This document shows, in pieces, positions 1 to 64,000 of a stretch of DNA of 64,000 nucleotides. This stretch comes from Afipia sp. 1NLS2 (GTDB taxonomy: Bacteria; Pseudomonadota; Alphaproteobacteria; Rhizobiales; Xanthobacteraceae): contig NZ_ADVZ01000001.1 of assembly GCF_000178995.1 (NCBI RefSeq), forward strand, positions 716,001 through 780,000, read 5' to 3'. Both the position numbers and the translations under genes were made by a program. Position 1 is the stretch's first letter. Each line of letters begins with the position of its first letter. The notes beneath the pieces are model-generated. The model had not been told where the DNA came from and ran no database searches. It was given only the letters and a program-made list of their open reading frames with translations.

Positions 1-623
1 GTGCGCACGCTGACAACATTGAGTCCTGTCCCGCGCGCTGCCGTCTCACTCTGCGACACCGCGAGCATGGCGCGGCCGTATCGGGATTGCTTGATATTGT
101 GGGTCACTAACACGACAAGGAATAGCAATACAGCGAGTACGCTGTAATAGCGGAAACCACCAAGTGGCCACCCGAATAGTGTCGGCTTGGGGATGCTGCT
201 GATGCCGGTGGTGCCGCCGGTGAGATGATGCCATTCGATAATGACGTTCTCAACGATCAGACCGAAGGCGATAGTGATAACGGCGAGATAGACGCCACGC
301 ACTCGTACGGTGGGATAGGCCAGCAGCGCGCCGAACGCCCCAGCGACCACAGTTCCGGCAACCGCTGCTAGAACGAAGTCTAACCCTAGACGAGTGGCGA
401 GAATTGCGCCTGTGTAGGCGCCAAGCGCGAAGAGCCCAGCTTGACCAAGTGAGATCAGCCCTGCGAGCCCGACCAGTACGTTGAGACCGAGCGCCACGAT
501 CGCGTAGATCGTGAACAACATGAAAAGTCGCAGCGAGTACTCGTTCTCTGCCGTGAACGGCAACGCGACAAGGAAAATCGCCAGCGCAATGAAGGCGAGA
601 GGTGTTAAAAGACGTTGGTTCAT
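1..623 (-). CDS. livM: Branched-chain amino acid-type ABC transporter permease LivM (partial)
   Basis: The visible part is the N-terminal ~207 residues of a LivM-family inner-membrane permease; the 3' end lies beyond the left edge of the window. Reading starts at ATG 623 and gives a hydrophobic protein with at least five membrane spans. It carries the LivM-typical stretch LVGLAGLISLGQAGLFALGA and, further on, PTVRVRGVYLAVITIAFG. The start overlaps the livH stop by 4 bp (ATGA), so the two permeases are translationally coupled. In this family LivM pairs with LivH to form the channel of an importer for branched-chain amino acids, amides, urea or aromatic acids. The substrate here is unknown. The ATPase genes are presumably further left. 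Confidence 0.9.
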   Translation of the reverse strand, partial: MNQRLLTPLAFIALAIFLVALPFTAENEYSLRLFMLFTIYAIVALGLNVLVGLAGLISLGQAGLFALGAYTGAILATRLGLDFVLAAVAGTVVAGAFGALLAYPTVRVRGVYLAVITIAFGLIVENVIIEWHHLTGGTTGISSIPKPTLFGWPLGGFRYYSVLAVLLFLVVLVTHNIKQSRYGRAMLAVSQSETAARGTGLNVVSVR

Positions 624-1495
624 ACCTTGAACACCTCGCGTTTGCCGAACAATCCTTGCGGGAAAACGAGGAGAACCAAGATGGTGAGGCCGAAGCCAAC
701 AATCTCTCGCGCTGCGGTGGAGATATAACCCTCGACGAATTTTTCCACGATGCCGAACCCAAGCCCCGCGATGACAACGCCGGGACCACTGGTGATGCCA
801 CCGATGATAGCAACGGCAAAACCCTTAAGGCCGAGCGTCAGCCCCATCGATGCAGATGCCTGGGTAATGGGCGCGATCAAAATGCCCGCCGCGCCACCGA
901 GCGCGGCAGCGAGGCCAAACGAAAATGCGAACATCCAGTTGACGTTTATTCCCATAAGCGAAGCGGCGTGACGGTCGAACGAAACCGCATGCATCGCGCG
1001 ACCGATCAACGTACGACGCTGCATCCAACTGAGACCAAGCATTGCCAGCACCGCAAACACCGGGATGACCAGCTCCTGCGGATAAACCCCAGCGCCTCCT
1101 ATAGAGATCGCGCGCTCGACACCCGGCGAAGGCAACGCGCGCGAGAAGCCGCCAAATTGCATTGTCACTAAAGCTTCCAACATGATGCCGATTGCAATCG
1201 TCGTAAGCATCCAACCGATTGAACTGGCCGATTTAGCGAAAGGCCGCACGGCAAAACGCTCAAGCAGAACACCGAACAGGCACGACACTGCGATCGCAGC
1301 AAGAATAGCGAGAGGCAGCGGAATGCCCCGATCGATGGCCATGATCGTGAGCACCGCTCCAAGCATGAGCGTGTCGCCATGGGCAAAGTTTACCGCTTTT
1401 GCTGCTGACCACATGATGTGGAAACCTAGCGCTACCAGCGCATAGCAGCCGCCAATCGCGAGCCCCGATAGAACATATTGGATAATCGATTGCAT
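620..1495 (-). CDS. livH: Branched-chain amino acid-type ABC transporter permease LivH
   Basis: This is a 291-residue integral membrane permease of the LivH family, about eight hydrophobic segments. It has the family N-terminus MQSIIQYVLSGLAIGGCYAL and the LivH hallmark AKAVNFAHGDTLMLGA near residue 40. The conserved cytoplasmic loop GLAAALGGAAGIL and the C-terminal GIVEKFVEGYIS also fit. The start was set at ATG 1495 because homologs begin at MQSIIQ; an upstream codon at 1546 would add 17 atypical residues. It lies 100 bp downstream of the substrate-binding gene and overlaps livM by 4 bp. Known role of the family: half of the transmembrane pore of a high-affinity importer. Confidence 0.93.
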   Translation of the reverse strand: MQSIIQYVLSGLAIGGCYALVALGFHIMWSAAKAVNFAHGDTLMLGAVLTIMAIDRGIPLPLAILAAIAVSCLFGVLLERFAVRPFAKSASSIGWMLTTIAIGIMLEALVTMQFGGFSRALPSPGVERAISIGGAGVYPQELVIPVFAVLAMLGLSWMQRRTLIGRAMHAVSFDRHAASLMGINVNWMFAFSFGLAAALGGAAGILIAPITQASASMGLTLGLKGFAVAIIGGITSGPGVVIAGLGFGIVEKFVEGYISTAAREIVGFGLTILVLLVFPQGLFGKREVFKV

Positions 1496-1598
1496 CTGGC
1501 CCACCGCGCGCACGGCTATTCCACTGAGAGCCGCACTGACTCTCACGAAATGTCCGGTGTGGAGGCTGCCCGCCTAATGCGGACAGCCAAGTTTCAGA

Positions 1599-2792
1599 TT
1601 AGTTGTTGGCTTTGCCGTAAACGGTCTGCTCAATCGGCAGCAACTTGCCGTCCGACCACACCGTCAGCTTGTAATACTGCGGCAGAATTGCATCCTGACG
1701 TTCAGGGTTCGACGCATCGAACGCCGGATCGTATTTCGCGACCAAACCGTCATACTTCACGGTGTAGAGTGCGTCGTGCACCTTCTTCCAATCGTAAGAG
1801 CCAGCCTTCTCGATCGCTTTGGCGAGAATGTAAACCGCATCATAAGAGTTTGCGGTCGCCGATCCCATCTTCAGTTCCGATGGATCCTTAAGACCGAACT
1901 TCTTCTTGATCTTTTCCCAAACCGCTTTGGTGCGCGGATTCATCTCGCCCATCCACGTGAAGGTCTGCATTACACGCACGCCATTCGCGAGCGGGCCAGC
2001 AAGATCGCCGAGATTGCCGGCGATACCCCACGCGCCGACAATGGTCGGCTTGTAACCGATCTTGTCGAAGCTGCGGACGATCTGATTGCCTTCGCGATCA
2101 AGCGCAAAGGTGACGACGGTATCGGCGCCGGAGTCGCGAATTCGGATGGCCTGGGCCGACATGTCCTGATCGTTCCAGTTAAACGTTTCGACTGCGGCAA
2201 CTGTTTTGCCCTTGGCTTCCATTGCCGCCTTAAAGTCAGGCAGAGCGCCGTTTCCCCATCCCGTGTTCTCATACATGATGGCGACCTTGCCGGTCTTGGA
2301 AGCCTTGAGAGCCTCAGACGCGAGAAACTGGGAAACCCATTTATCCTTGGCGGAAACGCGGAACATATAGTTCGGCGAAGCGCCATTCTCGGTGATCTTG
2401 GTGCCGGCGCCGGTCGTACCGATCCACGGAATGCCGATTTCGTTCACGGGGCCAACCTGAGCGAGACCAACGGTCGAATGATAGCCACCGAAAATACCGA
2501 TGCACTTATCCGACAATGCGATACGGCGGACGTTATCCACGCCACGCGGCGGAGCGCCGGCATCGTCATACTGAATCAACGATAGCTTCTGGCCGAGCAC
2601 CCCACCCGCTTCGTTGATTTCATCGATCGCAACCTCCGCGCCGTATTTCACCGCGGCGCCACCGAAAGCAGCCGGACCGGTCAGCGGCCCGCTGTTGCCG
2701 ATACAAGGCTTCTGATCAGCCATCGCGGGCGCAGCCATGACAGCCAAAGCACCCGCAGCGAGAAGTGATATCGACCATTGTGAACGATACAT
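1599..2792 (-). CDS. Periplasmic branched-chain amino acid-type ABC substrate-binding protein
   Basis: The product is a 397-residue periplasmic binding protein (Peripla_BP_6/LivK type). It starts with a clear Sec signal peptide (SLLAAGALAVMAAPAMADQK, cleavage expected after AMA). The mature protein opens with the family motif GNSGPLTGPAAFGGAAVKYG and contains AIDEINEAGGVLGQKL and the lobe-crossing GWGNGALPDFKAAMEAKGK. A purine-rich GGGGAG sequence precedes ATG 2792. It is the first gene of the transporter operon and faces a LysR regulator across about 330 bp. Such proteins in Bradyrhizobium-type genomes often bind aromatic or aliphatic acids rather than amino acids; the ligand cannot be assigned here. 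Confidence 0.93.
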   Translation of the reverse strand: MYRSQWSISLLAAGALAVMAAPAMADQKPCIGNSGPLTGPAAFGGAAVKYGAEVAIDEINEAGGVLGQKLSLIQYDDAGAPPRGVDNVRRIALSDKCIGIFGGYHSTVGLAQVGPVNEIGIPWIGTTGAGTKITENGASPNYMFRVSAKDKWVSQFLASEALKASKTGKVAIMYENTGWGNGALPDFKAAMEAKGKTVAAVETFNWNDQDMSAQAIRIRDSGADTVVTFALDREGNQIVRSFDKIGYKPTIVGAWGIAGNLGDLAGPLANGVRVMQTFTWMGEMNPRTKAVWEKIKKKFGLKDPSELKMGSATANSYDAVYILAKAIEKAGSYDWKKVHDALYTVKYDGLVAKYDPAFDASNPERQDAILPQYYKLTVWSDGKLLPIEQTVYGKANN

Positions 2793-2897
2793 TTTGCCGT
2801 CTCCCCTTTGTCAGCTCGCTTGAGAACATCCGAGCCATTGCGCAAATTGAAGACTAGGCCGTCCGCATGCACAAAGATGAAATCATTATCTTAGGTA

Positions 2898-2912
2898 TAG
2901 GCGCTTCCTATG
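2898..2912. promoter_or_regulatory. LysR-type operator-like palindrome
   Basis: The divergent gap 2793-3121 contains a perfect palindrome ATAGG-CGCTT-CCTAT at this position. It includes the T-N11-A pattern (T2899, A2911) that LysR-type regulators use. It sits about 106 bp from the binding-protein start and 210 bp from the lysR start, and is flanked by A+T-rich sequence. It is a plausible site for the adjacent regulator. No other feature is seen in this gap. Confidence 0.45.
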
Positions 2913-3121
2913 GTATAGTGTATCTGCTTAGTGAATAATCAAAAAGTGCGCAATATCAATGCATCTGCTGGTATACGCAAAGGCTAGAGGTAGTTCTGAA
3001 GGGGCCAAGACGAAGCTCCACTGCGTAATATAGCCGCTACTCGCAACGCCCTCGCATATGTCGATGGGAACAACTCGCACCGTTCCCTTGGTGGTCGCAG
3101 CGCTTGGAGAATTCAGAGTCC

Positions 3122-4048
3122 ATGGACCTTAGACAATTGCGATCATTGGTCTACATCGCCGATTCAGGCAGCTTATCGCGCGCTGCTGAAATCCTGCGCA
3201 TTGCACAACCTTCGCTTAGCCAGCAGATCAAAGACCTCGAAGCCGAACTTGGCGTCGAGCTATTTCACCGTCACGCGCGCGGCGTCCTTCTCACCGAAGC
3301 TGGACATACACTCTATGCTCATGCTCGCTCGATACTGAAGGATGTAGCCTTCGCAAAAGAGACGGTTGCAACACAGTTGCGCAACCCGAGCGGCAAAGTG
3401 TCAGTCGGCTTCCCCACGTCAGTGTGCCGCGGCCTCTCGTCAGCTTTGATCAAGAAAGTGAATGAGAAGTATCCGAATATCTCGATCTACCTGATCGAAG
3501 CAATGACCGGCACGCTCGACGAGTGGATGCAGATCGCAAGGCTCGACATAGCAGTCCTTTACGATCCTCGCGTGTTCGCAAACATTTCACTGTACCCTGT
3601 CGCAATTGAAAATCTCATGTTGATCGCCGACAGCAAGAACCAAATTCTGCATCGCAATTCGATCGGATTTGCCGAATTGGAAAACATTCCGGTCGTGCTA
3701 CCCGCAAAGCAGCACGTCCTGCGTAACTACATTGAGCATCTCGCTACACGAAATGGTATTACGCCGCGCGTCGTGATCGAGAGCGATTCATTTAACGCGA
3801 TCCTCGAAATGGTGAAGGCCGGTTACATGACTATCATGCCGCATTTCGGCATGTTGCAGGAAATCAACGCCGGCCTTTTCGGTGCAATCCCCATTGTAGA
3901 CCCGACACCAAGTTGGAATATCTCGGTTGTGGTCTCGCAAAGGACTATCAACATGCACTCCACCGACGCTGTAGCAAAGACCTTGATCGAGCTAATGCGG
4001 GACATGATCCAAAGCGGCACGTGGAGAGCGCAAATTCTTTCCGATTGA
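3122..4048 (+). CDS. LysR-family transcriptional regulator
   Basis: This 308-residue protein has the standard LTTR layout. A winged HTH occupies residues 1-60 (MDLRQLRSLVYIADSGSLSR, then AAEILRIAQPSLSQQIKDLE), followed by a two-lobed effector domain. ATG 3122 was chosen because it has a GGAGA ribosome-binding site at the right distance and gives the canonical MDLRQLR start; an in-frame TTG at 3104 adds six residues. The HTH and effector domain resemble the NAC/CbL-type regulators with a short linker. It is divergent from the livK-H-M operon and probably controls it and itself in response to the transported compound. The effector is unknown. Confidence 0.92.
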   Translation: MDLRQLRSLVYIADSGSLSRAAEILRIAQPSLSQQIKDLEAELGVELFHRHARGVLLTEAGHTLYAHARSILKDVAFAKETVATQLRNPSGKVSVGFPTSVCRGLSSALIKKVNEKYPNISIYLIEAMTGTLDEWMQIARLDIAVLYDPRVFANISLYPVAIENLMLIADSKNQILHRNSIGFAELENIPVVLPAKQHVLRNYIEHLATRNGITPRVVIESDSFNAILEMVKAGYMTIMPHFGMLQEINAGLFGAIPIVDPTPSWNISVVVSQRTINMHSTDAVAKTLIELMRDMIQSGTWRAQILSD

Positions 4049-4189
4049 ATGATCAGCGTTTAGGTTAACATCGGAGTCACAAACCCATTTTCTTTGCAAG
4101 AGATGCTCGAGCAGGCTCGCGATTTCCAGACGCTCGAGCACTGTCCAAGGCCCTGACCGCGCCTCTGCTGGCATGCTTCGCCACCACTG

Positions 4190-4650
4190 CAACGGTGACA
4201 CGTCGTTCGGATAGCTCTCGGGCGGCTATATCGTCGCTCCGGAAGGTCAATGGGTGAGCGTTGTGGCGTTCCATGGCCGGGCCGGAAATGATCGTCACAT
4301 AGCTTTCGATCTTCGCGAAATGGTTCGGAAAACCATCGGGACCGGGCTTGTTCGAGAACGAGCGTTCAATCACAACGTCCGGGTTGGCCAGCGTCATCTG
4401 GTGCGGCCTGTCGCCAAGATTGCTGATCGGCCTTCCATCAAGGCCATGCGGATGCGACCCAGCAAAGTAGACTTGGTGATTGTGCTGGACGAACCGCTGC
4501 TTCGTCGCGGGAACGAGTTTATTGACGATCGCGTCCCAGCAGAGTTAGCCCTTGTCGTCGAGGTAGGGAATATCCCTCACCACAAGATGGTTGCTATCGA
4601 GCGCGATCGCGTAGCCCTTGAGGGGGATCGGTTGCTGGCCGCCCGCGCCA
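4190..4650 (-). pseudogene. Degraded E1-like (DUF6791, ThiF-associated) gene fragment
   Basis: On the minus strand one frame runs from about 4640 to 4190 and resembles the N-terminal DUF6791 domain of bacterial E1-like ThiF proteins. Matching blocks are LKGYAIALDSNHLVVRDIPY, then HQVYFAGSHPHGLDGRPISN, then SFSNKPGPDGFPNHFAKIES and YVTIISGPA. A TAA stop interrupts the frame at 4545-4547, directly after IPYLDDKG, and the sequence loses similarity after about residue 150. No ThiF adenylation domain remains. In intact systems such proteins work with ubiquitin-like proteins and DUF6527-type partners. The family match is from memory of conserved motifs, so moderate confidence. It lies antisense to the upstream part of an open frame that continues into the next feature. 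Confidence 0.55.
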
Positions 4651-4652
4651 GC

Positions 4653-5357
4653 ATGCGCATTCCGACATCGCGCGCGCGATCCGGTCGAATCGTTGTCTTC
4701 CTGATCATTTTCGCAATCGCTGCCGCAACGATGGCATGGCATTTCTATGGTGACCAAGCAAAGCAGCCGTTTTCAAGCCTGGTGCCGCAATTTCTTGGAA
4801 CTGCGCCAGCTCCAACGCCAAACACCAGCGCCGCTGAGCCGCAGAACGTAGCCTCCCGAACCGCGGCGCCTCAACCGGCTGTCGCTCCGGCACCTACGCA
4901 AGAGAGCAGCAACGCGGCATCCGGGACGCCACCGCTACCTGAGTCGGCTCCTGCTATGCCGACGGCGGAAGCTCATCCGACGCAAGTAGCGCTGCCGCCT
5001 GAAATTACGCAGTCTCTTGAAGCTATGGCGCAAGAAATTGCTTCGTTGAAGCAAGCAGTAGAACAGTTGCGGGCCGGTCAGCAGCAATTGAGCAACGATG
5101 TCGCAAAAACCAGCGAGCACGTGGCACGCCATAAGCTTGCCGAGCAAGCATCCAAGCCAGTGTCACGGCAACGACCACCGGCATGCGCCGACACCAGCAG
5201 TGGCTTCGCGTCCTCTCGCACCCTATTCGTCGCGACAAACACAGCCGAAACGACAAATCTATCCGCAAGGCATCGCACAACACGAAGGTTACACCCCACC
5301 CTCCGCGCCCGCGCAACTTCCGTCACAGCACCGCGCCTCGACCGCCAATGCCGCTAC
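4653..5357 (+). pseudogene. Frameshifted single-pass membrane protein of the Bradyrhizobium type
   Basis: From ATG 4653 the frame encodes a short cytoplasmic tail (MRIPTSRARSGR), one membrane helix (IVVFLIIFAIAAATMAWHF), a long Ala/Pro-rich linker and a coiled coil (EIASLKQAVEQLRAGQQQLS). After about 5160 the sensible Pro/Gln-rich coding moves to the second frame (RPLAPYSSRQTQPKRQIYPQ, then YTPPSAPAQLPSQ). It moves again to the third frame for the family-like end APRPPMPLQ, stop near 5355. The uninterrupted first frame runs to 5462 but with unlikely sequence. Two indels are the simplest reading. Intact homologs I recall are periplasm-facing proteins of unknown function. A continuing upstream open frame (to 4254) is antisense to the E1-like remnant and is not believed. 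Confidence 0.5.
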
Positions 5358-5464
5358 AATAATCGCTTATTGCCGGCGAGCCCGCCGCGGCCTTTACGGC
5401 CCAGCCTCCTCGGCCCCAACAATTTGATCTGCTTTGCGCAGAAAGTCCTCGAAACCGGATAAGA

Positions 5465-5506
5465 AGCGCGGTCAGGACAACTAGCCTGTTGTCCTGACCG
5501 CGCTTG
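5465..5506. terminator. Bidirectional stem-loop terminator
   Basis: A perfect 17-bp inverted repeat AAGCGCGGTCAGGACAA / TTGTCCTGACCGCGCTT with an 8-nt loop lies between convergent genes. It is followed on the plus strand by GTTGTCCC and on the minus strand by a short mixed T stretch, so it can serve as an end signal for both sides. Confidence 0.75.
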
Positions 5507-5517
5507 TTGTCCCCGCC

Positions 5518-6591
5518 TCAGGCGACCGCTGACTTTATTTTCTGACGATTGCTCTCGAGCCGGCGGTCCACCAGCGCGACGATCTGATCGACCACGGGGT
5601 GGCTCATGCCCTTCTGCCGCGCCAGTAACTGCACCAGCTTGTCGGCCCGCTCGACGTTCGGAGCACCGTTGATCAGCGCCCGCGCCACCGACGCCGGACG
5701 CGCGAGGCTTTTGGCCGCCGCTGCGTATTTGTCGAACGGCACGAGATCCTCGCGCTTTGCGCCGAGCGCGATGCAAACATCCGATACGAACTCATACACC
5801 GCGCGCGACTGCTCAAGATCGGAATGCACCGCCTCCTGCGCCGTGCGCATGCCGTCCGCCGTGACGCAGCGGTAATTGCCGGCCATCAACATCGGCCATT
5901 TTGCCAGCGGCACGAACAACGAATCGTGGAAGCGCAGTTTCACCGGCACTTCGGTCTCGCCGTCCACCATGCGGATCGCATCGATGTCCCGCTCAAGCTG
6001 GAGCAGAATGGCATTGCTGCTTTCACTGTCGAAGCGCGCGACCTTGAAGTTGGTCGGCAGCGTGACGTGCAGGAAGTTGACCTTTTCCTCCGGCGGACGG
6101 ATCGCCTGCGGATCGGGGCTGCACAGCGTCAGCGTGCCGGGATCGAACGCGCTCCAGACCGACGGATCGGTGTAGGCAGCCTTCACCGCGCTCGCGTCGA
6201 CGCCCGGAAGACGCGCTATGTAAGGCAACGGCGGCATGTTCATGATCGACATGCAGGGGACACGCGACTTGGCGATGCGCTCGAGCAGCTCACGCACGCC
6301 CGGCGAACCATATTGCGGCTCCTGCATCGCAAGCCCGATCAGATCGTAGTTCGCCGGATTCGCATCCGCCGCACTCACAGCGGACACCTTGCCGGGCAGA
6401 TCGCGCGAATCGATCAGGACCGGTTGCTCGCGACCGCGAATCGGCATCCGCACGCGGAAGCCTTCGCTGTTGATGAGATCGGCCTCGGCAGGAAGGCAGA
6501 CCAGCGTGACGGAGTGACCGCCGAACAGGAGTTTGGAAGCAAGTAGCGATCCATAGGAGGCGCCGAGGATGAGAATTTTATAGTGCGACAT
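5518..6591 (-). CDS. Ketopantoate reductase-like NADP-dependent dehydrogenase
   Basis: A 357-residue protein that begins with a Rossmann nucleotide-binding strand-loop-helix (YKILILGASYGSLLASKLLF; GASYGS in place of GxGxxG) and then VTLVCLPAEADLI, matching the ApbA/PanE ketopantoate reductase family. The C-terminal half is helical (ANRKIKSAVA end not conserved). Length exceeds PanE (about 300), and the catalytic Lys/Glu pair was not located with confidence, so it is more likely a PanE-like dehydrogenase of another 2-oxo or hydroxy acid than the pantothenate enzyme. It stands alone between a terminator and a degenerate region. Confidence 0.7.
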   Translation of the reverse strand: MSHYKILILGASYGSLLASKLLFGGHSVTLVCLPAEADLINSEGFRVRMPIRGREQPVLIDSRDLPGKVSAVSAADANPANYDLIGLAMQEPQYGSPGVRELLERIAKSRVPCMSIMNMPPLPYIARLPGVDASAVKAAYTDPSVWSAFDPGTLTLCSPDPQAIRPPEEKVNFLHVTLPTNFKVARFDSESSNAILLQLERDIDAIRMVDGETEVPVKLRFHDSLFVPLAKWPMLMAGNYRCVTADGMRTAQEAVHSDLEQSRAVYEFVSDVCIALGAKREDLVPFDKYAAAAKSLARPASVARALINGAPNVERADKLVQLLARQKGMSHPVVDQIVALVDRRLESNRQKIKSAVA

Positions 6592-6755
6592 TGTGGTTCT
6601 CTTTGCAGACGGAGATGCTGCGGCCGGCGTTACAGCTGAAGCCTGTCTCCGTATTTCCCAAGGTGTTTTGTTTGAGCGCTTGTTGCGCCTGGCGTGCGCG
6701 CACGATCATGATCGTGCGAACGTCTGTACGAATAGTCGGTAGAGCTGAGCCGGCC

Positions 6756-6932
6756 TCAATGAGGCCGACTCATTATACGCTGCATATCCTCGAAGGCGGT
6801 TTCTCGCGACACCAGCGTCGCAATCAGCGTGATAGCGCCGAGTGCAACGAGGTACCAGGAGATCGCATGGATGGTGCCGAAGTAAGCCAGAAGACCCGTC
6901 GCGATCATCGGAGCGAAGCCGCCGCTGATCGC
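6756..6932 (-). pseudogene. C-terminal remnant of an MFS (metabolite:H+ symporter) transporter
   Basis: A short minus-strand frame encodes SGGFAPMIATGLLAYFGTIH followed by AISWYLVALGAITLIATLVS and RETAFEDMQ, closely resembling the last two membrane helices and tail of MHS-type major facilitator transporters (GGGxxPxIAxxLL). Nothing upstream in any frame supplies the missing ten helices. The remnant ends at a GGCCTCATTGAGGCC palindrome (6753-6767) that may be the old terminator. The flanks 6592-6755 and 6933-7109 hold no other gene I can support. Confidence 0.6.
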
Positions 6933-7109
6933 TCGGCGCCACATATGCAGAAACTGCAACATCCGGTCGATGATTCCGAAGACTGAAGACGGCCATTCTC
7001 GGCACCCCATCATCAGGCAACGGGGCTTTCTGTGACCCCGCCGAGCTTTGGCTTGCACAGCGATCCCTTAGCGCAGTTGCATATGTTAAAAGCGAGCCCC
7101 CCCCTAGCA

Positions 7110-8723
7110 TCACGACGGATCAAACAGCACACCTGGATTGAGGATGGCTTTCGGGTCGAAGATGTTCTTCGCCGCCTTCATAGCGGAGCAGAATAACTCA
7201 GGACGCTCCTTGTCGTACCATGGGCGATGATCTCGACCGAGCGCATGGTGATGGGTGGTCGTCCCCCCGGCATCAACCATCGCCGTTTCAGCGATCTTTT
7301 TAATCGCCATGTATTGTTCCGGAATACGAGCTTTGTCACCATAGGCGTACCAGGTGAAGTACGGTGCCGGACCGTCTGGATAGATATGGGTAAACCGGCA
7401 GGTGACAGAACCAGGCCGTCCCGTGACCTCCCGAATCGCACGAAGAGTTTCCGCTCTCACATGTTCACGCATCTGAGCGAAGCGACCCCAGGTGACGCAC
7501 GTTTCCATCGTCTCACGCATAACGCCGCGCGCAATCGCATACTCACGCAAGTAAGGTCCGCGCAGGAATTTGTCACGCCAGCTCTTGGCGCTGGAATCCG
7601 CATTTGCATCACCCTTTAGAACCGAAACGTCCCAAGTCCCGCCATGATCGCCGCAGATTTCAAGCGCACGATTCATCCAGACATCGACCGGATGGTCCGC
7701 AGATTCAAAGCCGAGCACCAGAATGTCGTATGTACCGTCGCTCGAGCCGGTGTAGGCAGCCTCCTCGCGCTCAACCAGCCGAGCACTTGCTGGATAAAGG
7801 CCCGACTGCGAGATGACGCGCGTTGCCTCGACCGCTTTGTCGTAGTCGCCGAACCGGACGCTGACCATCTGCCGGAAGGTCGGCCGCTTGTGCAAACGCA
7901 CCCATGCTTCGGTGATGATGCCCAAAGCCCCCTCAGACCCGAGGAACAGACGATCGGGATTCGGGCCGGAGCCGGATGCAGGAAAGCGGCGCGACTCGAT
8001 ATTTCCCGAAGGCGTAACAACCTTCAGGCTTTGAACGTGATCGTCGATCTGCGTGTAGACCGTCGCAAAATGACCTGCCGCGCGCGTCGCAATCCAGCCG
8101 CCAAGCGAGGAGAACTCCCAAGCCTGCAGGAAGAAGCGCATGGTGAGGCCGCTCGACTTGAGCTGCCGCTCAAGGCTCGGGCCAAGAACACCCGCCTGAA
8201 TTCGTGCGGACTGAGATGCATGATCAATTTCAAGCACCTTGTCGAAATACTTCATGTCGATCGATACGACGCCACGATAGCGGTCATGCGTCGGAGGATT
8301 GACGCCACCGACGACGCTCGTTCCCCCACCGTAGGGAATAGCGGCAAGACTATCGTTCTCGCACCAGCGGTAGAGTTGAACGATATCATCCTCTGTGCGC
8401 GGATAGGCAACCGCGTCCGGCGGATTGCGGAACTCTCCACGCACGGCGTAAGCAACGTCAACAGTCCCCGCTCCATAGGTGTGATAGAGCCGGTCATATT
8501 TGTCGGTCGTGCAGATATCCTGCAGCACCGCAGGAACCTTCACGCGCGAATCTCTGATCGTGACCGACTCAAGGGTCGGGAACGGCACTGCACTGAAGTC
8601 TGTGACGCCGAGAAGCCCAGTCCAGGCCTTTTCAAATTCAACCACTTCCGCGGGCGAAACCTTGTCGCCTTCGTGACCCCACCCGTAAAATTTTCTTCGC
8701 TGCTCCTGTTTGCCACCGTGCAT
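7110..8723 (-). CDS. FAD-binding oxidase, alkyl-DHAP synthase (AGPS)-like
   Basis: This 537-residue flavoprotein of the VAO/PCMH family resembles alkyldihydroxyacetonephosphate synthase. The FAD-binding loop AIPYGGGTSVVGGVNPP is at about residue 135, and LGSEGALGIITEAWVRLHKR at about 265. The C-terminal cap carries the AGPS-type histidine run TTTHHHALGRDHRPWY and ends FDPKAILNPGVLF. A GGAGG lies 8 nt before ATG 8723. In bacteria these proteins mostly oxidise hydroxy acids or related catabolites rather than make ether lipids, and the D-lactate/glycolate oxidase-like fold supports that here. It is divergent from a LacI-type regulator with paired operator-like sites between them. Confidence 0.85.
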   Translation of the reverse strand: MHGGKQEQRRKFYGWGHEGDKVSPAEVVEFEKAWTGLLGVTDFSAVPFPTLESVTIRDSRVKVPAVLQDICTTDKYDRLYHTYGAGTVDVAYAVRGEFRNPPDAVAYPRTEDDIVQLYRWCENDSLAAIPYGGGTSVVGGVNPPTHDRYRGVVSIDMKYFDKVLEIDHASQSARIQAGVLGPSLERQLKSSGLTMRFFLQAWEFSSLGGWIATRAAGHFATVYTQIDDHVQSLKVVTPSGNIESRRFPASGSGPNPDRLFLGSEGALGIITEAWVRLHKRPTFRQMVSVRFGDYDKAVEATRVISQSGLYPASARLVEREEAAYTGSSDGTYDILVLGFESADHPVDVWMNRALEICGDHGGTWDVSVLKGDANADSSAKSWRDKFLRGPYLREYAIARGVMRETMETCVTWGRFAQMREHVRAETLRAIREVTGRPGSVTCRFTHIYPDGPAPYFTWYAYGDKARIPEQYMAIKKIAETAMVDAGGTTTHHHALGRDHRPWYDKERPELFCSAMKAAKNIFDPKAILNPGVLFDPS

Positions 8724-8750
8724 GTGACATTCCTCCCTTTTGACGCTTTA

Positions 8751-8767
8751 ATGACAACGATTGCTAT
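8751..8767 (-). promoter_or_regulatory. LacI-type operator-like site A
   Basis: Read on the minus strand this is ATAGCAATCGTTGTCAT. It matches site B (8818-8834) at 15 of 17 positions and contains the central CG of LacI/GalR operators. It lies about 30 bp before the FAD-oxidase start, where a bound repressor would block transcription. Confidence 0.5.
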
Positions 8768-8817
8768 AATTGCTATTAATATATGACTTTTTGATTTATA
8801 ATCAATGGCTTGATATT

Positions 8818-8834
8818 ATTGCAAACGTTGTCAT
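8818..8834 (+). promoter_or_regulatory. LacI-type operator-like site B
   Basis: ATTGCAAACGTTGTCAT is close to the general LacI-family operator TTGCAAACGTTTGCAA. It is an inverted copy of site A, 51 bp away, in the 310-bp gap between the FAD oxidase and the lacI-type gene. A+T-rich sequence between the two sites probably holds the divergent promoters. Confidence 0.55.
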
Positions 8835-9033
8835 TCGCTATTTTGGTGAAAAATCGTAGCGAGTCAATGGCCCGGCAGACAATTTTGAGTCGAGCCAGCA
8901 ACTATCGACGGATCTGCTCGTGAAGGAGATGCGATGAGATTTTGAAGTGCAATCCTGGGAAGGAGACATCCAGTGCTTGCAAATGCGAAGCGCCTCAGGT
9001 CAGAACTACTTTAAGTGATGGGATGAAAACGTC

Positions 9034-10047
9034 GTGGCCAAGACAACTGTCAGTTTGAAACAGGTCGCTGCTTTGGCGGGCGTTTCATCTTCCACGGCAT
9101 CACGCGCTATTGCGAAACCCGAGAGTCTGCATCCAGATACTCTCAAACGAGTTCGCGAAGCTATTGAATCTCTGGATTATGTTCCCTTCGCGCCAGCTCG
9201 TGTTCTCCGCTCGGGTCGAACTCAAACTATCGGAATCGTTGCACCGACGATTTTGAATGAGCTTTACGCACTGGCCATCGACACACTTGAAAGCCGGTTG
9301 GATCAACTCGGCTATACCGTGCTGCTCACTTGCCCCCACGGCAATCACGAAGCAGATATCCGCAGCATGCGTGCGCTCGTCGAGCGTGGCGTCGATGGCG
9401 TTGCAGCTATCGGATCCAACCACCATCACGACGTCTTTTCGCTACTGCAGCGCCAGAAGGTCCCCTACGTGCTAATGTGGGCGACCGATCGTGATCGAGT
9501 CCACCCCACAGTTGGGTACGATCAGAAGCTAGCGATGACTAAAATCACTGAACACCTCGGAAACCTGGGCCATAAAGATTTTGCAATTCTTCCAGGTCCG
9601 CTCCACGGCCATAAACTCTCAGAGGAGAGACTTGCTGGCGCCCGCGAAGGATTGAACAATCTTGGACTTACCCTTCCCGCCCAGAAAATTCTAGCAACAC
9701 CCTACGACCCCGATGAAGTTCGTAAAGCGATCCACGAAATCATAACTTGCAGACCGGGCGTGACCGCAATTATCGGTGGCAATGACATGATTGCCGCCGC
9801 AGCCATTGCCGAATGCAGACGCCTCGGCATCGACTGCCCAAGACAGCTATCGATTACCGGCTTTGGCGACTGGGGCCTAGCCCGTCTGATGTCGCCATCA
9901 TTAACCACCATACATTCCGACGCTGCGCGCATCGGAAACTTGACTGCGGACAATCTGCTTTCGCAAATTCAAGGAAAGAACGTCGAACACTGGCAATTGG
10001 AGTATGAGCCTGAGCTGGTAGTTCGTGAAAGTACGGCTACAGTTTAG
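9034..10047 (+). CDS. LacI-family transcriptional repressor
   Basis: A 337-residue regulator. The N-terminal LacI HTH reads VSLKQVAALAGVSSSTASRA with the hinge region ending at PARVLRSGRT. The rest is the periplasmic-binding-protein-like effector domain, with GIVAPTILNELY, GNDMIAAAAIAECRRLGI and a C-terminal SLTTIHSD. The start is GTG 9034; no ATG fits the HTH. It is divergent from the FAD oxidase and is likely to bind the two sites at 8751 and 8818. It could also control the ABC importer convergent to it. The inducer is unknown but is probably a sugar-acid or hydroxy-acid related to the neighbouring enzymes. Confidence 0.93.
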   Translation: MAKTTVSLKQVAALAGVSSSTASRAIAKPESLHPDTLKRVREAIESLDYVPFAPARVLRSGRTQTIGIVAPTILNELYALAIDTLESRLDQLGYTVLLTCPHGNHEADIRSMRALVERGVDGVAAIGSNHHHDVFSLLQRQKVPYVLMWATDRDRVHPTVGYDQKLAMTKITEHLGNLGHKDFAILPGPLHGHKLSEERLAGAREGLNNLGLTLPAQKILATPYDPDEVRKAIHEIITCRPGVTAIIGGNDMIAAAAIAECRRLGIDCPRQLSITGFGDWGLARLMSPSLTTIHSDAARIGNLTADNLLSQIQGKNVEHWQLEYEPELVVRESTATV

Positions 10048-10130
10048 GTTCGATCAACTCGATTGAACTGCTCAGATATGTTAGGTGTACCAATATGGCG
10101 GGCGCAATAATATCCTGCTAGCCGATACTA

Positions 10131-11750
10131 CTATATGATCATGAGTTGCGCCCGCCGCTCCTTTTGCAAAGCGGGATCGGGCACCGGGCTCGAATCCACC
10201 AACCGGCGCGTGTAGGGGTGAGAGGGGTTTGCGAACACAGTCTCCGAGTCGCCCTCCTCCAGCACCTCGCCGTTCTTCATCACCACCACGCGGTCGGCGA
10301 ATTTCCGAACCAGCGTCAGGTCGTGGGCGATGAACAGATAGGAGAGCTTGAGCCTGGTGCGCAATTGCGCGAGCAGCGCGACCACCTGCGCCTGGATCGT
10401 CATGTCGAGCGCGGAGACCGCCTCGTCGCACACGATCAACTCAGGTTCGAGCGCGAGCGCCCGTGCAATCGCGATGCGTTGGCGCTGACCGCCGGAGAAC
10501 TCGTTGGGGTATTTCACGAGATCGGTGCGCGCGAGTCCGACCATCTCGAGAAGCTCGCCCGCCCGCTCGGCCTGCTTCGCCTTCGGCACGACGCCGGGAT
10601 GCAACTCCCACGGCTCGGACAAGATCGCGAGCACGGTCATGCGCGGATTGAGCGAACTATACGGGTCCTGAAACACCGCCTGTACCGAGCGGTTGTAATC
10701 CTTCAGTTCGCCCTTACCGAGTTTGCGGATATCCTTGCCGTAAAATTCGACGGAGCCGTTGGTGATGTCACGCAAGCCGAGCACCCCGCCTGCGAGCGAG
10801 GACTTGCCGGAGCCGGATTCGCCCACGACACCGACGATCTCGCCTTTGCCGACAATCAGATTGACGTTCCTGACGGCGCGGAACGGGCCGTAGCTGATGT
10901 CGAGATTGCTGACCTTGAGAAGCGGCGCTGGCGCAACCGGCTTTGCCGAGCGATATTCCTCGGAGCGGTCAGCCAGAAGCTGCCGCGTATAGGGATGCTG
11001 CGGGGCCGCAAAGACATCCGCCGTGGTGCCACGCTCGACGATTTCGCCCCTCTTCATCACCAGCACGCGGTCGGCGATGTCGGCCGCGACTCCAAGGTCA
11101 TGGGTGATCATCATCAGCGACATTTCCGTCTCGGCTCGCAGATCACGCAGCAGTTCGAGAACCTGCGCCTGCACAGTAACGTCGAGTGCTGTGGTCGGCT
11201 CGTCAGCAATCAGAAGATCTGGCGCAAATGCCATCGCCATCGCGATCATGATGCGCTGGCGCTGGCCGCCAGAAAACTGGTGCGGATATTGAAATACCCG
11301 GCTCTGCGGGTCAGGAATATCGACGCGCTTGAGGAGTTCGAGCGTCCGCGCATCGGCATCGACCTTCGACATGCCATGAATGCGGCATACTTCGGAAATC
11401 TGCCAGCCGATCGGGTAGACCGGGTTGAGGTGGATTAGCGGGTCCTGAAACACCATTGCGAGGCGACGGCCGTAAAGCTTGCGCCGCTTCTCGATCGGCA
11501 TCGTCAGCAGGTCTTCGCCGTTGAAGCGGATGTTGCCTTTAGTGATGCGGCCCGGCGGGCAATCGAGTAGCCCAAGAACGGCACTGGCGGTGACGCTCTT
11601 GCCTGAACCGCTTTCCCCAATCACTGCCACAGATTCATTGCGGCCGATCGAGAAGCTGATATCGCGCACGGCCTTGAACCAGCCATGCTCGGTTGCGAAA
11701 TCGATGGTGAGATTCTCAACCTCGAGCAGTGGTTTCGATTCATCACGCAT
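10131..11750 (-). CDS. Peptide/nickel-type ABC transporter, fused dual ATPase
   Basis: A 539-residue cytoplasmic ATPase with two complete nucleotide-binding domains in one chain (DppD-DppF fusion type). Domain 1: Walker A GESGSGKSVTA, signature FSGGQRQRIMIA, Walker B LLIADEPTTALD. Domain 2: Walker A GESGSGKSSLAG, signature FSGGQRQRIAIA, Walker B LIVCDEAVSALD. Both have the oligopeptide-family C-terminal HPYTR motif. ATG 11750 was chosen; it overlaps the upstream permease stop by 8 bp. It is the last gene of the importer operon that begins at 15134. Substrates of the family include di/oligopeptides, opines, sugars and nickel. Confidence 0.93.
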   Translation of the reverse strand: MRDESKPLLEVENLTIDFATEHGWFKAVRDISFSIGRNESVAVIGESGSGKSVTASAVLGLLDCPPGRITKGNIRFNGEDLLTMPIEKRRKLYGRRLAMVFQDPLIHLNPVYPIGWQISEVCRIHGMSKVDADARTLELLKRVDIPDPQSRVFQYPHQFSGGQRQRIMIAMAMAFAPDLLIADEPTTALDVTVQAQVLELLRDLRAETEMSLMMITHDLGVAADIADRVLVMKRGEIVERGTTADVFAAPQHPYTRQLLADRSEEYRSAKPVAPAPLLKVSNLDISYGPFRAVRNVNLIVGKGEIVGVVGESGSGKSSLAGGVLGLRDITNGSVEFYGKDIRKLGKGELKDYNRSVQAVFQDPYSSLNPRMTVLAILSEPWELHPGVVPKAKQAERAGELLEMVGLARTDLVKYPNEFSGGQRQRIAIARALALEPELIVCDEAVSALDMTIQAQVVALLAQLRTRLKLSYLFIAHDLTLVRKFADRVVVMKNGEVLEEGDSETVFANPSHPYTRRLVDSSPVPDPALQKERRAQLMII

Positions 11751-12624
11751 TGATAACCGCCTTCGTCTTGAGACTCGCGCGCAGCGCCGGATCGTTAGCG
11801 ATGCGGAACCATCCTGCAAGAAGATTGGCGCACAGCGCGGTTATCATGATCGCAAGACCCGGCCAGAACGCGAGCCACCACGCCACATTGAGGTAGCTGC
11901 GACCTTCCGCAACCATTAGGCCCCAGGTAATCGCCGGCGGTTGCACGCCCATGCCAAGGAATGAGAGCGCAGACTCGGCGAGCATCAGATAGGCGAAGTC
12001 GAGAGCTCCAATCACGAGAAGCGTCGGCAGAACGAGCGGAGCGATGTGACGGATCGCAAGGTGCATGCGCCCTGCTCCCATCACCCGCGCGGCCAAGACG
12101 AACGCCCGCTGGCGAATCTCAAGCGCCTCCGCGCGCGCAGTACGCACATAGACCGGCAGGCGGGTGATCCCGAGCACGATCACGATATTGATGGGATCAG
12201 GACCGAGGACGTAGAGAACGATTAGCGCCATCAGGAGCGATGGAAAACTCATGACAATATCCATCGCGCGCATGATGACCTGCCCAAGCGCGCCTCGGCT
12301 CAAACCCGCCACAATCCCGACGCAGCCGCCGACCAGCATCGAGACAAGCAGCGATCCGGCTGCGATGCCAATCGTGTTGCGCGACGCAACGATGATGCGC
12401 GCAAGGATGCTGCGGCCGAGCGAATCCGAGCCAAGCACATAGAGCCAGCCGGATTCGATATGGAACGGATGAGCGTTACGCGCGCGCAGGTTGATGGAGA
12501 CCGCGGCCTTGCCGAGCAGCTCGGGGCCGACAAGCGCGACCAGGCAGATGAACACCATGTAGATGGCGGCGGCCAAAGCGAGCTTGTCCTGAAGGAGAAG
12601 CTTGAACATGCCTCGTGCTTTCAT
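11743..12624 (-). CDS. ABC transporter permease, DppC family
   Basis: A 293-residue inner-membrane permease with an N-terminal helix (LALAAAIYMVFICLVALVG) and five more hydrophobic segments. The region VLGSDSLGRSILARIIVASR is typical of DppC, and the EAA loop reads EALEIRQRAFVLAAR with VMGA following. It probably pairs with the DppB-type permease 8 bp upstream to form the pore, and overlaps the ATPase gene at its 3' end. The ribosome-binding sequence is a modest GAGG before ATG 12624. Confidence 0.92.
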   Translation of the reverse strand: MKARGMFKLLLQDKLALAAAIYMVFICLVALVGPELLGKAAVSINLRARNAHPFHIESGWLYVLGSDSLGRSILARIIVASRNTIGIAAGSLLVSMLVGGCVGIVAGLSRGALGQVIMRAMDIVMSFPSLLMALIVLYVLGPDPINIVIVLGITRLPVYVRTARAEALEIRQRAFVLAARVMGAGRMHLAIRHIAPLVLPTLLVIGALDFAYLMLAESALSFLGMGVQPPAITWGLMVAEGRSYLNVAWWLAFWPGLAIMITALCANLLAGWFRIANDPALRASLKTKAVINA

Positions 12625-12632
12625 GGCTAACC

Positions 12633-13550
12633 TCAGCTTGCCCGAACACGCGGATCGATCCGCGTGTAGGCAAAATCGATCAGGATATTCATCACAAAGA
12701 TCGCGAAGGCGGTCAGCAGGATACAGGCCTGCACCACGGCGAAGTCGCGCTGCTTGATGGCGCTGATCATCAGATTGCCAATACCCGGCCAGCCGAATAC
12801 TGTCTCGACCACGACCGCGCCGTTGATGAGGGCGGCGGCCTGGTCGCCTGCAACGGTGACGACTGTCAGCAGCGAGTTACGCAGCGCATGCAGGAAGATG
12901 ATGCGGCGGTTGCCGGCACCCTTGGCGCGCGCCGTCTTGACGTAGGGGGAAGCGAGCGCACCGATCATCGAGGCACGCACCACCTGCGTCATCAGCCCGA
13001 GGGGCCGGATCAACAGAACGCCGGCCGGCAGGATCCAATGCCACACCGATCCCATGCCCGAGGTCGGCAGCAATCCCAGCGAGACCGAGAAGACAAGGAT
13101 CGCAACGATTGCCACCCAGAAGTCGGGTGCGCTCGCGCTGGTGATCGTAATCATGCTGGCGATGCGGTCGAACACCCCGCTCGGCCGGAACGCCGATAGC
13201 GAGCCGATCAGGATGGAGAAGAACACCGCGAGGATCATGGTGACGAGAGCAAGCTTCAGCGTCACCGGAAATGCATTGAGGGCGGCATCCATCGCTGGCC
13301 GGCCCTGGAAAATCGATTGGCCGAAATCGAAGTGCAGCATGTCGTAGATGTAACGGCCAAACTGCACATACATGGGTGCGTTGAAGCCATGGCGTTCTGC
13401 GAAGGCGATGCGCTGATCCATCGGCGCATCCATCGGCAGGAACAGATTGGTCGGATCGCCCGTCATACGTGCCAGGAAGAACACAAGCACGAGCAGAAAG
13501 AGAAAGGCGAGCAGACTTTGTCCGCCACGGCGCAGAATATAACCCGTCAT
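12633..13550 (-). CDS. ABC transporter permease, DppB family
   Basis: A 305-residue permease of the DppB/OppB family. It starts MTGYILRRGGQSLLAFLFLL, then the conserved periplasmic GDPTNLFLP and FGQSIFQGRPAMD, and the cytoplasmic EAA loop ARAKGAGNRRIIFLHAL near residue 215. About six membrane spans are visible. It is separated from the binding-protein gene by 66 bp that contain a hairpin, unlike the tightly packed downstream genes. Confidence 0.92.
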   Translation of the reverse strand: MTGYILRRGGQSLLAFLFLLVLVFFLARMTGDPTNLFLPMDAPMDQRIAFAERHGFNAPMYVQFGRYIYDMLHFDFGQSIFQGRPAMDAALNAFPVTLKLALVTMILAVFFSILIGSLSAFRPSGVFDRIASMITITSASAPDFWVAIVAILVFSVSLGLLPTSGMGSVWHWILPAGVLLIRPLGLMTQVVRASMIGALASPYVKTARAKGAGNRRIIFLHALRNSLLTVVTVAGDQAAALINGAVVVETVFGWPGIGNLMISAIKQRDFAVVQACILLTAFAIFVMNILIDFAYTRIDPRVRAS

Positions 13551-13572
13551 GAAAACCCCTTAACCTCCAGAC

Positions 13573-13597
13573 GGGTGCGGCTTTGAAGGCCGCACCC
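13573..13597. repeat. Intercistronic hairpin between binding protein and permease genes
   Basis: Perfect 9-bp inverted repeat GGGTGCGGC / GCCGCACCC with a 7-nt loop, just after the binding-protein stop. There is no U run after it on the minus strand, so it is more likely an mRNA-stabilising or attenuating hairpin than a full terminator. This arrangement commonly lets the binding protein be made in excess over the membrane parts. Confidence 0.55.
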
Positions 13598-13616
13598 GCT
13601 CCTTTAAACCCCGGAC

Positions 13617-15134
13617 TTACTTGAACCCAACCGTGCTCAACTGAAGTTCGGAATTGGTGGCGATCGACGGACGAAAGTCCAATCTCTTGTTCACACGGGT
13701 GAACCCAACCATGTGGAACAGCGAGACGTCGGGAACGTCCACCTCGTGAATTCGCTTGAAAGCCTCCTGATAGAGCTTGGTGCGCTTTTCACCGGTCGAC
13801 TTGCCGGCCTCGTCGATCAGCTTATCGAGCTCGGGATCGCTGATCGTCGATTGACCGCCCTGCGAGTGGTACTTCACATAGATGGTGAATACCGCGTCGC
13901 CGTTATTGTTGTCGTGCTGCTCCTGGAACAGCGTCGGCTGGCGGTTCTCCGCGAAAGGCTTGAACAGAAGCTTGTACCATTCGGCTGATTCCGTCATCCG
14001 CAGCTTCACCTTCAGACCCACCGCCTCATACATCGCCTGCAGCGCCTGCACCGATTCCTCGGAGTTGGGGTAAAGGTTGTAGCGGCCGACCAGCACGATC
14101 TCGCGATCGATCGGCGTGCCGGCAGCCTTTGCTTCCTTCAGGAGGGCCTTGGCCTTGGCCGGATCGTAAGGATACGGCTTGAGGTCCGGGTTATGCCCGT
14201 TGATGCCGGGCACAACGTGCTGGGCTGAGGCGATCACCTGCTTGCTGAAGATGGTGCCCTTCATGCCCTCGCGGTCGGTCGCGTAGTTGAGCGCAAGTCG
14301 GACCCGCAAATCGTTGAGCGGCGGGATCGCCGCATCGATGCGCAGACGCGAAGTCTCCGAGTTCAGGAAGCTGAAATCTATCGACGGATCGGTTGCATCC
14401 TGCACCGCAATATTCGGCGAGATATCGGCCTCGCCGGAGGCGACCATGGCCGCGCGCACGGCCGATTCCGAACGCCAGATATAGGTTGCCTTCGTCACCT
14501 TCGGCTTGTCGCCCCAATAATCGTTCGTGCGCTCAAGCACGATACGTTCGCCCGGCACCCACTGGGCGAGTTTGTAAGGGCCCGTGCCAATCGGCTCGCG
14601 GGTGATCTTCCCCATCGGTGTTGCGGTCGACATGGCGACGACCGTTCCCATCAGCGTCGGTAGGATCGGCTGCGGGGTATTGGTCTTGAACTCGATCTCG
14701 TCGTCGCTGATCGGCGTCGCCGTGATGGTCATGCCGCCGAAATACTTGACGCGAATCTCGCAATCGATCGACTTGTCGAGGGTCCGCTCCAGCGAATACT
14801 TCACGGCGACGGCGTTGAACGGCGTGCCGTCGTGGAACTTGACGCCATGACGCAGCTTGAAGCGCCACGTCAGGTCGTCCACCTGCTTCCATTCGGTCGC
14901 AAGGCGCGGCTTGATCTGACCGTTCTTGGGATTGATCTCGGTCAGGGTCTCGACGACGTTCTGCTTGATGACCTTGCCGACCTGAGACTTCGACGACTGG
15001 CAAGGATCGAGCTGATCGGGCTGGGTTTCGAGCACGACCGTGATGTCAGTCGGCGCGCTCCATGCGTAAGACGGCAGGATAGACGGCGCCGCAATGACGA
15101 CCGCCCCCAAGCATAGCTTCAGAAGTTTTCTCAT
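13617..15134 (-). CDS. Periplasmic substrate-binding protein, SBP_bac_5 (peptide/opine) family
   Basis: A 505-residue secreted binding protein of ABC family 5. The signal peptide MRKLLKLCLGAVVIAAPSIL continues to PSYAWSA. The mature part has the family hallmarks LETQPDQLDPCQSS, RLATEWKQVDDLTWRFKLR and GVKFHDGTPFNAVAVKYSLE. ATG 15134 is preceded by GGAGG at 7 nt, better than an in-frame ATG 12 nt further up. It is the first gene of the importer operon and lies 45 bp after the IlvD-type dehydratase, so all genes from 19431 to 10131 may be cotranscribed. The ligand is unknown; the neighbouring enzymes hint at a hydroxy-acid or sugar-acid conjugate. Confidence 0.93.
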   Translation of the reverse strand: MRKLLKLCLGAVVIAAPSILPSYAWSAPTDITVVLETQPDQLDPCQSSKSQVGKVIKQNVVETLTEINPKNGQIKPRLATEWKQVDDLTWRFKLRHGVKFHDGTPFNAVAVKYSLERTLDKSIDCEIRVKYFGGMTITATPISDDEIEFKTNTPQPILPTLMGTVVAMSTATPMGKITREPIGTGPYKLAQWVPGERIVLERTNDYWGDKPKVTKATYIWRSESAVRAAMVASGEADISPNIAVQDATDPSIDFSFLNSETSRLRIDAAIPPLNDLRVRLALNYATDREGMKGTIFSKQVIASAQHVVPGINGHNPDLKPYPYDPAKAKALLKEAKAAGTPIDREIVLVGRYNLYPNSEESVQALQAMYEAVGLKVKLRMTESAEWYKLLFKPFAENRQPTLFQEQHDNNNGDAVFTIYVKYHSQGGQSTISDPELDKLIDEAGKSTGEKRTKLYQEAFKRIHEVDVPDVSLFHMVGFTRVNKRLDFRPSIATNSELQLSTVGFK

Positions 15135-15179
15135 GCATTCCTCCAAGGACCTCTTATATTTTTATTCGACGGCGGTTGG

Positions 15180-16856
15180 TCAGTCCGGCGTCAGTGTTGC
15201 TCCTTTGTAGATTGGCTTTGCGAGCCGTTGGAAAACCGACAACCAGCCGCGATCAGTGGCAGGCGGCGGGCTCGCAAGCCTGTCCTGTCTTTCCGCAAGA
15301 ATGGCTTCATCCACCAGCAGCGAGATGGAACGCGCGGCGACATCGATCTTGATCATGTCTCCATCCTCGACGAGCGCGAGCGGGCCGGCCTCGAAAGCCT
15401 CCGGCGCCACTTGGTTGACAGCAATGCCGCGATTCAGCCCGGAGAGCTGACCATCCGTCACCACGGCAACCGTCTCGCCAAACCCCGCGCCGTTTAACGC
15501 CGCGACGAACCACGAGGCCGATGCGAGGCCAGGGCCGCCGCGCGGCCCGAGATAGCGCAGCACGACGACATCGCCGGCTTTGATCGTCCCGCCGAGGCCA
15601 TCGATTGCAGCTTCCTGCGAATTGAAGGTCCGGGCCGGACCACGAAAGCTGAGTTTGTGCCCTTCCGCGGTGCCGAGCTTGAGAAGCGAGCCATCGGGCG
15701 CGAGCGAACCGCGCAACGTCACGAGCGCCGGCGTACGCGATACCGGATCGTCGAGCGTCCGAATAATCCCGTTCGGAACCTCGTAGCCGGCAAGCTCCTC
15801 GCCCCAGCTTTTTCCCGTGACTGTCAGCGCGTCACGATGGATCAGGCTTTCGATCCGCTTCATCACGGCGCGACCGCCGCCGGAACGCTCAAGGTCCTCA
15901 ACTCGTGCATTGCCGTTCGGCCGCACGGCGCAGAGAAGCGGCACTTTCGAACCGAGCGTATCGATGAGCGCGTAGAGATCGACATCAACCTGCGCCTCGT
16001 CCGCGATGGCTTGTAAATGCCGCACGCAGTTCGCCGAGCCGCTGACCGCGAGCACCAGCGCCACTGCATTCGCAAACGAGTCGGCCGTCATGATCTTGCG
16101 TGGCGTCAACCCCTCGCCCACCATCTCGACGATCCGCCGCGCGGCCTTGTCGATCTGTTGCAGCATCGCCGGGCTGTTGGCCCGCACCGGGGCGCTGCCC
16201 GGCAGCGCAAGACCAAGCGCCTCACACACGAGGTGCATCGAGTTCGCCGTGCCGAGACCCGCGCAGACACCGGGGCCGGAAATGGCATGATCCGCCATGC
16301 CGCTCAGATCGGAGAGCGGCAGTTCTCCCGTCACCACCTTACCGACATTCTCGAACACGTCCTCGATATCGATCTCGGCGCCGCCGTAGCTGCCGTGCCC
16401 CTGATAGCCGCCAAGGATGAAGATGGTCGGAATGTCGAGCCGCCCCGCCGCCATCAACTGGCCCGGCGTGGTCTTGTCGCATGAGGCTAGGCACACCATG
16501 CCGTCGAGCATCGGCCCTTCGACGGAAACTTCGATATCGCTCGCGATCAAATCGCGGCTCGGCAGAATATAGCGCGCGCCCTTGGCTGCGCCGTGAATGA
16601 AGTCGCTCGGCGCAGTGGTGCGGATTTCAAACGGAATGCCACCATTGTCGCGAATCGCGGCCTTAAGCCGATCGCTCACACCGTCGAGATGACTGAAACA
16701 GATCGATAGCTCGGATGACGTGTTGACGATCGCGATCTTCGGTTTTTCCATGTCGGCGTCGGACAACCCCAACGCCTTCCACTGCGCGCGCCGTACCGCC
16801 CACGCCGTGGTGCCCGGCTTGAAGTTGCTACGCAGATGAATGTTCTCCCGGGACAT
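15180..16856 (-). CDS. IlvD/Edd-family dehydratase (sugar-acid or dihydroxy-acid dehydratase)
   Basis: A 558-residue Fe-S dehydratase that removes water from 2,3-dihydroxy acids. All three cluster cysteines are visible: NTSSELSICFSHL, MVCLASCDKTTPGQLMAAG and GPGVCAGLGTANSM. The C-terminal domain has GQLSGLNRGIAVNQVAPEA. ATG 16856 (MSRENIHLRSNFKPGTTAWA) fits homolog starts; an upstream frame extension into the next gene is not believed. Sequence differs from housekeeping IlvD (SELSICFSHL in place of WSDLNPCH). The catabolic neighbours favour a sugar-acid dehydratase such as the arabinonate/xylonate group. It is 17 bp downstream of the FAD oxidoreductase. Confidence 0.88.
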   Translation of the reverse strand: MSRENIHLRSNFKPGTTAWAVRRAQWKALGLSDADMEKPKIAIVNTSSELSICFSHLDGVSDRLKAAIRDNGGIPFEIRTTAPSDFIHGAAKGARYILPSRDLIASDIEVSVEGPMLDGMVCLASCDKTTPGQLMAAGRLDIPTIFILGGYQGHGSYGGAEIDIEDVFENVGKVVTGELPLSDLSGMADHAISGPGVCAGLGTANSMHLVCEALGLALPGSAPVRANSPAMLQQIDKAARRIVEMVGEGLTPRKIMTADSFANAVALVLAVSGSANCVRHLQAIADEAQVDVDLYALIDTLGSKVPLLCAVRPNGNARVEDLERSGGGRAVMKRIESLIHRDALTVTGKSWGEELAGYEVPNGIIRTLDDPVSRTPALVTLRGSLAPDGSLLKLGTAEGHKLSFRGPARTFNSQEAAIDGLGGTIKAGDVVVLRYLGPRGGPGLASASWFVAALNGAGFGETVAVVTDGQLSGLNRGIAVNQVAPEAFEAGPLALVEDGDMIKIDVAARSISLLVDEAILAERQDRLASPPPATDRGWLSVFQRLAKPIYKGATLTPD

Positions 16857-16873
16857 TACTATTATCTTTCTTC

Positions 16874-18214
16874 TTACGCGTGAGCTTTTTTTGGCATCGG
16901 CGTCAGGCTGACGCCGCTTGCCTTTAATACCGCTTGCAATGGTTTGATATCGACTGAAGCCATATCGCCGCTCCCGGCCATCACGGCCGCAAGGCCAGCG
17001 GCCTGCCCGGTCGAGAAACAGTTCGCGGTGACGCGAACGGCGGCCTGCGCCTCGTGCGTCGACGACAGGCACCGGCCAGCGACCAGGAGATTGCGCACAC
17101 CTATCGGCAACAGCGCACGGTACGGAATGTGATTGTAACCACCAGGACTAAGCCAGACCCAGCGCGTCGAGCGTCCGCCGCCGTGATCCTCAATTGGCCA
17201 GCAATTCGCAGCGATCGCATCGTCGAACTTCCGCTCTTTCAGCACATCGTCGGAGGTGAGAACATGCGGGCCAACGATGCGGCGGGTCTCGCGGATGCCG
17301 AGCTCAGCGCCGGTGTCGAGAATATAGGCGTTGGCGTAGCCAGGAACGTAACGACGGAATATCTCGAGATAAAGTCGTGCCTGGCGGCGCCCCTCGCGCT
17401 CGGCCTCGCTCAGCTCAAACGGATCGAACGTATCGGGGGTATGACCTTCGACCTTCACCTTGGTGATGTTGAGGTGAACGATGCCGTCGCGTACTGAATA
17501 AATCCCACCCGCCGTACGCGGCAGGTCGTAGCCGTCCGCCACTGCCTGCTCTAGCAGCCGGTGCATTTCGTCGCGCGGAACCTTCATCGCAACAGTGGTA
17601 TCGACGCCACCCATACGGAACATGGCGGTCGGAAACTGCAGCGATGCCTGGTCGTATTCGGTTGCAGCACCGGCCATGTCCGCGAGTTCGCCGTCGCCCG
17701 TGCAATCGATGAACGCATTGGCGCGTATGGCAAACAGCCCACCCCGTCCGCGCACGATCACATGGCGGATGCGGCCGCCTTCCACGCCCGCCTCGACGAG
17801 CCGCGCTTGATAAAGCACGGTGAGGCGCGGCGCCTCAGCGAGATCGTCAAGCACGGATTTCATGATGAAGAGGTCATAAGGCAGCGACGCCGTCTGCAGC
17901 CAAGGCAACGCGCCGCGGCTGCCGCCTGCGTGTTCGAGCCTGCCCCGCACCTCTTCGGCAAAGCCGTGCACCATCTGCACCGGCGCGCCGTCGATCAAAG
18001 AATAAAGCCCGCAGACGCCGCCTAGCGACGTTGACGTCATCGTGCCACCGAGAAAACCGTTGCGCTCAAGCAGCACTACGGACGCGCCTGCCCTTGCCGC
18101 GCACACCGCAGCCGCCACGCCGGCCGCGCCGCCGCCTGCCACCACGACGTCCACCTCGCAAAGCACTTCCACTTCGCGCGCGAGACGGCCAACGGTATGG
18201 CAGCGGGGCGACAT
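16874..18214 (-). CDS. FAD-dependent oxidoreductase (FAD_oxidored family)
   Basis: A 446-residue flavoenzyme. After a 20-residue lead comes the dinucleotide-binding motif VDVVVAGGGAAGVAAAVCAA, then VVLLERNGFLGGTMTS, typical of the FAD_oxidored/HdrA-like group. Further family features are FIDCTGDGELADMAGA and, near the C-terminus, LLVAGRCLSSTHEAQAAVRV. The ATG at 18214 overlaps the upstream CoA-transferase stop as TGATG; a GTG one codon earlier is possible. The electron acceptor and substrate are not readable. Its place between a CoA-transferase and a dehydratase suggests oxidation of a hydroxylated intermediate. Confidence 0.85.
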   Translation of the reverse strand: MSPRCHTVGRLAREVEVLCEVDVVVAGGGAAGVAAAVCAARAGASVVLLERNGFLGGTMTSTSLGGVCGLYSLIDGAPVQMVHGFAEEVRGRLEHAGGSRGALPWLQTASLPYDLFIMKSVLDDLAEAPRLTVLYQARLVEAGVEGGRIRHVIVRGRGGLFAIRANAFIDCTGDGELADMAGAATEYDQASLQFPTAMFRMGGVDTTVAMKVPRDEMHRLLEQAVADGYDLPRTAGGIYSVRDGIVHLNITKVKVEGHTPDTFDPFELSEAEREGRRQARLYLEIFRRYVPGYANAYILDTGAELGIRETRRIVGPHVLTSDDVLKERKFDDAIAANCWPIEDHGGGRSTRWVWLSPGGYNHIPYRALLPIGVRNLLVAGRCLSSTHEAQAAVRVTANCFSTGQAAGLAAVMAGSGDMASVDIKPLQAVLKASGVSLTPMPKKAHA

Positions 18215-19431
18215 CACACCACCCCCTTATCGTGCAGGGCGGCGATCTTAGCATCGGAATAACCAAGATCGTTGCCGAGCACTTCATTGGTGTGCTCGCC
18301 GAGCATCGGCGGGGCGCTGCGAATGCCGAGTTCGACGCCGGACATCCGGATCGGCGACCGCAGAAGGCGGATAGGATTTTTCCCCGTTGCGGAGTGTTTA
18401 ACCTCCGCGAGTACACCACGTGCTTTCACCTGCGGGTCCTCAAACACCTCGGGGATCGTATGGATCGGGCCGCACGGCACCTGTTCTTGCCGGCACAGGC
18501 TGAGCCAGTGCGCCGAGGTGCGCTTCGCAAAGGCCGCACTGATCTCCGTGATGAGCTCCTTGCGGTGCTTGAGACGCAGCGTGTTGGTGGCAAAGCGTGG
18601 ATCGAGCCGCAGGTCCGGCCGCTCGATCAGACTACAGAAGCGGAAGAACTGCGGATCGTTGCCGACGCCGAGATTAACGTGACCGTCCGCCGTGGCGAAG
18701 GTCTGATACGGCACGATGTTGGGATGCGCGTTGCCGAAGCGTTTTGGCTCCAAACCATCGACCAGGAAATTCGAGACCTGATTGTAAAGCCAAGCAACCT
18801 GGCAATCGAGCAGCGAGATATCGATCCGGCGGCCGATGCCTTCCTTCTCCCGCTCGCGTAGCGCGGCGAGAATCGAGACGGTCGCGTACATGCCCGACAT
18901 GATATCGGCGATCGGCACTGCAACCTTCATCGGCTCACCATCCGGCTCGCCAGTGATGCTCATCAAACCGCCCATGCCCTGAATGATGAAATCATAACCG
19001 GGTTGTGGCGCGTAGGGACCGTCCTGCCCGTATCCGGTGATTGAGCAGTAAACGAGCGAAGGCGCCTTCGCGTGAACCTCCTCCCAGCCAAAGCCGCGTT
19101 TGTCGAGATCGCCGACTTTGAAGTTCTCAACTAGCACGTCACTCTTCTCGATCAGGTCATAGAGAATCGCCTTACCGTCGTCGGTGGTGATATCGACCGT
19201 TACCGAGCGCTTGTTGCGGTTGATGGAAAGGAAGTATGCACTCTCGCGAGTGGGCTCACCGTTCTCGTCCGTTAGGAACGGAGGCCCCCAGCTTCGCGTA
19301 TCGTCGCCCACACCCGGTCGCTCGATCTTAATCACGTCAGCACCGAGATCGCCGAGAATCTGCGTGCAGCTCGGCCCCGCAAGGATGCGCGAAAGATCGA
19401 GAACCCTGATACCTTCGAGCGGCTGCTTCAT
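18214..19431 (-). CDS. Class III CoA-transferase (CaiB/BaiF/formyl-CoA transferase family)
   Basis: A 405-residue CoA-transferase. The N-terminus MKQPLEGIRVLDLSRILAGP with LGDLGADVIKIERP is the family hallmark, followed by NRNKRSVTVDI and VLVENFKVGDLDKRG. The expected catalytic aspartate lies in AVPIADIMSGMYA. ATG 19431 was chosen on homology; 54 nt of open frame upstream is ignored. Reaction of the family: transfer of CoA from one acyl-CoA to a free carboxylic acid, activating it for degradation. It is the first gene of the minus-strand group running to 10131, with a regulator divergent to it. Confidence 0.92.
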   Translation of the reverse strand: MKQPLEGIRVLDLSRILAGPSCTQILGDLGADVIKIERPGVGDDTRSWGPPFLTDENGEPTRESAYFLSINRNKRSVTVDITTDDGKAILYDLIEKSDVLVENFKVGDLDKRGFGWEEVHAKAPSLVYCSITGYGQDGPYAPQPGYDFIIQGMGGLMSITGEPDGEPMKVAVPIADIMSGMYATVSILAALREREKEGIGRRIDISLLDCQVAWLYNQVSNFLVDGLEPKRFGNAHPNIVPYQTFATADGHVNLGVGNDPQFFRFCSLIERPDLRLDPRFATNTLRLKHRKELITEISAAFAKRTSAHWLSLCRQEQVPCGPIHTIPEVFEDPQVKARGVLAEVKHSATGKNPIRLLRSPIRMSGVELGIRSAPPMLGEHTNEVLGNDLGYSDAKIAALHDKGVV

Positions 19432-19828
19432 GCATGTGCTCCAGATGACCGGTAAGGCGCTCTGGTATGCACGATACCAGAGCAACCCATCGCTCCGCGT
19501 GTAAGAACGAACGCACTCGCATTACAACCAGTTTGGTCTTGCGCGCGCATGTCAGTGATATGTGAAAGGAGCAATTGGCCGCAGTCGAAAACGTTGCGGC
19601 AGATCAAACGAGACGTAGTGCCCCACAACGCGACTGCCAAGCCTAAATAGAACGCCATATCGCGCCGCGCCACTTGAAGTTCCTCCGCGTGATAAGCCGA
19701 TACACCGGACCGCTAACACGAGACGCTACTTAACTGACCCTATAAGGATACTTCCAAGGCGATGCTTGACTGACAAACGACTAATACTTATCGTTCGGTT
19801 GAGTTTTTGTTGCGTGAGGGCCTTACAA
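19432..19828. other. Divergent intergenic region (promoters expected)
   Basis: About 400 bp between the CoA-transferase and a LysR gene. It must contain promoters for both, but no convincing coding sequence or clear palindrome was found. Sequence near 19736-19800 (CTATAAGG, CTAATACTTATC) is A+T-rich and is the likely promoter side of the lysR gene. Confidence 0.4.
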
Positions 19829-20806
19829 GTGGACTCGCGACTGCCACCTTTGAATGCGTTGCGTACATTCGTGACCGCCGCTCGCGTTGGCAGTTTCAAC
19901 GACGCTGCGGCGGAGCTGTTTGTCACGCCCGCCGCCGTCAGCCGCAGCATCAAGTCACTCGAGGATCATCTCGGCTGCGCACTGTTTCATCGCTCGCATC
20001 GCCAAATCACGCTGACCAAAGACGGGCAGTATTATCTCGCGCATCTCGGCAATGTATTTGATCAGATCGCACTCGCGACACAGAACCTCGCGGCACAGCG
20101 CGCGCATCGTCCGCTCGTCGTCTGCGCCTATCCGACTTTCATCATCGACTGGTTGATTCCGCGCTGGTCGAAATTCGCGCGCGAGTCTACCGACCTCGAA
20201 CTCAAGTTCGTGACCACACATACGCACGAGATTGATTTCGAGAAATCGGGCATCGATGCCGCGATCCTGAGTGATCGTCTCGAGTACGGCCCGCGCATGA
20301 GCGAAAAACTTTTCATGACAAATCTGGTCCCGGTGTGCAGCCCGAACTATCTGCCTGCTACCACACTAACATCCGACGATGACGAGTGGGGTCACAGTCT
20401 GCTCCACTCCGAAACACGCCCGAACGATTGGCAACGATGGGCGGAAGCAAACGGCAATACGCGGATCGATCCGTTCCGCGGCCAGCGCTTTGAAAGCTCG
20501 AAGCTGATGTATGAGGCGGCGATCGCGGGCGGCGGCATCGCGATCGGCCTGGAGGAGTTGTTGCAGCGCGAGTTCGGTGCGGGAAGCCTCACCATCGCTT
20601 TCCCTGACAGTAAGCCTGCGTCCTGCCCCTTCCACCTGATCCGGCCGGCCTCGACTGAAATGCATCCGTTCTTCCAGCCATTCCGTAAATGGCTGTTGAG
20701 CGAAGTGAACTCCAAACCCGAGCCGGAGAAGGCCGCAGCGTTGCTACCCTCAGGGATAAACGATCGTTCCAGTTTCGCGCAAAGCACGGCACTCGGCCTC
20801 AGTTAG
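19829..20806 (+). CDS. LysR-family regulator, GcvA type
   Basis: A 325-residue LysR regulator with the GcvA-group start RLPPLNALRTFVTAARVGSF and HTH DAAAELFVTPAAVSRSIKSL. The effector domain follows, with LVVCAYPTFIIDWLIPRW. GTG 19829 with a GAGGG ribosome-binding site was chosen because homologs begin at this point; an ATG at 19766 adds 21 atypical residues. It is divergent from the CoA-transferase operon and convergent with the AMACR-like gene, overlapping it by 57 bp at the 3' ends. It probably regulates the CoA-transferase/dehydratase/importer operon. Confidence 0.9.
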   Translation: MDSRLPPLNALRTFVTAARVGSFNDAAAELFVTPAAVSRSIKSLEDHLGCALFHRSHRQITLTKDGQYYLAHLGNVFDQIALATQNLAAQRAHRPLVVCAYPTFIIDWLIPRWSKFARESTDLELKFVTTHTHEIDFEKSGIDAAILSDRLEYGPRMSEKLFMTNLVPVCSPNYLPATTLTSDDDEWGHSLLHSETRPNDWQRWAEANGNTRIDPFRGQRFESSKLMYEAAIAGGGIAIGLEELLQREFGAGSLTIAFPDSKPASCPFHLIRPASTEMHPFFQPFRKWLLSEVNSKPEPEKAAALLPSGINDRSSFAQSTALGLS

Positions 20807-21901
20807 CCAGCCTGACAAGGCATCCGCACCGCGCGCGGGCGCGGGCGGCGCGGGAGAATCCGGGACGCTCCGGCTGAAGCGCGGCGCGGGCGCAGCCTGA
20901 CGATAGCCCGCGACATCGATATACGACCCACGCGCTGTCATGTGCGGATCGAAAAACGATTCCTGGAGTGACAGTACCGGCGTCACGCATGCATCGGTTC
21001 CGGCAAACAGCGCCGCCCATTCGTCACGCGGGCGAGCAAGAAATATCCTCCGCAGGCGCTCGCGTCCTTGCGACCATCGCGCCTGATCGTCCTGTGCTGA
21101 CATCTCCGTCACACTAAGGCCGAGCTTTTCGAGAAACAGCGCGTGAAACCGCTTCTCGATAGGGCCAACCGCAACATAGCCCCCATCGGCGCATTGATAG
21201 GTGTCGTAAAAGTAAGCGCCGGAATCCAGAATATTTGTGCCACGCTCCTGCGAGGACACACCACAGGCCATGAGGCCGTTGATCGAGGTCAGCATCGCGG
21301 CGACGCCATCGACGATCGCGGCATCAACTACCTGCCCCTTACCCGATTGCCGCGCCTCTAAAATTCCAGCAAGCAGGCCGAGCGCGAGGAACAACGCGCC
21401 GCCGCCGAAATCGCCGATCAGGTTGAGCGGAACGGGCGGCGCTCCGCCCTTGCGACCCATGGCATGGAGCGCACCGGTAAGGGCGATATAATTGAGGTCG
21501 TGCCCCGCTGTCTTCGCAAGTGGCCCGCTCTGTCCCCAGCCGGTGATGCGGCCGTAGACCAATTGCGGATTAGCCGCAAGGCAGGGCTCGGGCCCGAGCC
21601 CCAGCCGTTCCATCACACCAGGCCGGAATCCTTCGATCAGGCCATCCGCCTCACGGAGGAGGCGAAGGACGAGCGTGACACCTTCAGGCTTCTTCAGATC
21701 AAGCTTGATGGTGGTGCGACCGCGCATAATGAAGTTGGTCTCGAGCGGCCGCTCAATGCCGATGTCGGCACGTTCCGGCCGCTCGATACGCAGCACGTCG
21801 GCGCCGAGATCGGCGAGCAACATGCCGCACATCGGCCCGGGGCCGATGGCCGGCATCTCGATAAACCTCACGCCAGCGAGCGGCCCTTTGCGCTCGCTCA
21901 T
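20750..21901 (-). CDS. Class III CoA-transferase / alpha-methylacyl-CoA racemase-like
   Basis: A 383-residue protein most like alpha-methylacyl-CoA racemases: MSERKGPLAGVRFIEMPAIG with GPGPMCGMLLADLGADVLRI, then ANPQLVYGRITGWGQSGPLA, and the likely active-site aspartate in LIGDFGGGALFLALG. RGRTTIKLDLKKPEG fits AMACR better than CoA-transferases. It may interconvert 2-methylacyl-CoA epimers, letting the adjacent acyl-CoA dehydrogenase act, or it may be a true CoA-transferase. Its start overlaps the acyl-CoA dehydrogenase stop by 4 bp. Its last 57 bp overlap the convergent lysR. Confidence 0.86.
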   Translation of the reverse strand: MSERKGPLAGVRFIEMPAIGPGPMCGMLLADLGADVLRIERPERADIGIERPLETNFIMRGRTTIKLDLKKPEGVTLVLRLLREADGLIEGFRPGVMERLGLGPEPCLAANPQLVYGRITGWGQSGPLAKTAGHDLNYIALTGALHAMGRKGGAPPVPLNLIGDFGGGALFLALGLLAGILEARQSGKGQVVDAAIVDGVAAMLTSINGLMACGVSSQERGTNILDSGAYFYDTYQCADGGYVAVGPIEKRFHALFLEKLGLSVTEMSAQDDQARWSQGRERLRRIFLARPRDEWAALFAGTDACVTPVLSLQESFFDPHMTARGSYIDVAGYRQAAPAPRFSRSVPDSPAPPAPARGADALSGWLTEAECRALRETGTIVYP

Positions 21902-23085
21902 GCCGCAGCCGACCGCGGCTTGGTCTTGCGGCCTGCCGCGCCGAGGAACGCGGGGATCTCGGTAAGCTCACGCCCGATGATGAGCTGATTAATCTGCGTA
22001 GTGCCATCGGGGATGGTGAGCATCCGCGCGTTGCGGAAGTGGCGCTCAACCGGAAATTCGCGCGTCACGCCACAGGCGCCGTGAACCTGAATTGCACGGG
22101 ACGCTACCCGCACCGCTGCCTCGGACGCATAGACCTTCGCCATCGAGGTCGGCAGATCGCAGCGCCCGCCCGCATCGAGTGCCGCAAGCGCCTTGTAGGT
22201 GAGGAGCTGCATCGCCTCGGTCTCGCAGGCCATATCGGCCAGCAATTTCTGCACGAGCTGATGTGCTGCGATCGGCACACCGAACTGGTCACGCTCGGTC
22301 GCATAGCGGATCGCATCGTCGAGCGCCGCGCGCGCAATGCCAGAACTGATGACTGCCACCCAGGCGCGAGCGCGCTCGAAACCCGACATCGCTTCAGACA
22401 GCCCCGACGCGCCATCACCAAGACGGAATTCGTCGCCGATGTAGACATTGTCCAGCGTGATTGAGCCGAACGACCAGCCGTTCAGGCCGAGCTTCTCAAG
22501 CTCTCCAGATTCGAATTTGTGAACGGAGCGATCGAGAATGAAGATTCCGAACTCGTTCTCGCCGGTCCGGGCAAGCACGGTCGAAATATCGGCAACGGTT
22601 GCATTGGAGATGAACATCTTCTCGCCGCTAAGCCGCCAGCCATCGCCGTCGCGCACCGCTCTGGTCCGCAACTGACGGACGTTGGAGCCGGTGCCAGGTT
22701 CCGTCACCGCGCCGCAGCCGATGATGCGGCCCTCCGCCATGCCTGGCAGATAGCGCGCCTTCTGCTCGGCCGTGCCGCAACGATAGATCTTCATCGCAGC
22801 GCCCTCGCTGACATAGGCAAGACCCGCGACGTCCGGCACGAGCCGCGCCAATTCGCCGTAGAGCATTCCGCTTGTGAGATAACTCAGGCCCATGCCGCCG
22901 GCATCTTCGGGCAGCCAGCCTGCGCCGATACCATACGGATTGAGAATGCTCATGAGTTGATGCGCGAGTTCAGGCGAAAACGCCTTGTCGCACTTGTCCT
23001 TGATGAGCAGCAGCACTTCGGCTTCGACGCAGCGCTTGAGGCTTTCGACGACCATCTTGTCTTCTTCTGCTATTTCAAAATCCAT
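21898..23085 (-). CDS. Acyl-CoA dehydrogenase
   Basis: A 395-residue flavoenzyme for alpha,beta-oxidation of acyl-CoA. Visible are the N-terminal helical domain, the FAD/substrate region GCGAVTEPGTGSNVRQLRTR with GEKMFISNATVADI, and the C-terminal helices ending IQVHGACGVTREFPVERHFR. The usual catalytic segment YEGT is IPDGTTQINQL here, so Asp replaces the expected Glu or the base lies elsewhere, as in some subfamilies. It overlaps the AMACR-like gene by 4 bp and lies 74 bp after a CoA-transferase, forming a three-gene CoA-ester operon from 24344 to 20750. Confidence 0.9.
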   Translation of the reverse strand: MDFEIAEEDKMVVESLKRCVEAEVLLLIKDKCDKAFSPELAHQLMSILNPYGIGAGWLPEDAGGMGLSYLTSGMLYGELARLVPDVAGLAYVSEGAAMKIYRCGTAEQKARYLPGMAEGRIIGCGAVTEPGTGSNVRQLRTRAVRDGDGWRLSGEKMFISNATVADISTVLARTGENEFGIFILDRSVHKFESGELEKLGLNGWSFGSITLDNVYIGDEFRLGDGASGLSEAMSGFERARAWVAVISSGIARAALDDAIRYATERDQFGVPIAAHQLVQKLLADMACETEAMQLLTYKALAALDAGGRCDLPTSMAKVYASEAAVRVASRAIQVHGACGVTREFPVERHFRNARMLTIPDGTTQINQLIIGRELTEIPAFLGAAGRKTKPRSAAA

Positions 23086-23159
23086 GATTCTTGTCCATTG
23101 AAGTATCTGGTGAAGTCAAAGCCCGCCGTCGCGCGGGAGGCAGGCTATAGCGGCTTGCG

Positions 23160-24344
23160 TCAGGGTCTGGCCGCGTGCGCAGCCTTGCGGGGTTCGCTCT
23201 TGCCGAGCCAATCCTCGAGCACGCTTTCTGCGCCCTCGTTGAGGAGTGGCGGCGCGCGCCAGCCCTCCGCAACATCGAAGCCGGAATATTTCACCGCCGA
23301 GCCGATCGTCGGTACTGAACCGTATTGCGGGTGATCGAGCGACAGCAGCATCTTGCGATGCAACAGCTGCGGGTGGCTGAACACCTGCGCCACGTTGTTC
23401 ACCGGCGCATTCGGCACGGTTCCCTTGTCGAGCAGCGCAATGATTTCGGCATTTGTATATTTCGCGATCTCCGCATCGAGAACGCGATACATCTCGTCGC
23501 GGTTCTCGACACGCACAGCAAGCGTGGCGAAGCGTGGGTCGGTGATGAGATCTTCCCGCCCGATAGCCCGGACGAATGGCTCGTACACCGTCTGGTAGCC
23601 AGCACCGATCACCACTTCGCCGTCGCGGGTTGAAAATACCTTGTAAGGCACGATCTGCGAGTGCTCGGAGCCCCACTTCTCGCGTACCTTGCCGGCAATC
23701 AGATACTCCATCGCCGCATCGACAAGGAAGCTCACCTGAGATTCCATCAGACTTGTCTCGACACGCTGGCCGCGCCCAGTTTCCTTGCGCTGCAATAGAG
23801 CCGTGACGATGCCGCTATAGGCGTAAAGACCGGTGACGAGGTCAAACACCGAGGTACCCTGCTTGATCGACTTGCCGTTCTTCTCGCCGCTGATGCTCAT
23901 GAAGCCGAATTCGGCCTGAACGGTAATGTCGAACCCGCCGCGGTCCCCCTGCGGGCCATCAGGTCCTAGTGCAGAGAGCGATGCGTAGATCACGCCGGGG
24001 TTTGCGGCTGAGACCCGCTCGTAATCGATGCCGAGACGCTTCAGGACCGGCGGACGGAAGTTCTCTACGACAACGTCGGCGCGACACGCCAACTGATAAA
24101 GAAGATCACGGCCTTCTTCGGTTTTGGCATCGAGCACGAGCGAGCGTTTGTTGCGATTGCCGGCGAAGAAGGTCATGCCGTTCTCTGCTTTGAACGGAGG
24201 GCCCTGACGACGTGTCTGGTCGCCGCTGCCAGGCGATTCGACCTTCACGACATCGGCACCGTGATCACCAAGAAGCATCGTGCAGAACGGTCCGGCGAAG
24301 AACCGGGTTAAATCTAGAACCTTCAAACCTGCCAAAGGTTTCAT
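23160..24344 (-). CDS. Class III CoA-transferase (CaiB/BaiF family)
   Basis: A 394-residue CoA-transferase, paralogous to the one at 18214. Features: MKPLAGLKVLDLTRFFAGPF, LGDHGADVVKVESPGSGD, NRNKRSLVLDAKTEEG, and the active-site region SVFDLVTGLYAYSG. ATG 24344 has a strong GGAGGAAG ribosome-binding site 5-10 nt before it. It leads the operon with the acyl-CoA dehydrogenase and AMACR-like gene, and is divergent from an enoyl-CoA hydratase across about 200 bp. It likely activates a carboxylic acid that is then dehydrogenated and hydrated. Confidence 0.92.
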   Translation of the reverse strand: MKPLAGLKVLDLTRFFAGPFCTMLLGDHGADVVKVESPGSGDQTRRQGPPFKAENGMTFFAGNRNKRSLVLDAKTEEGRDLLYQLACRADVVVENFRPPVLKRLGIDYERVSAANPGVIYASLSALGPDGPQGDRGGFDITVQAEFGFMSISGEKNGKSIKQGTSVFDLVTGLYAYSGIVTALLQRKETGRGQRVETSLMESQVSFLVDAAMEYLIAGKVREKWGSEHSQIVPYKVFSTRDGEVVIGAGYQTVYEPFVRAIGREDLITDPRFATLAVRVENRDEMYRVLDAEIAKYTNAEIIALLDKGTVPNAPVNNVAQVFSHPQLLHRKMLLSLDHPQYGSVPTIGSAVKYSGFDVAEGWRAPPLLNEGAESVLEDWLGKSEPRKAAHAARP

Positions 24345-24541
24345 TATCTTCCTCCAGCACCGCACCTCGACGGCCATGCTGAACCGGGGATCGGGCTGCA
24401 ACAGATTTCCAGTCGCGAGCGAGAGCGGCAAACAACAAAAAATCCGTGTTGGTTGAGTTTTTGTAGTTCGTACACGGCGACATTCCACCCTTACCGTGAG
24501 CGCATCACGCTCTCTATCTTTAGCAATGCGGAACAAGCAGA

Positions 24542-25291
24542 ATGTCCTCGCCCCTCGCCGTCGCCGATATCGGCTCCGTCACGCATCTCAAGCTCAACCG
24601 CCCGAAGGTTCTCAACGCGCTCGATGAGGCGACGTTTGATGCGTTTCTCGTCGAGATCGCGCGCGTGGAGCAAAGCGGCACACAAGGCGCGATGGTTATT
24701 TCCGGCGAAGGTGCAAAGGCCTTCTGCGCCGGCGCTGACCTCGACACCGTGAAGCGGCTCACCGGTGCGGAGAAGCGGCGTTTCGTCGAAAAAGCCTGGT
24801 CAACGCTCGATCGGCTTGCGCGATCGCCGATCCCCTCGGTCGTTGCCCTGCACGGCTACGTGTTGGGTGGTGGATTTGAACTCTCGCTTGCCTGCGATAT
24901 TCGCATCGCCAGCACCGGAACGGTTTTCGGCTTGCCGGAAATCGCGCTCGGCGCTGTACCCGCCTTCGGCGCGATCCAACGTCTGCCGAAGTTGATCGGC
25001 CAAGGACGCGCAGCCGAACTGATGTTGACTGGCCGCCGCTTCGATGAAAACGAAGCACTCTCCATCGGAGCAATTACGAAAGTTATGGAGGCCGAGGCGT
25101 TGCTGTCCGAGGCGCTAGCGATCGCCAGACAGATCGCGGAGCGGCCTCGTGAGGCTCTCCGTTATCTCAAGCTAGCGCTCACCAACGATATCGACGGGCG
25201 TCTTGCGTCAAACTTGCACGCACTGATCTCGGACACCTGCCACAGGGAACCAACCTATCAAGCGCAGATCGGTCGGTTCGCGAAAGGGTAA
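24542..25291 (+). CDS. Enoyl-CoA hydratase/isomerase
   Basis: A 249-residue crotonase-fold enzyme. It has LNRPKVLNALDEATFDAF, the oxyanion-hole segment AFCAGADLDTV and the signature GYVLGGGFELSLACDIRIAS. Both catalytic glutamates of hydratases are present, in GGGFEL and GLPEIALG. The following loop PAFGAIQRL departs from the usual PGAGGTQRL. It lies divergent from the CoA-transferase operon and completes the CoA-ester pathway by hydrating an enoyl-CoA made by the dehydrogenase. The pathway substrate is not identifiable. Confidence 0.92.
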   Translation: MSSPLAVADIGSVTHLKLNRPKVLNALDEATFDAFLVEIARVEQSGTQGAMVISGEGAKAFCAGADLDTVKRLTGAEKRRFVEKAWSTLDRLARSPIPSVVALHGYVLGGGFELSLACDIRIASTGTVFGLPEIALGAVPAFGAIQRLPKLIGQGRAAELMLTGRRFDENEALSIGAITKVMEAEALLSEALAIARQIAERPREALRYLKLALTNDIDGRLASNLHALISDTCHREPTYQAQIGRFAKG

Positions 25292-25605
25292 TCCTTCGCA
25301 GAATTCTGCGTGCGTTACCTCCTCGGTGAACGCAGCTATGGCGTTGATTCTAATCCGAACCACGACTTGCGGAAGCAGTCCATCTTCGCGGCATACTGAA
25401 GCGATTCGGTCCAAGCCCCGTTGCGACAGGGCTAATCGCTAGCGTTCTGGCCGGCGATGGTTATGTGCCCGCCGCGTCGCACTGAACAAGAAATAGAATC
25501 ATTACCCCTCGAATATGAGCCTTCTCATATCCACAAAGACTTGGAGCTTACATCCAAACAGAATTTCCACGGCATGGCTTGCCGCCATTGTTCGCGGCAA
25601 GCCGA
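25292..25605. other. Convergent intergenic region
   Basis: About 310 bp between the ends of the enoyl-CoA hydratase and glcF genes. No coding sequence, RNA gene or clear terminator hairpin could be supported. The first 60 bp and the stretch 25480-25600 contain only shadows of short frames. Confidence 0.4.
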
Positions 25606-26907
25606 TTAAGGATAGCTCGTGTGAATCAAGGCAGGCGGCATCGGTCCCCCAGTCGCCCAATCCAGCAGTTCTGCAGTATGCACCACCGGGACTTGCGTAC
25701 CCGAACCAATTTGCATCATGCATCCGATATTGCCTGCACTGATCACGTCTGGGTCGATCATCTCAAGGTTTGTGACTTTTCGATCTTTAAGTTTGGTCGA
25801 GATCGCCGGCTGCATTAAATTGTAGACACCCGCCGAACCACAACAAATGTGGCTATCCTTCGGCTCGAGAACCACGAAGCCAGCCGCCTTGAGCAAGTCC
25901 TTCGGTGCCGAGCGGATTTGCTGACCATGCTGCAACGAGCAGGCCGCATGATAGGCAACGCGCAGCGGTTTCGCACGCGAGGGGTTTAGCAACCCGATCT
26001 CCGCCATGACTTCACTGACATCCTTCGCAAGCGCTGCAACGCGCGCAGAATCGGCCGCCAGCGCGTCATTGCGAAACATATGCCCATAATCTTTGACGGT
26101 GGTGCCACAACCCGACGTATTAATAACGACGGCATCGAGGCCGCCACCATCGAGCTCAGCGATGATTGCCCGAATATTGGCCGCGGCAAAAGCATGGCTT
26201 TCGTCCGCTTTACCCATGTGATGAACCAACGCACCACAGCACCCAATGCCTTTCGGGATAACAACCTCACAGCCATGACGCTGTAGCAAGCGGATCGTGG
26301 CTTCATTGATGTCGGGATTGAGTGCGCGCTGGGCACAGCCCGTGAGCAGAGCCACACGTCTACGTCGCGGAACTGCGGATGGAAAACTCTGCGGGCGATC
26401 GCTCCTGCTTCTACCGGGAGTACGAGACGGCGCCATTTCGAGCATGGCGCGCAATCGTTCATCTGGAAGCAGATTGCGAAGCGGCCGAACCAGTCGGGCA
26501 GCCGTTAACGCAAGACGAAATCGATTCGGGTACGGGAGTATTCTAGACAACAGCCAGCGCAAAACCCGTTCGTCCCAACGCCGCTTGTAGTTTTGCTCGA
26601 TATACTCCCGCGCGTGATCGACAAGATGCATATAATGCACGCCGGAGGGACATGTCGTCATGCAAGAAAGACAGCTCAGGCAGCGATCAATGTGCAGCAC
26701 TGTGGTTGCATCGGGAACCTTGTTGTTCTCGAGCATATCCTTGATCAGGTAGATGCGTCCGCGCGGACTATCGAGTTCGTCGCCCAGCACCTTATAGGTT
26801 GGACAGGTCGCCGTGCAGAAGCCGCAATGAACGCACGATCTTAAGATCTCGTTTGAACGCGCTGTCGCGGGGTCCCTCAATTGAGCGTCACTGAAGTTCG
26901 TCTGCAT
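25606..26907 (-). CDS. glcF: Glycolate oxidase iron-sulfur subunit
   Basis: A 433-residue Fe-S protein matching GlcF. Two ferredoxin-type [4Fe-4S] motifs are near the N-terminus: CVHCGFCTATCP and CLSCLSCMTTCP, with SPRGRIYLIKDMLE between them. Two cysteine-rich CCG domains follow (GIGCCGALVHHMGK and HICCGSAGVYNLMQ). It transfers electrons from GlcD/GlcE to the membrane quinone pool. It is the last gene of glcDEF, 1 bp after glcE. Confidence 0.95.
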   Translation of the reverse strand: MQTNFSDAQLRDPATARSNEILRSCVHCGFCTATCPTYKVLGDELDSPRGRIYLIKDMLENNKVPDATTVLHIDRCLSCLSCMTTCPSGVHYMHLVDHAREYIEQNYKRRWDERVLRWLLSRILPYPNRFRLALTAARLVRPLRNLLPDERLRAMLEMAPSRTPGRSRSDRPQSFPSAVPRRRRVALLTGCAQRALNPDINEATIRLLQRHGCEVVIPKGIGCCGALVHHMGKADESHAFAAANIRAIIAELDGGGLDAVVINTSGCGTTVKDYGHMFRNDALAADSARVAALAKDVSEVMAEIGLLNPSRAKPLRVAYHAACSLQHGQQIRSAPKDLLKAAGFVVLEPKDSHICCGSAGVYNLMQPAISTKLKDRKVTNLEMIDPDVISAGNIGCMMQIGSGTQVPVVHTAELLDWATGGPMPPALIHTSYP

Positions 26908-26908
26908 A

Positions 26909-28066
26909 TCAGGTCCCCATCAGCCCCGGATTCAAGATACCTGCCGGATCGAAGGTTCGACGCAAGGCGGCCGATAGGGACGCAATGGGAGCAGATGCTG
27001 GCTGAAACATATCTGACGCAACAAGGCCGCCGCGACGTACGAGAGTCGCGTGCCCGGCCGGGAGTGCGGCACGGACACGGTCGCCCTCCGCATGGCCCGT
27101 ATACCAAATCAAGCCACCGCCCCAATCGATGGAGGCGCTCCCTCCCAGGCTCTCCAGCGCTGCGACAGTCATCGGGGCATCAGACGGCTTGACGAGTATC
27201 CGCCAGAGCGGTGAATCGAGGCCGGAAAAATGTTCAGCGTCGCGCAGTCTGCGCCAAAGCGAACGGCTTTTGTCCTCGAGAAGGATCTCGGTCTTGCGCC
27301 CGCCAAACAAGGCCTGGACCCGATCACGTCGATAGCTGACTTGCCTCTCCAGACCCTCGAGTCTCAACCAGGCAGTATTTGCATGGAAAGCCGCACCGGA
27401 AACCTCGAACGGTGTCGCGAGAGCCTTGGCAAACAGCTCAACAGCCACTGTGGCGTTAACTTCGTGAAAAGCTATAGTCTCCTGACAAGGAGCAACCGGA
27501 AGCGTTTTGAGTGCAACTTCCGTTAAAATGCCGAGCGTTCCGTACGAGCCGCAAAGCAACTTGCCAAGATCGAGACCGGTGACATTCTTCATCACGCGAC
27601 CACCGCTCTTTAAAATGCGGCCGGCGCCATCAACGAATCGTACGCCAAGGAGGTGATCACGGCAGGCGCCTGCAATAACACGGCGAGGGCCAGACGCGTT
27701 CGTAGCGACCACGCCGCCGATCGTTGAGGAACCGCTCGAGCCTAACAGGCTCCGGCTATCCATCGGCTCGAAGGTCAATTGCTGACCTTGGGTGGATAGC
27801 AGCGCTTCGATCTCCGTCATCGGCGTTCCAGCACGTGCGATGATCGTAAGTTCACCAGGTTCGTACTCGATGACACCGGTCAGAGCTGCGGTGCTCAACT
27901 GATGATGCGCACGAATGGTATTGGCCTCCAGGCGCGTGCGACCGCCCGCAATACAGAGACTTTCTGACTTTGAACGGCAATCGGCAACAAGGGCCGCGAG
28001 TTCGTTTTCCGTCGCTGGCGGAATACCACTCGCTCGCTGCGCCACTGTCTCGCGATCCCAACTCAT
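26909..28066 (-). CDS. glcE: Glycolate oxidase FAD-binding subunit GlcE
   Basis: A 385-residue PCMH-type FAD protein resembling GlcE. It has the FAD-domain stretch GSSGSSTIGGVVATNASGPR, then VRFVDGAGRILKSGGRVMKN and LLCGSYGTLGILTEVALKTL. The C-terminal end FDPAGILNPGLMG is the family tail. Its start overlaps the glcD stop by 4 bp (ATGA). It partners with GlcD in oxidising glycolate to glyoxylate (D-lactate is an alternative substrate of the complex). Confidence 0.94.
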   Translation of the reverse strand: MSWDRETVAQRASGIPPATENELAALVADCRSKSESLCIAGGRTRLEANTIRAHHQLSTAALTGVIEYEPGELTIIARAGTPMTEIEALLSTQGQQLTFEPMDSRSLLGSSGSSTIGGVVATNASGPRRVIAGACRDHLLGVRFVDGAGRILKSGGRVMKNVTGLDLGKLLCGSYGTLGILTEVALKTLPVAPCQETIAFHEVNATVAVELFAKALATPFEVSGAAFHANTAWLRLEGLERQVSYRRDRVQALFGGRKTEILLEDKSRSLWRRLRDAEHFSGLDSPLWRILVKPSDAPMTVAALESLGGSASIDWGGGLIWYTGHAEGDRVRAALPAGHATLVRRGGLVASDMFQPASAPIASLSAALRRTFDPAGILNPGLMGT

Positions 28067-29520
28067 CGAGATGCCGCCCTTCGATCGCAGTGACGACGGC
28101 TCATTTCAAGTGGGAATACTTTGGCGGGGTTGAGCAGCCACGTCGGGTCGAATGCGTCCTTGATTTCCATCTGAATGGCAAGGTCGTCTTCCGCGAACTG
28201 CTTCGTCATCAGATCACGTTTCTCGATGCCGATGCCGTGCTCCCCGGAAAGACATCCCCCGACATCGACACAGAGCCGCAGAATATCATTACCGAACGCC
28301 TCGGCGCGTTCGAGCTCGCCCGGCGCGTTGGCGTTGAAAAGGATGAGCGGGTGCATGTTGCCGTCGCCGGCATGAAAGACATTAGCGACTTCCAGACCAC
28401 ATTGCTGCGACAACTCACCAATGCGCTTCAGCGTGTATGGGAGTTTTGACACAGGCACGGTGCCATCGAGGCAAAGATAGTCACCAAGCCGCCCCATAGC
28501 GCCGAAGGCGGCCTTGCGTCCTTTCCAGATCGCCAAAGCCTCGCCGGCGTTGCGGCTGCTACGGAACTCGACCGGCTTGAGTTCAGCCGCAATCGAACGG
28601 ATGCGTTCGATCTGATCCGTAATTTCCGCCTCGGCCCCCTCGACTTCCACGATCAGCACCGCGGCGCAATCGGGATACCCAGCCTTGGCGAAGGACTCCA
28701 CGGCGCGCAGACAGACGTCGTCCATATATTCGATCGCCACCGGCAACAGACCGGAACGGATAATCCGCGCAACGCATTCGCCTGCAACTTCTGCACTGTC
28801 GAAGCCAATCAGCATCGGCCGTGCTCCTTCGGGCTTCGGCACGATACGAAGAGTGGCTTCAGTCACGATCGCAAGCTGTCCTTCCGAGCCGCAGATGAGG
28901 CCGAGAAGATCAAGGCCCGCCATACCAAACTCAGGCCCACCGACATCGACGATGTCACCAGTGACCAGGACCATCCGCACGCCCATCAGATTGTTGGTCG
29001 TCACACCATATTTGAGGCAATGCGCACCACCGGAGTTCATCGCGATATTGCCGGCGATGGTACAGGCGAGTTGCGACGAAGGATCGGGCGCATAGAAGAA
29101 GCCGTGCGGCTCGAGTTCGGCGCTGACAGAGAGGTTTGTCACGCCCGTTTGGACACGAATGAAACGATTGGCCGTATCGATCTCAAGGAAGTCGCGCAGC
29201 CGCATGGTGCCGATAACAATACTATCCGCCGTTGGTAGCGCACCGCCGGCAAGCGAAGTCCCTGCCCCTCTTGGAATGACAGGCACGCCATGCTGATGAC
29301 AAATCCGCAAAGCGATGGCGACCTCGGCCGTTGTACGCGGCAACACCACCGCAAGCGGCGGGCAACGGTACGCGGTCAAAGCATCACATTCGTAGGCACA
29401 GGTTTCCGCCGGATCGGCAAGCACGGCATCGGCAGGCAACGCTGCGCGCAGTGCTGCAACGATGTCAGGTGCCCGAGCCAAAATGGCTTTATCGGGATCT
29501 GGCATCGATATTGTGGACAT
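28063..29520 (-). CDS. glcD: Glycolate oxidase FAD-linked subunit GlcD
   Basis: A 485-residue FAD-linked oxidase. FAD-binding motifs: PVIPRGAGTSLAGGALP and GNIAMNSGGAHCLKYGVTTN, with GLICGSEGQLAIVTEATLR. C-terminal cap motifs: NVFHAGDGNMHPLI and SGEHGIGIEKRDLM, metal-binding residues of the DLD/GlcD group. ATG 29520 has AGGAG about 9 nt upstream. It is the first gene of glcDEF and is divergent from a FadR-type regulator. Known role: oxidation of glycolate to glyoxylate at the inner face of the cytoplasmic membrane. Confidence 0.95.
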   Translation of the reverse strand: MSTISMPDPDKAILARAPDIVAALRAALPADAVLADPAETCAYECDALTAYRCPPLAVVLPRTTAEVAIALRICHQHGVPVIPRGAGTSLAGGALPTADSIVIGTMRLRDFLEIDTANRFIRVQTGVTNLSVSAELEPHGFFYAPDPSSQLACTIAGNIAMNSGGAHCLKYGVTTNNLMGVRMVLVTGDIVDVGGPEFGMAGLDLLGLICGSEGQLAIVTEATLRIVPKPEGARPMLIGFDSAEVAGECVARIIRSGLLPVAIEYMDDVCLRAVESFAKAGYPDCAAVLIVEVEGAEAEITDQIERIRSIAAELKPVEFRSSRNAGEALAIWKGRKAAFGAMGRLGDYLCLDGTVPVSKLPYTLKRIGELSQQCGLEVANVFHAGDGNMHPLILFNANAPGELERAEAFGNDILRLCVDVGGCLSGEHGIGIEKRDLMTKQFAEDDLAIQMEIKDAFDPTWLLNPAKVFPLEMSRRHCDRRAASR

Positions 29521-29585
29521 CCCGATTGCTCCTGGATGCAAAATTAAGAGAGCGACGATGAGCGGCAAGCAACAGTGGCCTGACT

Positions 29586-29609
29586 ATTTGGTAATATTTT
29601 TTACCAAAT
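29586..29609. promoter_or_regulatory. Palindromic operator candidate for the FadR-type regulator
   Basis: Perfect inverted repeat ATTTGGTAA-TATTTT-TTACCAAAT between glcD and the divergent regulator gene. The GGT...ACC core is typical of FadR/GntR-type operators though the spacing is wider than the usual three-base centre. A second, imperfect repeat ACCGGTCCATAATGGCCGGT lies at about 29663-29682, next to the regulator start. Confidence 0.55.
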
Positions 29610-29702
29610 TTGTCAATTGGAAATTATAATGACCGTCTTTCTGTTATGGTTGCAAAGAGATAACCGGTCCATAATGGCCGGTAAGCACCCACGAAAGAGA
29701 TC

Positions 29703-30482
29703 ATGAAGACAATCAAGGCCGAACGCGCGGCTGACCTCGTCGCCAAGCACATTGAAGGTCTTATCCTGGAAGGCTCGCTTCGACCGGGGGACGCGTTGTT
29801 GCCTGAGCGGGAACTGGCCGAAAGGTTGGATCTGTCCCGCCCCACACTTCGCGACGGGCTAAAGATTCTGGAAGACCGAGGTCTTCTGGCGGGAAAGGAA
29901 GGAAGAGGACTTAGGGTCGCACAGCTCGGTGCGACGGCGATTTCAGATCCGTTAATCGAGATGCTCTTAAAAAAAGTCGAAGTGGCCGATGACTATCTTG
30001 AGTTTCGCGACGTGGTGGAAAGTTCTGCAGCCGCAATGGCGGCGGAACGCGCCAACGAGATCGATCTAAATAATGTGCGGGAATGCCTTGACCGGATCAA
30101 TCATTCCTATGAGAAAGGTAATCCAGCGGAAGAAGCCACTGCAGATGCCGAACTCCACATGGCCATCTATGAAGCCAGTCACAACGTGGTCATCTTGCAG
30201 ATCATGCGGGCGCTGTCGGGCAAGTTAAGAGACGATGTCCTGCTCAATCGCCAGCGTCTATTTACGCTTCCGTATACACGCGACCTGCTCCGCGACCAAC
30301 ATCGTGCCATTGGAACTGCCATTCTCGAGCGAAACGCGGATGCAGCTCGCATCGCTGCCCATACACATCTCGCTTACCTTCGCAGCGCGACGCGAGAGAT
30401 CCGCGAAGCAGAGGCCAAGCTCGGCATTTCCTTGCGCAGGCTCGAGGGCGGCGGACTAAGCAATCGAAAGACCGGCCATTAA
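29703..30482 (+). CDS. FadR/GntR-family transcriptional regulator (GlcC-like)
   Basis: A 259-residue regulator with an N-terminal winged HTH (LRPGDALLPERELAERLDLS, then RPTLRDGLKILEDRGLL) and a C-terminal FCD effector domain with the helical run FRDVVESSAAAMAAERANEI and histidines typical of the metal site (ELHMAIYEASHN, RDQHRAIGTAI). It is divergent from glcDEF with a large palindrome between, so it probably controls glycolate use, as GlcC/LldR/PdhR-type proteins do. Start ATG 29703; no strong Shine-Dalgarno is visible beyond GAAAGAG. Confidence 0.92.
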   Translation: MKTIKAERAADLVAKHIEGLILEGSLRPGDALLPERELAERLDLSRPTLRDGLKILEDRGLLAGKEGRGLRVAQLGATAISDPLIEMLLKKVEVADDYLEFRDVVESSAAAMAAERANEIDLNNVRECLDRINHSYEKGNPAEEATADAELHMAIYEASHNVVILQIMRALSGKLRDDVLLNRQRLFTLPYTRDLLRDQHRAIGTAILERNADAARIAAHTHLAYLRSATREIREAEAKLGISLRRLEGGGLSNRKTGH

Positions 30483-30758
30483 CGCAATGCTCGCCTGCAT
30501 ACTAGGGTCCGGATCTGTAATTTGCGGAGCTTGGCGGTGTTTCCCTTGAGGGTTTCAAGGATCTGTCCGCACTGATGGCTGCAAGCAGCGACCGGGCTGT
30601 ATCGGGTTTCACAAAGCCGAACGTTGCATTGACTCGAAGTGGGCTCATTGGCCCATCCGGTAACCTTCGCAGATCGTTCGTCCCTGCGTTCCCTCTCGGG
30701 ACACCGCCCTCGGATCAGCTTTCAGGCTTCACCGTTGGCAAACGGATGCTACCTCACC

Positions 30759-31020
30759 TCAGGCTTCAAACAAAGTGCCGTCACGCAGCATGGCGTGCAT
30801 GATGACAGCGAGGCGGCGGGCAAGCGCCACGCGCGCCTTTCTCAGACCTCGCCGTTTGGCAATCTTCATGGCTCACCCCTTGAGGGCGAAGCTGCCACGA
30901 CTGCGCGTAAGGATCGAGTTGGCGGCTTCGTAGAGCAGCTTGCGCACCATACCATCACCTGTTTGGTGATGCGGCCTGTCCAGTTGACTGGCCCCACGGA
31001 GTGGTCCGGTCAAGTCGCTT
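30759..31020 (-). pseudogene. IS110-family transposase C-terminal remnant
   Basis: The minus strand encodes the tail of an IS110-type transposase: KLLYEAANSILTRSRGSFAL, then AMKIAKRRGLRKARVALARR and LAVIMHAMLRDGTLFEA, stop at 30759. A TGA interrupts it just before AMKIAKRR, and a one-base loss at about 30960 moves the upstream GRITKQ segment out of frame. The DEDD catalytic half is missing. Flanking sequence 30483-30758 and 31021-31421 holds no gene I can support. Confidence 0.7.
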
Positions 31021-31421
31021 GAGGCCTTGCAGCGTTTCGCTTGGTTGATGCCACGCGAAGTGCTGGCGGATCACCAATTCGAGATAAGCCTGTCCCGCCT
31101 CGTTGGCGGGCACATCTCGTGATGCGCGTCACTCGATATGCCGCGTCCCTTCCTTCGCTGCTGTCAAGCTAGAGCAGGCGAATGCGCACGCGCCAGACGT
31201 CGGGAGCGATAAAAACGCCAGCCCCGGTGCTGCAGAATATATTAGCCTTCCGTAGCGCATCTTGGATTTCGCAATTTTGCGGACCAGCACCTCAAGAGCG
31301 GGGGAAGCCTTGCAGATGATAATTCGGATGTCAGGAGATCCTAGTCTTCGATGCGGCGAGCGCCGCCTTGACGGATGACGTTCGTCCGATCAGCGACCCT
31401 CGTTCCGCAGCACGTGCCCGG
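31021..31421. other. Intergenic region without recognisable gene
   Basis: About 400 bp between the IS110 remnant and the SulP gene. It may contain further decayed transposon sequence (31020-31110 still reads weakly in transposase frames), but nothing else could be supported. Confidence 0.3.
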
Positions 31422-32702
31422 CTAGGCGTCTTCCTCCTCCTGGGGACTGCCGAGCCAGGCCAATAATACGGCGAGCACACAGCCTGCAACGATGCCGAAG
31501 GTGAGGTCCTCGAGGAGCGTCAGTGCGAACGTCGGAACGAGCACCAAGGCGCTACGCCAGTCCTTCGCCAACCGCACGAATTCCTCCTTCTCGGCCATGG
31601 ACCAGCAGACGACGACCAGGACTCCGGCAAGCGCAGCCAGCGGGACGTAACGCGCCAACGGGGCAGCGATCACCATGAAGAGCAGCAAATAAGCGGCATG
31701 CATTATGCCGGAAACCGGGCTCCCGGCGCCGGCACGGATATTGGTGGCGGTTCGCGCGATGGTGCCGGTGACGCTGATGCCGCCGAAGGCGGCGGAGGCA
31801 ACGTTCGCGATGCCTTGCGCCACCAGTTCCATGTTGGAGCGGTGCTTGCGGCCGGTCATGCCGTCCGCGACCTTGGCCGACAGCAGGCTTTCTACGCCGC
31901 CGAGCAACGTGAACGAAAGGGCCGCCGGAAGGATCTGGACCAAGAGGTCGAGCGAAACATGCGGCATGCGCGGCGCCGGCAGACCGCCGGGTATCTCGCC
32001 GAAGCGGCTACCGATGGTTTCGACGGGCAGACCGAATACCAGTGCGGCGACGGAAGCCAGCGCGATAGCGATCAGCATCGCGGGCCAGTTCGGCCGCCAG
32101 CGACGCAGCGCGAAGATCATCGCGGACGTACCGATCCCGATGCAGGCGGCTGCCCAGCTTAGGGTCGGCAGCGCGGCACCAAGCGCGACGAGCTTAGGTA
32201 CCACGGGACCTGGCTCCGCGCCCGCCAAGGTGAGGCCGAAGAGGTCTCGGATCTGGCTCGCGAAGATCGTGCCGGCGATGCCGCAGGTGAAGCCGACAGT
32301 CACAGGATGCGGCATGTGGCGGATCAGCGATCCGAGTCCGGACGCGCCGATCAGGATCAGCAGCACGCCGGAGACGAGAACGGTCAAGAGCAGACCATTC
32401 AGGCCAAATTGTGCTGCGGTTGCGGCCACCAGCACGATGAAGGCGCCGGCCGGCCCACCGATTTGATACCGGCTGCCGCCCAAAGCGGAAACGAGGAAGC
32501 CGCCGATGATGGCGGTGAAGAGCCCGCGTTCGGGCGTTACCCCGGAAGCCACGGCAATCGCCATCGAGAGCGGTAGTGCTACGACGGCAACCGTCAGCCC
32601 GGCTATCGCATCTCGCCGAAGGTCGGCGAGCCCGTAGCCTTCGGTGATCATGGTGAAGAGCTTGGGATGAAAAAGATGTGCGGTGGAAGTTCCGTCGGGC
32701 AT
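31422..32702 (-). CDS. SulP-family anion transporter lacking the STAS domain
   Basis: A 426-residue polytopic membrane protein of the SulP (SLC26) family. The signature regions are visible: DLRRDAIAGLTVAVVALPLS, RYQIGGPAGAFIVLVAATAA, HPVTVGFTCGIAGTIFASQI and ISVTGTIARTATNIRAGAGS. Most family members end with a cytoplasmic STAS domain of about 120 residues; this one stops (SPQEEEDA) right after the last membrane helix. It could transport sulfate, bicarbonate or an organic anion. ATG 32702 gives the family-like start; there is no good ribosome-binding site, and an upstream frame to 33032 is not believed. No neighbour suggests a substrate. Confidence 0.88.
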   Translation of the reverse strand: MPDGTSTAHLFHPKLFTMITEGYGLADLRRDAIAGLTVAVVALPLSMAIAVASGVTPERGLFTAIIGGFLVSALGGSRYQIGGPAGAFIVLVAATAAQFGLNGLLLTVLVSGVLLILIGASGLGSLIRHMPHPVTVGFTCGIAGTIFASQIRDLFGLTLAGAEPGPVVPKLVALGAALPTLSWAAACIGIGTSAMIFALRRWRPNWPAMLIAIALASVAALVFGLPVETIGSRFGEIPGGLPAPRMPHVSLDLLVQILPAALSFTLLGGVESLLSAKVADGMTGRKHRSNMELVAQGIANVASAAFGGISVTGTIARTATNIRAGAGSPVSGIMHAAYLLLFMVIAAPLARYVPLAALAGVLVVVCWSMAEKEEFVRLAKDWRSALVLVPTFALTLLEDLTFGIVAGCVLAVLLAWLGSPQEEEDA

Positions 32703-33133
32703 GTGTCTTTGAGTACTAGAGTGAGTGTACGGGCCCCAAACGCCACGTGCGTCCGGGGGTGCTGAATTTTTGCACGGTTGGCCTCGCGAGCTTCGAGTCG
32801 ATAGGATTATGATATCCGATAATGCCGACGCGACCTTGTCATAGCGCAAATTGGCGCCAACTCTCAGTGAGCCGCTGCAAATCCTAGCGATGCGCTCACC
32901 TCTCGCGCGATAATCGAGGGCATCCACAGCAGACCGAATATTATTGTCACGTCGACGGAGCGCGCGCCCGGAACCTGCGAGTTGCCGCCCAAACCTAACC
33001 GTCTGCCACGTCAACTCCGTAGATAACGCCAAGATCGACGATGTTGTGTCCGAGCGCGGATCGATGACGACCCGAAGGGCTTCCTTATCCGAGCGACAAT
33101 ATCATCGGTCATGGCGCCCTCACGGTCACGTGA
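32703..33133. other. Intergenic region without recognisable gene
   Basis: About 430 bp between the SulP start and the end of the queD-like pseudogene. It must hold the sulP promoter. No coding sequence, repeat or RNA gene could be supported. Confidence 0.35.
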
Positions 33134-33495
33134 CTAGGTGACGTCGATTCCGTCGTATTCGGCCCAACAATCGGGAGTTTCGTAAACCTTCACGGTGAAG
33201 AGCTGAGGAAGTTTCGGGCTCGCCCGATCCCAAATCCAAATCGCAATGTTCTCGGTGGTCGGGTTCTTCAAACCGCCTGCGTCGTTCGGTTGATGATGAC
33301 CCAGCGTTTTCAGTAATGGACTAAAAGCCTGCTCGATGTCGAGAAAATCGACTACAAAACCGGTGCGGGTATCAACGCGCCTCTTCAAAGTTAACTCGAT
33401 ACGGTACGAGTGCCCTACCCCTATGGTATGATGCGTGGCCGCACGTTGGGAAGGAAATGGGCAGCTTCAAATCTGAACGTTTGAGAAATTTTCAT
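33134..33495 (-). pseudogene. Frameshifted 6-carboxytetrahydropterin synthase-like gene (queD-like)
   Basis: ATG 33495 starts MKISQTFRFEAAHFLPNV in one frame. The rest continues in another frame from about 33450: THHTIGVGHSYRIELTLKRR, VDTRTGFVVDFLDIEQAF, NPTTENIAIWIWDRASPK and VYETPDCWAEYDG. Joined, they give a near full-length 6-PTP synthase/QueD protein (about 120 residues). The frameshift falls in the segment that normally carries the catalytic Cys before HGHSY; no Cys is left there. Known family role: conversion of 7,8-dihydroneopterin triphosphate in queuosine or pterin synthesis. It is probably inactive here. Confidence 0.75.
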
Positions 33496-33735
33496 CTAAT
33501 ACCGAGATGCTTATGAGGCTGGACGCTTAGGGAGATGAATCATTCTGATCATTGGCTTGAGATCAAAAGCAGTTAGGCTGCATGTCATTTTAAAATAGTA
33601 TTTACATAAGAATTTCTAGATGAAATTATCCTGCCCATCTGTACTGATGAATTCCAAAGCGAATGTTTGCGTTTCTCAGGAATGCGGCTTTATCAACCAT
33701 TGGCTCCTGTGACAGACATTAGCAACGAGGGGCCA

Positions 33736-34236
33736 ATGGAAGAAAATGATCTTCGGATAGGCTCAATCAAATGCCTGGGCGATAGTTTCGTTGCGCAGAT
33801 TAAACGTGTTTTCGACCATGAGCAGAATGTGGTTTGGCATATGCTGACAGAGCCACAGGCGCTCGTGCAGTGGTTGGCGCCGGGCTCTATCGATTTGCGC
33901 TTGGGAGGTGTCGTTCATATCGATTTTGCCGACAGCGGGACGGTGATCGACAGCACCGTTCTTGAGTTTGATCCGCCATCTCTGCTTGCGTATTCATGGA
34001 GCAACGACGATGAACCTGAACGTCGGCTGCGTTGGGAGCTCCGCGCCGTCGAGACGCAAACCCAGTTGCTACTCACCATATCGTTGCCGGTGACAGAGGA
34101 TATTGCCAAAGCATGCGCTGGTTTCGATGCTCATCTCGAGATGCTTGCCGCGGCACTCGAGAACGTTCCGATACGCTTTCCTGTCAATTACTTTTTGGAT
34201 CGTCGGCGCGCTTACGCGGCGTTACAACAAAAATGA
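33736..34236 (+). CDS. SRPBCC/AHSA1-type START-fold protein
   Basis: A 166-residue protein of the SRPBCC superfamily (Activator of Hsp90 ATPase homolog type). Core features: FDHEQNVVWHMLTEPQALVQ, WLAPGSIDLRLGGVVHIDF, PPSLLAYSWSNDDEPERRLR and a final helix GFDAHLEMLAAALEN. ATG 33736 has GAGGGG just upstream; an earlier in-frame start at 33667 lacks one. Such proteins bind small hydrophobic ligands and are often near stress or regulatory genes. Neither ligand nor partner can be named. It lies just upstream of the IS3 element, between two degenerate tracts. Confidence 0.8.
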   Translation: MEENDLRIGSIKCLGDSFVAQIKRVFDHEQNVVWHMLTEPQALVQWLAPGSIDLRLGGVVHIDFADSGTVIDSTVLEFDPPSLLAYSWSNDDEPERRLRWELRAVETQTQLLLTISLPVTEDIAKACAGFDAHLEMLAAALENVPIRFPVNYFLDRRRAYAALQQK

Positions 34237-34421
34237 AGGAAATGCTGGCAGTGACCCGGGGATGCCCAAAAGCAGCATAAAAAAAATTAGCTAGTTTATC
34301 CAAAAGGCGGCTAAAGATTCGATATGAGTCATAAGCCGGGAGCCTGCCCCTGACCCAACAAACTGGTCCATGTAGAGAGCAATTTTTTCGGGCATTGTGA
34401 ACCCTGTGGAGGGTGGATGCC

Positions 34422-34688
34422 ATGAAGCGGAAGCGGTTTTCGGAGGAGCAGATTGCCTTTGCGTTGAGGCAGGCTGAGAGCGGGACGACGATCGAGGAGA
34501 TCTGTCGGAAGATGGGGATTTCGGAGCCGACCTTTTACCGATGGAAAAAGGTCTATGCCGGCATGGGGGTGACCGAGATCCGGCGTCTGAAACAGCTTGA
34601 GGACGAGAACGCAAAACTGAAGCGCGTGGTTGCGGATCTGACGCTGGACAAGGCGATGTTGCAGGATGTCCTGCGAAAAAAATGGTGA
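34422..34688 (+). CDS. IS3-family transposase OrfA
   Basis: An 88-residue protein with an HTH of the IS3 OrfA type: [37 protein letters not shown], and a leucine-zipper-like helix [20 protein letters not shown]. Start ATG 34422 with GGAGGGTGG upstream. It ends RKKW* and contains an A7 slippery run (34676-34682), where a -1 shift would join it to OrfB. Confidence 0.92.
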
Positions 34689-35524
34689 GGCCCGCTGTCC
34701 GACGCGAGATCGTACACCATCTGCAAAAGGTCTACGATATTGGCGAGCGGCGGGCCTGCAAAACGACCGGCTTTCATCGTTCCTCCCAGCGCTACAAGCC
34801 GCGGGGCGATCCGCAAACCGAGCTGCGCATTCGGTTGAGGGACCTGGCAGCCAGCCGGGTGCGCTACGGCTATCGGCGTCTCCACGTTCTGCTGCTGCGT
34901 GAAGGCTATCGCTTGAACCACAAACGTACCTATCGACTGTATCGTGAAGAAGGGCTGTCGATCAGGACTAAAACGCCGAAGCGCAAGCGGGCGTGGCGCT
35001 ATCGTTCTGGCCGGCCGGAAATCGGCGCCGCGAACCATTGCTGGGCGATGGACTTCATGTCGGACGCTTTGTTCGATGGCCGACCGTTCCGGCTTTTGAC
35101 TGTTGTCGACTGCCACACACGAGAATCGCTTGCGATCGTTCCGAGAGCAAACTTCAGGGCCTTCCAGGTCGTCGAGGTTCTTGAGCGGCTGACCAGGGAG
35201 CGTGGTAAGCCAAAAACCATTCGCTGTGACAACGGTCCGGAGTTCGCTGGCAAGATGCTCGACCAGTGGGCGTACCACAATGGCGTCGAGATCGACTTCT
35301 CGAGACCCGGAAAGCCCACGGACAATGCGTTTTGCGAGGCCTTCAACGGTCGCGTCCGGGCCGAGTGCCTGAATGCCTCATGGTTCCTGTCGATGGCCGA
35401 CGCCATCGAGCGGATCGAGGAATGGAGGTGCCACTATAACAACGACAGACCCCATACCTCGCTCGGTAACTTGACCCCGAACGAGTTCGCACGACAAACT
35501 CCAACAGTCCGAGAAATTGCCTAG
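34682..35524 (+). CDS. IS3-family transposase OrfB (DDE integrase)
   Basis: A 280-residue DDE recombinase in the -1 frame relative to OrfA. Catalytic residues are in [10 protein letters not shown] (D), [10 protein letters not shown] (D) and [11 protein letters not shown] (E, 35 residues later). The HTH_21-type lead includes [15 protein letters not shown]. All three acidic residues and the frame are intact, so the element may be active. Translation starts from the ATG in the A7 run or by frameshift from OrfA. Confidence 0.93.
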
Positions 35525-35603
35525 CGCCTGGACCACAAAACGGGGCAGCTCCAAGTAGATCAAAACCATACTTCAGGGAGGACCACTTCAAAGGGGGCAG
35601 ATC

Positions 35604-35903
35604 ACTGGCGCATGCCAGTAATGGCCAAGATTCGGCTGACGGCAGACTGGCAGTCTCCGTGGCTTACATTAGTTAGGAAGTGAAAACTTATGATGAGGGT
35701 GCTGTGCACAGCTCACGCGCACCGCCCTCCCGACGGTTTTAAAAACGCTGGAAATTCGGAGGATCAGCGAAGCGGGAAGCGCCAATAATCTCAAAAGAGT
35801 GCGCTTATTCGTGTGTCGCACCATCAATCTGTGTTGCGAGAACATCATCCGCATGTCGGCACTGAATCATCGAACGCCAAAAACGTCCACGGAACTTCTG
35901 GAA
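35604..35903. other. Intergenic region after the IS element
   Basis: About 300 bp between the IS3 right end and the next gene. No gene, RNA or clear hairpin could be supported. Confidence 0.35.
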
Positions 35904-37502
35904 CTAACCTATTTTTTGTCGAACGCTGATGAGGCGTTCTGAATAGCCGTCGTCATTCACGCCCATCACATGGCCGCCGAACACATACTCATTGTTGTAC
36001 CGGATCGTATGCTTCATCAGGCCATCCAAGGCGAACCGATACACGAGTTGGTGCGCTTCGGTACCGAACGAGGCTTGCACCAATTCCGTAGACGGCAGCC
36101 AGTCATAAAGATATCGGCAAGTATCAAACGGGATGACATCAAGGAACATCTCCGTGCTCTTGCCCTCCGCCACATACGTGTACCGCCGGGTTTGCTCAAC
36201 ATTGTAGTGGTAAGGCATCGCGTACTGAGCGAGGACTGGAAAAAGGGCGAGTTCGGATGTTGGGACGTCGCAGAACATGTACATATTTTGCATGTAGTCG
36301 TACCCCGCCAGAAGTTCCTTCATTGCGGGTTTTAGCCACTGACCGTCACCGTCATTTCTGAGCAGCAGATAGGCGTGAATGACATCATCCACCGGGATAT
36401 TGGGAAAGCCGCCTAGCTCTCTCCGCCATGTGTCGATCAATTTGAACGACGATGCGTCCGGCGCGAGATAGTCCTCGTCCTTATGCTTGTTCAGCGACGC
36501 CAGCGTCCACCCGAGGGGGTTCATGTCGGCGTCGACTATGTAATCACCACCACCGAACTCCAGGGTCTCATCGAACGAAATTTGCTCTGCGGCATGCAGA
36601 GCCAGTTCGACAGGAGACTTGGTAAAAAAATGCGGCCACAGTCCGGACGCCGACAGACGAGCCATGGGCACTATGAACGACGCCAGATCGAACAGTTGTC
36701 TCGTAATGTACTGACCGTAAAAATTCGAAAAATCGGCTTTGACCTTATGGAAGAGGGACTCGTCTTCAGGTTGTCCTTTCGGAATCATTCCGTGTGCAAC
36801 AGCGCCATCGGTCATGTTCCATTCCGGCTTCCCGGATTCGAGCATTCCCTTTGGATACAGATAGGCGCTGACAATATCGGAATATGCGTGAAGTTGGGCG
36901 ACGTCGCCAATGTCCGGCTTGGCGAAATTCGTGATCAAGACACCTAAGGGGTTCAGGCGCTGGTATCGAAATATGTTCGCAACGGTTCTAAGTGTCGCTT
37001 GAGATGTGCTGGGAAGCGGGCCACACGCATCGAAATAGATAACATCAAACATCATCGGAACGGCTTGCAAGTACCGATCCATGGGCATCTTTATAATCTT
37101 GATGAGTGGATAGTCGGAGGCTTTGGCACTCGCCAGAGCTTCGTTGAATGTCTTATTTTCTGACTCGAATGCATAGATGCTATGTGGGTGGACTCCAAGT
37201 CCAACGAGTTCGTCAAAATCATTCATTGGCTCGGGACCAGCCAGATAAGCCACGACAAGGTCTCCTGCTGTTCTGGTACCAACCTTGCCTAGCCAAAAAT
37301 TCTGCCATGCCTGAATGGCATGGTCGTCGCATTTCCCCGCTGCGTATTTGTCGTGACCTGTCCGCTTTGCGAGGTCATCTCTAACCTGCCGAACATAGCC
37401 CTGACTTACTATTGCACTACTTTCTCGCTTCTCCGTGAGCACCTCAACGGCATGTCTCAGAGCAGCGGTCCGCGCAGTCTTCTTTTGTGGCTGATTATAC
37501 AT
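35904..37502 (-). CDS. Uncharacterised protein with methyltransferase-like Rossmann region
   Basis: A 532-residue protein I do not recognise as a named family. Residues about 80-200 look like a class I SAM-methyltransferase fold: a first strand and loop VVAYLAGPEPMNDFDELVGL, an acidic strand end IYAFESENKTF, and FDVIYFDACGPLPSTSQ where motif IV would be. The other half (IYNDADMNPLGW-type repeats not seen) has no motif I know. ATG 37502 is preceded by a strong AGGGGGG. It is on the same strand downstream of the helicase of a Gabija-like pair, separated by about 400 bp. A role in the same defence island, for example nucleic-acid or RNA modification, is an inference only. Confidence 0.6.
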   Translation of the reverse strand: MYNQPQKKTARTAALRHAVEVLTEKRESSAIVSQGYVRQVRDDLAKRTGHDKYAAGKCDDHAIQAWQNFWLGKVGTRTAGDLVVAYLAGPEPMNDFDELVGLGVHPHSIYAFESENKTFNEALASAKASDYPLIKIIKMPMDRYLQAVPMMFDVIYFDACGPLPSTSQATLRTVANIFRYQRLNPLGVLITNFAKPDIGDVAQLHAYSDIVSAYLYPKGMLESGKPEWNMTDGAVAHGMIPKGQPEDESLFHKVKADFSNFYGQYITRQLFDLASFIVPMARLSASGLWPHFFTKSPVELALHAAEQISFDETLEFGGGDYIVDADMNPLGWTLASLNKHKDEDYLAPDASSFKLIDTWRRELGGFPNIPVDDVIHAYLLLRNDGDGQWLKPAMKELLAGYDYMQNMYMFCDVPTSELALFPVLAQYAMPYHYNVEQTRRYTYVAEGKSTEMFLDVIPFDTCRYLYDWLPSTELVQASFGTEAHQLVYRFALDGLMKHTIRYNNEYVFGGHVMGVNDDGYSERLISVRQKIG

Positions 37503-37904
37503 ATGCCCCCCTGCAAAGAAATATTGCAGAGATCGTGGGTTCGCCCAAGAGCAGATTGAACTTCGCGAAAGTCATCGTACATGACGATTTTAGGCAGTGC
37601 ACACAATGGGGCCATTTGCTGGCCGGCAGGTTTGGGCGTCCGAACACAATGAAGCTGTCGTTGGGCTGCAGGTCGGGTACGCACGCCCTCAATCTGCGCA
37701 ATGCGCGCTTGCAGATTTTCTAGGACAGCGGGTTGGTATATGGCATCTAGCGAGCGGTTGATGTGTTCCCTATTTGTTTGGATGGTTGGTCGTCTGAGCC
37801 AGCGGATGCCAGCGGGCATTTCTGCTGCCAACGCCCCTTACCGAAATTTCCACGAGAGAACGGCGACATTTTTCGGCGGCCTGGGTGCCGAGCGAGTCCG
37901 TCCT
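37503..37904. other. Unresolved gap within the defence island
   Basis: About 400 bp between two co-oriented genes. Minus-strand frames include LENLQARIAQIEG and FIVFGRPNLPASKWP, which could be fragments of a decayed gene (LxxRIxxIEG resembles the ImuA N-terminus), but they are in different frames and too short to name. The promoter of the 35904-37502 gene must also be here. Confidence 0.3.
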
Positions 37905-39740
37905 TCACACAACGGAAATCTGTTCAGGCTGGAGTAGCTGTCTTTCGAGCAATTCGGCGCGAGCTGCTTCAGGGGTCGGCGTGAACAGCAACACACGGAG
38001 GTCATCTAGGGCTCGTGAGAAAGACACGTAAGCAAGCTTGCGTCCACGCTCCCGCTGTCCGTCGGTGGGCTCGCCCGCAGTCGCGGGGGTGAGGATTTTG
38101 GTGAAGCTGTAGTTGTTCCAGTTCGCCTCAACATCGTCATAAACGACCAGAACCTTGGTGTACTGTTCGCCCTTTACGCCATGTTGCGTGCTGAATGCCG
38201 TATTCCGCGAAATGAAGGAGGCATAGGGGGCTATCTGTCCCACGTCCATTTGGAAGAAAGCATCGGCAAGCCAGTCGCCTTTATCGAGCCCGTGAGCTTC
38301 CGCATCATATTCTTCGGCACGAGGCGCGCGACCGAGATGTTCTCGCAATTTTTCGGATACGCGGATGATCTGTCTGTCCTGACAAAACCGGAGGATATCG
38401 CCTAGCGGACCAGTGTTCCAGAGGTCAGCCAGCTGCCCAACCAGGGCATTGGACATGTCGATCATCATTTTCAGCGTGTTCGGCGCATTCGGCCCATCCG
38501 CCGCAAACGCCGGGCTATCCCGCCGCAGGATATCGATGATCTTGCGGCTATCTCCGCTCTCATGGGCGGCGATCAACGGCAAAATGGTTGTCGTCAGCGG
38601 CACGAGCAGAAAATGCTCGCCCGCTTCAAAATCATCTTCGGCGCGCGACGACGCGTATGGTCCGTTGAAAAGGCGATTGAGGTCAGCAAACCCCATCCGC
38701 CTGGCTATCATTTGTCGAACGAGGAAGAGCTTGATCACGTCATCGCGATCTTGCCAGCCCCATTCTGCAACTGCTGCATCCATCCGCACCAGAGCGCGCT
38801 CGATCTGCGCGTCGGAATATCGGTTTCTGGAAAGTTCAGGCGCTTCGGACTGGACGAGCCGAAACTCGACGCTGCCTTCGCGACCCTTATTGTCGCCCGC
38901 GGCGTATTGCTCGACGTCACCGCGATATGCGTTGAGGGGCCGGATCACGCTTTCGGAGCAGCGAAAATTCTCAGTCTTCGTGATTGTCTCGGCACCTTCG
39001 GGTGGGGCGAACGAACCAGCGCTTTCGTCATAGATTTGCTGCCACGGGTCTCCGAAATAGCCAACGATCGGTAGCCCCTCCCCTACGCTAACGAGGTTTA
39101 GTCCCGTGACGATGCCTTCGAACGTATCCTGCGCCTCGTCGACAAAAATGTAGGGAAATCTGAGGCCCGTAATGCGCCGGAAGGTTAAATTGTGGGCGAA
39201 CAGGTAAGACGCGATCGCGATGATGTCGTCATGGCTCAGGCGGCCTTTGAGATAGTCGCTGAACCGGACATCCCCATATTGAAAATCCCCGACCTCTGCG
39301 AGCCCCATGAGTTCCTGCTCCAGCCGCTCGGCTTTGGCTCGCGCATCCCGCGCCGCACGGCTGTTGCCGCCATTGTCCTTGGCCCGCTCCTTTTCGATCA
39401 GGGCAGGCAGCCGGCCAAGTCGCAGCGCGTCTCGGATATCATCTGGGAACCGACCGATTTGTTCCCAGAGAAAACCGTGCAAAGTCGATACAAGATAGAG
39501 GTCGTCGAAACCCAACCTCGACTTGATCACCTCAACTGCACGCTTCGTGAATGTGATGCAGGCAATGCGCTGGCCATTCTGCCGTAGCCCGCGGCCCTCC
39601 CGATCGCGCACGCGACCCAGCGCCTCCACCAAGGAGCGAGTCTTGCCCGAACCGGCACCGGCAATCAGAGCGAAGCTACGATGGCCATCAAGGCAAGCGC
39701 GTACCTTTGCATCAGCCTCACTTTCGACCCATGTCGTCAT
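37905..39740 (-). CDS. UvrD/Rep-like superfamily 1 helicase (GajB-like)
   Basis: A 611-residue SF1 helicase. Motif I is FALIAGAGSGKTRSL (residues 23-37); motif II is YIFVDEAQDTFEG (about 200); TENFRCSESVIRPLNAYRG fits motif IV and AYVSFSRALDDLRVLLF near residue 575 fits motif VI. ATG 39740 sits 2 bp after the stop of the OLD-type gene, so the two are cotranscribed. GajB in Gabija is a UvrD-like helicase of about 500 residues that senses DNA ends and activates GajA. This one is longer. A repair role with a class 2 OLD nuclease is the alternative reading. Confidence 0.82.
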   Translation of the reverse strand: MTTWVESEADAKVRACLDGHRSFALIAGAGSGKTRSLVEALGRVRDREGRGLRQNGQRIACITFTKRAVEVIKSRLGFDDLYLVSTLHGFLWEQIGRFPDDIRDALRLGRLPALIEKERAKDNGGNSRAARDARAKAERLEQELMGLAEVGDFQYGDVRFSDYLKGRLSHDDIIAIASYLFAHNLTFRRITGLRFPYIFVDEAQDTFEGIVTGLNLVSVGEGLPIVGYFGDPWQQIYDESAGSFAPPEGAETITKTENFRCSESVIRPLNAYRGDVEQYAAGDNKGREGSVEFRLVQSEAPELSRNRYSDAQIERALVRMDAAVAEWGWQDRDDVIKLFLVRQMIARRMGFADLNRLFNGPYASSRAEDDFEAGEHFLLVPLTTTILPLIAAHESGDSRKIIDILRRDSPAFAADGPNAPNTLKMMIDMSNALVGQLADLWNTGPLGDILRFCQDRQIIRVSEKLREHLGRAPRAEEYDAEAHGLDKGDWLADAFFQMDVGQIAPYASFISRNTAFSTQHGVKGEQYTKVLVVYDDVEANWNNYSFTKILTPATAGEPTDGQRERGRKLAYVSFSRALDDLRVLLFTPTPEAARAELLERQLLQPEQISVV

Positions 39741-39742
39741 CG

Positions 39743-41827
39743 TCAGGCTCCTGTTCCGGCATCGGGTGCCGCGCCACATAGACGCGTCTCAAGCCAGCTC
39801 AGCCCCTCGCTTATATAGAGCGGCACCTTCCAAGCCGTGGTGCCGGCCAGCAAGCTCATCGCGAAGTCGGTCTTTTTGAAATTGTCTGACCGTATCCGAT
39901 CATAGATGGCTTGATACGCTTCGGGAAGCGAATCGGGAATCTCGACACCAATGGTAAGAGTGCCTGCCCGCAGAAGCGCGAAATTTTCATATGCGATAGC
40001 CTCCTCAAGCGTTCTGGGGCGCATCGATTGCTGCGCGGCGCCGTCAGCGACGACGACATCATTCTGGAAGGCAATGCAGCGATCTTTCGCTTCGTTGATC
40101 TTGTCAGCCGCAGGCATTCCCACGAGGCCGCCGATCGTTGTCTGGACACAGAGCTTCTTCAACGTCGCATTCGAGGTGCGGGCATCGGGCACATCGGCAC
40201 GGCAAGCGCTTGGATATCCGGTCGGGGCAACGGAATCGAGGTCAGTCACGACCAAATATGGAATACGCAGGAATGCCAACAGGCCTTCAAAACGATGAGC
40301 GAAAGCCCCACCGACTTCCAGGACCGTGAGATAGGTCGCACGTAGTCGGGCTGCCGATGCCTCGATCATCGACGGCATGAGCAATTTCTCGACGGCGCCT
40401 TCTACCAAGATGGCGGCATCGGCGAAGAACAGGTCGCAATGCGTGAGGCGGAGATAACGCTTCAGGAACGTGAGCGATTCCGCCGGTGACACGAGGATAT
40501 CGTCAATGACCTCCGCCTCGGGCTGGAATGCCCGCAGGCTACGGACATCGGAGGCATTGCGAATCCCGCCATTGGCGACTTCGCCGCTCAGATGGCAGCG
40601 CTGGAAATAGCGGACCTTCTCAAAATCGACCGCATCCAAAATGTGGGACGAATGCGTCGTCACCACCAGCTGCGGGACGAGACCCGGTTGCCCCGATGCT
40701 TTTGCCGACTGATCAATAACGCTCCACACGTTCGCGATGAAGGTCTGCTGGACTTGCGCATGGAGATGGACTTCGGGCTCCTCGATGAAAATGAGGTGGC
40801 AGAGCGGCCGATTTTCAGCCGTGAGAAGCCATTGCGAATGGAAGTGCCGTGCTTGAATGGCCATATAGATGAGGTTCTTGAACCCTAGGCCATTGTAGAG
40901 TTCGGGAAGCTCATGGGCTCGACCGGGATCGACGTAGAGCAACTCGGTGTTGCCGCGTAGGGCGGTTTCCGGACTGAGCGACGAGATGATGCGCAGTTCC
41001 CGATCATTGATCGACGGTACACCGAGGTGCTTAATCAGACTGATCAGCGGATCGAACTGTTTGGCGTAATGCTCGGTGAGCAGCTTGTTGTTCTCATCGA
41101 TGACGCGATGAGCCTCGGCAGCATGATCTGTCTGTTCCAGGTTCTTCCGGTAGTATGACGCAAACGCCGAAGAGAGCCGGTTGCTCCGGCTGCTGTCGTC
41201 ATCGTTGATATTACGTTGTGCATCGACAAAATCGACCCTGACGAGATGCTTAAGAAGCCGGCGGCCTTCATCGGGCTCAAGAGGATTGAGCAGCACATCG
41301 AAGCCGCCGCCTTCGACAGTCTTTTCCTCAAGCGAGGCGTATCGGATAGCCGAATGGCTGCTCAGATTGTTGTCGGTAGCGAGATACTGTGAAAGGGTCT
41401 TTGTTCGATTGCCTTTCTGATCGGCAGGATAGGCTGCGGAATACTGGTCGCGGAGCTTTTTCTGATCTTCAACCCCATACGATAGCCGAATGCCAACTCT
41501 AGTGAAGTCAGACAGCTTCGGGAGCAACGTGAAAACGCGCCCGAAGGCGATGGTGTTGGGATCGATCGTAAACCAGAGATCGAGAGAAATTTCCGGCAGC
41601 GCCATCGCCTCGTCGGACGCCCCGAAGGCGTCAAAATCGGCCATCCGGGCAACCGCGAAATCATGAATCTTAAAGTCGCGTTCGCCAAGGAATGTGCGAA
41701 AAATTGCCGTTGCCGATGTCTTTCCGCTGTTGTTCGGTCCGACGAAGATCGTTTCCTTGTCTTCGATATCGATCGTGACACTCTCAAGGCGTCGGAAATT
41801 ACGTATCGAAATGCCGCTCAGCTTCAT
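39743..41827 (-). CDS. OLD-family ATPase/TOPRIM nuclease (GajA-like)
   Basis: A 694-residue class 2 OLD protein. The ABC ATPase head has Walker A IFVGPNNSGKTSA (residues 27-39), and Walker B CHLIFIEEPEVHLHAQ near 345 with VTTHSSHILDAV after it. The TOPRIM domain has AAILVEGAVEKLLMPS near 475 (Glu) and PYLVVTDLDSVAP near 527 (DxD). The order OLD-TOPRIM gene then UvrD-like gene, 2 bp apart, is the Gabija arrangement; known GajA proteins are about 580 residues, so this copy is long. Known role: sequence-sensitive DNA nicking released when nucleotides are depleted during phage infection. Confidence 0.85.
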   Translation of the reverse strand: MKLSGISIRNFRRLESVTIDIEDKETIFVGPNNSGKTSATAIFRTFLGERDFKIHDFAVARMADFDAFGASDEAMALPEISLDLWFTIDPNTIAFGRVFTLLPKLSDFTRVGIRLSYGVEDQKKLRDQYSAAYPADQKGNRTKTLSQYLATDNNLSSHSAIRYASLEEKTVEGGGFDVLLNPLEPDEGRRLLKHLVRVDFVDAQRNINDDDSSRSNRLSSAFASYYRKNLEQTDHAAEAHRVIDENNKLLTEHYAKQFDPLISLIKHLGVPSINDRELRIISSLSPETALRGNTELLYVDPGRAHELPELYNGLGFKNLIYMAIQARHFHSQWLLTAENRPLCHLIFIEEPEVHLHAQVQQTFIANVWSVIDQSAKASGQPGLVPQLVVTTHSSHILDAVDFEKVRYFQRCHLSGEVANGGIRNASDVRSLRAFQPEAEVIDDILVSPAESLTFLKRYLRLTHCDLFFADAAILVEGAVEKLLMPSMIEASAARLRATYLTVLEVGGAFAHRFEGLLAFLRIPYLVVTDLDSVAPTGYPSACRADVPDARTSNATLKKLCVQTTIGGLVGMPAADKINEAKDRCIAFQNDVVVADGAAQQSMRPRTLEEAIAYENFALLRAGTLTIGVEIPDSLPEAYQAIYDRIRSDNFKKTDFAMSLLAGTTAWKVPLYISEGLSWLETRLCGAAPDAGTGA

Positions 41828-42074
41828 ACCCCCCCCTGCAGTGCTCAGTTCAGACCGTGAAGCCGCCCTTTAGAACGGCAATGGGTCCCGTCACCCTAGC
41901 AAGGCGAAGGTCGCATGCCTGCCGTCGTCCGACAAGGATTGCGGACGTTAGTGCACCGCGACCAGTCTAATTGGCGGGGCTTAACGCCCGTTCTTGGGAT
42001 CGCGCATTTCCGCATTGAATGACCGGGATTTGCGCTTGCGACGGGTGATGCCGCACTGTGCTCCGTCCGCACTG

Positions 42075-42767
42075 CTAGAAAAGCTTGGTCTTGTGCAGCA
42101 CGTAAAGGTGTTCGAGCTTTTTGGTCGCCGCGACGACCACCAGGTAGCCTAGGGTCATCGACATCGGGGTCTTGTCGGCCCAGTTCTCACCAACGAATTT
42201 GCGGTCATGCTTGGCCGTGTAGACGATGGCACCCTCGGCCTTCAGAGCTTTGAGCATATCATCGAACTCGTTGGCGAATGTCAGGCTGGTGGCGGCGGAG
42301 AGATCATCGAGCTCGCCTACGTCGCACACATAGTCAGCGAACGTGGCGACGATCGCCTTAGTCGCGCGATTGAGGTCGGTACTGATGTCGAAACAAACCG
42401 CGTCGTTCCCCTGGGCGAACTGGATGGCTTCCTCCCCAGAGCAGACGAGCTGCGCCGGGAGGCGCATTTGGTCGGGATGCTGGTCGTCGACCTGCTTCTG
42501 CTGGAAGGCCTTCAGGTCATCGAAGAAGCCAAGCACTGTCGCGGCAAACTTCGGATCGTCGAAGGTGTCCTGGTCGCCGTATCTCAGCGCCTTGGCCAGA
42601 CTGCGGCGCGAGCCGATCTGAACAGTCTCGCCGGCCTCGAAGCGTTGCACCGTCCGCATGGTGATGCCGGCGGCTTCGGCCAGCGCCTCTTGCGATAGAT
42701 ACTGGGATTCGCGAACACAGCGCGCCCAGAAACCCAGAAGTTTGGGGTCAATTAAAGTGGTTGTCAT
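42075..42767 (-). CDS. XRE-type HTH regulator with unknown C-terminal domain
   Basis: A 230-residue protein. Residues 10-60 form a Cro/CI-type HTH: WARCVRESQYLSQEALAEAA then GITMRTVQRFEAGETVQ. The remaining 160 residues (FDISTDLNRATKAIVATFAD, DDMLKALKAEGAIVYTAKHD) have no recognised family. ATG 42767 is preceded by AGGAGG at 5 nt. It is divergent from the giant helicase gene across about 250 bp and may repress it and itself. The gap 41828-42074 before the GajA-like gene holds nothing I can name. Confidence 0.85.
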   Translation of the reverse strand: MTTTLIDPKLLGFWARCVRESQYLSQEALAEAAGITMRTVQRFEAGETVQIGSRRSLAKALRYGDQDTFDDPKFAATVLGFFDDLKAFQQKQVDDQHPDQMRLPAQLVCSGEEAIQFAQGNDAVCFDISTDLNRATKAIVATFADYVCDVGELDDLSAATSLTFANEFDDMLKALKAEGAIVYTAKHDRKFVGENWADKTPMSMTLGYLVVVAATKKLEHLYVLHKTKLF

Positions 42768-43016
42768 GAAGTCCTCCTGTACGAACAACATGGGCGCGCG
42801 CCGAGACGACGAACACGACAGAATGCCGACAGTTGGCCGACCACTCCACGTAACCAGATGACTAAATTGATTATTTTCAGGCCATGCCGCGACTGCGGTC
42901 GCGCACCTTCCACAGCCTGAGGATGCTCGTTCCCCTGCACTCCCTTTGCGGTGTATTCTAGCGCCGGCAATCGGAAATGGCTGAGGAAAGTAGTCTCGGG
43001 GCTACCACCATATATT

Positions 43017-46000
43017 ATGAGCTTATTTAAGAAATGGACGCGGCCTATCCGGCTGCCGTCCGCGCCTGAACGGCGGCTGCGCGCCGGGAATAACTCCATC
43101 ACTCAGACCGTTTTTCAGGAAGCGGTGGTTTCGGCCGACTTTTTCGAGTCGCAGCATTCCGGGCACGACCTCATCAGAACGAAGCTAAGCGCTCCCTTCG
43201 ATGAGATGCTTGTGCGTTTTCCGAAGGCGCACCGCGTCACCACGCCCCTGCCCGTGCTGACCGCCGTAGACCCCGAAGACTACAAGCAGCCATCCTCTCC
43301 GCTCGAATTGTCGTGGGATCGGCTTGGCGCGCTGGAGACCTGGGCCGATAGCCCCGAAAAAGTGCTGGAGTCCTGGCGAAACCGCTTCACTTTCGCCGTC
43401 GAGGATCTCGACCAAGGCCATCCCGGTTTGCGTCTACCGCAGATCGGCGCCCTGCATGCGATCGCGGCGCACTTCTCAGTGGGCAGGGAATTCGAGCCCG
43501 CCACCGTCGTCCTGCCCACGGGAACGGGCAAGACCGAGACCATGCTTGCCGACCTCGTGTACCGACGCGAGCGCAAAATACTCGTCCTGGCGCCAAGTTT
43601 GATCCTGCGAAACCAGATCGGTGTCAAGTTCTCAACGCTGGGAGTGCTACCTGCTGCTGGAGCCATACCCGTTGAACTTGCTCGGCCGTTCGTGGCCAAG
43701 ATTACGAAGGGCATCAGCACGGTGGGCCACGCCGAGGCCATCGTGAATGCATCAAACGTCATCATCGCCACTCCCGACATCCTCAAGGCATCGGCGCCCG
43801 ACGCGCTACACCGACTACTGGAAGGTTGTTCGATCCTCGTCGTCGATGAAGCCCATCACATCACCGCCGCGACTTGGAGCGAGGTGCGGGACCGCTTCGC
43901 GGCGAAAAAGATCATCCAGTTCACCGCAACGCCATTTCGTCGCGATGAGAGGAAGGTCGACGGCAAGATCATTTTCAATTTCAAGCTCGGCGATGCGCAG
44001 GAGTCAGGCTACTATCGACGGATCAACCTCAGGAGCGTCGAAGAGTATGGCGACCAGTCAACGCGCGATCAGAAAATCGTCGCTGAAGCCGTTGCCGTCC
44101 TGAGACGCGACCGGAACGAGCTGAGCCTGGACCACCTGCTGATGGCACGGACCCGGACCAAGGAACGCGCCGAGGAAGTGTGGAGGCATTACCGCAAGCT
44201 CGCACCGGAAATGAAGCCCGTGCTGGTCTATTCGGGACCCGGCCGCAAGACGGGGAACGCGAAGTCGATGGCGCAGCTCTACGACCGGAGCGTCAACGGG
44301 TCCAGGATCGTCGTTTGTGTCGACATGCTGGGCGAAGGTGTCGACCTTCCGAACCTAAAGATTGCGGCTCTGCACGATACGCACAAGTCCTTGGCCGTTA
44401 CGCTGCAGTTTATTGGCCGCATTACCCGCAAAGGCGACGATAAGACGATCGGTGAGGCTACCGTTGTCACCAACATCGCCGACCCCGAGGCCGAAAGAAA
44501 GCTAGGCGATCTTTACGCGGAAGGTGCCGATTGGGACAAAATCATCAAGCGGCTCAGCGAGGAGCGGATCGAGCAGGAACTGCGTCTCCAGGATGTAGTG
44601 GCTGGGCTCAAAAGCAAAGGTACCCTCCACAATCAGCTATCACTCTGGAACATGCGGCCCCGCTTCTCTACCCAGATTTACCGCACACGCTGCCTGACTT
44701 GGTCACCGACCCTTTACACGCAAGTGCTGAAATCAAAGGACGAGAGCTGGTACGCACTGGACGAAGCCCAAAACTTGCTAGTGGCGGTCGTACACCGTGA
44801 AGAGCCGGTGGACTGGGGCAATTATCAGACCCTTGAGGAGACCAACTACTACCTTCTGGTGATGTGGTGGAACCAGGCAAACCAGGGCCTGTTCATCTAC
44901 GCGAGTGACTACGAAGCCTTGCGCACTGAGCAGCTGGCCTCCATCGTGACCAGCGACAACGCCCGCTTACTCTCCGGCACGCCGATATTCCAGATTCTCA
45001 ACAACGTGGAGCTACCACTCGCCAAAAGTCTGGGGTCGTCGCGCGTCGGCGCGATCAGTTTCACGTCCTACTTCGGACCAAACGTCACGGAGGGCCTGGC
45101 CAGCATCGAGAAGGCGGAGTCCGAGCTGAACAACATCGCCTGTATTGGATATGAGAACGGCGATCGCGTGCTGTGGGGCGGTGCCAAGCGCAAAGGCAAG
45201 GTCTGGCAGCAGCGGGCCGGCACCCTCGCCGAATGGGTGGAATGGTGCGGCAGGACATGGCAGAAAGTCTCCGCAGAGAAGGCATCTGCGCCCAACATCA
45301 CCGAAGACTTTCTGAGACCCTTGCGGCTAACATCACCGCACAACTCCTATCCGATCGCAATCGAGTGGGGAGAGCACGCCCAGAATGCCTTTTCGGATCA
45401 GTTCGTGTTTTTCGGCACAACGAGCATCCCGTTGTACCTGGTCGATCTGGAGGTTGCCGCGGTCCAGCAGGATGGGTCGATCGATATCCGGCTCTCGTCA
45501 GAGACGTTGAGCGCAACCTACCGGTTGAGCATTTCGAACGGCTTTCCGGCGGGCTACCAACATACGAAGGTCTCGGGGCCGGATGTCGGCTTCAAAAAGA
45601 AAAACAAGGAAGTCGTGCCGCTCGACGAGCATCTCGCGGTCGATCCATTTGTCGTGAGGTATGCTGACGGGACCTACTCCTACAATTGCTATCACATCCC
45701 GACCAGCCTGAACGCAGGCCGTTTCCCGGCAGCGCGGCTCGAATCCTGGCCCTGGAAGAATATCCCGCTGAACCAGGAATCCATGGGCAAGTCCCGCGAC
45801 GCCAACACCATCCAGCACTACGCGTTCCAACGCCTCAAGGCCGATTTTGACCTCGTCTTCAACGACGACGGTTCGGGTGAAGCTGCCGATCTCGTCGGCC
45901 TGAAAGAGATTGACGAGAAAACCATCCGCCTCTGCCTCATTCATTGCAAAAACGCCTACAAGGGCGTCATTTCGCAGGACATCCAGAACTTTTATGTGCT

Positions 46001-46310
46001 TTGCGGACAGGCGCAGAAAAGTGTGACGATCAAGCATCACGGGATGTTGCGGCTCTACAATGATCTCAAGCGCCGCCACGAACTCTGGATGAAGGATGGT
46101 CACACGCGCTTCCTCAAGGGCGACATCAAGCAGTTGGCCTATTTCAGGGACAAGTCCCGCCGCGCAACGGTCGAGTTTGAGGTCATCATCGCGCAACCCG
46201 GTGCATCTGCAGCTGCTCTCAACGATGATGCGCTGCTGCTGCTCGGGACGACGGAGTTATACCTGAAGAAAACGGCGGCTGCCGGCTTGCGCGTCATCGT
46301 TTCGCCGTAG
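43017..46310 (+). CDS. Large SF2 helicase with probable C-terminal PD-(D/E)xK nuclease
   Basis: A 1,097-residue protein. Motif I is VVLPTGTGKTETM (residues about 165-177), motif II LVVDEAHHIT (about 275-285), motif III QFTATPFRRDER, and motif VI TLQFIGRITRKGDD. About 500 residues of unknown sequence follow. Near residue 943-985 a nuclease-like patch reads FNDDGSGEAADLVGL, then TIRLCLIHCKNAYKG, compatible with D-xn-(E/H)xK. The start was put at ATG 43017 (MSLFKKW); a GTG at 42951 in the same frame is possible. It resembles DEAD/DEAH helicase-nucleases found singly in defence islands. It does not match a named system I can confirm. Confidence 0.72.
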   Translation: MSLFKKWTRPIRLPSAPERRLRAGNNSITQTVFQEAVVSADFFESQHSGHDLIRTKLSAPFDEMLVRFPKAHRVTTPLPVLTAVDPEDYKQPSSPLELSWDRLGALETWADSPEKVLESWRNRFTFAVEDLDQGHPGLRLPQIGALHAIAAHFSVGREFEPATVVLPTGTGKTETMLADLVYRRERKILVLAPSLILRNQIGVKFSTLGVLPAAGAIPVELARPFVAKITKGISTVGHAEAIVNASNVIIATPDILKASAPDALHRLLEGCSILVVDEAHHITAATWSEVRDRFAAKKIIQFTATPFRRDERKVDGKIIFNFKLGDAQESGYYRRINLRSVEEYGDQSTRDQKIVAEAVAVLRRDRNELSLDHLLMARTRTKERAEEVWRHYRKLAPEMKPVLVYSGPGRKTGNAKSMAQLYDRSVNGSRIVVCVDMLGEGVDLPNLKIAALHDTHKSLAVTLQFIGRITRKGDDKTIGEATVVTNIADPEAERKLGDLYAEGADWDKIIKRLSEERIEQELRLQDVVAGLKSKGTLHNQLSLWNMRPRFSTQIYRTRCLTWSPTLYTQVLKSKDESWYALDEAQNLLVAVVHREEPVDWGNYQTLEETNYYLLVMWWNQANQGLFIYASDYEALRTEQLASIVTSDNARLLSGTPIFQILNNVELPLAKSLGSSRVGAISFTSYFGPNVTEGLASIEKAESELNNIACIGYENGDRVLWGGAKRKGKVWQQRAGTLAEWVEWCGRTWQKVSAEKASAPNITEDFLRPLRLTSPHNSYPIAIEWGEHAQNAFSDQFVFFGTTSIPLYLVDLEVAAVQQDGSIDIRLSSETLSATYRLSISNGFPAGYQHTKVSGPDVGFKKKNKEVVPLDEHLAVDPFVVRYADGTYSYNCYHIPTSLNAGRFPAARLESWPWKNIPLNQESMGKSRDANTIQHYAFQRLKADFDLVFNDDGSGEAADLVGLKEIDEKTIRLCLIHCKNAYKGVISQDIQNFYVLCGQAQKSVTIKHHGMLRLYNDLKRRHELWMKDGHTRFLKGDIKQLAYFRDKSRRATVEFEVIIAQPGASAAALNDDALLLLGTTELYLKKTAAAGLRVIVSP

Positions 46311-46569
46311 CACGTCCCCAGTCAGGCTATGTCCTGCCGACGCGGCATGGGCCGTTCTCCAAAAGCCCGGCTCCCAATCAATCCAAATCTGTTCATCTGT
46401 CCGGCACCCACTCCAATCAGTTCGCGCCCCAGGGTTGCACTCGCCGGTGCTGCACTTTCCGGATCTCCTGAACACGGCGTGCGCAGCGCAGAACATAATC
46501 GGCCGATCATCCGATCTCGCCACATAACACGACCGTGCCCATCACATAACTAAAGTCGGTACGGCGACC
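46311..46569. other. Intergenic region before the SigF-type promoter
   Basis: About 260 bp from the helicase stop to the promoter site. No gene or hairpin supported. Confidence 0.35.
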
Positions 46570-46594
46570 GTAACCTTTCCGAAGATCGATCGAA
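46570..46594 (+). promoter_or_regulatory. SigF-type promoter (VKOR-radical SAM-methyltransferase operon)
   Basis: GTAACC (46570-46575), a 15-nt spacer beginning TTTC, and CGAA (46591-46594), 77 bp before the VKOR start. It shares the pattern GTAAC(C/T)-N15/16-CGAA with four other sites in the window, all upstream of genes around sigF. Consistent with the Caulobacter SigF consensus GTAACC-N16-CGAA as I recall it. Confidence 0.7.
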
Positions 46595-46670
46595 CCGTCT
46601 TATTGATGCCGCCGTACCGACTTTGCTGGGTCGCTGCGGCGATCGAAGGCACCGAGGGGTCGTCGAGACA

Positions 46671-47066
46671 ATGAGTTCCTCCCGCTACATCGCATTCACC
46701 GTCGCAGCGGCAAGCGCAGCCGCAATGTTCTACGTCGGCCTGTACCAGAGCCGTCTGGTCGGTCGCCTCATCTGCCCATTCCTCGGCGAGCAGTGCGAGG
46801 GCGTTGCCGACGCACCGTTCGCGCGGCCCTTCGGCATTCCGGACGGCTACATCGGCGCCGCCCTGTACATCGTCATTCTTGGCCTGCTGATCGCACCGCC
46901 TGCGCGATGGACCTGGATCGCGCTGCTCGTCCTCGCCGTGACCGCGACGGCGGCAAACGTGCTTGGGATCCGCGATATGATGAACTTCGGCGGTTACTGC
47001 TTCTACTGCCTCACGACCGCCGCGCTGTCGCCCGTCCTGCTATGGGCAATCTGGAAGTTCGGGTAA
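46671..47066 (+). CDS. Vitamin K epoxide reductase (VKOR)-family membrane protein
   Basis: A 131-residue membrane protein with four hydrophobic segments. The loop cysteines are in CPFLGEQCEG and the active-site pair in GGYCFYCLTTAAL. Bacterial VKOR proteins oxidise periplasmic thioredoxin-like proteins and reduce quinone, supporting disulfide formation. ATG 46671 has no strong ribosome-binding site beyond GAGGGG at about 46655. It begins the operon led by the SigF-type promoter, with the radical SAM gene 17 bp downstream. Confidence 0.85.
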   Translation: MSSSRYIAFTVAAASAAAMFYVGLYQSRLVGRLICPFLGEQCEGVADAPFARPFGIPDGYIGAALYIVILGLLIAPPARWTWIALLVLAVTATAANVLGIRDMMNFGGYCFYCLTTAALSPVLLWAIWKFG

Positions 47067-47083
47067 ATGTCAAAGGAAACGGC

Positions 47084-48625
47084 ATGGACATCAAGAGGCG
47101 CGCCGCAGTCGGCCGAGGTCCGGCTCTGGAGGGAGGCATGCCCGCTCGGCGCGTCGATTCGGACTACATCTTCCACGAACTCACCCGCAGCATCTGCCCG
47201 TTCTGCAAGACGGTGATCGATGCCAAGATTTTGCTGCGCGACAACAAGGTCTACATGAGCAAGCGTTGCCCGCACTGCGGTCCGTTCATGGCGCTCATCT
47301 ACGAAGACGCGCAGGCATATGTGTCGTTCGCCCGCTTCAACAAGCCTGGCACGATCCCGCTGGCGTACGGCACGCAGCACGACAAGGGCTGCCCGCACGA
47401 TTGCGGACTCTGTCCCGACCACGAACAGCACGCCTGCCTCGGAATCATCGAGGTAAACAGCGCGTGCGACATGAACTGTCCGCTCTGCTTCGCGGACGCG
47501 GCGCCGGGCTTCAGCCTCACGATGGAGGAAGTCGAGCAGATGCTCGACGACTATGTCCGCACAGAAGGTCAGCCTGAAGTCGTCCAGTTCTCCGGTGGCG
47601 AACCGACGGTGCACCCACGGATTATCGACTTCGTCCGCGCCGCCTATGCCCGCGATATCCGCTTCGTCATGCTAAACACCAACGGCAAGCGCATCGCCCG
47701 CGACGACAGGTTTCTCGCTGAACTCGAAACGGTCCGTCCCTCGTTCTACTTCCAATTCGACGGTTTCGAGCGGGAGACCTACCGCGCGATCCGAGGCGAG
47801 CCCGACATCCTCGAAGAGAAGCTGCGCGCTCTCGACCGCCTGGCGCAGATCGGTCTCGACGTGACCATCGTCCCCGCCATCGAGCGCGGCATCAACGAGC
47901 ACGAGATCGGCCGCATCGTCGACTTCGCCATCGAACATCCGGCAATCCGCGGCATCACCTTCCAGCCCGCCTTCCACGCTGGCCGGCACGGCTCCCACGA
48001 CCCGATGCAGCGCATGACGATCCCCGACATTGTCCGGATGATCGAGGCACAGACCGCCGGCAAGTTTATCGCCTCGGACTTTGTCCCGGTGCCGTGCTGC
48101 TTCCCAACCTGCAATTCGGTGACCTATGCGTTCGTCGAGGGCACCAAGGTCACGCCGCTGCCGCGCATCGTCGATGTCGGCGACTATCTCGACTACATCA
48201 CGAACCGCATCGTGCCGGATTTCAGCCGGGAAGTCAGGACCGCGCTCGAGGGACTCTGGTCCTCGTCCTCCGTCGCCGGCTCCGACGCGTCGGAGCGACG
48301 ACTCGAGATTACGTGTCAGACCTGCGAGCTTCCGGACGGTCTAGCCATCAACAGCATTGCAAAGAACATGATTATGATCATGCTCCAGGATTTCATGGAT
48401 CCCTGGACCTTCAACCAGAAGAACGCGATGAAGTGCTGCAAGGAGTTCTTGCTGCCGGGTGGCAAACAGGTCCCGTTCTGCACATTCAACACCGTCGGCT
48501 ACCGCGAGCAGGCACGCGCGCAACTGAACGCAATGGAGCCGGAGCGCCGCCAGGCGCGTAAGGAGGGCCGACCCTATAAGCCGAAGCCGATCGTCTTCGA
48601 CTTCGGCGACAAGCGCGCTCGATGA
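47084..48625 (+). CDS. Radical SAM enzyme of the Tes (tetraether lipid synthase)-like group
   Basis: A 513-residue radical SAM protein with all Cys groups of the Tes/MJ0619-like family: N-terminal ICPFCKTVIDAKIL with KRCPHCGPF, then GCPHDCGLCPDHEQHACLG, the radical SAM SACDMNCPLCFADA (CxxxCxxC) and FSGGEPTVHPRI. The C-terminal half has VPVPCCFPTCNS, ITCQTCELPDG, and AMKCCKEFLLPGGKQ with PFCTFNTVGYREQA. ATG 47084 in frame with a nearby AAGGAAA. In archaea Tes joins phytanyl chains by C-C bonds; bacterial members act on unknown lipids or other substrates. It overlaps the methyltransferase by 4 bp. Confidence 0.85.
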   Translation: MDIKRRAAVGRGPALEGGMPARRVDSDYIFHELTRSICPFCKTVIDAKILLRDNKVYMSKRCPHCGPFMALIYEDAQAYVSFARFNKPGTIPLAYGTQHDKGCPHDCGLCPDHEQHACLGIIEVNSACDMNCPLCFADAAPGFSLTMEEVEQMLDDYVRTEGQPEVVQFSGGEPTVHPRIIDFVRAAYARDIRFVMLNTNGKRIARDDRFLAELETVRPSFYFQFDGFERETYRAIRGEPDILEEKLRALDRLAQIGLDVTIVPAIERGINEHEIGRIVDFAIEHPAIRGITFQPAFHAGRHGSHDPMQRMTIPDIVRMIEAQTAGKFIASDFVPVPCCFPTCNSVTYAFVEGTKVTPLPRIVDVGDYLDYITNRIVPDFSREVRTALEGLWSSSSVAGSDASERRLEITCQTCELPDGLAINSIAKNMIMIMLQDFMDPWTFNQKNAMKCCKEFLLPGGKQVPFCTFNTVGYREQARAQLNAMEPERRQARKEGRPYKPKPIVFDFGDKRAR

Positions 48626-49419
48626 GCATCCCCGAAGCCCCGTCAGAGACGATCAAGCGCTGCTGCGCCGCGGCCTACGACCACGACGCAGTCCGGATCT
48701 TGGTCGGCGATACGCTGCACCCCGGCGGCGCGCGGCTCACCGAACGGATGGGCCAGCTCTTGAGTCTGACGCCGGCTTCCCGCGTGCTGGACGTCGCGTC
48801 GGGGCGCGGCGACGGCACGCTAGTGCTCGCCGCGCGCTTTGGCTGCGAGGTCGTCGGTCTCGACTTCGGACGGCGGAACGTGGAAACAGCGACGAACGCA
48901 GCGAGAGAACGAGGGCTCGCCGACAAGGTCACGTTCTACTGCGGCGACGCCGAGAAGCTTCCGTTCGCCGACGGAGCGTTTGACGCCGTCTTGTGCGAGT
49001 GCGCACTGTGCACGTTCCCGGATAAGCCGATGGCCGTCGCCGAATTCGCCCGCGTGCTGAAGCCGGGCGGACGCGTCGGCATCAGCGACCTCACGCGCAG
49101 CGGCCCGCTGCCCCGGGAGCTCGAAGGCCTTGCCGCCTGGATCGCCTGTGTCGCGGACGCACGACCGCTCGACGAGTACCGCGCGCTGCTCGCCGGCGCC
49201 GGCCTGGCTGTCGGCGTGACGGAACTGCACGACGGCGCTCTGGTCGACTTCGTGGACGCGATCTGGATGCGGCTTTTCACGACCGAGATCATGGTCGGAC
49301 TGAAGAAGATCGACCTGACCGGCCCCGACCTCGCCGCGGCCAAGGACATCGTTCGGCACGCGCTCGCCGCGGCCAAGTCTGGCGTCCTCGGCTACGCGAT
49401 CGTGACGGCCGCGAAATAG
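48622..49419 (+). CDS. Class I SAM-dependent methyltransferase
   Basis: A 265-residue methyltransferase of the UbiE/ArsM-like fold. The N-terminus IKRCCAAAYDHDAVRILVGD with TLHPGGARLTERM precedes motif I VLDVASGRGDGTLVLAARFG; motif II is VVGLDFGRRNV, and LPFADGAFDAVLCECALCTF fits motif IV. The paired N-terminal Cys and the CECALC motif resemble some arsenite methyltransferase-like proteins, but the ArsM cysteine set is not complete. It overlaps the radical SAM gene as ATGA, so the two enzymes probably act on the same or linked substrates, for example a methylated lipid. Confidence 0.82.
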   Translation: MSIPEAPSETIKRCCAAAYDHDAVRILVGDTLHPGGARLTERMGQLLSLTPASRVLDVASGRGDGTLVLAARFGCEVVGLDFGRRNVETATNAARERGLADKVTFYCGDAEKLPFADGAFDAVLCECALCTFPDKPMAVAEFARVLKPGGRVGISDLTRSGPLPRELEGLAAWIACVADARPLDEYRALLAGAGLAVGVTELHDGALVDFVDAIWMRLFTTEIMVGLKKIDLTGPDLAAAKDIVRHALAAAKSGVLGYAIVTAAK

Positions 49420-49428
49420 TCGGCAGCC

Positions 49429-49713
49429 TCAAGGGACGACTTTCACGCCTTTCCAGAAAGCAACTTTGCAGGCGATGTTGGCAGCCGCCGGTCTCGGATT
49501 CGGGTAGTATCACGCGGCGTCGGCGTTCTCGCGATCCCCGACCTTCACGGTGTAGTATTTCGCCATGCCCTTCCACGGACACACGCTGGTGGTGGCGCTC
49601 TCTCTGAAATGCTCCGGCGACAGTGCTCCCGAAGGGAAATAGTGGTTGCCTTCGACGACCACGGTCTGGTCGGATTGTGCGATCACGACGTCGTTCCAGA
49701 TTGCCTTGGGCAT
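49429..49713 (-). pseudogene. DUF427 protein with in-frame TGA at a conserved Trp
   Basis: From ATG 49713 the frame reads MPKAIWNDVVIAQSDQTVVV, then EGNHYFPSGALSPEHF, SVCPWKGMAKYYTVKVGD and ENADAA, where a TGA stop (49510-49512) appears. The same frame continues straight on with YYPNPRPAAANIACKVAF and WKGVKVVP, stop at 49429. DUF427 proteins have DAAWYYPxP at that point, so TGG became TGA. The rest of the domain (about 94 residues in total) is intact, suggesting a recent nonsense change or a sequencing error. The role of DUF427 is unknown. Confidence 0.8.
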
Positions 49714-49785
49714 GGCATACTCCTAACCGAGCATGTCGATGAGCGGACGATAGCCGCGGTCAGCGAGCAGCTGCGCGGCGACCGG

Positions 49786-50454
49786 CTAGTCGCGGATCGA
49801 GGGCCGCGGCGCGATCCATTGGATCATGCGGCGTCCAAACAGACCCCCGAGACCGACGAACATCATCGCCGTCCCGATGTTGAACATGATGATCATGAGC
49901 GTCGCATCTCCCGAATGGAAGAACGACAGGGCCGTCGCGGTGATCGCGGCCACCGACAGACTCCCCATGACCGCCACCGCGGTAGGGCGCAGCGGCGCCG
50001 CATACCGCAGCATGATAACCATCGCGAGCGACAGCGGCAGGCCGGTAAGCACCAACGTGGCGAGACATCGGCTCGTCTCGCCGAGGCCGACCCCGTCCGG
50101 CCCCATCGATACCCATTGCGTGAGGCACTGGTAGCCGATATTCGCCAGCCAAAGAACAACTGCAGGTGCCGGCAGAAGGAGCCACAGGCGCGAGCGGTCC
50201 GGCAGGCTCACCAGGAAGGCGGCGACCGCGGCGAGCACGCCCGTCAGGATCGCCCCGATCATGCCGGCGGCGAACGAAAGATCGTGAATCCGCGTCGCGA
50301 GATCTGGACGGATCCCCTGGCTGACCGCCACGAGACCCACGACCACCGTCGCGAGCAGAAGCCAGCACGCGGCGCGCGTCACCGGAGGACGCAGCCGGCG
50401 TACCGGCTTCAAGTTCTTCGAGAGAGATTCGATGAGATCGGGTGTCGCAATCAT
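49786..50454 (-). CDS. nrsF: NrsF-like membrane anti-sigma factor (DUF1109)
   Basis: A 222-residue protein with six predicted membrane spans (for example TRAACWLLLATVVVGLVAVS, MIGAILTGVLAAVAAFLVSL, GLPLSLAMVIMLRYAAPLRP) and the DUF1109 start MIATPDLIESLSKNLKPVRR. NrsF-type proteins hold an ECF sigma factor at the inner membrane until a stress signal, such as chromium or cadmium in Caulobacter, releases it. The start overlaps the sigma-factor stop by 4 bp. Its gene is the last of the bufferin operon. Confidence 0.88.
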   Translation of the reverse strand: MIATPDLIESLSKNLKPVRRLRPPVTRAACWLLLATVVVGLVAVSQGIRPDLATRIHDLSFAAGMIGAILTGVLAAVAAFLVSLPDRSRLWLLLPAPAVVLWLANIGYQCLTQWVSMGPDGVGLGETSRCLATLVLTGLPLSLAMVIMLRYAAPLRPTAVAVMGSLSVAAITATALSFFHSGDATLMIIMFNIGTAMMFVGLGGLFGRRMIQWIAPRPSIRD

Positions 50455-51083
50455 GGTTCGCTCCGATCGCCGAGAATCTTCCGCAGGCGCTTCACCGCCC
50501 GGTGCACGTTCACCTTCAGTGCCGCGATCGACATACCGCTCGCGGTCGAGGCCTCCTTCAGCGACATCTCCTTGAGCTTGAGTAGTTGTACCGCTTTGCG
50601 CTGCATGGGGGGAAGCTCGTCGATCGCCTTTTCGAGTTCGTGTCTGTCGGGTGTCTCTTCAAGGTTCGCCTGAGGCTCGGCAAAGGTTTCATGCTCTGGT
50701 ATCAGCGGCGTTTCCCGGTCGCGCCGGCGTCCCTGCCGCCGGAGCCGGTCGATGAACCGCCGGTTCGCGATCGTCACGAGCCACGGGCCGAATGGCCTGG
50801 TCGGATCGAATGTGTGCCGGATTGCGTGGACGGTTAGCAGGACGTCCTGCACCGCGTCCTCGACGTCGCTGGGGTCGCGATGCCGCCGCGCCGCCAGCGA
50901 ACGCAGGTAGGGAGTGATTTCCCGAAGGAGGCGCCGATAGGCCGACCTGTCGCCGTCCTGGGCATGAGCCATCAGGATCGCCCAGTCGGTATCGTGGATC
51001 GTGGGTCCGGGGACGGCATGCGCGGCGTCGCCTTCGCAGCCGACGAGCCTGAGTTGCGGAGGCCGCTCGTTTCGCTCGGTCAT
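50451..51083 (-). CDS. sigF: ECF sigma factor of the SigF group
   Basis: A 210-residue ECF sigma factor. Region 2 reads DPSDVEDAVQDVLLTVHAI with PFGPWLVTIANRRFIDRLRR; region 4 reads ELPPMQRKAVQLLKLKEMSL and EASTASGMSIAALKVNVHRA. The NrsF-type gene directly downstream identifies it as the SigF/ECF16 class, which in Caulobacter uses a GTAACC/CGAA promoter. Five such sites occur in this window. It lies within the operon bufA-bufB-bufC-doxX-sigF-nrsF, so it is positively autoregulated. Overlaps the doxX stop by 4 bp. Confidence 0.92.
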   Translation of the reverse strand: MTERNERPPQLRLVGCEGDAAHAVPGPTIHDTDWAILMAHAQDGDRSAYRRLLREITPYLRSLAARRHRDPSDVEDAVQDVLLTVHAIRHTFDPTRPFGPWLVTIANRRFIDRLRRQGRRRDRETPLIPEHETFAEPQANLEETPDRHELEKAIDELPPMQRKAVQLLKLKEMSLKEASTASGMSIAALKVNVHRAVKRLRKILGDRSEP

Positions 51084-51592
51084 GGACGGCCTCCGTCAGT
51101 GACTCGACGGCGTCGACACAGCGAGGCGGCGAGATGGTCGAGCGAAAGCTTGCCGGGACCGATCGCCATGAGGGCCACAGCGAGCGCCGCCCACGGCAGG
51201 TGGAAGTTCGCCCACCCCTCCGGCACGACCAGTTGGATCACTCCCGTCATGACCAGGAGTGCAAGCGCGCTGAAACGCGTCGCGAATCCCAGGATCAGCA
51301 AGACCGGCAGCACGATCTCCGCGATACCGTCGAAGTACGCGAACACGGCGGGAAAAGGAAAATCGTACGCGTGTCCGAGGATGTGCAGCTTGAACTCATC
51401 TTCGAAGAGGAACGACGCCGCCGGCGACAGAGACAGGAAGCCGTCCCACTTCGTCAATCCCGATTTGAAGAACGGCAGCGCCAGAGCGATGCGAAGCACC
51501 GGCGGCGCCACAACGAGGGCGACCCGCGCGAGGCGCTCCACGAGGTCCTGCACGACATCTTCGATGGTCGATATGGTCGAAAAAGCGCTCAT
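51080..51592 (-). CDS. DoxX-family membrane protein
   Basis: A 170-residue integral membrane protein. It has the DoxX core LRIALALPFFKSGLTKWDGF, then FPAVFAYFDGIAEIVLPVLL and ILGFATRFSALALLVMTGV, with about four spans. DoxX proteins often accompany redox and metal-stress genes and may form complexes with membrane thiol or superoxide systems. It overlaps both neighbours by 4 bp. Here it is a routine accessory gene of bufferin operons. Confidence 0.88.
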   Translation of the reverse strand: MSAFSTISTIEDVVQDLVERLARVALVVAPPVLRIALALPFFKSGLTKWDGFLSLSPAASFLFEDEFKLHILGHAYDFPFPAVFAYFDGIAEIVLPVLLILGFATRFSALALLVMTGVIQLVVPEGWANFHLPWAALAVALMAIGPGKLSLDHLAASLCRRRRVTDGGRP

Positions 51593-52377
51593 GTCCGTAG
51601 CGGCTTCTGCGCAAACCCGAAACCAACCACCGCGCCCACCCGGATCAGATCTGACAAATTCGCCGAAAGATCGAAACTCGGGTCGGCGGCAATAGCTTGC
51701 TCGAAAGCGGCAAGCACCGGCCTTCCGGATGCGAGCGCATGGATGAACTCCGGACTGCCATTCGGAATCGATCGAATCTCCACGCCGGCCTCCGGCCGGA
51801 CGAGAAGCGCGTTTTCGCCGCCGACCGCCAAATCGACCGGACCAGGAACGCCGCCTTCGACGTTCATCTGCCAGATCGTCAACGCGGGAAACGGTGAGCG
51901 TACGATCCGGACTGCCGGATGCAGTACCAAGGTGACGGCAGGAAGTCGGTCCGATGCGATGTCCGCGAACGCCGAAAGACTGATCGGCAAGGCTTCGGCC
52001 GCGTGATAAGCCTCCGTCCAGGCCCGCTCGATGCGCGCCACATCAGCCAGATATGGCAGCACGGATGCGGGTTTGAACCGGCCGATGAAGTCCGGGAGGC
52101 CCGCGCCGTAGTCGAACAGCATCGGCGACCGGGGCAAATCAACGACAACATAGGCGCGTGCCAAGGTGTTGAAGAATTCCGACCCGACGATGCGGTGCAC
52201 GGCGGGATAGGCGTCCTTCAATGTCTGCGTCAGGCCGACGATCACGTTGTTGCGATAGACGGCAAAGCGCCGCGAACTCGGTCTTCCGTCGGGGCCGACT
52301 AGCCCGGCCGGCGTCGGGAGCGTGGGATCGAGCAACGCGGCCGCAAAAGCGCGTTGCCTCTCAGCGAGCGACTGCAT
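51589..52377 (-). CDS. bufC: BufC-like DUF2063 domain protein
   Basis: A 262-residue protein with the DUF2063/HvfC-BufC N-terminal domain: [37 protein letters not shown] and [20 protein letters not shown]. In RiPP systems of this kind it partners with the DUF692 enzyme to present the precursor peptide. ATG 52377 chosen; it overlaps the bufB stop by 17 bp. It does not contain cofactor motifs. Confidence 0.85.
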
Positions 52378-53248
52378 GACGCGGCGTCTCCAGTCGGTTG
52401 GCAAACATGATCGTCTCGGCCCGTTCGGCTTCGTGCGCGAGCGTCGGCCAGGCCGGCACGTCAGCATCCCATTCGATCAGCGTGGGCACCGGGCCGATAA
52501 GCCGCGCCGTCAGTTCGTAGAGATGCCAGACAGCATCTTCGACCGGACGGTCGTGGCTGTCGATGAGCAGCGGCCTCGCCTCCTCGTCCTCCTGCCTGGT
52601 ATTGCCGGCGAGATGAATCTCTTTGACGCGCGCGAGCGGATACCCCTCGATGTAGGCGACTGGATTCCACTGCTGATTGGTCGACGCGACGAAGACATTG
52701 TTGACGTCGAGCAGCAGGCCGCAGCCGGTGCGCCGGGCTACCTCGGCGATGAAGTCCGTCTCCGTGTAGGCGCTCTCGGCGAACGCGACGTAGGTCGACG
52801 GATTTTCAAGAAGCATCTCGCAGCCGAGCGCGGTCTGGATCTGATCGATATGCTCGACCACCCGCTTGAGCGTCTCGACGGTGTATGGCAGCGGCAGCAG
52901 ATCGTTGAGGAAACCCACGTCGTGCGAGGACCACGCCAAATGCTCGGAGAACAGGCCAGGCGTGTAGCGCCGCCTCATATCTCTCAGCCGCGCGATGTGG
53001 TCTTCGTCGAGCGGCCGGTCCGCCCCGATCGAGAGTCCGACGCCGTGAAGAGACAACGGGTAGCGTTCCCGAATGGCCGACAGATACCGGTGCGGCGGAC
53101 CTCCCGCGCCCATGTAGTTCTCCGCATGCACCTCGAAGAAGCCCACATCGGGCAACGTGTCGATGATCGTGCGATAGTGCTCGGCCTTGAGGCCGACGCC
53201 GGCGCGCGCCGGTATGCGATCTTCTAGCGATGACGAAGGATTGCGCAT
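52361..53248 (-). CDS. bufB: BufB-like DUF692 iron enzyme
   Basis: A 295-residue DUF692 protein (MbnB/BufB family, TIM-barrel with a multi-iron centre). Metal-ligand segments are visible: [74 protein letters not shown] and [11 protein letters not shown]. Known role: post-translational conversion of precursor Cys residues to oxazolone- or thiooxazole-type copper ligands. Here it presumably modifies the BufA product encoded 48 bp upstream. Overlaps the bufC gene start. Confidence 0.92.
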
Positions 53249-53296
53249 GGCGACCTCAAGGATAGAAGGCGGGCCGTCACGCCCGCCCGGGTTTCG

Positions 53297-53638
53297 TCAG
53301 GCCTTCGGGGTGAGGCTTCCGGCCCCCTTCGGCGTGTGCATCGTGGTGCAGGTGCCCTTGGGCTCGAGCTTGAACGCGTTGCCCTGATAGTCAACGGCGC
53401 TGGTGCCGGCGCAGGTCGTCCCAGCTCCGGCGTAGCAGTCATTCTGTCCCTTCAGGGCGACGCCAAAGCACTTCTCCATTTTCCCGCCCGCCATCGCCTT
53501 CATGGTCTGGGCCTGCTTCTCCTTCATCATCTTTTCCATGTCGGCCTTGCTTTGCGCGGTGGCGGACGTGGCGGCGAGCGTTCCGATGGCGACGGCGAAC
53601 GCGCCGGCCACCATTGCGTTAAGCGTGCGATTGGACAT
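53297..53638 (-). CDS. bufA: BufA-like bufferin precursor (DUF2282)
   Basis: A 113-residue secreted small protein of the DUF2282 family. The signal peptide [20 protein letters not shown] is followed by a Lys/Met-rich segment and the conserved core [35 protein letters not shown] and PKGTCTTM: four cysteines at the typical spacing. Bufferins are copper-chelating peptides made in response to metal excess. ATG 53638 has AGGA upstream. It is the first gene of the operon and has the SigF-type promoter 83 bp before its start. Confidence 0.9.
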
Positions 53639-53720
53639 TCGAGTTCCTCCAGGTTCTGGGCGACTTTGCGAAGTGCATGGCCGCAAGTCCGACGGGCTGT
53701 TACTCCCGTCTGTACCGATG

Positions 53721-53745
53721 TTCGCCGCAACGTCCGAAAGGTTAC
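53721..53745 (-). promoter_or_regulatory. SigF-type promoter (bufA operon)
   Basis: On the minus strand: GTAACC (53745-53740), 15-nt spacer starting TTTC, CGAA (53724-53721). It stands 83 bp before bufA ATG and would drive bufABC-doxX-sigF-nrsF, giving sigF autoregulation. Confidence 0.78.
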
Positions 53746-53885
53746 CTTCGCAAATGTGCGGTCTCCGCCGTCTCCCATCGGTTCGTGGGGAACACTCGCT
53801 CCGGCATTCCCGTCCGCGTTATCGAGATCGCAACGAGATGGGATATCGCAGCGCCATTTTCTCCTTCGGTTCAAAATCGGCGGCG

Positions 53886-54605
53886 TCACAGTCGCGTCGT
53901 CACATTCACCAGCCATTCTGGCATGGCTTTCGTCAGCGAGGTCTCGACGATCTTGTCGAGGCCGGTGAGCACGAAGAGTCCGATTCCGAAGAAGGCGGCC
54001 CCCATGAGCGGTTTGCCGATGCGCGAGGCGCGCGCCATCCAGTCCCGCCGGGCCATGATCGCCTGGCGCGAACCGTAGGCGAGCAGGAGAATCGGTGTCG
54101 CGGCTCCGAGCGCGAACGCCGACATCGTCGCGGCGGCCCGACCGAGATCGTCGCCCTGGGCTGCAAGACCGATGGCCGCGCCGAGCGTCGGCCCCGAACA
54201 CGGCGACCAGATCACGCCAAGCACAGCGCCGAGCGCGAACTGGCCCCAGATGCCGGACGGCTGAAGTCGGTCGAGGAGGGCCTGGCCCTTGCCCGCAAGC
54301 GGCGACGCCATGGAGGCCACCTTGCCCTGCAGCGTCGGCACCAGAAGAACCACGCTAGCCGCGCCCATTACTGCCGCGACGGCGAGCCGCAGCGTCTCGG
54401 GATCGATCCCGACGCTGAAGCCGACCGACGCGAGCGCGATCCCTATTCCGGCGAACGAAGTCGCCAGTCCCGCGGCGAGCGCGACCGGTCCCCACAGATG
54501 CCGATCGAGTGCGCCGAACAGCACGATCGGCAGGATCGGAAGCACGCATGGCGAGAGCGTCGATAGCGCCCCCGCGGCGTAGCCGAGCGCGAGATTTGCG
54601 GACAC
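53886..54605 (-). CDS. CcdA/DsbD-like thiol-transporting membrane protein
   Basis: A 239-residue membrane protein of the CcdA family with about six spans. The two cysteine motifs are GALSTLSPCVLPILPIVLFG at the N-terminus and VLGVIWSPCSGPTLGAAIGL near residue 130. The family carries reducing power from cytoplasmic thioredoxin across the membrane to periplasmic proteins. Its gene follows the thioredoxin-like gene by 1 bp. Confidence 0.92.
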   Translation of the reverse strand: MSANLALGYAAGALSTLSPCVLPILPIVLFGALDRHLWGPVALAAGLATSFAGIGIALASVGFSVGIDPETLRLAVAAVMGAASVVLLVPTLQGKVASMASPLAGKGQALLDRLQPSGIWGQFALGAVLGVIWSPCSGPTLGAAIGLAAQGDDLGRAAATMSAFALGAATPILLLAYGSRQAIMARRDWMARASRIGKPLMGAAFFGIGLFVLTGLDKIVETSLTKAMPEWLVNVTTRL

Positions 54606-54606
54606 C

Positions 54607-54987
54607 TCAGAACGCCTTCGCCACCAGCGCGCGCAGCGGTGCCGGAGCGGTCTCGCCGGTGGAGCGCGCGACTTCTTTCGATCCTTTGAACACGATCAAC
54701 GTGCTCTGGTACTGGACGCGAAACTGCCGCAGCACTTCCTTGGCGGTATCGAAGTCGACGTCGTACACCACGAGACCCGGATGCTCCTTCTCGATCTCCT
54801 GCACAATCGGCTTCTGTTGCTTGCAGGTCGGACACCAGGGCGCGGTGACGTCGATGAGGATCGACTTGCCCGCGGCCTGCGCAGCTTGAAAGGCCTTGGC
54901 GTCGTAGGGTTCGGCCGCCCAGGCGAGCGAGGGCATCGCGACGACCGCGGCGATCAGAATGGCGTTGCGAAGGAAGTTCGAGGACAT
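54607..54987 (-). CDS. Secreted thioredoxin-like protein
   Basis: A 126-residue protein with a signal peptide (NFLRNAILIAAVVAMPSLAW, then AA) and a thioredoxin fold with the active site VTAPWCPTCKQQKPI (CPTC). It is likely the periplasmic partner of the CcdA-like protein encoded 1 bp downstream. ATG 54987 chosen with AGAA upstream; an upstream extension is not believed. The SigF-type promoter lies 40 bp upstream. Confidence 0.9.
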   Translation of the reverse strand: MSSNFLRNAILIAAVVAMPSLAWAAEPYDAKAFQAAQAAGKSILIDVTAPWCPTCKQQKPIVQEIEKEHPGLVVYDVDFDTAKEVLRQFRVQYQSTLIVFKGSKEVARSTGETAPAPLRALVAKAF

Positions 54988-55026
54988 GCGGTTCTCCCTG
55001 GCTGCTGAGACGTCTCGACGCCAAGG

Positions 55027-55051
55027 TTCGCCGGGCACGGGGAAAAGTTAC
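55027..55051 (-). promoter_or_regulatory. SigF-type promoter (thioredoxin-ccdA operon)
   Basis: On the minus strand: GTAACT (55051-55046), 15-nt spacer TTTTCCCC.., CGAA (55030-55027), 40 bp before the thioredoxin start. One base from the GTAACC of the other four sites. Confidence 0.65.
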
Positions 55052-55137
55052 GTGGGTCTCGGAAAAATATCGGACATGCCCGCAGGCGCGGCGTGCTCTA
55101 CACATCACCGCGAGGCTCCGCAGAAAGGACATGCACG

Positions 55138-55698
55138 ATGACGGATCTCGTCCCTCTCTTTCCGAACCAAACCGTCCCGCCCCTGCGCGTTGATCTCGCC
55201 GGCGGCGGACGATTTGATCTCGCATCCGAACAGCCGTCCAACTTCACGCTCGTCGTCTTCTATCGTGGGCTTCATTGTCCCATCTGCAAGACGCAAATCA
55301 AGGAGCTTGAATCCAAGCTCGACGATTTCGAACAGCGCGGGGTCGCCGTCATGGCCGTATCGACCGACTCCAAGGAACGCGCAGAACAGACGCGGGAAAC
55401 CTGGGGACTGTCGCGGCTGCGCATCGGCTACGGCCTCCCGCTCGCCGCCGCCCGGCGCTGGGGACTGTACGTGTCGGCCGGGCACGGCAAGACGTCGGCC
55501 GGCGTCGATGAGCCGGCGCTTTTTTCGGAGCCTGCCATCTACCTGGTGAGACCGGACGGCACCCTGTACTTCGGCAGCGTGCAGACGATGCCGTTCGCGC
55601 GTCCGCATTTCTCCGACATCCTGCCGGCAATCGATTTCGTCGTGAAGAACAAGTATCCCGCTCGCGGCGAAGTGGCGGACCTCCGGAAGTTGGCCTAG
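55138..55698 (+). CDS. AhpC/TSA-like peroxiredoxin
   Basis: A 186-residue thioredoxin-fold protein. It has NFTLVVFYRGLHCPICKTQI with a CPIC pair, then VAVMAVSTDSKERAEQTRE and FSEPAIYLVRPDGTLYFGSV, typical of the peroxiredoxin-like AhpC/TSA group. No signal peptide, so likely cytoplasmic. ATG 55138 follows AGAAAGGA. It is divergent from the thioredoxin-ccdA operon. No SigF-type site was seen on its own strand. Confidence 0.88.
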   Translation: MTDLVPLFPNQTVPPLRVDLAGGGRFDLASEQPSNFTLVVFYRGLHCPICKTQIKELESKLDDFEQRGVAVMAVSTDSKERAEQTRETWGLSRLRIGYGLPLAAARRWGLYVSAGHGKTSAGVDEPALFSEPAIYLVRPDGTLYFGSVQTMPFARPHFSDILPAIDFVVKNKYPARGEVADLRKLA

Positions 55699-55711
55699 CG
55701 GGTCGCCGCCG

Positions 55712-56344
55712 CTACGTTCTGCTCAGATAAGCGATGAGGCCGTCCGCCGCAGCGGACGACCAGTCCGCATCTCCTGGCATGTAGCCGATGACCGTGCCCG
55801 AGCTCGAGATCGCGTAGGTGATCGGCATGCCGTAGAGCGCGAATGGCGCCTTGTTGACGTTGTCGGCATCCGAGTACGCGACGGATCCGTTGGGATCGAG
55901 AAAGATCGGCAGCGCCTTCAGATTGAGCGACTTGACGAACCGGATGACCGCGTCGCGCGGGCCCCGGTCTTCCGAAACCGCCGCGACGTGCACTCTGCCC
56001 CGCCAGGGACCACGGTACAGTTCGTCGAGCGCCGGCAACTCCATGCGGCAGGCAGCGCACCACGACGCCCAGAAATTCAGAAGGATCGGCTTGCCGCGCA
56101 GCGTAGACAAATCCGTCGTGCCGCCTTCGAGGCGGAACAGCCGCAGCGGCGGCAATTCCTGAGCGGGACGAAGGATGGTGAACTGGTAGCGTCCGGATTC
56201 GAACCTGGGAACGTCGGCTTCGATCGCGGCCGCTTCGCCCGACACGAGTCCGGCGGCCATGCCGGCCAACGCGCGCAGCAACACGTCGCGGCGCGACGGC
56301 ATCCGCGGCGCGCCCGGACCTGTGCCGACGGCCTCCTGCTTCAT
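55712..56344 (-). CDS. TlpA-like thiol:disulfide protein with Tat-type signal
   Basis: A 210-residue protein. Its N-terminus has a twin-arginine motif followed by a hydrophobic stretch (PSRRDVLLRALAGMAAGLVS), so Tat export is likely. The thioredoxin domain has LRGKPILLNFWASWCAACRM (CAAC), typical TlpA/ResA layout, with YGMPITYAISSSGTVIGYMP (cis-Pro region) near the C-terminus. ATG 56344 overlaps the upstream gene stop by 4 bp. It likely reduces periplasmic disulfides or metal-exposed thiols. Confidence 0.88.
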   Translation of the reverse strand: MKQEAVGTGPGAPRMPSRRDVLLRALAGMAAGLVSGEAAAIEADVPRFESGRYQFTILRPAQELPPLRLFRLEGGTTDLSTLRGKPILLNFWASWCAACRMELPALDELYRGPWRGRVHVAAVSEDRGPRDAVIRFVKSLNLKALPIFLDPNGSVAYSDADNVNKAPFALYGMPITYAISSSGTVIGYMPGDADWSSAAADGLIAYLSRT

Positions 56345-56670
56345 GCGATCTCCTGTACCAACAACGCAAGCGACGATTGAGGCACGGCCGGCCGGAACGC
56401 CGTGAAAAAGAACAACGGATTGGGCAGCCAGTACAACCATCCGATCGACGGTTCGCTCGTCCCGTCCGGAAGACGCAGATCGAGCCATACGTACAAGAAT
56501 TTGTAGATGCAGAGCCCAGGAATCCAGTTCGGCTTTAGCCGCGAGGTCTTCAGGTACTTCCGCGCGATGTAGTAGTTGCCTTCGAAAGGCGTGATTCCGA
56601 AGAGGCCGATCGGCCCTTCCGCGATGACCTCGCCGCTCGCTCGATGCGTGATCCGGACGTGGCGCGACAT
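56341..56670 (-). CDS. Small conserved protein of unknown function
   Basis: A 109-residue protein, not recognised. It opens MSRHVRITHRASGEVIAEGP, then FEGNYYIARKYLKTSRLKPN and FLYVWLDLRLPDGTSEPSIG, with Trp/Tyr/Phe-rich sequence (WLYWLPNPLFFFTAF) that could be membrane-associated. The gene heads an operon with the TlpA-like gene and has the SigF-type promoter 34 bp before its start. DUF427-like content was considered and not supported. Confidence 0.7.
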   Translation of the reverse strand: MSRHVRITHRASGEVIAEGPIGLFGITPFEGNYYIARKYLKTSRLKPNWIPGLCIYKFLYVWLDLRLPDGTSEPSIGWLYWLPNPLFFFTAFRPAVPQSSLALLVQEIA

Positions 56671-56703
56671 GCTTCGACTTTCCCTCCTATAGCTACGGAT
56701 TGG

Positions 56704-56728
56704 TTCGCCGCATCCGGCGAAAGGTTAC
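56704..56728 (-). promoter_or_regulatory. SigF-type promoter (small gene plus tlpA-like operon)
   Basis: On the minus strand: GTAACC (56728-56723), 15-nt spacer starting TTTC, CGAA (56707-56704), 34 bp before the 56670 start. It is divergent to a second site at 56752. Confidence 0.78.
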
Positions 56729-56751
56729 CTGTCGTTCGCGCAAAGTGTGAC

Positions 56752-56777
56752 GTAACCATCCCGCCCCTCCCGTCGAA
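56752..56777 (+). promoter_or_regulatory. SigF-type promoter (membrane-protein gene)
   Basis: Plus strand: GTAACC (56752-56757), 16-nt spacer, CGAA (56774-56777), 47 bp before ATG 56824. Its spacer is one base longer than at the other sites and lacks the TTTC start. Confidence 0.65.
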
Positions 56778-56823
56778 CGGTTCAGTGACGGTCCGTCGCC
56801 GACGGACAGATGGAGGAGATGCG

Positions 56824-57282
56824 ATGACTACAGGAAATTGGATGAAGGGACTGGGGGCGGGCTTCGTCGCCACTGTTGTCCTTTCCGCGCTCATGGTGAT
56901 GAAGGCAATGATGGGCGTGATGCCCGAGCTCAATCCGATCAAGATGATTGCCGACATGCTCGGTGCACCGCCGGCGGTCGGCTGGGCGATGCACTTCATG
57001 ATCGGAACGGTGCTCTGGGGCACGCTGGTCGCGTGGCTGAATCCCCACCTCCCCGGCGAGAGCCACTGGCTGAAGGGCATCGTGTTCGCCGTCGGTGCCT
57101 GGTTCGTCATGATGGCCGCGATGATGCCGATGGCCGGCGCCGGCCTCTTTGGATCCCATCTTGGGATGATGGCACCGATCATGACCCTGATGCTGCACGT
57201 CGTCTTCGGCTTCGTTCTCGGCGCCATCTATGCGCTCGAGCGGCCGGAAGATACCGGTGCCCTGCAGGGCGCTCGCACCTGA
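56824..57282 (+). CDS. Four-helix membrane protein (DUF6789-like)
   Basis: A 152-residue protein with four hydrophobic helices, unusually rich in Met and Gly (GAGFVATVVLSALMVMKAMM, WFVMMAAMMPMAGAGLFGSH, GMMAPIMTLMLHVVFGFVLG). The general layout matches the DUF6789 membrane proteins. Methionine-rich helices would suit metal binding, but this is an inference. ATG 56824 follows TGGAGGAG. Preceded by a SigF-type promoter and followed by a small zinc-ribbon gene. Confidence 0.72.
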   Translation: MTTGNWMKGLGAGFVATVVLSALMVMKAMMGVMPELNPIKMIADMLGAPPAVGWAMHFMIGTVLWGTLVAWLNPHLPGESHWLKGIVFAVGAWFVMMAAMMPMAGAGLFGSHLGMMAPIMTLMLHVVFGFVLGAIYALERPEDTGALQGART

Positions 57283-57308
57283 AACGCGGATCGAGTATAG
57301 CGGCGGAC

Positions 57309-57518
57309 ATGATCCTCGATTCCACCATTCGGTGCCCGAACTGCGGCAACGAGTCGACCGAGCGGATGCCGACGGACGCCTGCCAATTCTTCTACGACTG
57401 CAGGCACTGCGGCGTCCGCCTGAAGCCCAAGGAGGGCGACTGCTGCGTATTCTGCTCTTACGGAATGGTGCCGTGCCCGCCGCGCCAGGACTCCGAGGCT
57501 TGTTGCAGGCAATCCTAG
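57309..57518 (+). CDS. Small Cys-rich zinc-ribbon protein (GDCCVFCSYG family)
   Basis: A 69-residue cytoplasmic protein with three Cys pairs and one more motif: IRCPNCGNESTERMP, YDCRHCGVRLKPKEG, then the family signature GDCCVFCSYGMVPCPP and a terminal CC. A zinc or other metal-binding role is expected from the cysteines. It lies 26 bp after the membrane-protein gene and is probably cotranscribed. Confidence 0.8.
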   Translation: MILDSTIRCPNCGNESTERMPTDACQFFYDCRHCGVRLKPKEGDCCVFCSYGMVPCPPRQDSEACCRQS

Positions 57519-57723
57519 CATTCCTGCTTCACGGCGGTCGAAGGCACCTGACCAAGCCCCTCAAGGAACGTTACGAAATGACATCGACGCTTCAATACGA
57601 CGTGAGGGCTTGTGTCTTCGACGCCTACGGAAATCTGCACGTTGATGGGTATGCCCGTCTTAATTTGAACATGCAGCTTCATTTCATTGCGCCTGAGACA
57701 TCGCAAAGAGAGAGGTGGATAAA

Positions 57724-57969
57724 ATGAAAAAAATTTTCGTTGTCGCTGCCGCGTTGATTGCTGCTACGTCGGTGGCCTATGCCCGTGGAGGAGGATCTGG
57801 TGGTGGTGCCTCTGGGGTTTCGCCGGGTCACTCATTTCAGAGCAGCGGTCCCGTTGCTGGCACGCACGGCGCGTCTGGCTACTCTCCCGGGCATCAAATG
57901 AAGACCCAAGGATCAGTGTCCGGCCACCCGGGAGCATCGGGCTATGCACCTGGTAAGCTCAAGCACTAA
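57724..57969 (+). CDS. Small exported Gly/Ser/His-rich repeat protein
   Basis: An 81-residue protein with a signal peptide (KIFVVAAALIAATSVAYARG). The mature part is two imperfect repeats around GTHGASGYSPGHQMKTQG and GHPGASGYAPGKLKH, after GASGVSPGHSFQSSGPV. No function is known; such small exported proteins are common in Bradyrhizobium-type genomes. ATG 57724 follows GAGGTGG; a GTG at 57715 is an alternative. Confidence 0.75.
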   Translation: MKKIFVVAAALIAATSVAYARGGGSGGGASGVSPGHSFQSSGPVAGTHGASGYSPGHQMKTQGSVSGHPGASGYAPGKLKH

Positions 57970-58179
57970 AGCTGCGTGATCCATGAAGGGGCTGCCAATT
58001 AAGGTAGTCCCTTCACCGGCACGTCGCCGAAAGGAACCAAGCCGACTTCCTTCGCAAGGTGTCTTTCAGCCCCAGAACTAAACTGACACGCAATCCGCTG
58101 CATCTGCCATGAAAATGTTGCCCCTTCTCAGGCATCGCTACATAACAGTTGGATTTGCACGACTGAGGAGGGCAACTTT

Positions 58180-58432
58180 ATGAAAATGAGAGCAACTTGG
58201 AAGACATACGTCGTTGCATCGACCGTTACGCTGCTAGTCGCGGGCACGTCCGCAACAGCCGCACCATTATCAGCGGATCATCTGTTGTCGCCTGACACTC
58301 TTGCGGTTCAGGTAAAAGGTGGACACGGACGCGTGTCATAGCGGTTGGCACGGGAATCGTGGAAAGCACCGCGGTTGGTATATCGGCCGCCATCGTGGCT
58401 GGTCGCACTCGCGGCATCGCCGCTTTTGGTAA
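58180..58432 (+). pseudogene. Small exported Gly/Trp/His-rich protein gene, frameshifted
   Basis: From ATG 58180 (after GAGGAGGGCAAC) the frame encodes a signal peptide (TYVVASTVTLLVAGTSATAA) and SPDTLAVQVKGGHGRVS, ending at TAG 58341 after 53 residues. The next frame continues the same composition, GWHGNRGKHRGWYIGRHRGW and SHSRHRRFW to TAA 58432. A single indel near 58335 is the simplest explanation. If the short form is real, it is a 53-residue secreted peptide. Confidence 0.5.
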
Positions 58433-58452
58433 TTACATCGCTATTTTAACTT

Positions 58453-58484
58453 CGCCCCTGATAGAAACTCAGGGGCGATTTTGC
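58453..58484 (+). terminator. Rho-independent terminator
   Basis: Stem CGCCCCTGA / TCAGGGGCG with a 7-nt loop, followed by ATTTTGC, located just after the exported-protein gene. Confidence 0.8.
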
Positions 58485-58668
58485 ATTAGGGGTAGCAATG
58501 TGTCCAAGCATCGGACCCTATGTAATCAATTACACTGGATTTAGGTCTCGGTTGTGAGGGGTTCCAAGATTAACCTGGAACGCCAACATCAAGATTAGCT
58601 TTAATGTAGCATTGGTACTTAAGATCCGGAAGGAGTTGCCTCTCGCGACAAGATGAGAGGCTTCTGTA

Positions 58669-59862
58669 TCAGTTCGTAGAGAATACAACTGCGGGCTGAA
58701 GTTTCGCGACTGGGTGGAAAGAAATCAATGCGGCGACAAGACTTATCGTGAGAATCGCAATGGTGCCGACCAACGGAGTGAACCACATCATTCGGAAGGG
58801 ATATGTTTGAGAGTCTGCCAATTGGCCCGCAAGCGCGCACAGGCCGAGGCCGAGACCGGTTCCAACAAGCGCACAAAATCCAACCTGAGCGCAAACGATC
58901 GATATCAATGTCTTTGATGTAGCACCCATCGCTTTCAGGACAGCGTATTGGCTGAGGCTGGCGTGAGTGAACATGTAGAGCATCACACCCACGACCCCCA
59001 AGCCGACAGTTATCGCTAGCACTAGCATTGAGACGACGTCACCGACATCCTCGGAATTGAGCAGGAACCACCAGACGATATCGGACCGGAAATCCTGTGC
59101 AGTTCTTGCGCGCAACCCCGTTGATGCCTCAATACGCATGGCAAGTTCATGAGGCAGGACATCTGATGCCGCCTTAACCAGCACAAAAGTTAGGATACGG
59201 CGCTCCGGGGGCAGAACGCGCGAGGCATTGGCAAACGTCATATAAAGAAGGGTCCGTGGCGGAAAGCGCGGCAAGGCCGATACGATTCCCTCGATCTTGA
59301 CGCGATGTCCGTTCACCACGATTTCGTCGCCAGCTGCGAGCTGCCGGGTTGGGACATCAAGATGAGGACCGTCAGTCGGCCAGAGGTCGATCGGTCTCGT
59401 CGGGGTCTCCAGCTTACCCTCGGTACCCCCCGCTGCGGCAACGGCAGCATCAGGACGATGAAGCACTGACGGTGAAAGGCCCTTCTGAAGAGCGGGTGTT
59501 CCAGCCAGCGTCGCATCATCGACGCCAATAACCTGAAACACCTGGATCCGGCCGTTGCCGAACCGGACGGGCGAAGAGCCAAGCATCATCGGTGTTGCAT
59601 ACGACACCCCGTCAACACTACGGACCCTGTTTAGGGCAGCGTTAGGCAGGTTCACGGTTTGCTCGGGGGTAGCAACCGCCGGGTCCATGACCCAAACGTC
59701 TGCTGTCGGATTCTCCGCGATCAGCGCAAAACTGCGCGTCATGAACCCGCAGAAATAGGACGCGGCGAATGTGACCAGAAAGGCCGTGAAAGCAATGCCG
59801 AACACCAGCGCCAGATATCTGGGCCTGTCGGCGATCAGCATCCTCATGCCCAGACGCAACAT
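58669..59862 (-). CDS. devC: DevC-like FtsX-type ABC transporter permease
   Basis: A 397-residue permease with an N-terminal helix (YLALVFGIAFTAFLVTFAAS) and three C-terminal spans (VSMLVLAITVGLGVVGVMLY, AQVGFCALVGTGLGLGLCAL, LVGTIAILTISLVAALISFH). The large periplasmic domain lies between (for example FQVIGVDDATLAGTPALQKG). Layout matches the DevC/MacB-like FtsX group. It is in an operon with a membrane-fusion protein and an ATPase. In cyanobacteria DevBCA exports glycolipids; here the cargo is unknown. Start ATG 59862, 1 bp after the fusion-protein stop. Confidence 0.85.
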   Translation of the reverse strand: MLRLGMRMLIADRPRYLALVFGIAFTAFLVTFAASYFCGFMTRSFALIAENPTADVWVMDPAVATPEQTVNLPNAALNRVRSVDGVSYATPMMLGSSPVRFGNGRIQVFQVIGVDDATLAGTPALQKGLSPSVLHRPDAAVAAAGGTEGKLETPTRPIDLWPTDGPHLDVPTRQLAAGDEIVVNGHRVKIEGIVSALPRFPPRTLLYMTFANASRVLPPERRILTFVLVKAASDVLPHELAMRIEASTGLRARTAQDFRSDIVWWFLLNSEDVGDVVSMLVLAITVGLGVVGVMLYMFTHASLSQYAVLKAMGATSKTLISIVCAQVGFCALVGTGLGLGLCALAGQLADSQTYPFRMMWFTPLVGTIAILTISLVAALISFHPVAKLQPAVVFSTN

Positions 59863-59863
59863 T

Positions 59864-60787
59864 TTATCGAACCTCACCGGTAATGCGTTGGTTCGGTGAT
59901 GCATCGATGAACACGTCCAATTGCTGACCTGCATAGACAGGCAGCGCGGTCGGATCAAAGCTGTAGATCACCTGCAGCACCCTTGTGTCGGTGCGCTCGA
60001 TGCTCTCGCCGGTAAGGGATGCCTTGCGCACCACCAAGGGCTCCAACCGCTCGAACCTTAGCGAGGTTTTAAGGTCAGGATTTCCTCGGACGAAAGCGAC
60101 TGCGGAAGCTCCTTGTTTCACCCGCCACGCTTGTTGCTCATCGACGTCCACGCGAACATGGTATCGTGCATCGCCGCCCAGGATCATCAACGGTGGGTCG
60201 AGCACACCAGTCGTTGCAAATTCGCCGTTGCGAATCTTGACCTGCATCACGAGTCCGTTCACTGGCGAGACAATAGTGTATCTTGATAGCAGTATATTGA
60301 GACGTTCGACGTCGGCCTTAGCGCGATCTAACGCAGCTTGATCAATCGCGACGATGAGACGCCGCTTCTGCAGTTCTTCGACGCTGATTGCGTCCCTATT
60401 GGCCTTCGACAGAGCCTCTCCGCGATCGAGAATATCCTTGTCCTTGGCCAGTATCGCCTCGGCTTCGCCGACATGAGCGGCTGCCGGGAGAAGTTGAGCC
60501 TTCAACTCCCGATCGTCGATCCTAAAGAGAGCATCACCCGCACGGACGTGGTTGCCTGGCTTCACAAGTACGCTGGCAACAACGCCTGACACCGGCGTTC
60601 CGATCGCGATGTTCTCTGTGCTGGCTTCGACAATGCCGGTGCCTGCCACATTCGAAGTGAAGGGTGCTTCAGCCGAGCGGGCAACCGGTGCTGAATAGAC
60701 ATATCGGTGTTCACCCGTGAACGTTTCGAAGGCGGCGGCAACCAAACCTACAACCGCCAATATTGGCAACACATGCTTGCCGATCAT
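59864..60787 (-). CDS. devB: DevB-like HlyD membrane-fusion protein
   Basis: A 307-residue periplasmic adaptor anchored by an N-terminal helix (HVLPILAVVGLVAAAFETF). The lipoyl/biotinyl-like half is IGTPVSGVVASVLVKPGNHV with VRAGDALFRIDDRELKAQLL; the second half is YTIVSPVNGLVMQVKIRNGE. It lacks the ABC-like coiled-coil length of larger HlyD proteins. It overlaps the ATPase stop by 4 bp and completes a DevBCA exporter. Confidence 0.88.
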   Translation of the reverse strand: MIGKHVLPILAVVGLVAAAFETFTGEHRYVYSAPVARSAEAPFTSNVAGTGIVEASTENIAIGTPVSGVVASVLVKPGNHVRAGDALFRIDDRELKAQLLPAAAHVGEAEAILAKDKDILDRGEALSKANRDAISVEELQKRRLIVAIDQAALDRAKADVERLNILLSRYTIVSPVNGLVMQVKIRNGEFATTGVLDPPLMILGGDARYHVRVDVDEQQAWRVKQGASAVAFVRGNPDLKTSLRFERLEPLVVRKASLTGESIERTDTRVLQVIYSFDPTALPVYAGQQLDVFIDASPNQRITGEVR

Positions 60788-61500
60788 GACGTCATTTCCA
60801 GTTCGATCGCGTTATTGCGGCCGATGATGGCCCCATCTTCCATCTGCGTGACCCGGTCGGCGTAGGTCATGATGCGTGTATCGTGGGTCACGACGATCAC
60901 CGCACGATCAGTCTGCCGGGCTTGGCTGCGCAATGTCTCCATCACCGTTTGTCCCATGGTTTGATCTAGCGCGCTCGTCGGTTCGTCACATACGATGAGC
61001 CTGGGGTTGTGGACGAGAGCACGGGCGATAGCGATGCGTTGCTGTTGACCTCCACTCAGCTCGTTGGGTGATGCCGAAGTGCGATCACGAAGGCCCAGTT
61101 CGTCCAAAATCTTGAAGGCCCTGCCTTCGGCCCCTTTACGTGAATGTCCGCTGATCAGAAGGGGGACGGTGACGTTGTCGAGGACCGAAACGCCCGGCAA
61201 AAGATTGAACCTCTGAAAAACGAATCCGACCGTCGTGCAGCGGAAGCTCGAGCGTTCTTGAGCGGTCATTCGGGTGAGGTCCCGCCCAAGGACTTCGCAA
61301 AGCCCGGAATCGGAATCGAGCAGAGTCGAAATCACGGAAAGCAGAGTGGTCTTCCCACATCCAGAGGGTCCCATAATCATTAGAACCTCGCCCGATTTGA
61401 CGTCGAGATCGACTCCTCGCAGAGCCCGGACGGCAGCTGCACCGTCTCCAACCGTCTTCGTTAGGTGGCGACACCGCACAACTGAGGATAGAAAGCACAT
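60784..61500 (-). CDS. devA: DevA-like ABC exporter ATPase
   Basis: A 238-residue ATPase: Walker A IMGPSGCGKTTLLSVIS, Q-loop GFVFQRFNLLPGVSV, signature LSGGQQQRIAIARALV and Walker B LIVCDEPTSALDQ, with VIVVTHDTRIMTYADRV. It closely matches the LolD/DevA group that pairs with FtsX-type permeases. It is the first gene of the devA-devB-devC operon and is divergent from the ChrB_N gene, with 51 bp between starts. Confidence 0.93.
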   Translation of the reverse strand: MCFLSSVVRCRHLTKTVGDGAAAVRALRGVDLDVKSGEVLMIMGPSGCGKTTLLSVISTLLDSDSGLCEVLGRDLTRMTAQERSSFRCTTVGFVFQRFNLLPGVSVLDNVTVPLLISGHSRKGAEGRAFKILDELGLRDRTSASPNELSGGQQQRIAIARALVHNPRLIVCDEPTSALDQTMGQTVMETLRSQARQTDRAVIVVTHDTRIMTYADRVTQMEDGAIIGRNNAIELEMTS

Positions 61501-61551
61501 GGCACAGCCGTTCTACTTGTTTTGTAACAGTCGTATCATTATATTGTAGCA

Positions 61552-62103
61552 ATGTCACAACCTAACTGGCTCCTATTGACCTACAAAGTTCCCGCAGAAC
61601 CCGGTGCCAGACGCGTTGCGCTATGGCGTCGCCTGAAAGGGATGGGGGCGGTCTATCTTCAAAACGGAGTTTGCCTGCTGCCGAAAACCGATGCGCATGT
61701 CCGACAGTTGAAGATGATTGAGAACGAAGTCGCGGAGATGGGTGGCGAGGCGGTCATCCTAAAGACGGTGGCGCTCGACAAAGGGCAAGGGGAGAAAGTC
61801 GTCGACCGTTTCAACGCAGATCGGGACGACCAGTACCGTGAATTTCTTGGGCGATGCGTAGGCTTCGAAAAAGAGATTGCGAAGGAGTTTTCTATCAACA
61901 AGTTCACATATGCCGAGCTTGAAGAAGAAGATGCCGATCTCAAGAAACTCCAGGGCTGGTTCGAGAAAATCAGGAGACTCGATTTTTACGGTGCACCACT
62001 CGCTTCGGAAGCGGAGAAGAAGCTGAAAGATTGCGAAGTATTGCTTGAGAGTTATGCGCAGCGTGTCTTCGACGCTCAGGAAGAAAACCGCACCAAGGAT
62101 TGA
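61552..62103 (+). CDS. ChrB N-terminal domain protein
   Basis: A 183-residue protein matching the ChrB_N domain: NWLLLTYKVPAEPGARRVAL, WRRLKGMGAVYLQNGVCLLP and QLKMIENEVAEMGGEAVIL. The second half is helical and charged (EEEDADLKKLQGWFEKIRRL). In full-length ChrB this half is fused to a chromate-sensing regulatory domain; here that is absent. The start is 51 bp from devA, so the two genes share a promoter region and it may regulate the exporter. A chromate role is not shown. Confidence 0.8.
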   Translation: MSQPNWLLLTYKVPAEPGARRVALWRRLKGMGAVYLQNGVCLLPKTDAHVRQLKMIENEVAEMGGEAVILKTVALDKGQGEKVVDRFNADRDDQYREFLGRCVGFEKEIAKEFSINKFTYAELEEEDADLKKLQGWFEKIRRLDFYGAPLASEAEKKLKDCEVLLESYAQRVFDAQEENRTKD

Positions 62104-62299
62104 GCGTAGTGACAATCGGTCCTGCCAATTGATAAAGTTTGCGATGTAATTCGGAAGGAGAGAAGAAATAGCGCCAAGCGATCGTCCGACGGATTCTTCC
62201 TTGAGAGACGGTATTTACTAGCCACGTTCCGTCCGCAATTCATTCAATCGCCATTAATTTTGGGAAGCCTAGGTTTCCGCATCTACGATGGAGGTTTCT

Positions 62300-62602
62300 A
62301 TGCGGAAGGTCATTCTCGCTTTCATGGGCTTTGCGGCTGTCGGCACATTCGTCATGGCTCCCGACGCCAATGCGATGCCGGCCGGGCCATCGGCGTCGGT
62401 CGCATCAACGATCGACCAGGTCCGATTGGTCTGCGACGAATGGGGGCGCTGCTGGCGACGGCCGGACTATTACCGGCCCTATGGCTACTATGGGTATGGA
62501 TACGGCTATGATCGGCCATACCGTCGCTACTATCGTCCTCGCCATTACGGCGGCTATGGTTACGGTTATGGTGGCTGGCATCGCGGTTGGTACGGATACT
62601 GA
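62300..62602 (+). CDS. Small exported Gly/Tyr/Arg-rich protein
   Basis: A 100-residue protein with a signal peptide (KVILAFMGFAAVGTFVMAPD) and a C-terminal low-complexity tail rich in Tyr, Gly and Arg (YYRPYGYYGYGYGYD, then YGYGYGGWHRGWYGY). The conserved middle has VRLVCDEWGRCWRRPDYY. It fits a family of exported proteins common in Bradyrhizobium relatives, function unknown. ATG 62300 has GGAGG upstream; the earlier ATG 62288 lacks one. Confidence 0.78.
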   Translation: MRKVILAFMGFAAVGTFVMAPDANAMPAGPSASVASTIDQVRLVCDEWGRCWRRPDYYRPYGYYGYGYGYDRPYRRYYRPRHYGGYGYGYGGWHRGWYGY

Positions 62603-62694
62603 GCGATAAGCCATCGCCCTTTCTTACGAAGACCACCCAATATTGATGACGTGAGGCGTGGTTTCCGACGCTTCACGCGAGAGGGAGCCTTTAG

Positions 62695-63012
62695 ATGAAA
62701 CTGCTCAGGATCTTCATCGCAGCAGCGGTCGTTACAACAGTGCTATCCGGTTGCGCGAATACCCCGCCAGAGCAGCGAACGGCGACCGGCGCTGTATTGG
62801 GCGGTGCAACCGGTGCGCTTCTCGGCAATGCTGTTGGTGGTGGTGTTGGTGGTACGCTTCTCGGTGCTGGCGCCGGCGCCCTGCTTGGAGCAGCGGTCGC
62901 CGACTCAACCAATCCTTACCGCAACGGTCCGCCGATGTGTCGCTATCGTGCACCGGACGGCAGCGTCTATATCGCGGAATGTGACGAGCGTTACTATCGA
63001 GGGCGATACTGA
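62695..63012 (+). CDS. Glycine-zipper outer-membrane lipoprotein
   Basis: A 105-residue lipoprotein. The lipobox is TVLSGCANTPP. A glycine-zipper region ATGALLGNAVGGGVGGTLLG, continuing into GAGAGALLGAAVADS, is flanked by a Cys-containing C-terminus (PMCRYRAPDGSVYIAECDER). Such zipper lipoproteins (YMGG/OmpA-like accessory type) lie in the outer membrane. The start ATG 62695 has GAGGGAGCC upstream. Confidence 0.82.
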   Translation: MKLLRIFIAAAVVTTVLSGCANTPPEQRTATGAVLGGATGALLGNAVGGGVGGTLLGAGAGALLGAAVADSTNPYRNGPPMCRYRAPDGSVYIAECDERYYRGRY

Positions 63013-63080
63013 GCGCATATAGAGTTGAAAAAGGAATAGCGCGTCACCGCGTGATACGAATGCTGTCTATGGATCGTAAA

Positions 63081-63110
63081 AACCCGCCGCCGGGACAGTG
63101 GCGGCGGGTT
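63081..63110. terminator. Strong stem-loop terminator
   Basis: Stem AACCCGCCGCC / GGCGGCGGGTT with an 8-nt loop, preceded by AAAA on the plus strand (a U run for minus-strand transcripts) and located 69 bp after the lipoprotein gene. Confidence 0.7.
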
Positions 63111-63339
63111 AGTACGCGGAACACGACGGAGACAGCCATTCAGGCTGGATTAGGCTCCCATTAGATGGTGAACGGGAGGTTAAGGCGTCGCATTGTAGAT
63201 GCGCTCGCGCACTGAGCCTCGCATCAAGTTCCATCACTTTTTCAGATTAGATTTTTATTGCGTCCATTGATTGCCTGATTTCCGTAATGGTGACGACAAA
63301 AACGTCTGCGATACATCCGCCTCGACAGAGGAGGCCACG

Positions 63340-63534
63340 ATGTTTCAATTCTCGTCGGAAACAATCCAGCATCTGCGTGCGGTGCTTGACGACGCAAGTG
63401 CCGAGATCCAGGCAGATTCACCGACCAAGGCTTTGATGGCCGAACACATCTTGCGTACCGCAGCTACCGGTGTCCGTGGTTACGATAAACTCCGCGAAGC
63501 CGCGGTTGAAATTGCGCGGTGTGATGGAGTGTGA
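63340..63534 (+). CDS. Small conserved hypothetical protein
   Basis: A 64-residue protein, mostly helical (SSETIQHLRAVLDDASAEIQ, AEHILRTAATGVRGYDKLRE). ATG 63340 follows GAGGAGG. The sequence resembles small proteins seen widely in Bradyrhizobium-type genomes; function unknown. Confidence 0.7.
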   Translation: MFQFSSETIQHLRAVLDDASAEIQADSPTKALMAEHILRTAATGVRGYDKLREAAVEIARCDGV

Positions 63535-63615
63535 TCGATTAGCTCTGCGAGGACCTTCGCGTTTAAGTTTTCTGCATCCGCCGAATTCTGCCGCTCAGTG
63601 CCACAGGAGGGCAAC

Positions 63616-63831
63616 GTGGTGCGAATCACGCAAAGCAATAACTGGACCGAAATCGAGCTCCGGAAATTGCGTGCTTACGCTGACGGTGGATGCTCAGCTT
63701 ACCACATTGCGGCAGCGCTAAATCGAAGCGTCGCGAATGTACGATCGATGGCCACTCGACGAGGAATTGCGATCCTCAATTTCAATGAGTCTGACAAGTG
63801 GCGCTCTAATGAAAAGGATGTTCGCACCTAA
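63616..63831 (+). CDS. Small HTH (SANT/Myb-like) protein
   Basis: A 71-residue protein with a trihelical DNA-binding-like domain: WTEIELRKLRAYADGGCSA then YHIAAALNRSVANVRSMATR. GTG 63616 is chosen because AGGAGG (63605-63610) lies 5 nt upstream; GTG 63619 or an earlier GTG 63598 are possible. Such small HTH proteins are frequent near the ends of islands in rhizobia. Target unknown. Confidence 0.72.
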   Translation: MVRITQSNNWTEIELRKLRAYADGGCSAYHIAAALNRSVANVRSMATRRGIAILNFNESDKWRSNEKDVRT

Positions 63832-64000
63832 TTATTTTTATCGAGCCTGCAGCGCATCACGATGAGTATCAAATGCCTTTCCTGGCCGATTATGTGCGCT
63901 TGAGATGTATTCTCTTTTTTCTTCCGGTGAACATCGCAACGACGAGGTTTTGGCGCTGCATAATGCTAACCACTGCGACACCCAGAATATGCACGCCTAC

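Follow-up and report, generated by a model that had tools for sequence, protein, structure and literature searches.

Matching SigF-type promoters very probably place a bufferin operon, disulfide-managing genes and a radical SAM operon under one stress sigma factor

In Caulobacter crescentus, the ECF sigma factor SigF is paired with the DUF1109 anti-sigma factor NrsF, and DUF2282-DUF692-DUF2063-DoxX (bufferin) operons are its main targets (PMC3511200, PMC8224329). The SigF consensus is GTAACC-N16-CGAA (PMC3511200). Copper induces the regulon and a sigF::Tn5 mutant is copper-sensitive; the SigF-dependent gene table, in the available portions of these papers, holds no VKOR, radical SAM, Trx-CcdA or TlpA gene (PMC3511200, PMC8224329). 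The ECF16 pair EcfF-OsrA of Bradyrhizobium japonicum is autoregulated, has promoter spacings of N14-15, and drives Trx and a DsbD-like protein together with Msr genes, which are known ECF16 targets (PMC3420878). In the accessible text no bufferin, VKOR, radical SAM or TlpA gene is named among the EcfF targets; four targets are given only as 'hypothetical protein' (PMC3420878). The reported inducers are H2O2 for EcfF and Cr, Cd and Cu for Caulobacter SigF (PMC3420878, PMC3511200, PMC8224329). An ECF16 sigma paired with an NrsF-type anti-sigma, and promoters of this type, are likewise described for RpoE7 of Sinorhizobium meliloti (PMC6180224) and for the ECF16 pair in PMC8315932. Orthologues of Caulobacter CC3254-CC3257 are among the genes that RpoE7 drives (PMC6180224), and for neither system does the accessible text name a thioredoxin/CcdA, VKOR or radical SAM operon as a target. 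The SigF consensus, the bufferin targets and the Trx and DsbD-like pair are already published (PMC3511200, PMC3420878, as far as accessible). No report of VKOR-radical SAM-methyltransferase, TlpA or DUF6789-GDCCVxC operons as ECF16 targets was found in the open-access literature. Switches like the one analyzed here are already known, but several of the targets appear new.

The window, a stretch of 64,000 nucleotides from Afipia sp. 1NLS2, carries the minus-strand operon bufA-bufB-bufC-doxX-sigF-nrsF. BufA is a DUF2282 bufferin precursor (53297..53638, PF10048) with four cysteines and, by eye, a signal peptide. It is followed by the MNIO bufferin maturase BufB (52361..53248; PF05114; NF050167 377.2 bits, cut-off 310), its DUF2063 partner BufC (51589..52380, PF09836), a DoxX family protein (51080..51592, PF07681), an ECF sigma factor of SigF type (50451..51083; Sigma70_r2, PF04542; Sigma70_r4_2, PF08281) and an NrsF-family (DUF1109) anti-sigma factor (49786..50454; PF06532 105.8 bits, cut-off 26.8). 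The locus thus holds the precursor, BufB-type enzyme and DUF2063 partner of a bufferin cluster. It also holds three marks of an ECF16/SigF-NrsF system, namely sigma regions 2 and 4, an adjoining DUF1109/NrsF protein, and GTAACC-N15/16-CGAA promoters that include the sigma operon's own. These profile matches bear out the placing of both regulators in the operon led by the bufA site by the sequence-only reading. As one site would drive the whole operon, SigF would autoregulate. In Caulobacter, by contrast, sigF-nrsF forms a unit of its own, apart from the buf operon (PMC3511200, PMC8224329, in part).

The anti-sigma factor departs from the described type. It did not reach the narrower NrsF equivalog NF042994 (17.1, cut-off 300), and it lacks the full pair of cysteines near 129-131 and 179-181 that is seen as C131/C181 in Caulobacter NrsF (PMC3511200, PMC8224329) and C129/C179 in OsrA (PMC3420878), in the accessible parts of those papers. 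A protein search with it listed 120 relatives. Its cysteines are Cys30, Cys110 and Cys130. C130 corresponds to the first canonical cysteine and is kept in 22/22 aligned proteins, the second is replaced by HSGD, and the additional C110 is found in 21/22. C110 and C130, 20 residues apart, perhaps lie in one loop. Two other NrsF proteins of the same genome are canonical (C129/C179 and C134/C184). Because the window NrsF is without the second canonical sensor cysteine, the system, judged by its sequence features, is an ECF16-like SigF/NrsF regulon, a variant by its NrsF cysteines. The moved cysteines offer a natural variant for studying stress sensing by NrsF-type anti-sigmas.

Five SigF-type sites had been proposed in the window from sequence alone, and all five were recovered at the same coordinates and strands. 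They are 46570..46594 (+), before the VKOR operon; 53721..53745 (-), before bufA-bufB-bufC-doxX-sigF-nrsF; 55027..55051 (-), a GTAACT form before trx-ccdA; 56704..56728 (-), before a 109-aa ORF and tlpA; and 56752..56777 (+), before DUF6789-GDCCVxC. GTAAC[C/T] and CGAA are separated by N15 in the first four, the VKOR site being GTAACC-N15-CGAA, and by N16 in the last. A spacer start of TTTC or TTTT had been noted for four sites; in all four it is TTTC, and at 56752 it is ATCC. Counted from the last base of CGAA, the start codon lies 76 bp away for VKOR (ATG at 46671), 82 bp for BufA, 39 bp for Trx, 33 bp for the 109-aa ORF and 46 bp for DUF6789, a range of 33-82 bp that agrees with the 34-83 bp noted before. 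The -35 and -10 elements are the same as in the Caulobacter SigF (PMC3511200) and ECF16 (PMC3420878) consensus in the accessible text. Caulobacter promoters have N16, whereas four of the five window sites have N15 (PMC3511200, PMC8224329), and the EcfF motif GTAAC(g,a)..CG(t,a) is unlike the window sites (PMC3420878), both as given in the portions available. The strict pattern GTAAC[CT]TTT[CT]N11-12CGAA matched the window 4 times and was absent from 300 dinucleotide shuffles; the loose pattern GTAACN16-17CGAA matched 6 times against 0.62 expected (100 shuffles). No sigma-70-like promoter was found in 46400-57600, where shuffles predict 1.5. The sixth loose match, at 12454(-), starts GTAACG and lies away from the cluster.

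The plus-strand operon behind the first site begins with a VKOR family membrane protein (46671..47066; PF07884 54.2 bits, cut-off 27.5). Its cysteine pairs, CPFLGEQC and CFYC, comprise residues 34, 41, 109 and 112 of the 130-aa query and are conserved in 9/9, 9/9, 8/8 and 8/8 sequences, window included; no solved structure was matched by sequence. The second gene (47084..48625, +) encodes a radical SAM protein with an N-terminal zinc ribbon. It matched PDB 7tol over residues 32-342 (E 2.6e-75) and is related to Tes (tetraether lipid synthase; NF045702, 315.9 bits, cut-off 450) and TrsS (NF045646, 314.7 bits, cut-off 490), under both NCBIfam cut-offs. The likeness consists of the zinc ribbon and the radical SAM core; unlike Tes and TrsS, the window enzyme shares its operon with VKOR and a DVU_1556-like methyltransferase (48622..49419, +; SAM-dependent, 137.8 bits, cut-off 155). 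We checked 29 of 31 radical SAM loci for upstream sites, leaving out L114 and L115. Some acidobacterial loci have no site within 400 bp 5' of the radical SAM gene. In these, a DUF6789 homologue lies 5' of the radical SAM-methyltransferase pair (L091, L094, L096, L102), or GDCCVxC (L100) or VKOR (L104) lies 3' of it. These neighborhoods are an independent link among the pair, DUF6789, GDCCVxC and VKOR.

On the minus strand, a thioredoxin-like protein (54607..54987; CPTC, PF00085, signal peptide by eye) precedes a CcdA/DsbD-type membrane electron transporter (53886..54605, PF02683), and a 109-aa conserved protein (56341..56670), with no Pfam or NCBIfam match at E 0.01, overlaps by 4 bp the gene of a TlpA-like thiol-disulfide oxidoreductase (55712..56344; NF047696 96.7 bits, below the cut-off of 230). 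On the plus strand, a DUF6789 protein (56824..57282; PF20587 105.4 bits, cut-off 27.1), Met-rich and membrane-like by eye, is followed by a 69-aa Cys-rich protein with a GDCCVxC domain (57309..57518; NF041374 102.4 bits, cut-off 40). An earlier frame for the latter, 57290-57540, was wrong. An AhpC/TSA peroxiredoxin-like gene (55138..55698, +; PF00578) also lies inside the cluster, and no SigF site was found before it on its strand.

Comparison of orthologous loci, which had been suggested as a check, showed that the sites recur 5' of the same lead genes to differing degrees. Only loci fetched by the SigF or radical SAM protein, not by the motif, were counted: eight SigF-homologue stretches (one own-genome), 31 radical SAM loci and two further own-genome stretches. 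Homologues had E up to 1e-8 and a query start up to residue 60. A site lay within 250 bp 5' in 9/9 BufA, 7/8 VKOR, 5/7 Trx, 2/4 109-aa ORF and 1/7 DUF6789 loci; three of the seven DUF6789 loci are acidobacterial, and L076 has no 5' sequence for that gene. Restricted to loci with VKOR as first gene of the radical SAM operon, the count is 7/7. No site precedes the VKOR gene lying 3' of the methyltransferase in L104, or two Trx copies, both in L079. None occurs in the 989 bp before the sigF-neighboring VKOR homologue of L148, a stretch with no radical SAM match. The own-genome stretches L033 and L163 were first noticed through the motif scan and L076 (G012) has the same sequence at these genes, which makes the rows concerned less than fully independent. 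Among kept sites, identity to the window was 70-100% in the -35 and 83-100% in the -10 boxes, 58-100% in TTTC, 51-70% in the rest of the spacer and 38-68% in the flanks. These relatives were chosen by a located site and start codon, so the values are silent on how often sites are kept, and the lower values for the Trx -35 (70%) and 109-aa ORF -10 (83%) stem partly from alignment shifts in N16 rows. In G091 the DUF6789 site is kept and the gene is lost from about its start codon onward. The comparison supports the bufA and VKOR sites strongly, the trx site well, the 109-aa ORF site more thinly and the DUF6789 site least.

Could the sites be chance similarity of GC-rich upstream regions? In the own genome (3.97 Mb) the loose pattern matched 39 times, fewer than its backwards control (61), and the one-mismatch N15 form 123 times (control 296). 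The loose pattern alone therefore identifies no regulon, and loose scans were dropped as a regulon detector for the TTTC-extended pattern and spacing histograms. With the TTTC extension the motif is specific in this genome: GTAACCTTTCN11-12CG gave 6 matches against 1 for the control. In a class-wide scan of 387 genomes it was, outside the family, barely above control (22 non-own matches versus 17) and so uninformative there. GTAACYTT-N3..28-CGAA was not raised in total (19 versus 21 backwards), yet the two SigF spacings hold 10/19 matches, four of them this cluster, the other nine being spread over 24 gaps (Poisson ~8e-9; P values are indicative, related genomes not being independent). In 296 family genomes, 40/107 matches to GTAACCTTTC-N4..24-CGAA fell at N15/N16, and the remaining 19 gaps averaged 3.5 (largest 11). 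The control total was ~130, above the motif's 107; the spacing counts given are those of the motif. For 25 of the 40, a homologue of one of the five lead genes follows at 21-114 bp; the 25 include six rows from G026 and G019 (L073, L074), which have equal values at every gene and make one observation. Counting against the regulon reading, twelve of the 40 strict family matches precede neither a known target nor an ECF gene, among them an own-genome match (L031) ~260 bp before a luxR-family gene. L086 and G091:C16 (L144) seem to be one and the same record; L144 alone entered this count, and L086 the 5'-recurrence count and the radical SAM locus test. The spacing peaks and the recurrence before bufA, VKOR and trx contradict chance for the set as a whole, and we hold it highly improbable; for 56752 alone, with its 1/7 loci, chance is less firmly excluded. 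Together with the 25/40 family matches, these results uphold the proposal that SigF-type promoters tie the operons together.

Matching sites, most of them conserved in position among relatives, very probably let one stress sigma switch on the bufferin operon, the disulfide-managing genes and the uncharacterized radical SAM operon. The earlier claim has the window SigF drive its own and four other operons. Its promoter type stands by comparison, least so for DUF6789, and we infer the dependence on this SigF. Besides two canonical SigF-NrsF pairs, the genome encodes three that are linked to bufferin genes, with five NrsF genes in all. The other two bufferin-linked sigmas are 67% and 59% identical to the window SigF, and similar motifs occur at the bufferin loci. 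The sites might then be real ECF16 promoters read by a paralogous sigma (one of the other two bufferin-linked copies, or the two canonical ones) or by several with overlapping specificity, the window SigF not being sole master; possible EcfF-EcfS cross-talk is mentioned in the accessible part of PMC3420878. We give this a lesser though appreciable probability. Against it, the window sites adjoin the window sigF, in L144, L085 and L087 the sites of bufA and VKOR accompany sigF, and bufferin sites are all N15 in eight aligned relatives versus N16 before bufA in L077, L033, L080 and L081.

The redox roles proposed for CcdA, Trx, TlpA and VKOR follow the disulfide chemistry of Dsb/VKOR systems. 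The regulon most likely serves against copper/thiol stress: bufferin would bind copper, and CcdA/Trx/TlpA/VKOR would reset the thiols of the periplasm. NrsF would restrain SigF until the NrsF cysteines are affected by an excess of copper or by a different thiol-reactive stress. Freed SigF would transcribe the bufferin operon, and exported BufA, modified by BufB/BufC, would sequester copper. An electron relay from CcdA to thioredoxin and TlpA would reduce wrong periplasmic disulfides, and VKOR would re-oxidize thiols, alongside the Tes/TrsS-like radical SAM enzyme and the methyltransferase. SigF would also transcribe the Met-rich membrane protein with the Cys-rich GDCCVxC protein. We consider this joint explanation, by ECF16-type SigF promoters, autoregulation and a copper/thiol programme, likely; SigF dependence, signal and division of labor are what we infer within it. 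VKOR, Trx-CcdA and TlpA could instead serve the maturation of bufferin, not stress repair, should bufferin require a disulfide; BufA has four cysteines and looks exported, and in L073, L144 and L148 redox genes share a locus with buf genes. We think this unlikely: bufferin loci L075, L149, L155 and L157 gave no VKOR or Trx-CcdA match (the last three being stretches of ~5 kb), and EcfF drives Trx and the DsbD-like protein with Msr and no named bufferin, four targets being hypothetical (PMC3420878, accessible part).

Under the copper/thiol stress reading, one cluster unites two partial published pictures, the Caulobacter bufferin regulon and the Bradyrhizobium EcfF thioredoxin/DsbD-like regulon. 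The VKOR-radical SAM-methyltransferase operon, 109-aa ORF, DUF6789 and GDCCVxC, all conserved and uncharacterized, gain a testable context, envelope copper/thiol stress under SigF. A bolder proposal, which we hold only tentatively and think rather doubtful, is an ECF16-like sub-branch with the anti-sigma Cys pair moved to C110/C130, promoters mostly N15 and an envelope copper-and-thiol programme. A VKOR-radical SAM-methyltransferase pathway not described before would belong to its core; in Acidobacteria, too, this pathway is linked to DUF6789 and GDCCVxC proteins. It would yield a novel protective compound, either a lipid or a small molecule that binds metal.

The regulon extends beyond the five operons. 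Further own-genome sites stand before a pyridine nucleotide-disulphide oxidoreductase gene (L032) and, with CGTA as the -10, 35 bp before the peptide methionine sulfoxide reductase gene msrA (PMSR 201.6 bits).

All five sites of the form GTAAC(C/T)-N15/16-CGAA that the sequence-only reading had listed were found where it placed them, confirming the observation itself. They are intergenic, and each stands ahead of one of five operons: VKOR-radical SAM-methyltransferase (+, site at 46570), bufA-bufB-bufC-doxX-sigF-nrsF (-, 53721), trx-ccdA (-, 55027), 109-aa ORF-tlpA (-, 56704) and DUF6789-GDCCVxC (+, 56752). Within all five operons neighboring genes overlap or are separated by no more than 48 bp. 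Domains were assigned with Pfam and NCBIfam; neither gave a match to the conserved 109-aa ORF (56341-56670, -). This ORF lies directly 5' of tlpA in three related loci (L073, L144 and L090), and a 52% paralogue at L163 1455-1775 has no adjoining tlpA. The interpretation of the sites as one regulon is supported, to a degree that differs site by site.

Orthologous clusters were fetched by protein, and recurrence was scored as GTAAC[CT]-N15/16-CGAA within 250 bp 5' of the gene in loci not fetched by motif, a set that includes two stretches of the Afipia genome itself first noticed through the motif scan. The site precedes bufA in 9/9 loci, VKOR in 7/8, trx in 5/7, the 109-aa ORF in 2/4 and DUF6789 in 1/7. 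The sole VKOR locus without it, L104, has VKOR on the 3' side of the methyltransferase gene, and both trx copies without it are in L079. The seven DUF6789 loci include one without 5' sequence and three from Acidobacteria. The two other DUF6789 copies in the Afipia genome have a site about 190-290 bp upstream, depending on the start, and those of L151 and L153, both found by motif, have one 33 bp upstream. Because the counts differ, the predicted promoters are supported unequally: strongly for bufA and VKOR, well for trx, moderately for the 109-aa ORF and weakly for DUF6789.

The boxes were also compared with the 40 bp upstream, in relatives picked because the site had been located. For BufA the -35, TTTC and -10 elements are 100% conserved in eight relatives vs 40% in the flank; for VKOR the -35 is 90% and the -10 96% in seven relatives vs 38%; and for DUF6789 both are 100% in three relatives vs 52%. 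These contrasts are clear. The 109-aa ORF box (-35 100%, -10 83%, three relatives) compares with 68%. The contrast for Trx is small (-10 100%, -35 70%, five relatives, vs 61%); its -35 is GTAACT in the window and GTAACC in relatives. All five sites are retained in L144 (= L086), where the DUF6789 promoter and leader (13436-13520) persist and the gene is missing from about its start codon, so this promoter is orphaned. The bufA, trx, 109-aa ORF and DUF6789 sites are kept in L073 and L074 (sigma 90% identical), with no VKOR operon seen in the fetched stretch. The VKOR and bufA sites are both present in L085 and L087, on either side of sigF. In L148 it is the trx and bufA sites that remain; no radical SAM match was seen in this stretch, and the 989 bp ahead of the VKOR homologue there contain no site. 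The bufB and VKOR matches of L148 are each split over two frames (6995-7863 and 10624-11012), reflecting decay or sequencing error.

Could such sites arise by chance? Inside the window the loose pattern exceeds expectation (6 matches vs 0.62 from shuffles). Across the whole 3.97 Mb genome, where the window is G000:C10:716001-780000, it is not enriched (39 vs 61 for the backwards control), nor is its one-mismatch form (123 vs 296). The distinctive form GTAACCTTTC..CG occurs six times vs once in the control. Spacing is the best test of chance. In 10/19 genomic matches to GTAACYTT-N3..28-CGAA the total length is 25 or 26, and the other nine are scattered over 24 other gaps; contig C10 carries all ten correctly spaced matches, including four inside the window. 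Because the total of 19 does not exceed the control (21), this signal lies in the spacing alone. Likewise, among the 107 matches listed for GTAACCTTTC-N4..24-CGAA in 296 family genomes (control about 130, by our own count), 19 fall at N15 and 21 at N16, and the other 19 gaps hold a mean of 3.5 and at most 11. The 40 matches at the exact spacings come from 22 genomes, vs 7 in the control, also our count. Of these, 25 sit 21-114 bp before a BufA, Trx, VKOR, 109-aa ORF or DUF6789 homologue, six of these rows coming from L073 and L074, which are nearly identical; three others directly precede an ECF sigma gene (L158, L159 and L160), and 12 have neither kind of neighbor.

Radical SAM relatives were found at 31 loci, 29 of which were tested for the site. 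It is present in 7/7 VKOR-led loci (L085-L090 and L095), as GTAACTTTC in L095 and GTAACCTTT in the other six, and absent from the other 22, mostly from Acidobacteria and Chloroflexi, save one weak GTAACTTCC form in L107. The site thus tracks the VKOR-led operon form rather than the radical SAM gene as such. In Acidobacteria the radical SAM-methyltransferase pair has DUF6789 5' of it in L091, L094, L096 and L102, GDCCVxC 3' in L100 and VKOR 3' in L104, and this is a conserved uncharacterised module. No SigF-type site turned up in the fetched sequence of the first four; sites do occur in L100 and L104, at kilobase distances, with none in the 400 bp 5' of the radical SAM gene. Since parts that stand under two promoters in the window are neighbors elsewhere without a nearby site, this is an independent sign that they act together. 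No aligned sequence lacks any of the four VKOR cysteines at the positions it covers, and the same holds for 18/19 radical SAM cysteines (the exception, Cys65, is present in 18/24), so both proteins look functional. The radical SAM protein falls below the NCBIfam cut-offs of both Tes and TrsS.

The window system resembles ECF16 systems in partner, promoter and targets, but its anti-sigma factor lacks the second canonical cysteine. PMC3511200 and PMC3420878 describe sigma release as governed by NrsF/OsrA cysteines, C131/C181 in Caulobacter NrsF (PMC3511200) and C129/C179 in OsrA (PMC3420878). Two canonical NrsF proteins in the Afipia genome have C134/C184 and C129/C179, the latter an exact match to OsrA. 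The window NrsF has HSGD in place of the second cysteine and a new cysteine 20 residues before the first. When it was aligned with 21 relatives, Cys110 was present in 21/22 and Cys130 in 22/22; the exception, L100, has alanine and ends at a contig end. We infer that C110/C130 may be a moved sensor pair.

In published work, the Caulobacter SigF regulon is induced by copper and a sigF::Tn5 mutant is copper-sensitive (PMC3511200, PMC8224329), and bufferins chelate copper (PMC12452194). In Afipia, copper or thiol stress would release SigF, bufferin would bind copper, CcdA would pass electrons to exported thioredoxin and TlpA, VKOR would restore oxidising power, and the radical SAM/methyltransferase pair would synthesise some product. 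Bufferin targets in Caulobacter (PMC3511200) and a Trx plus DsbD-like pair as a target of Bradyrhizobium EcfF (PMC3420878) are already published, so a regulon of this kind is not in itself a novelty. Open-access literature searches did not find VKOR-radical SAM-methyltransferase, 109-aa ORF-tlpA or DUF6789-GDCCVxC as ECF16 targets.

Two more SigF-NrsF-bufferin loci, each with SigF-type sites, occur in the genome: L077 (sigma 67%; island G000:C10:1066000-1085900) and L033 (sigma 59%; with L163, G000:C10:1329000-1343200). Both islands hold redox gene paralogues; trx-ccdA, DUF6789 and 109-aa ORF paralogues lie near L033, in L163. Paralogue specificity might lie in N15 vs N16 spacing. Further strict-type sites stand 35 bp before a peptide methionine sulfoxide reductase gene (L078, -10 CGTA), Msr being a known ECF16 target (PMC3420878), and before a pyridine nucleotide-disulphide oxidoreductase gene adjoined by a second (L032; G012 has the same site). 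A perfect strict site at L031 2001-2026 (-) is a doubtful candidate for the promoter of a luxR-family gene that lies some 260 bp further on; an autoinducer synthase gene comes next after that gene.

Directly downstream of nrsF is a DUF427 reading frame (49432-49713, -; PF04248, 71.3 bits on the first piece) whose 67th residue is followed by an in-frame TGA, beyond which open sequence continues; it is a pseudogene or an assembly error. GC content is 61-66% across the cluster (46000-58000) vs 53-59% in its flanks, and a sigma factor at least 59% identical is present in only 4/28 congeners searched (G012, G019, G026 and G028), which suggests that the cluster is a horizontally moved island.
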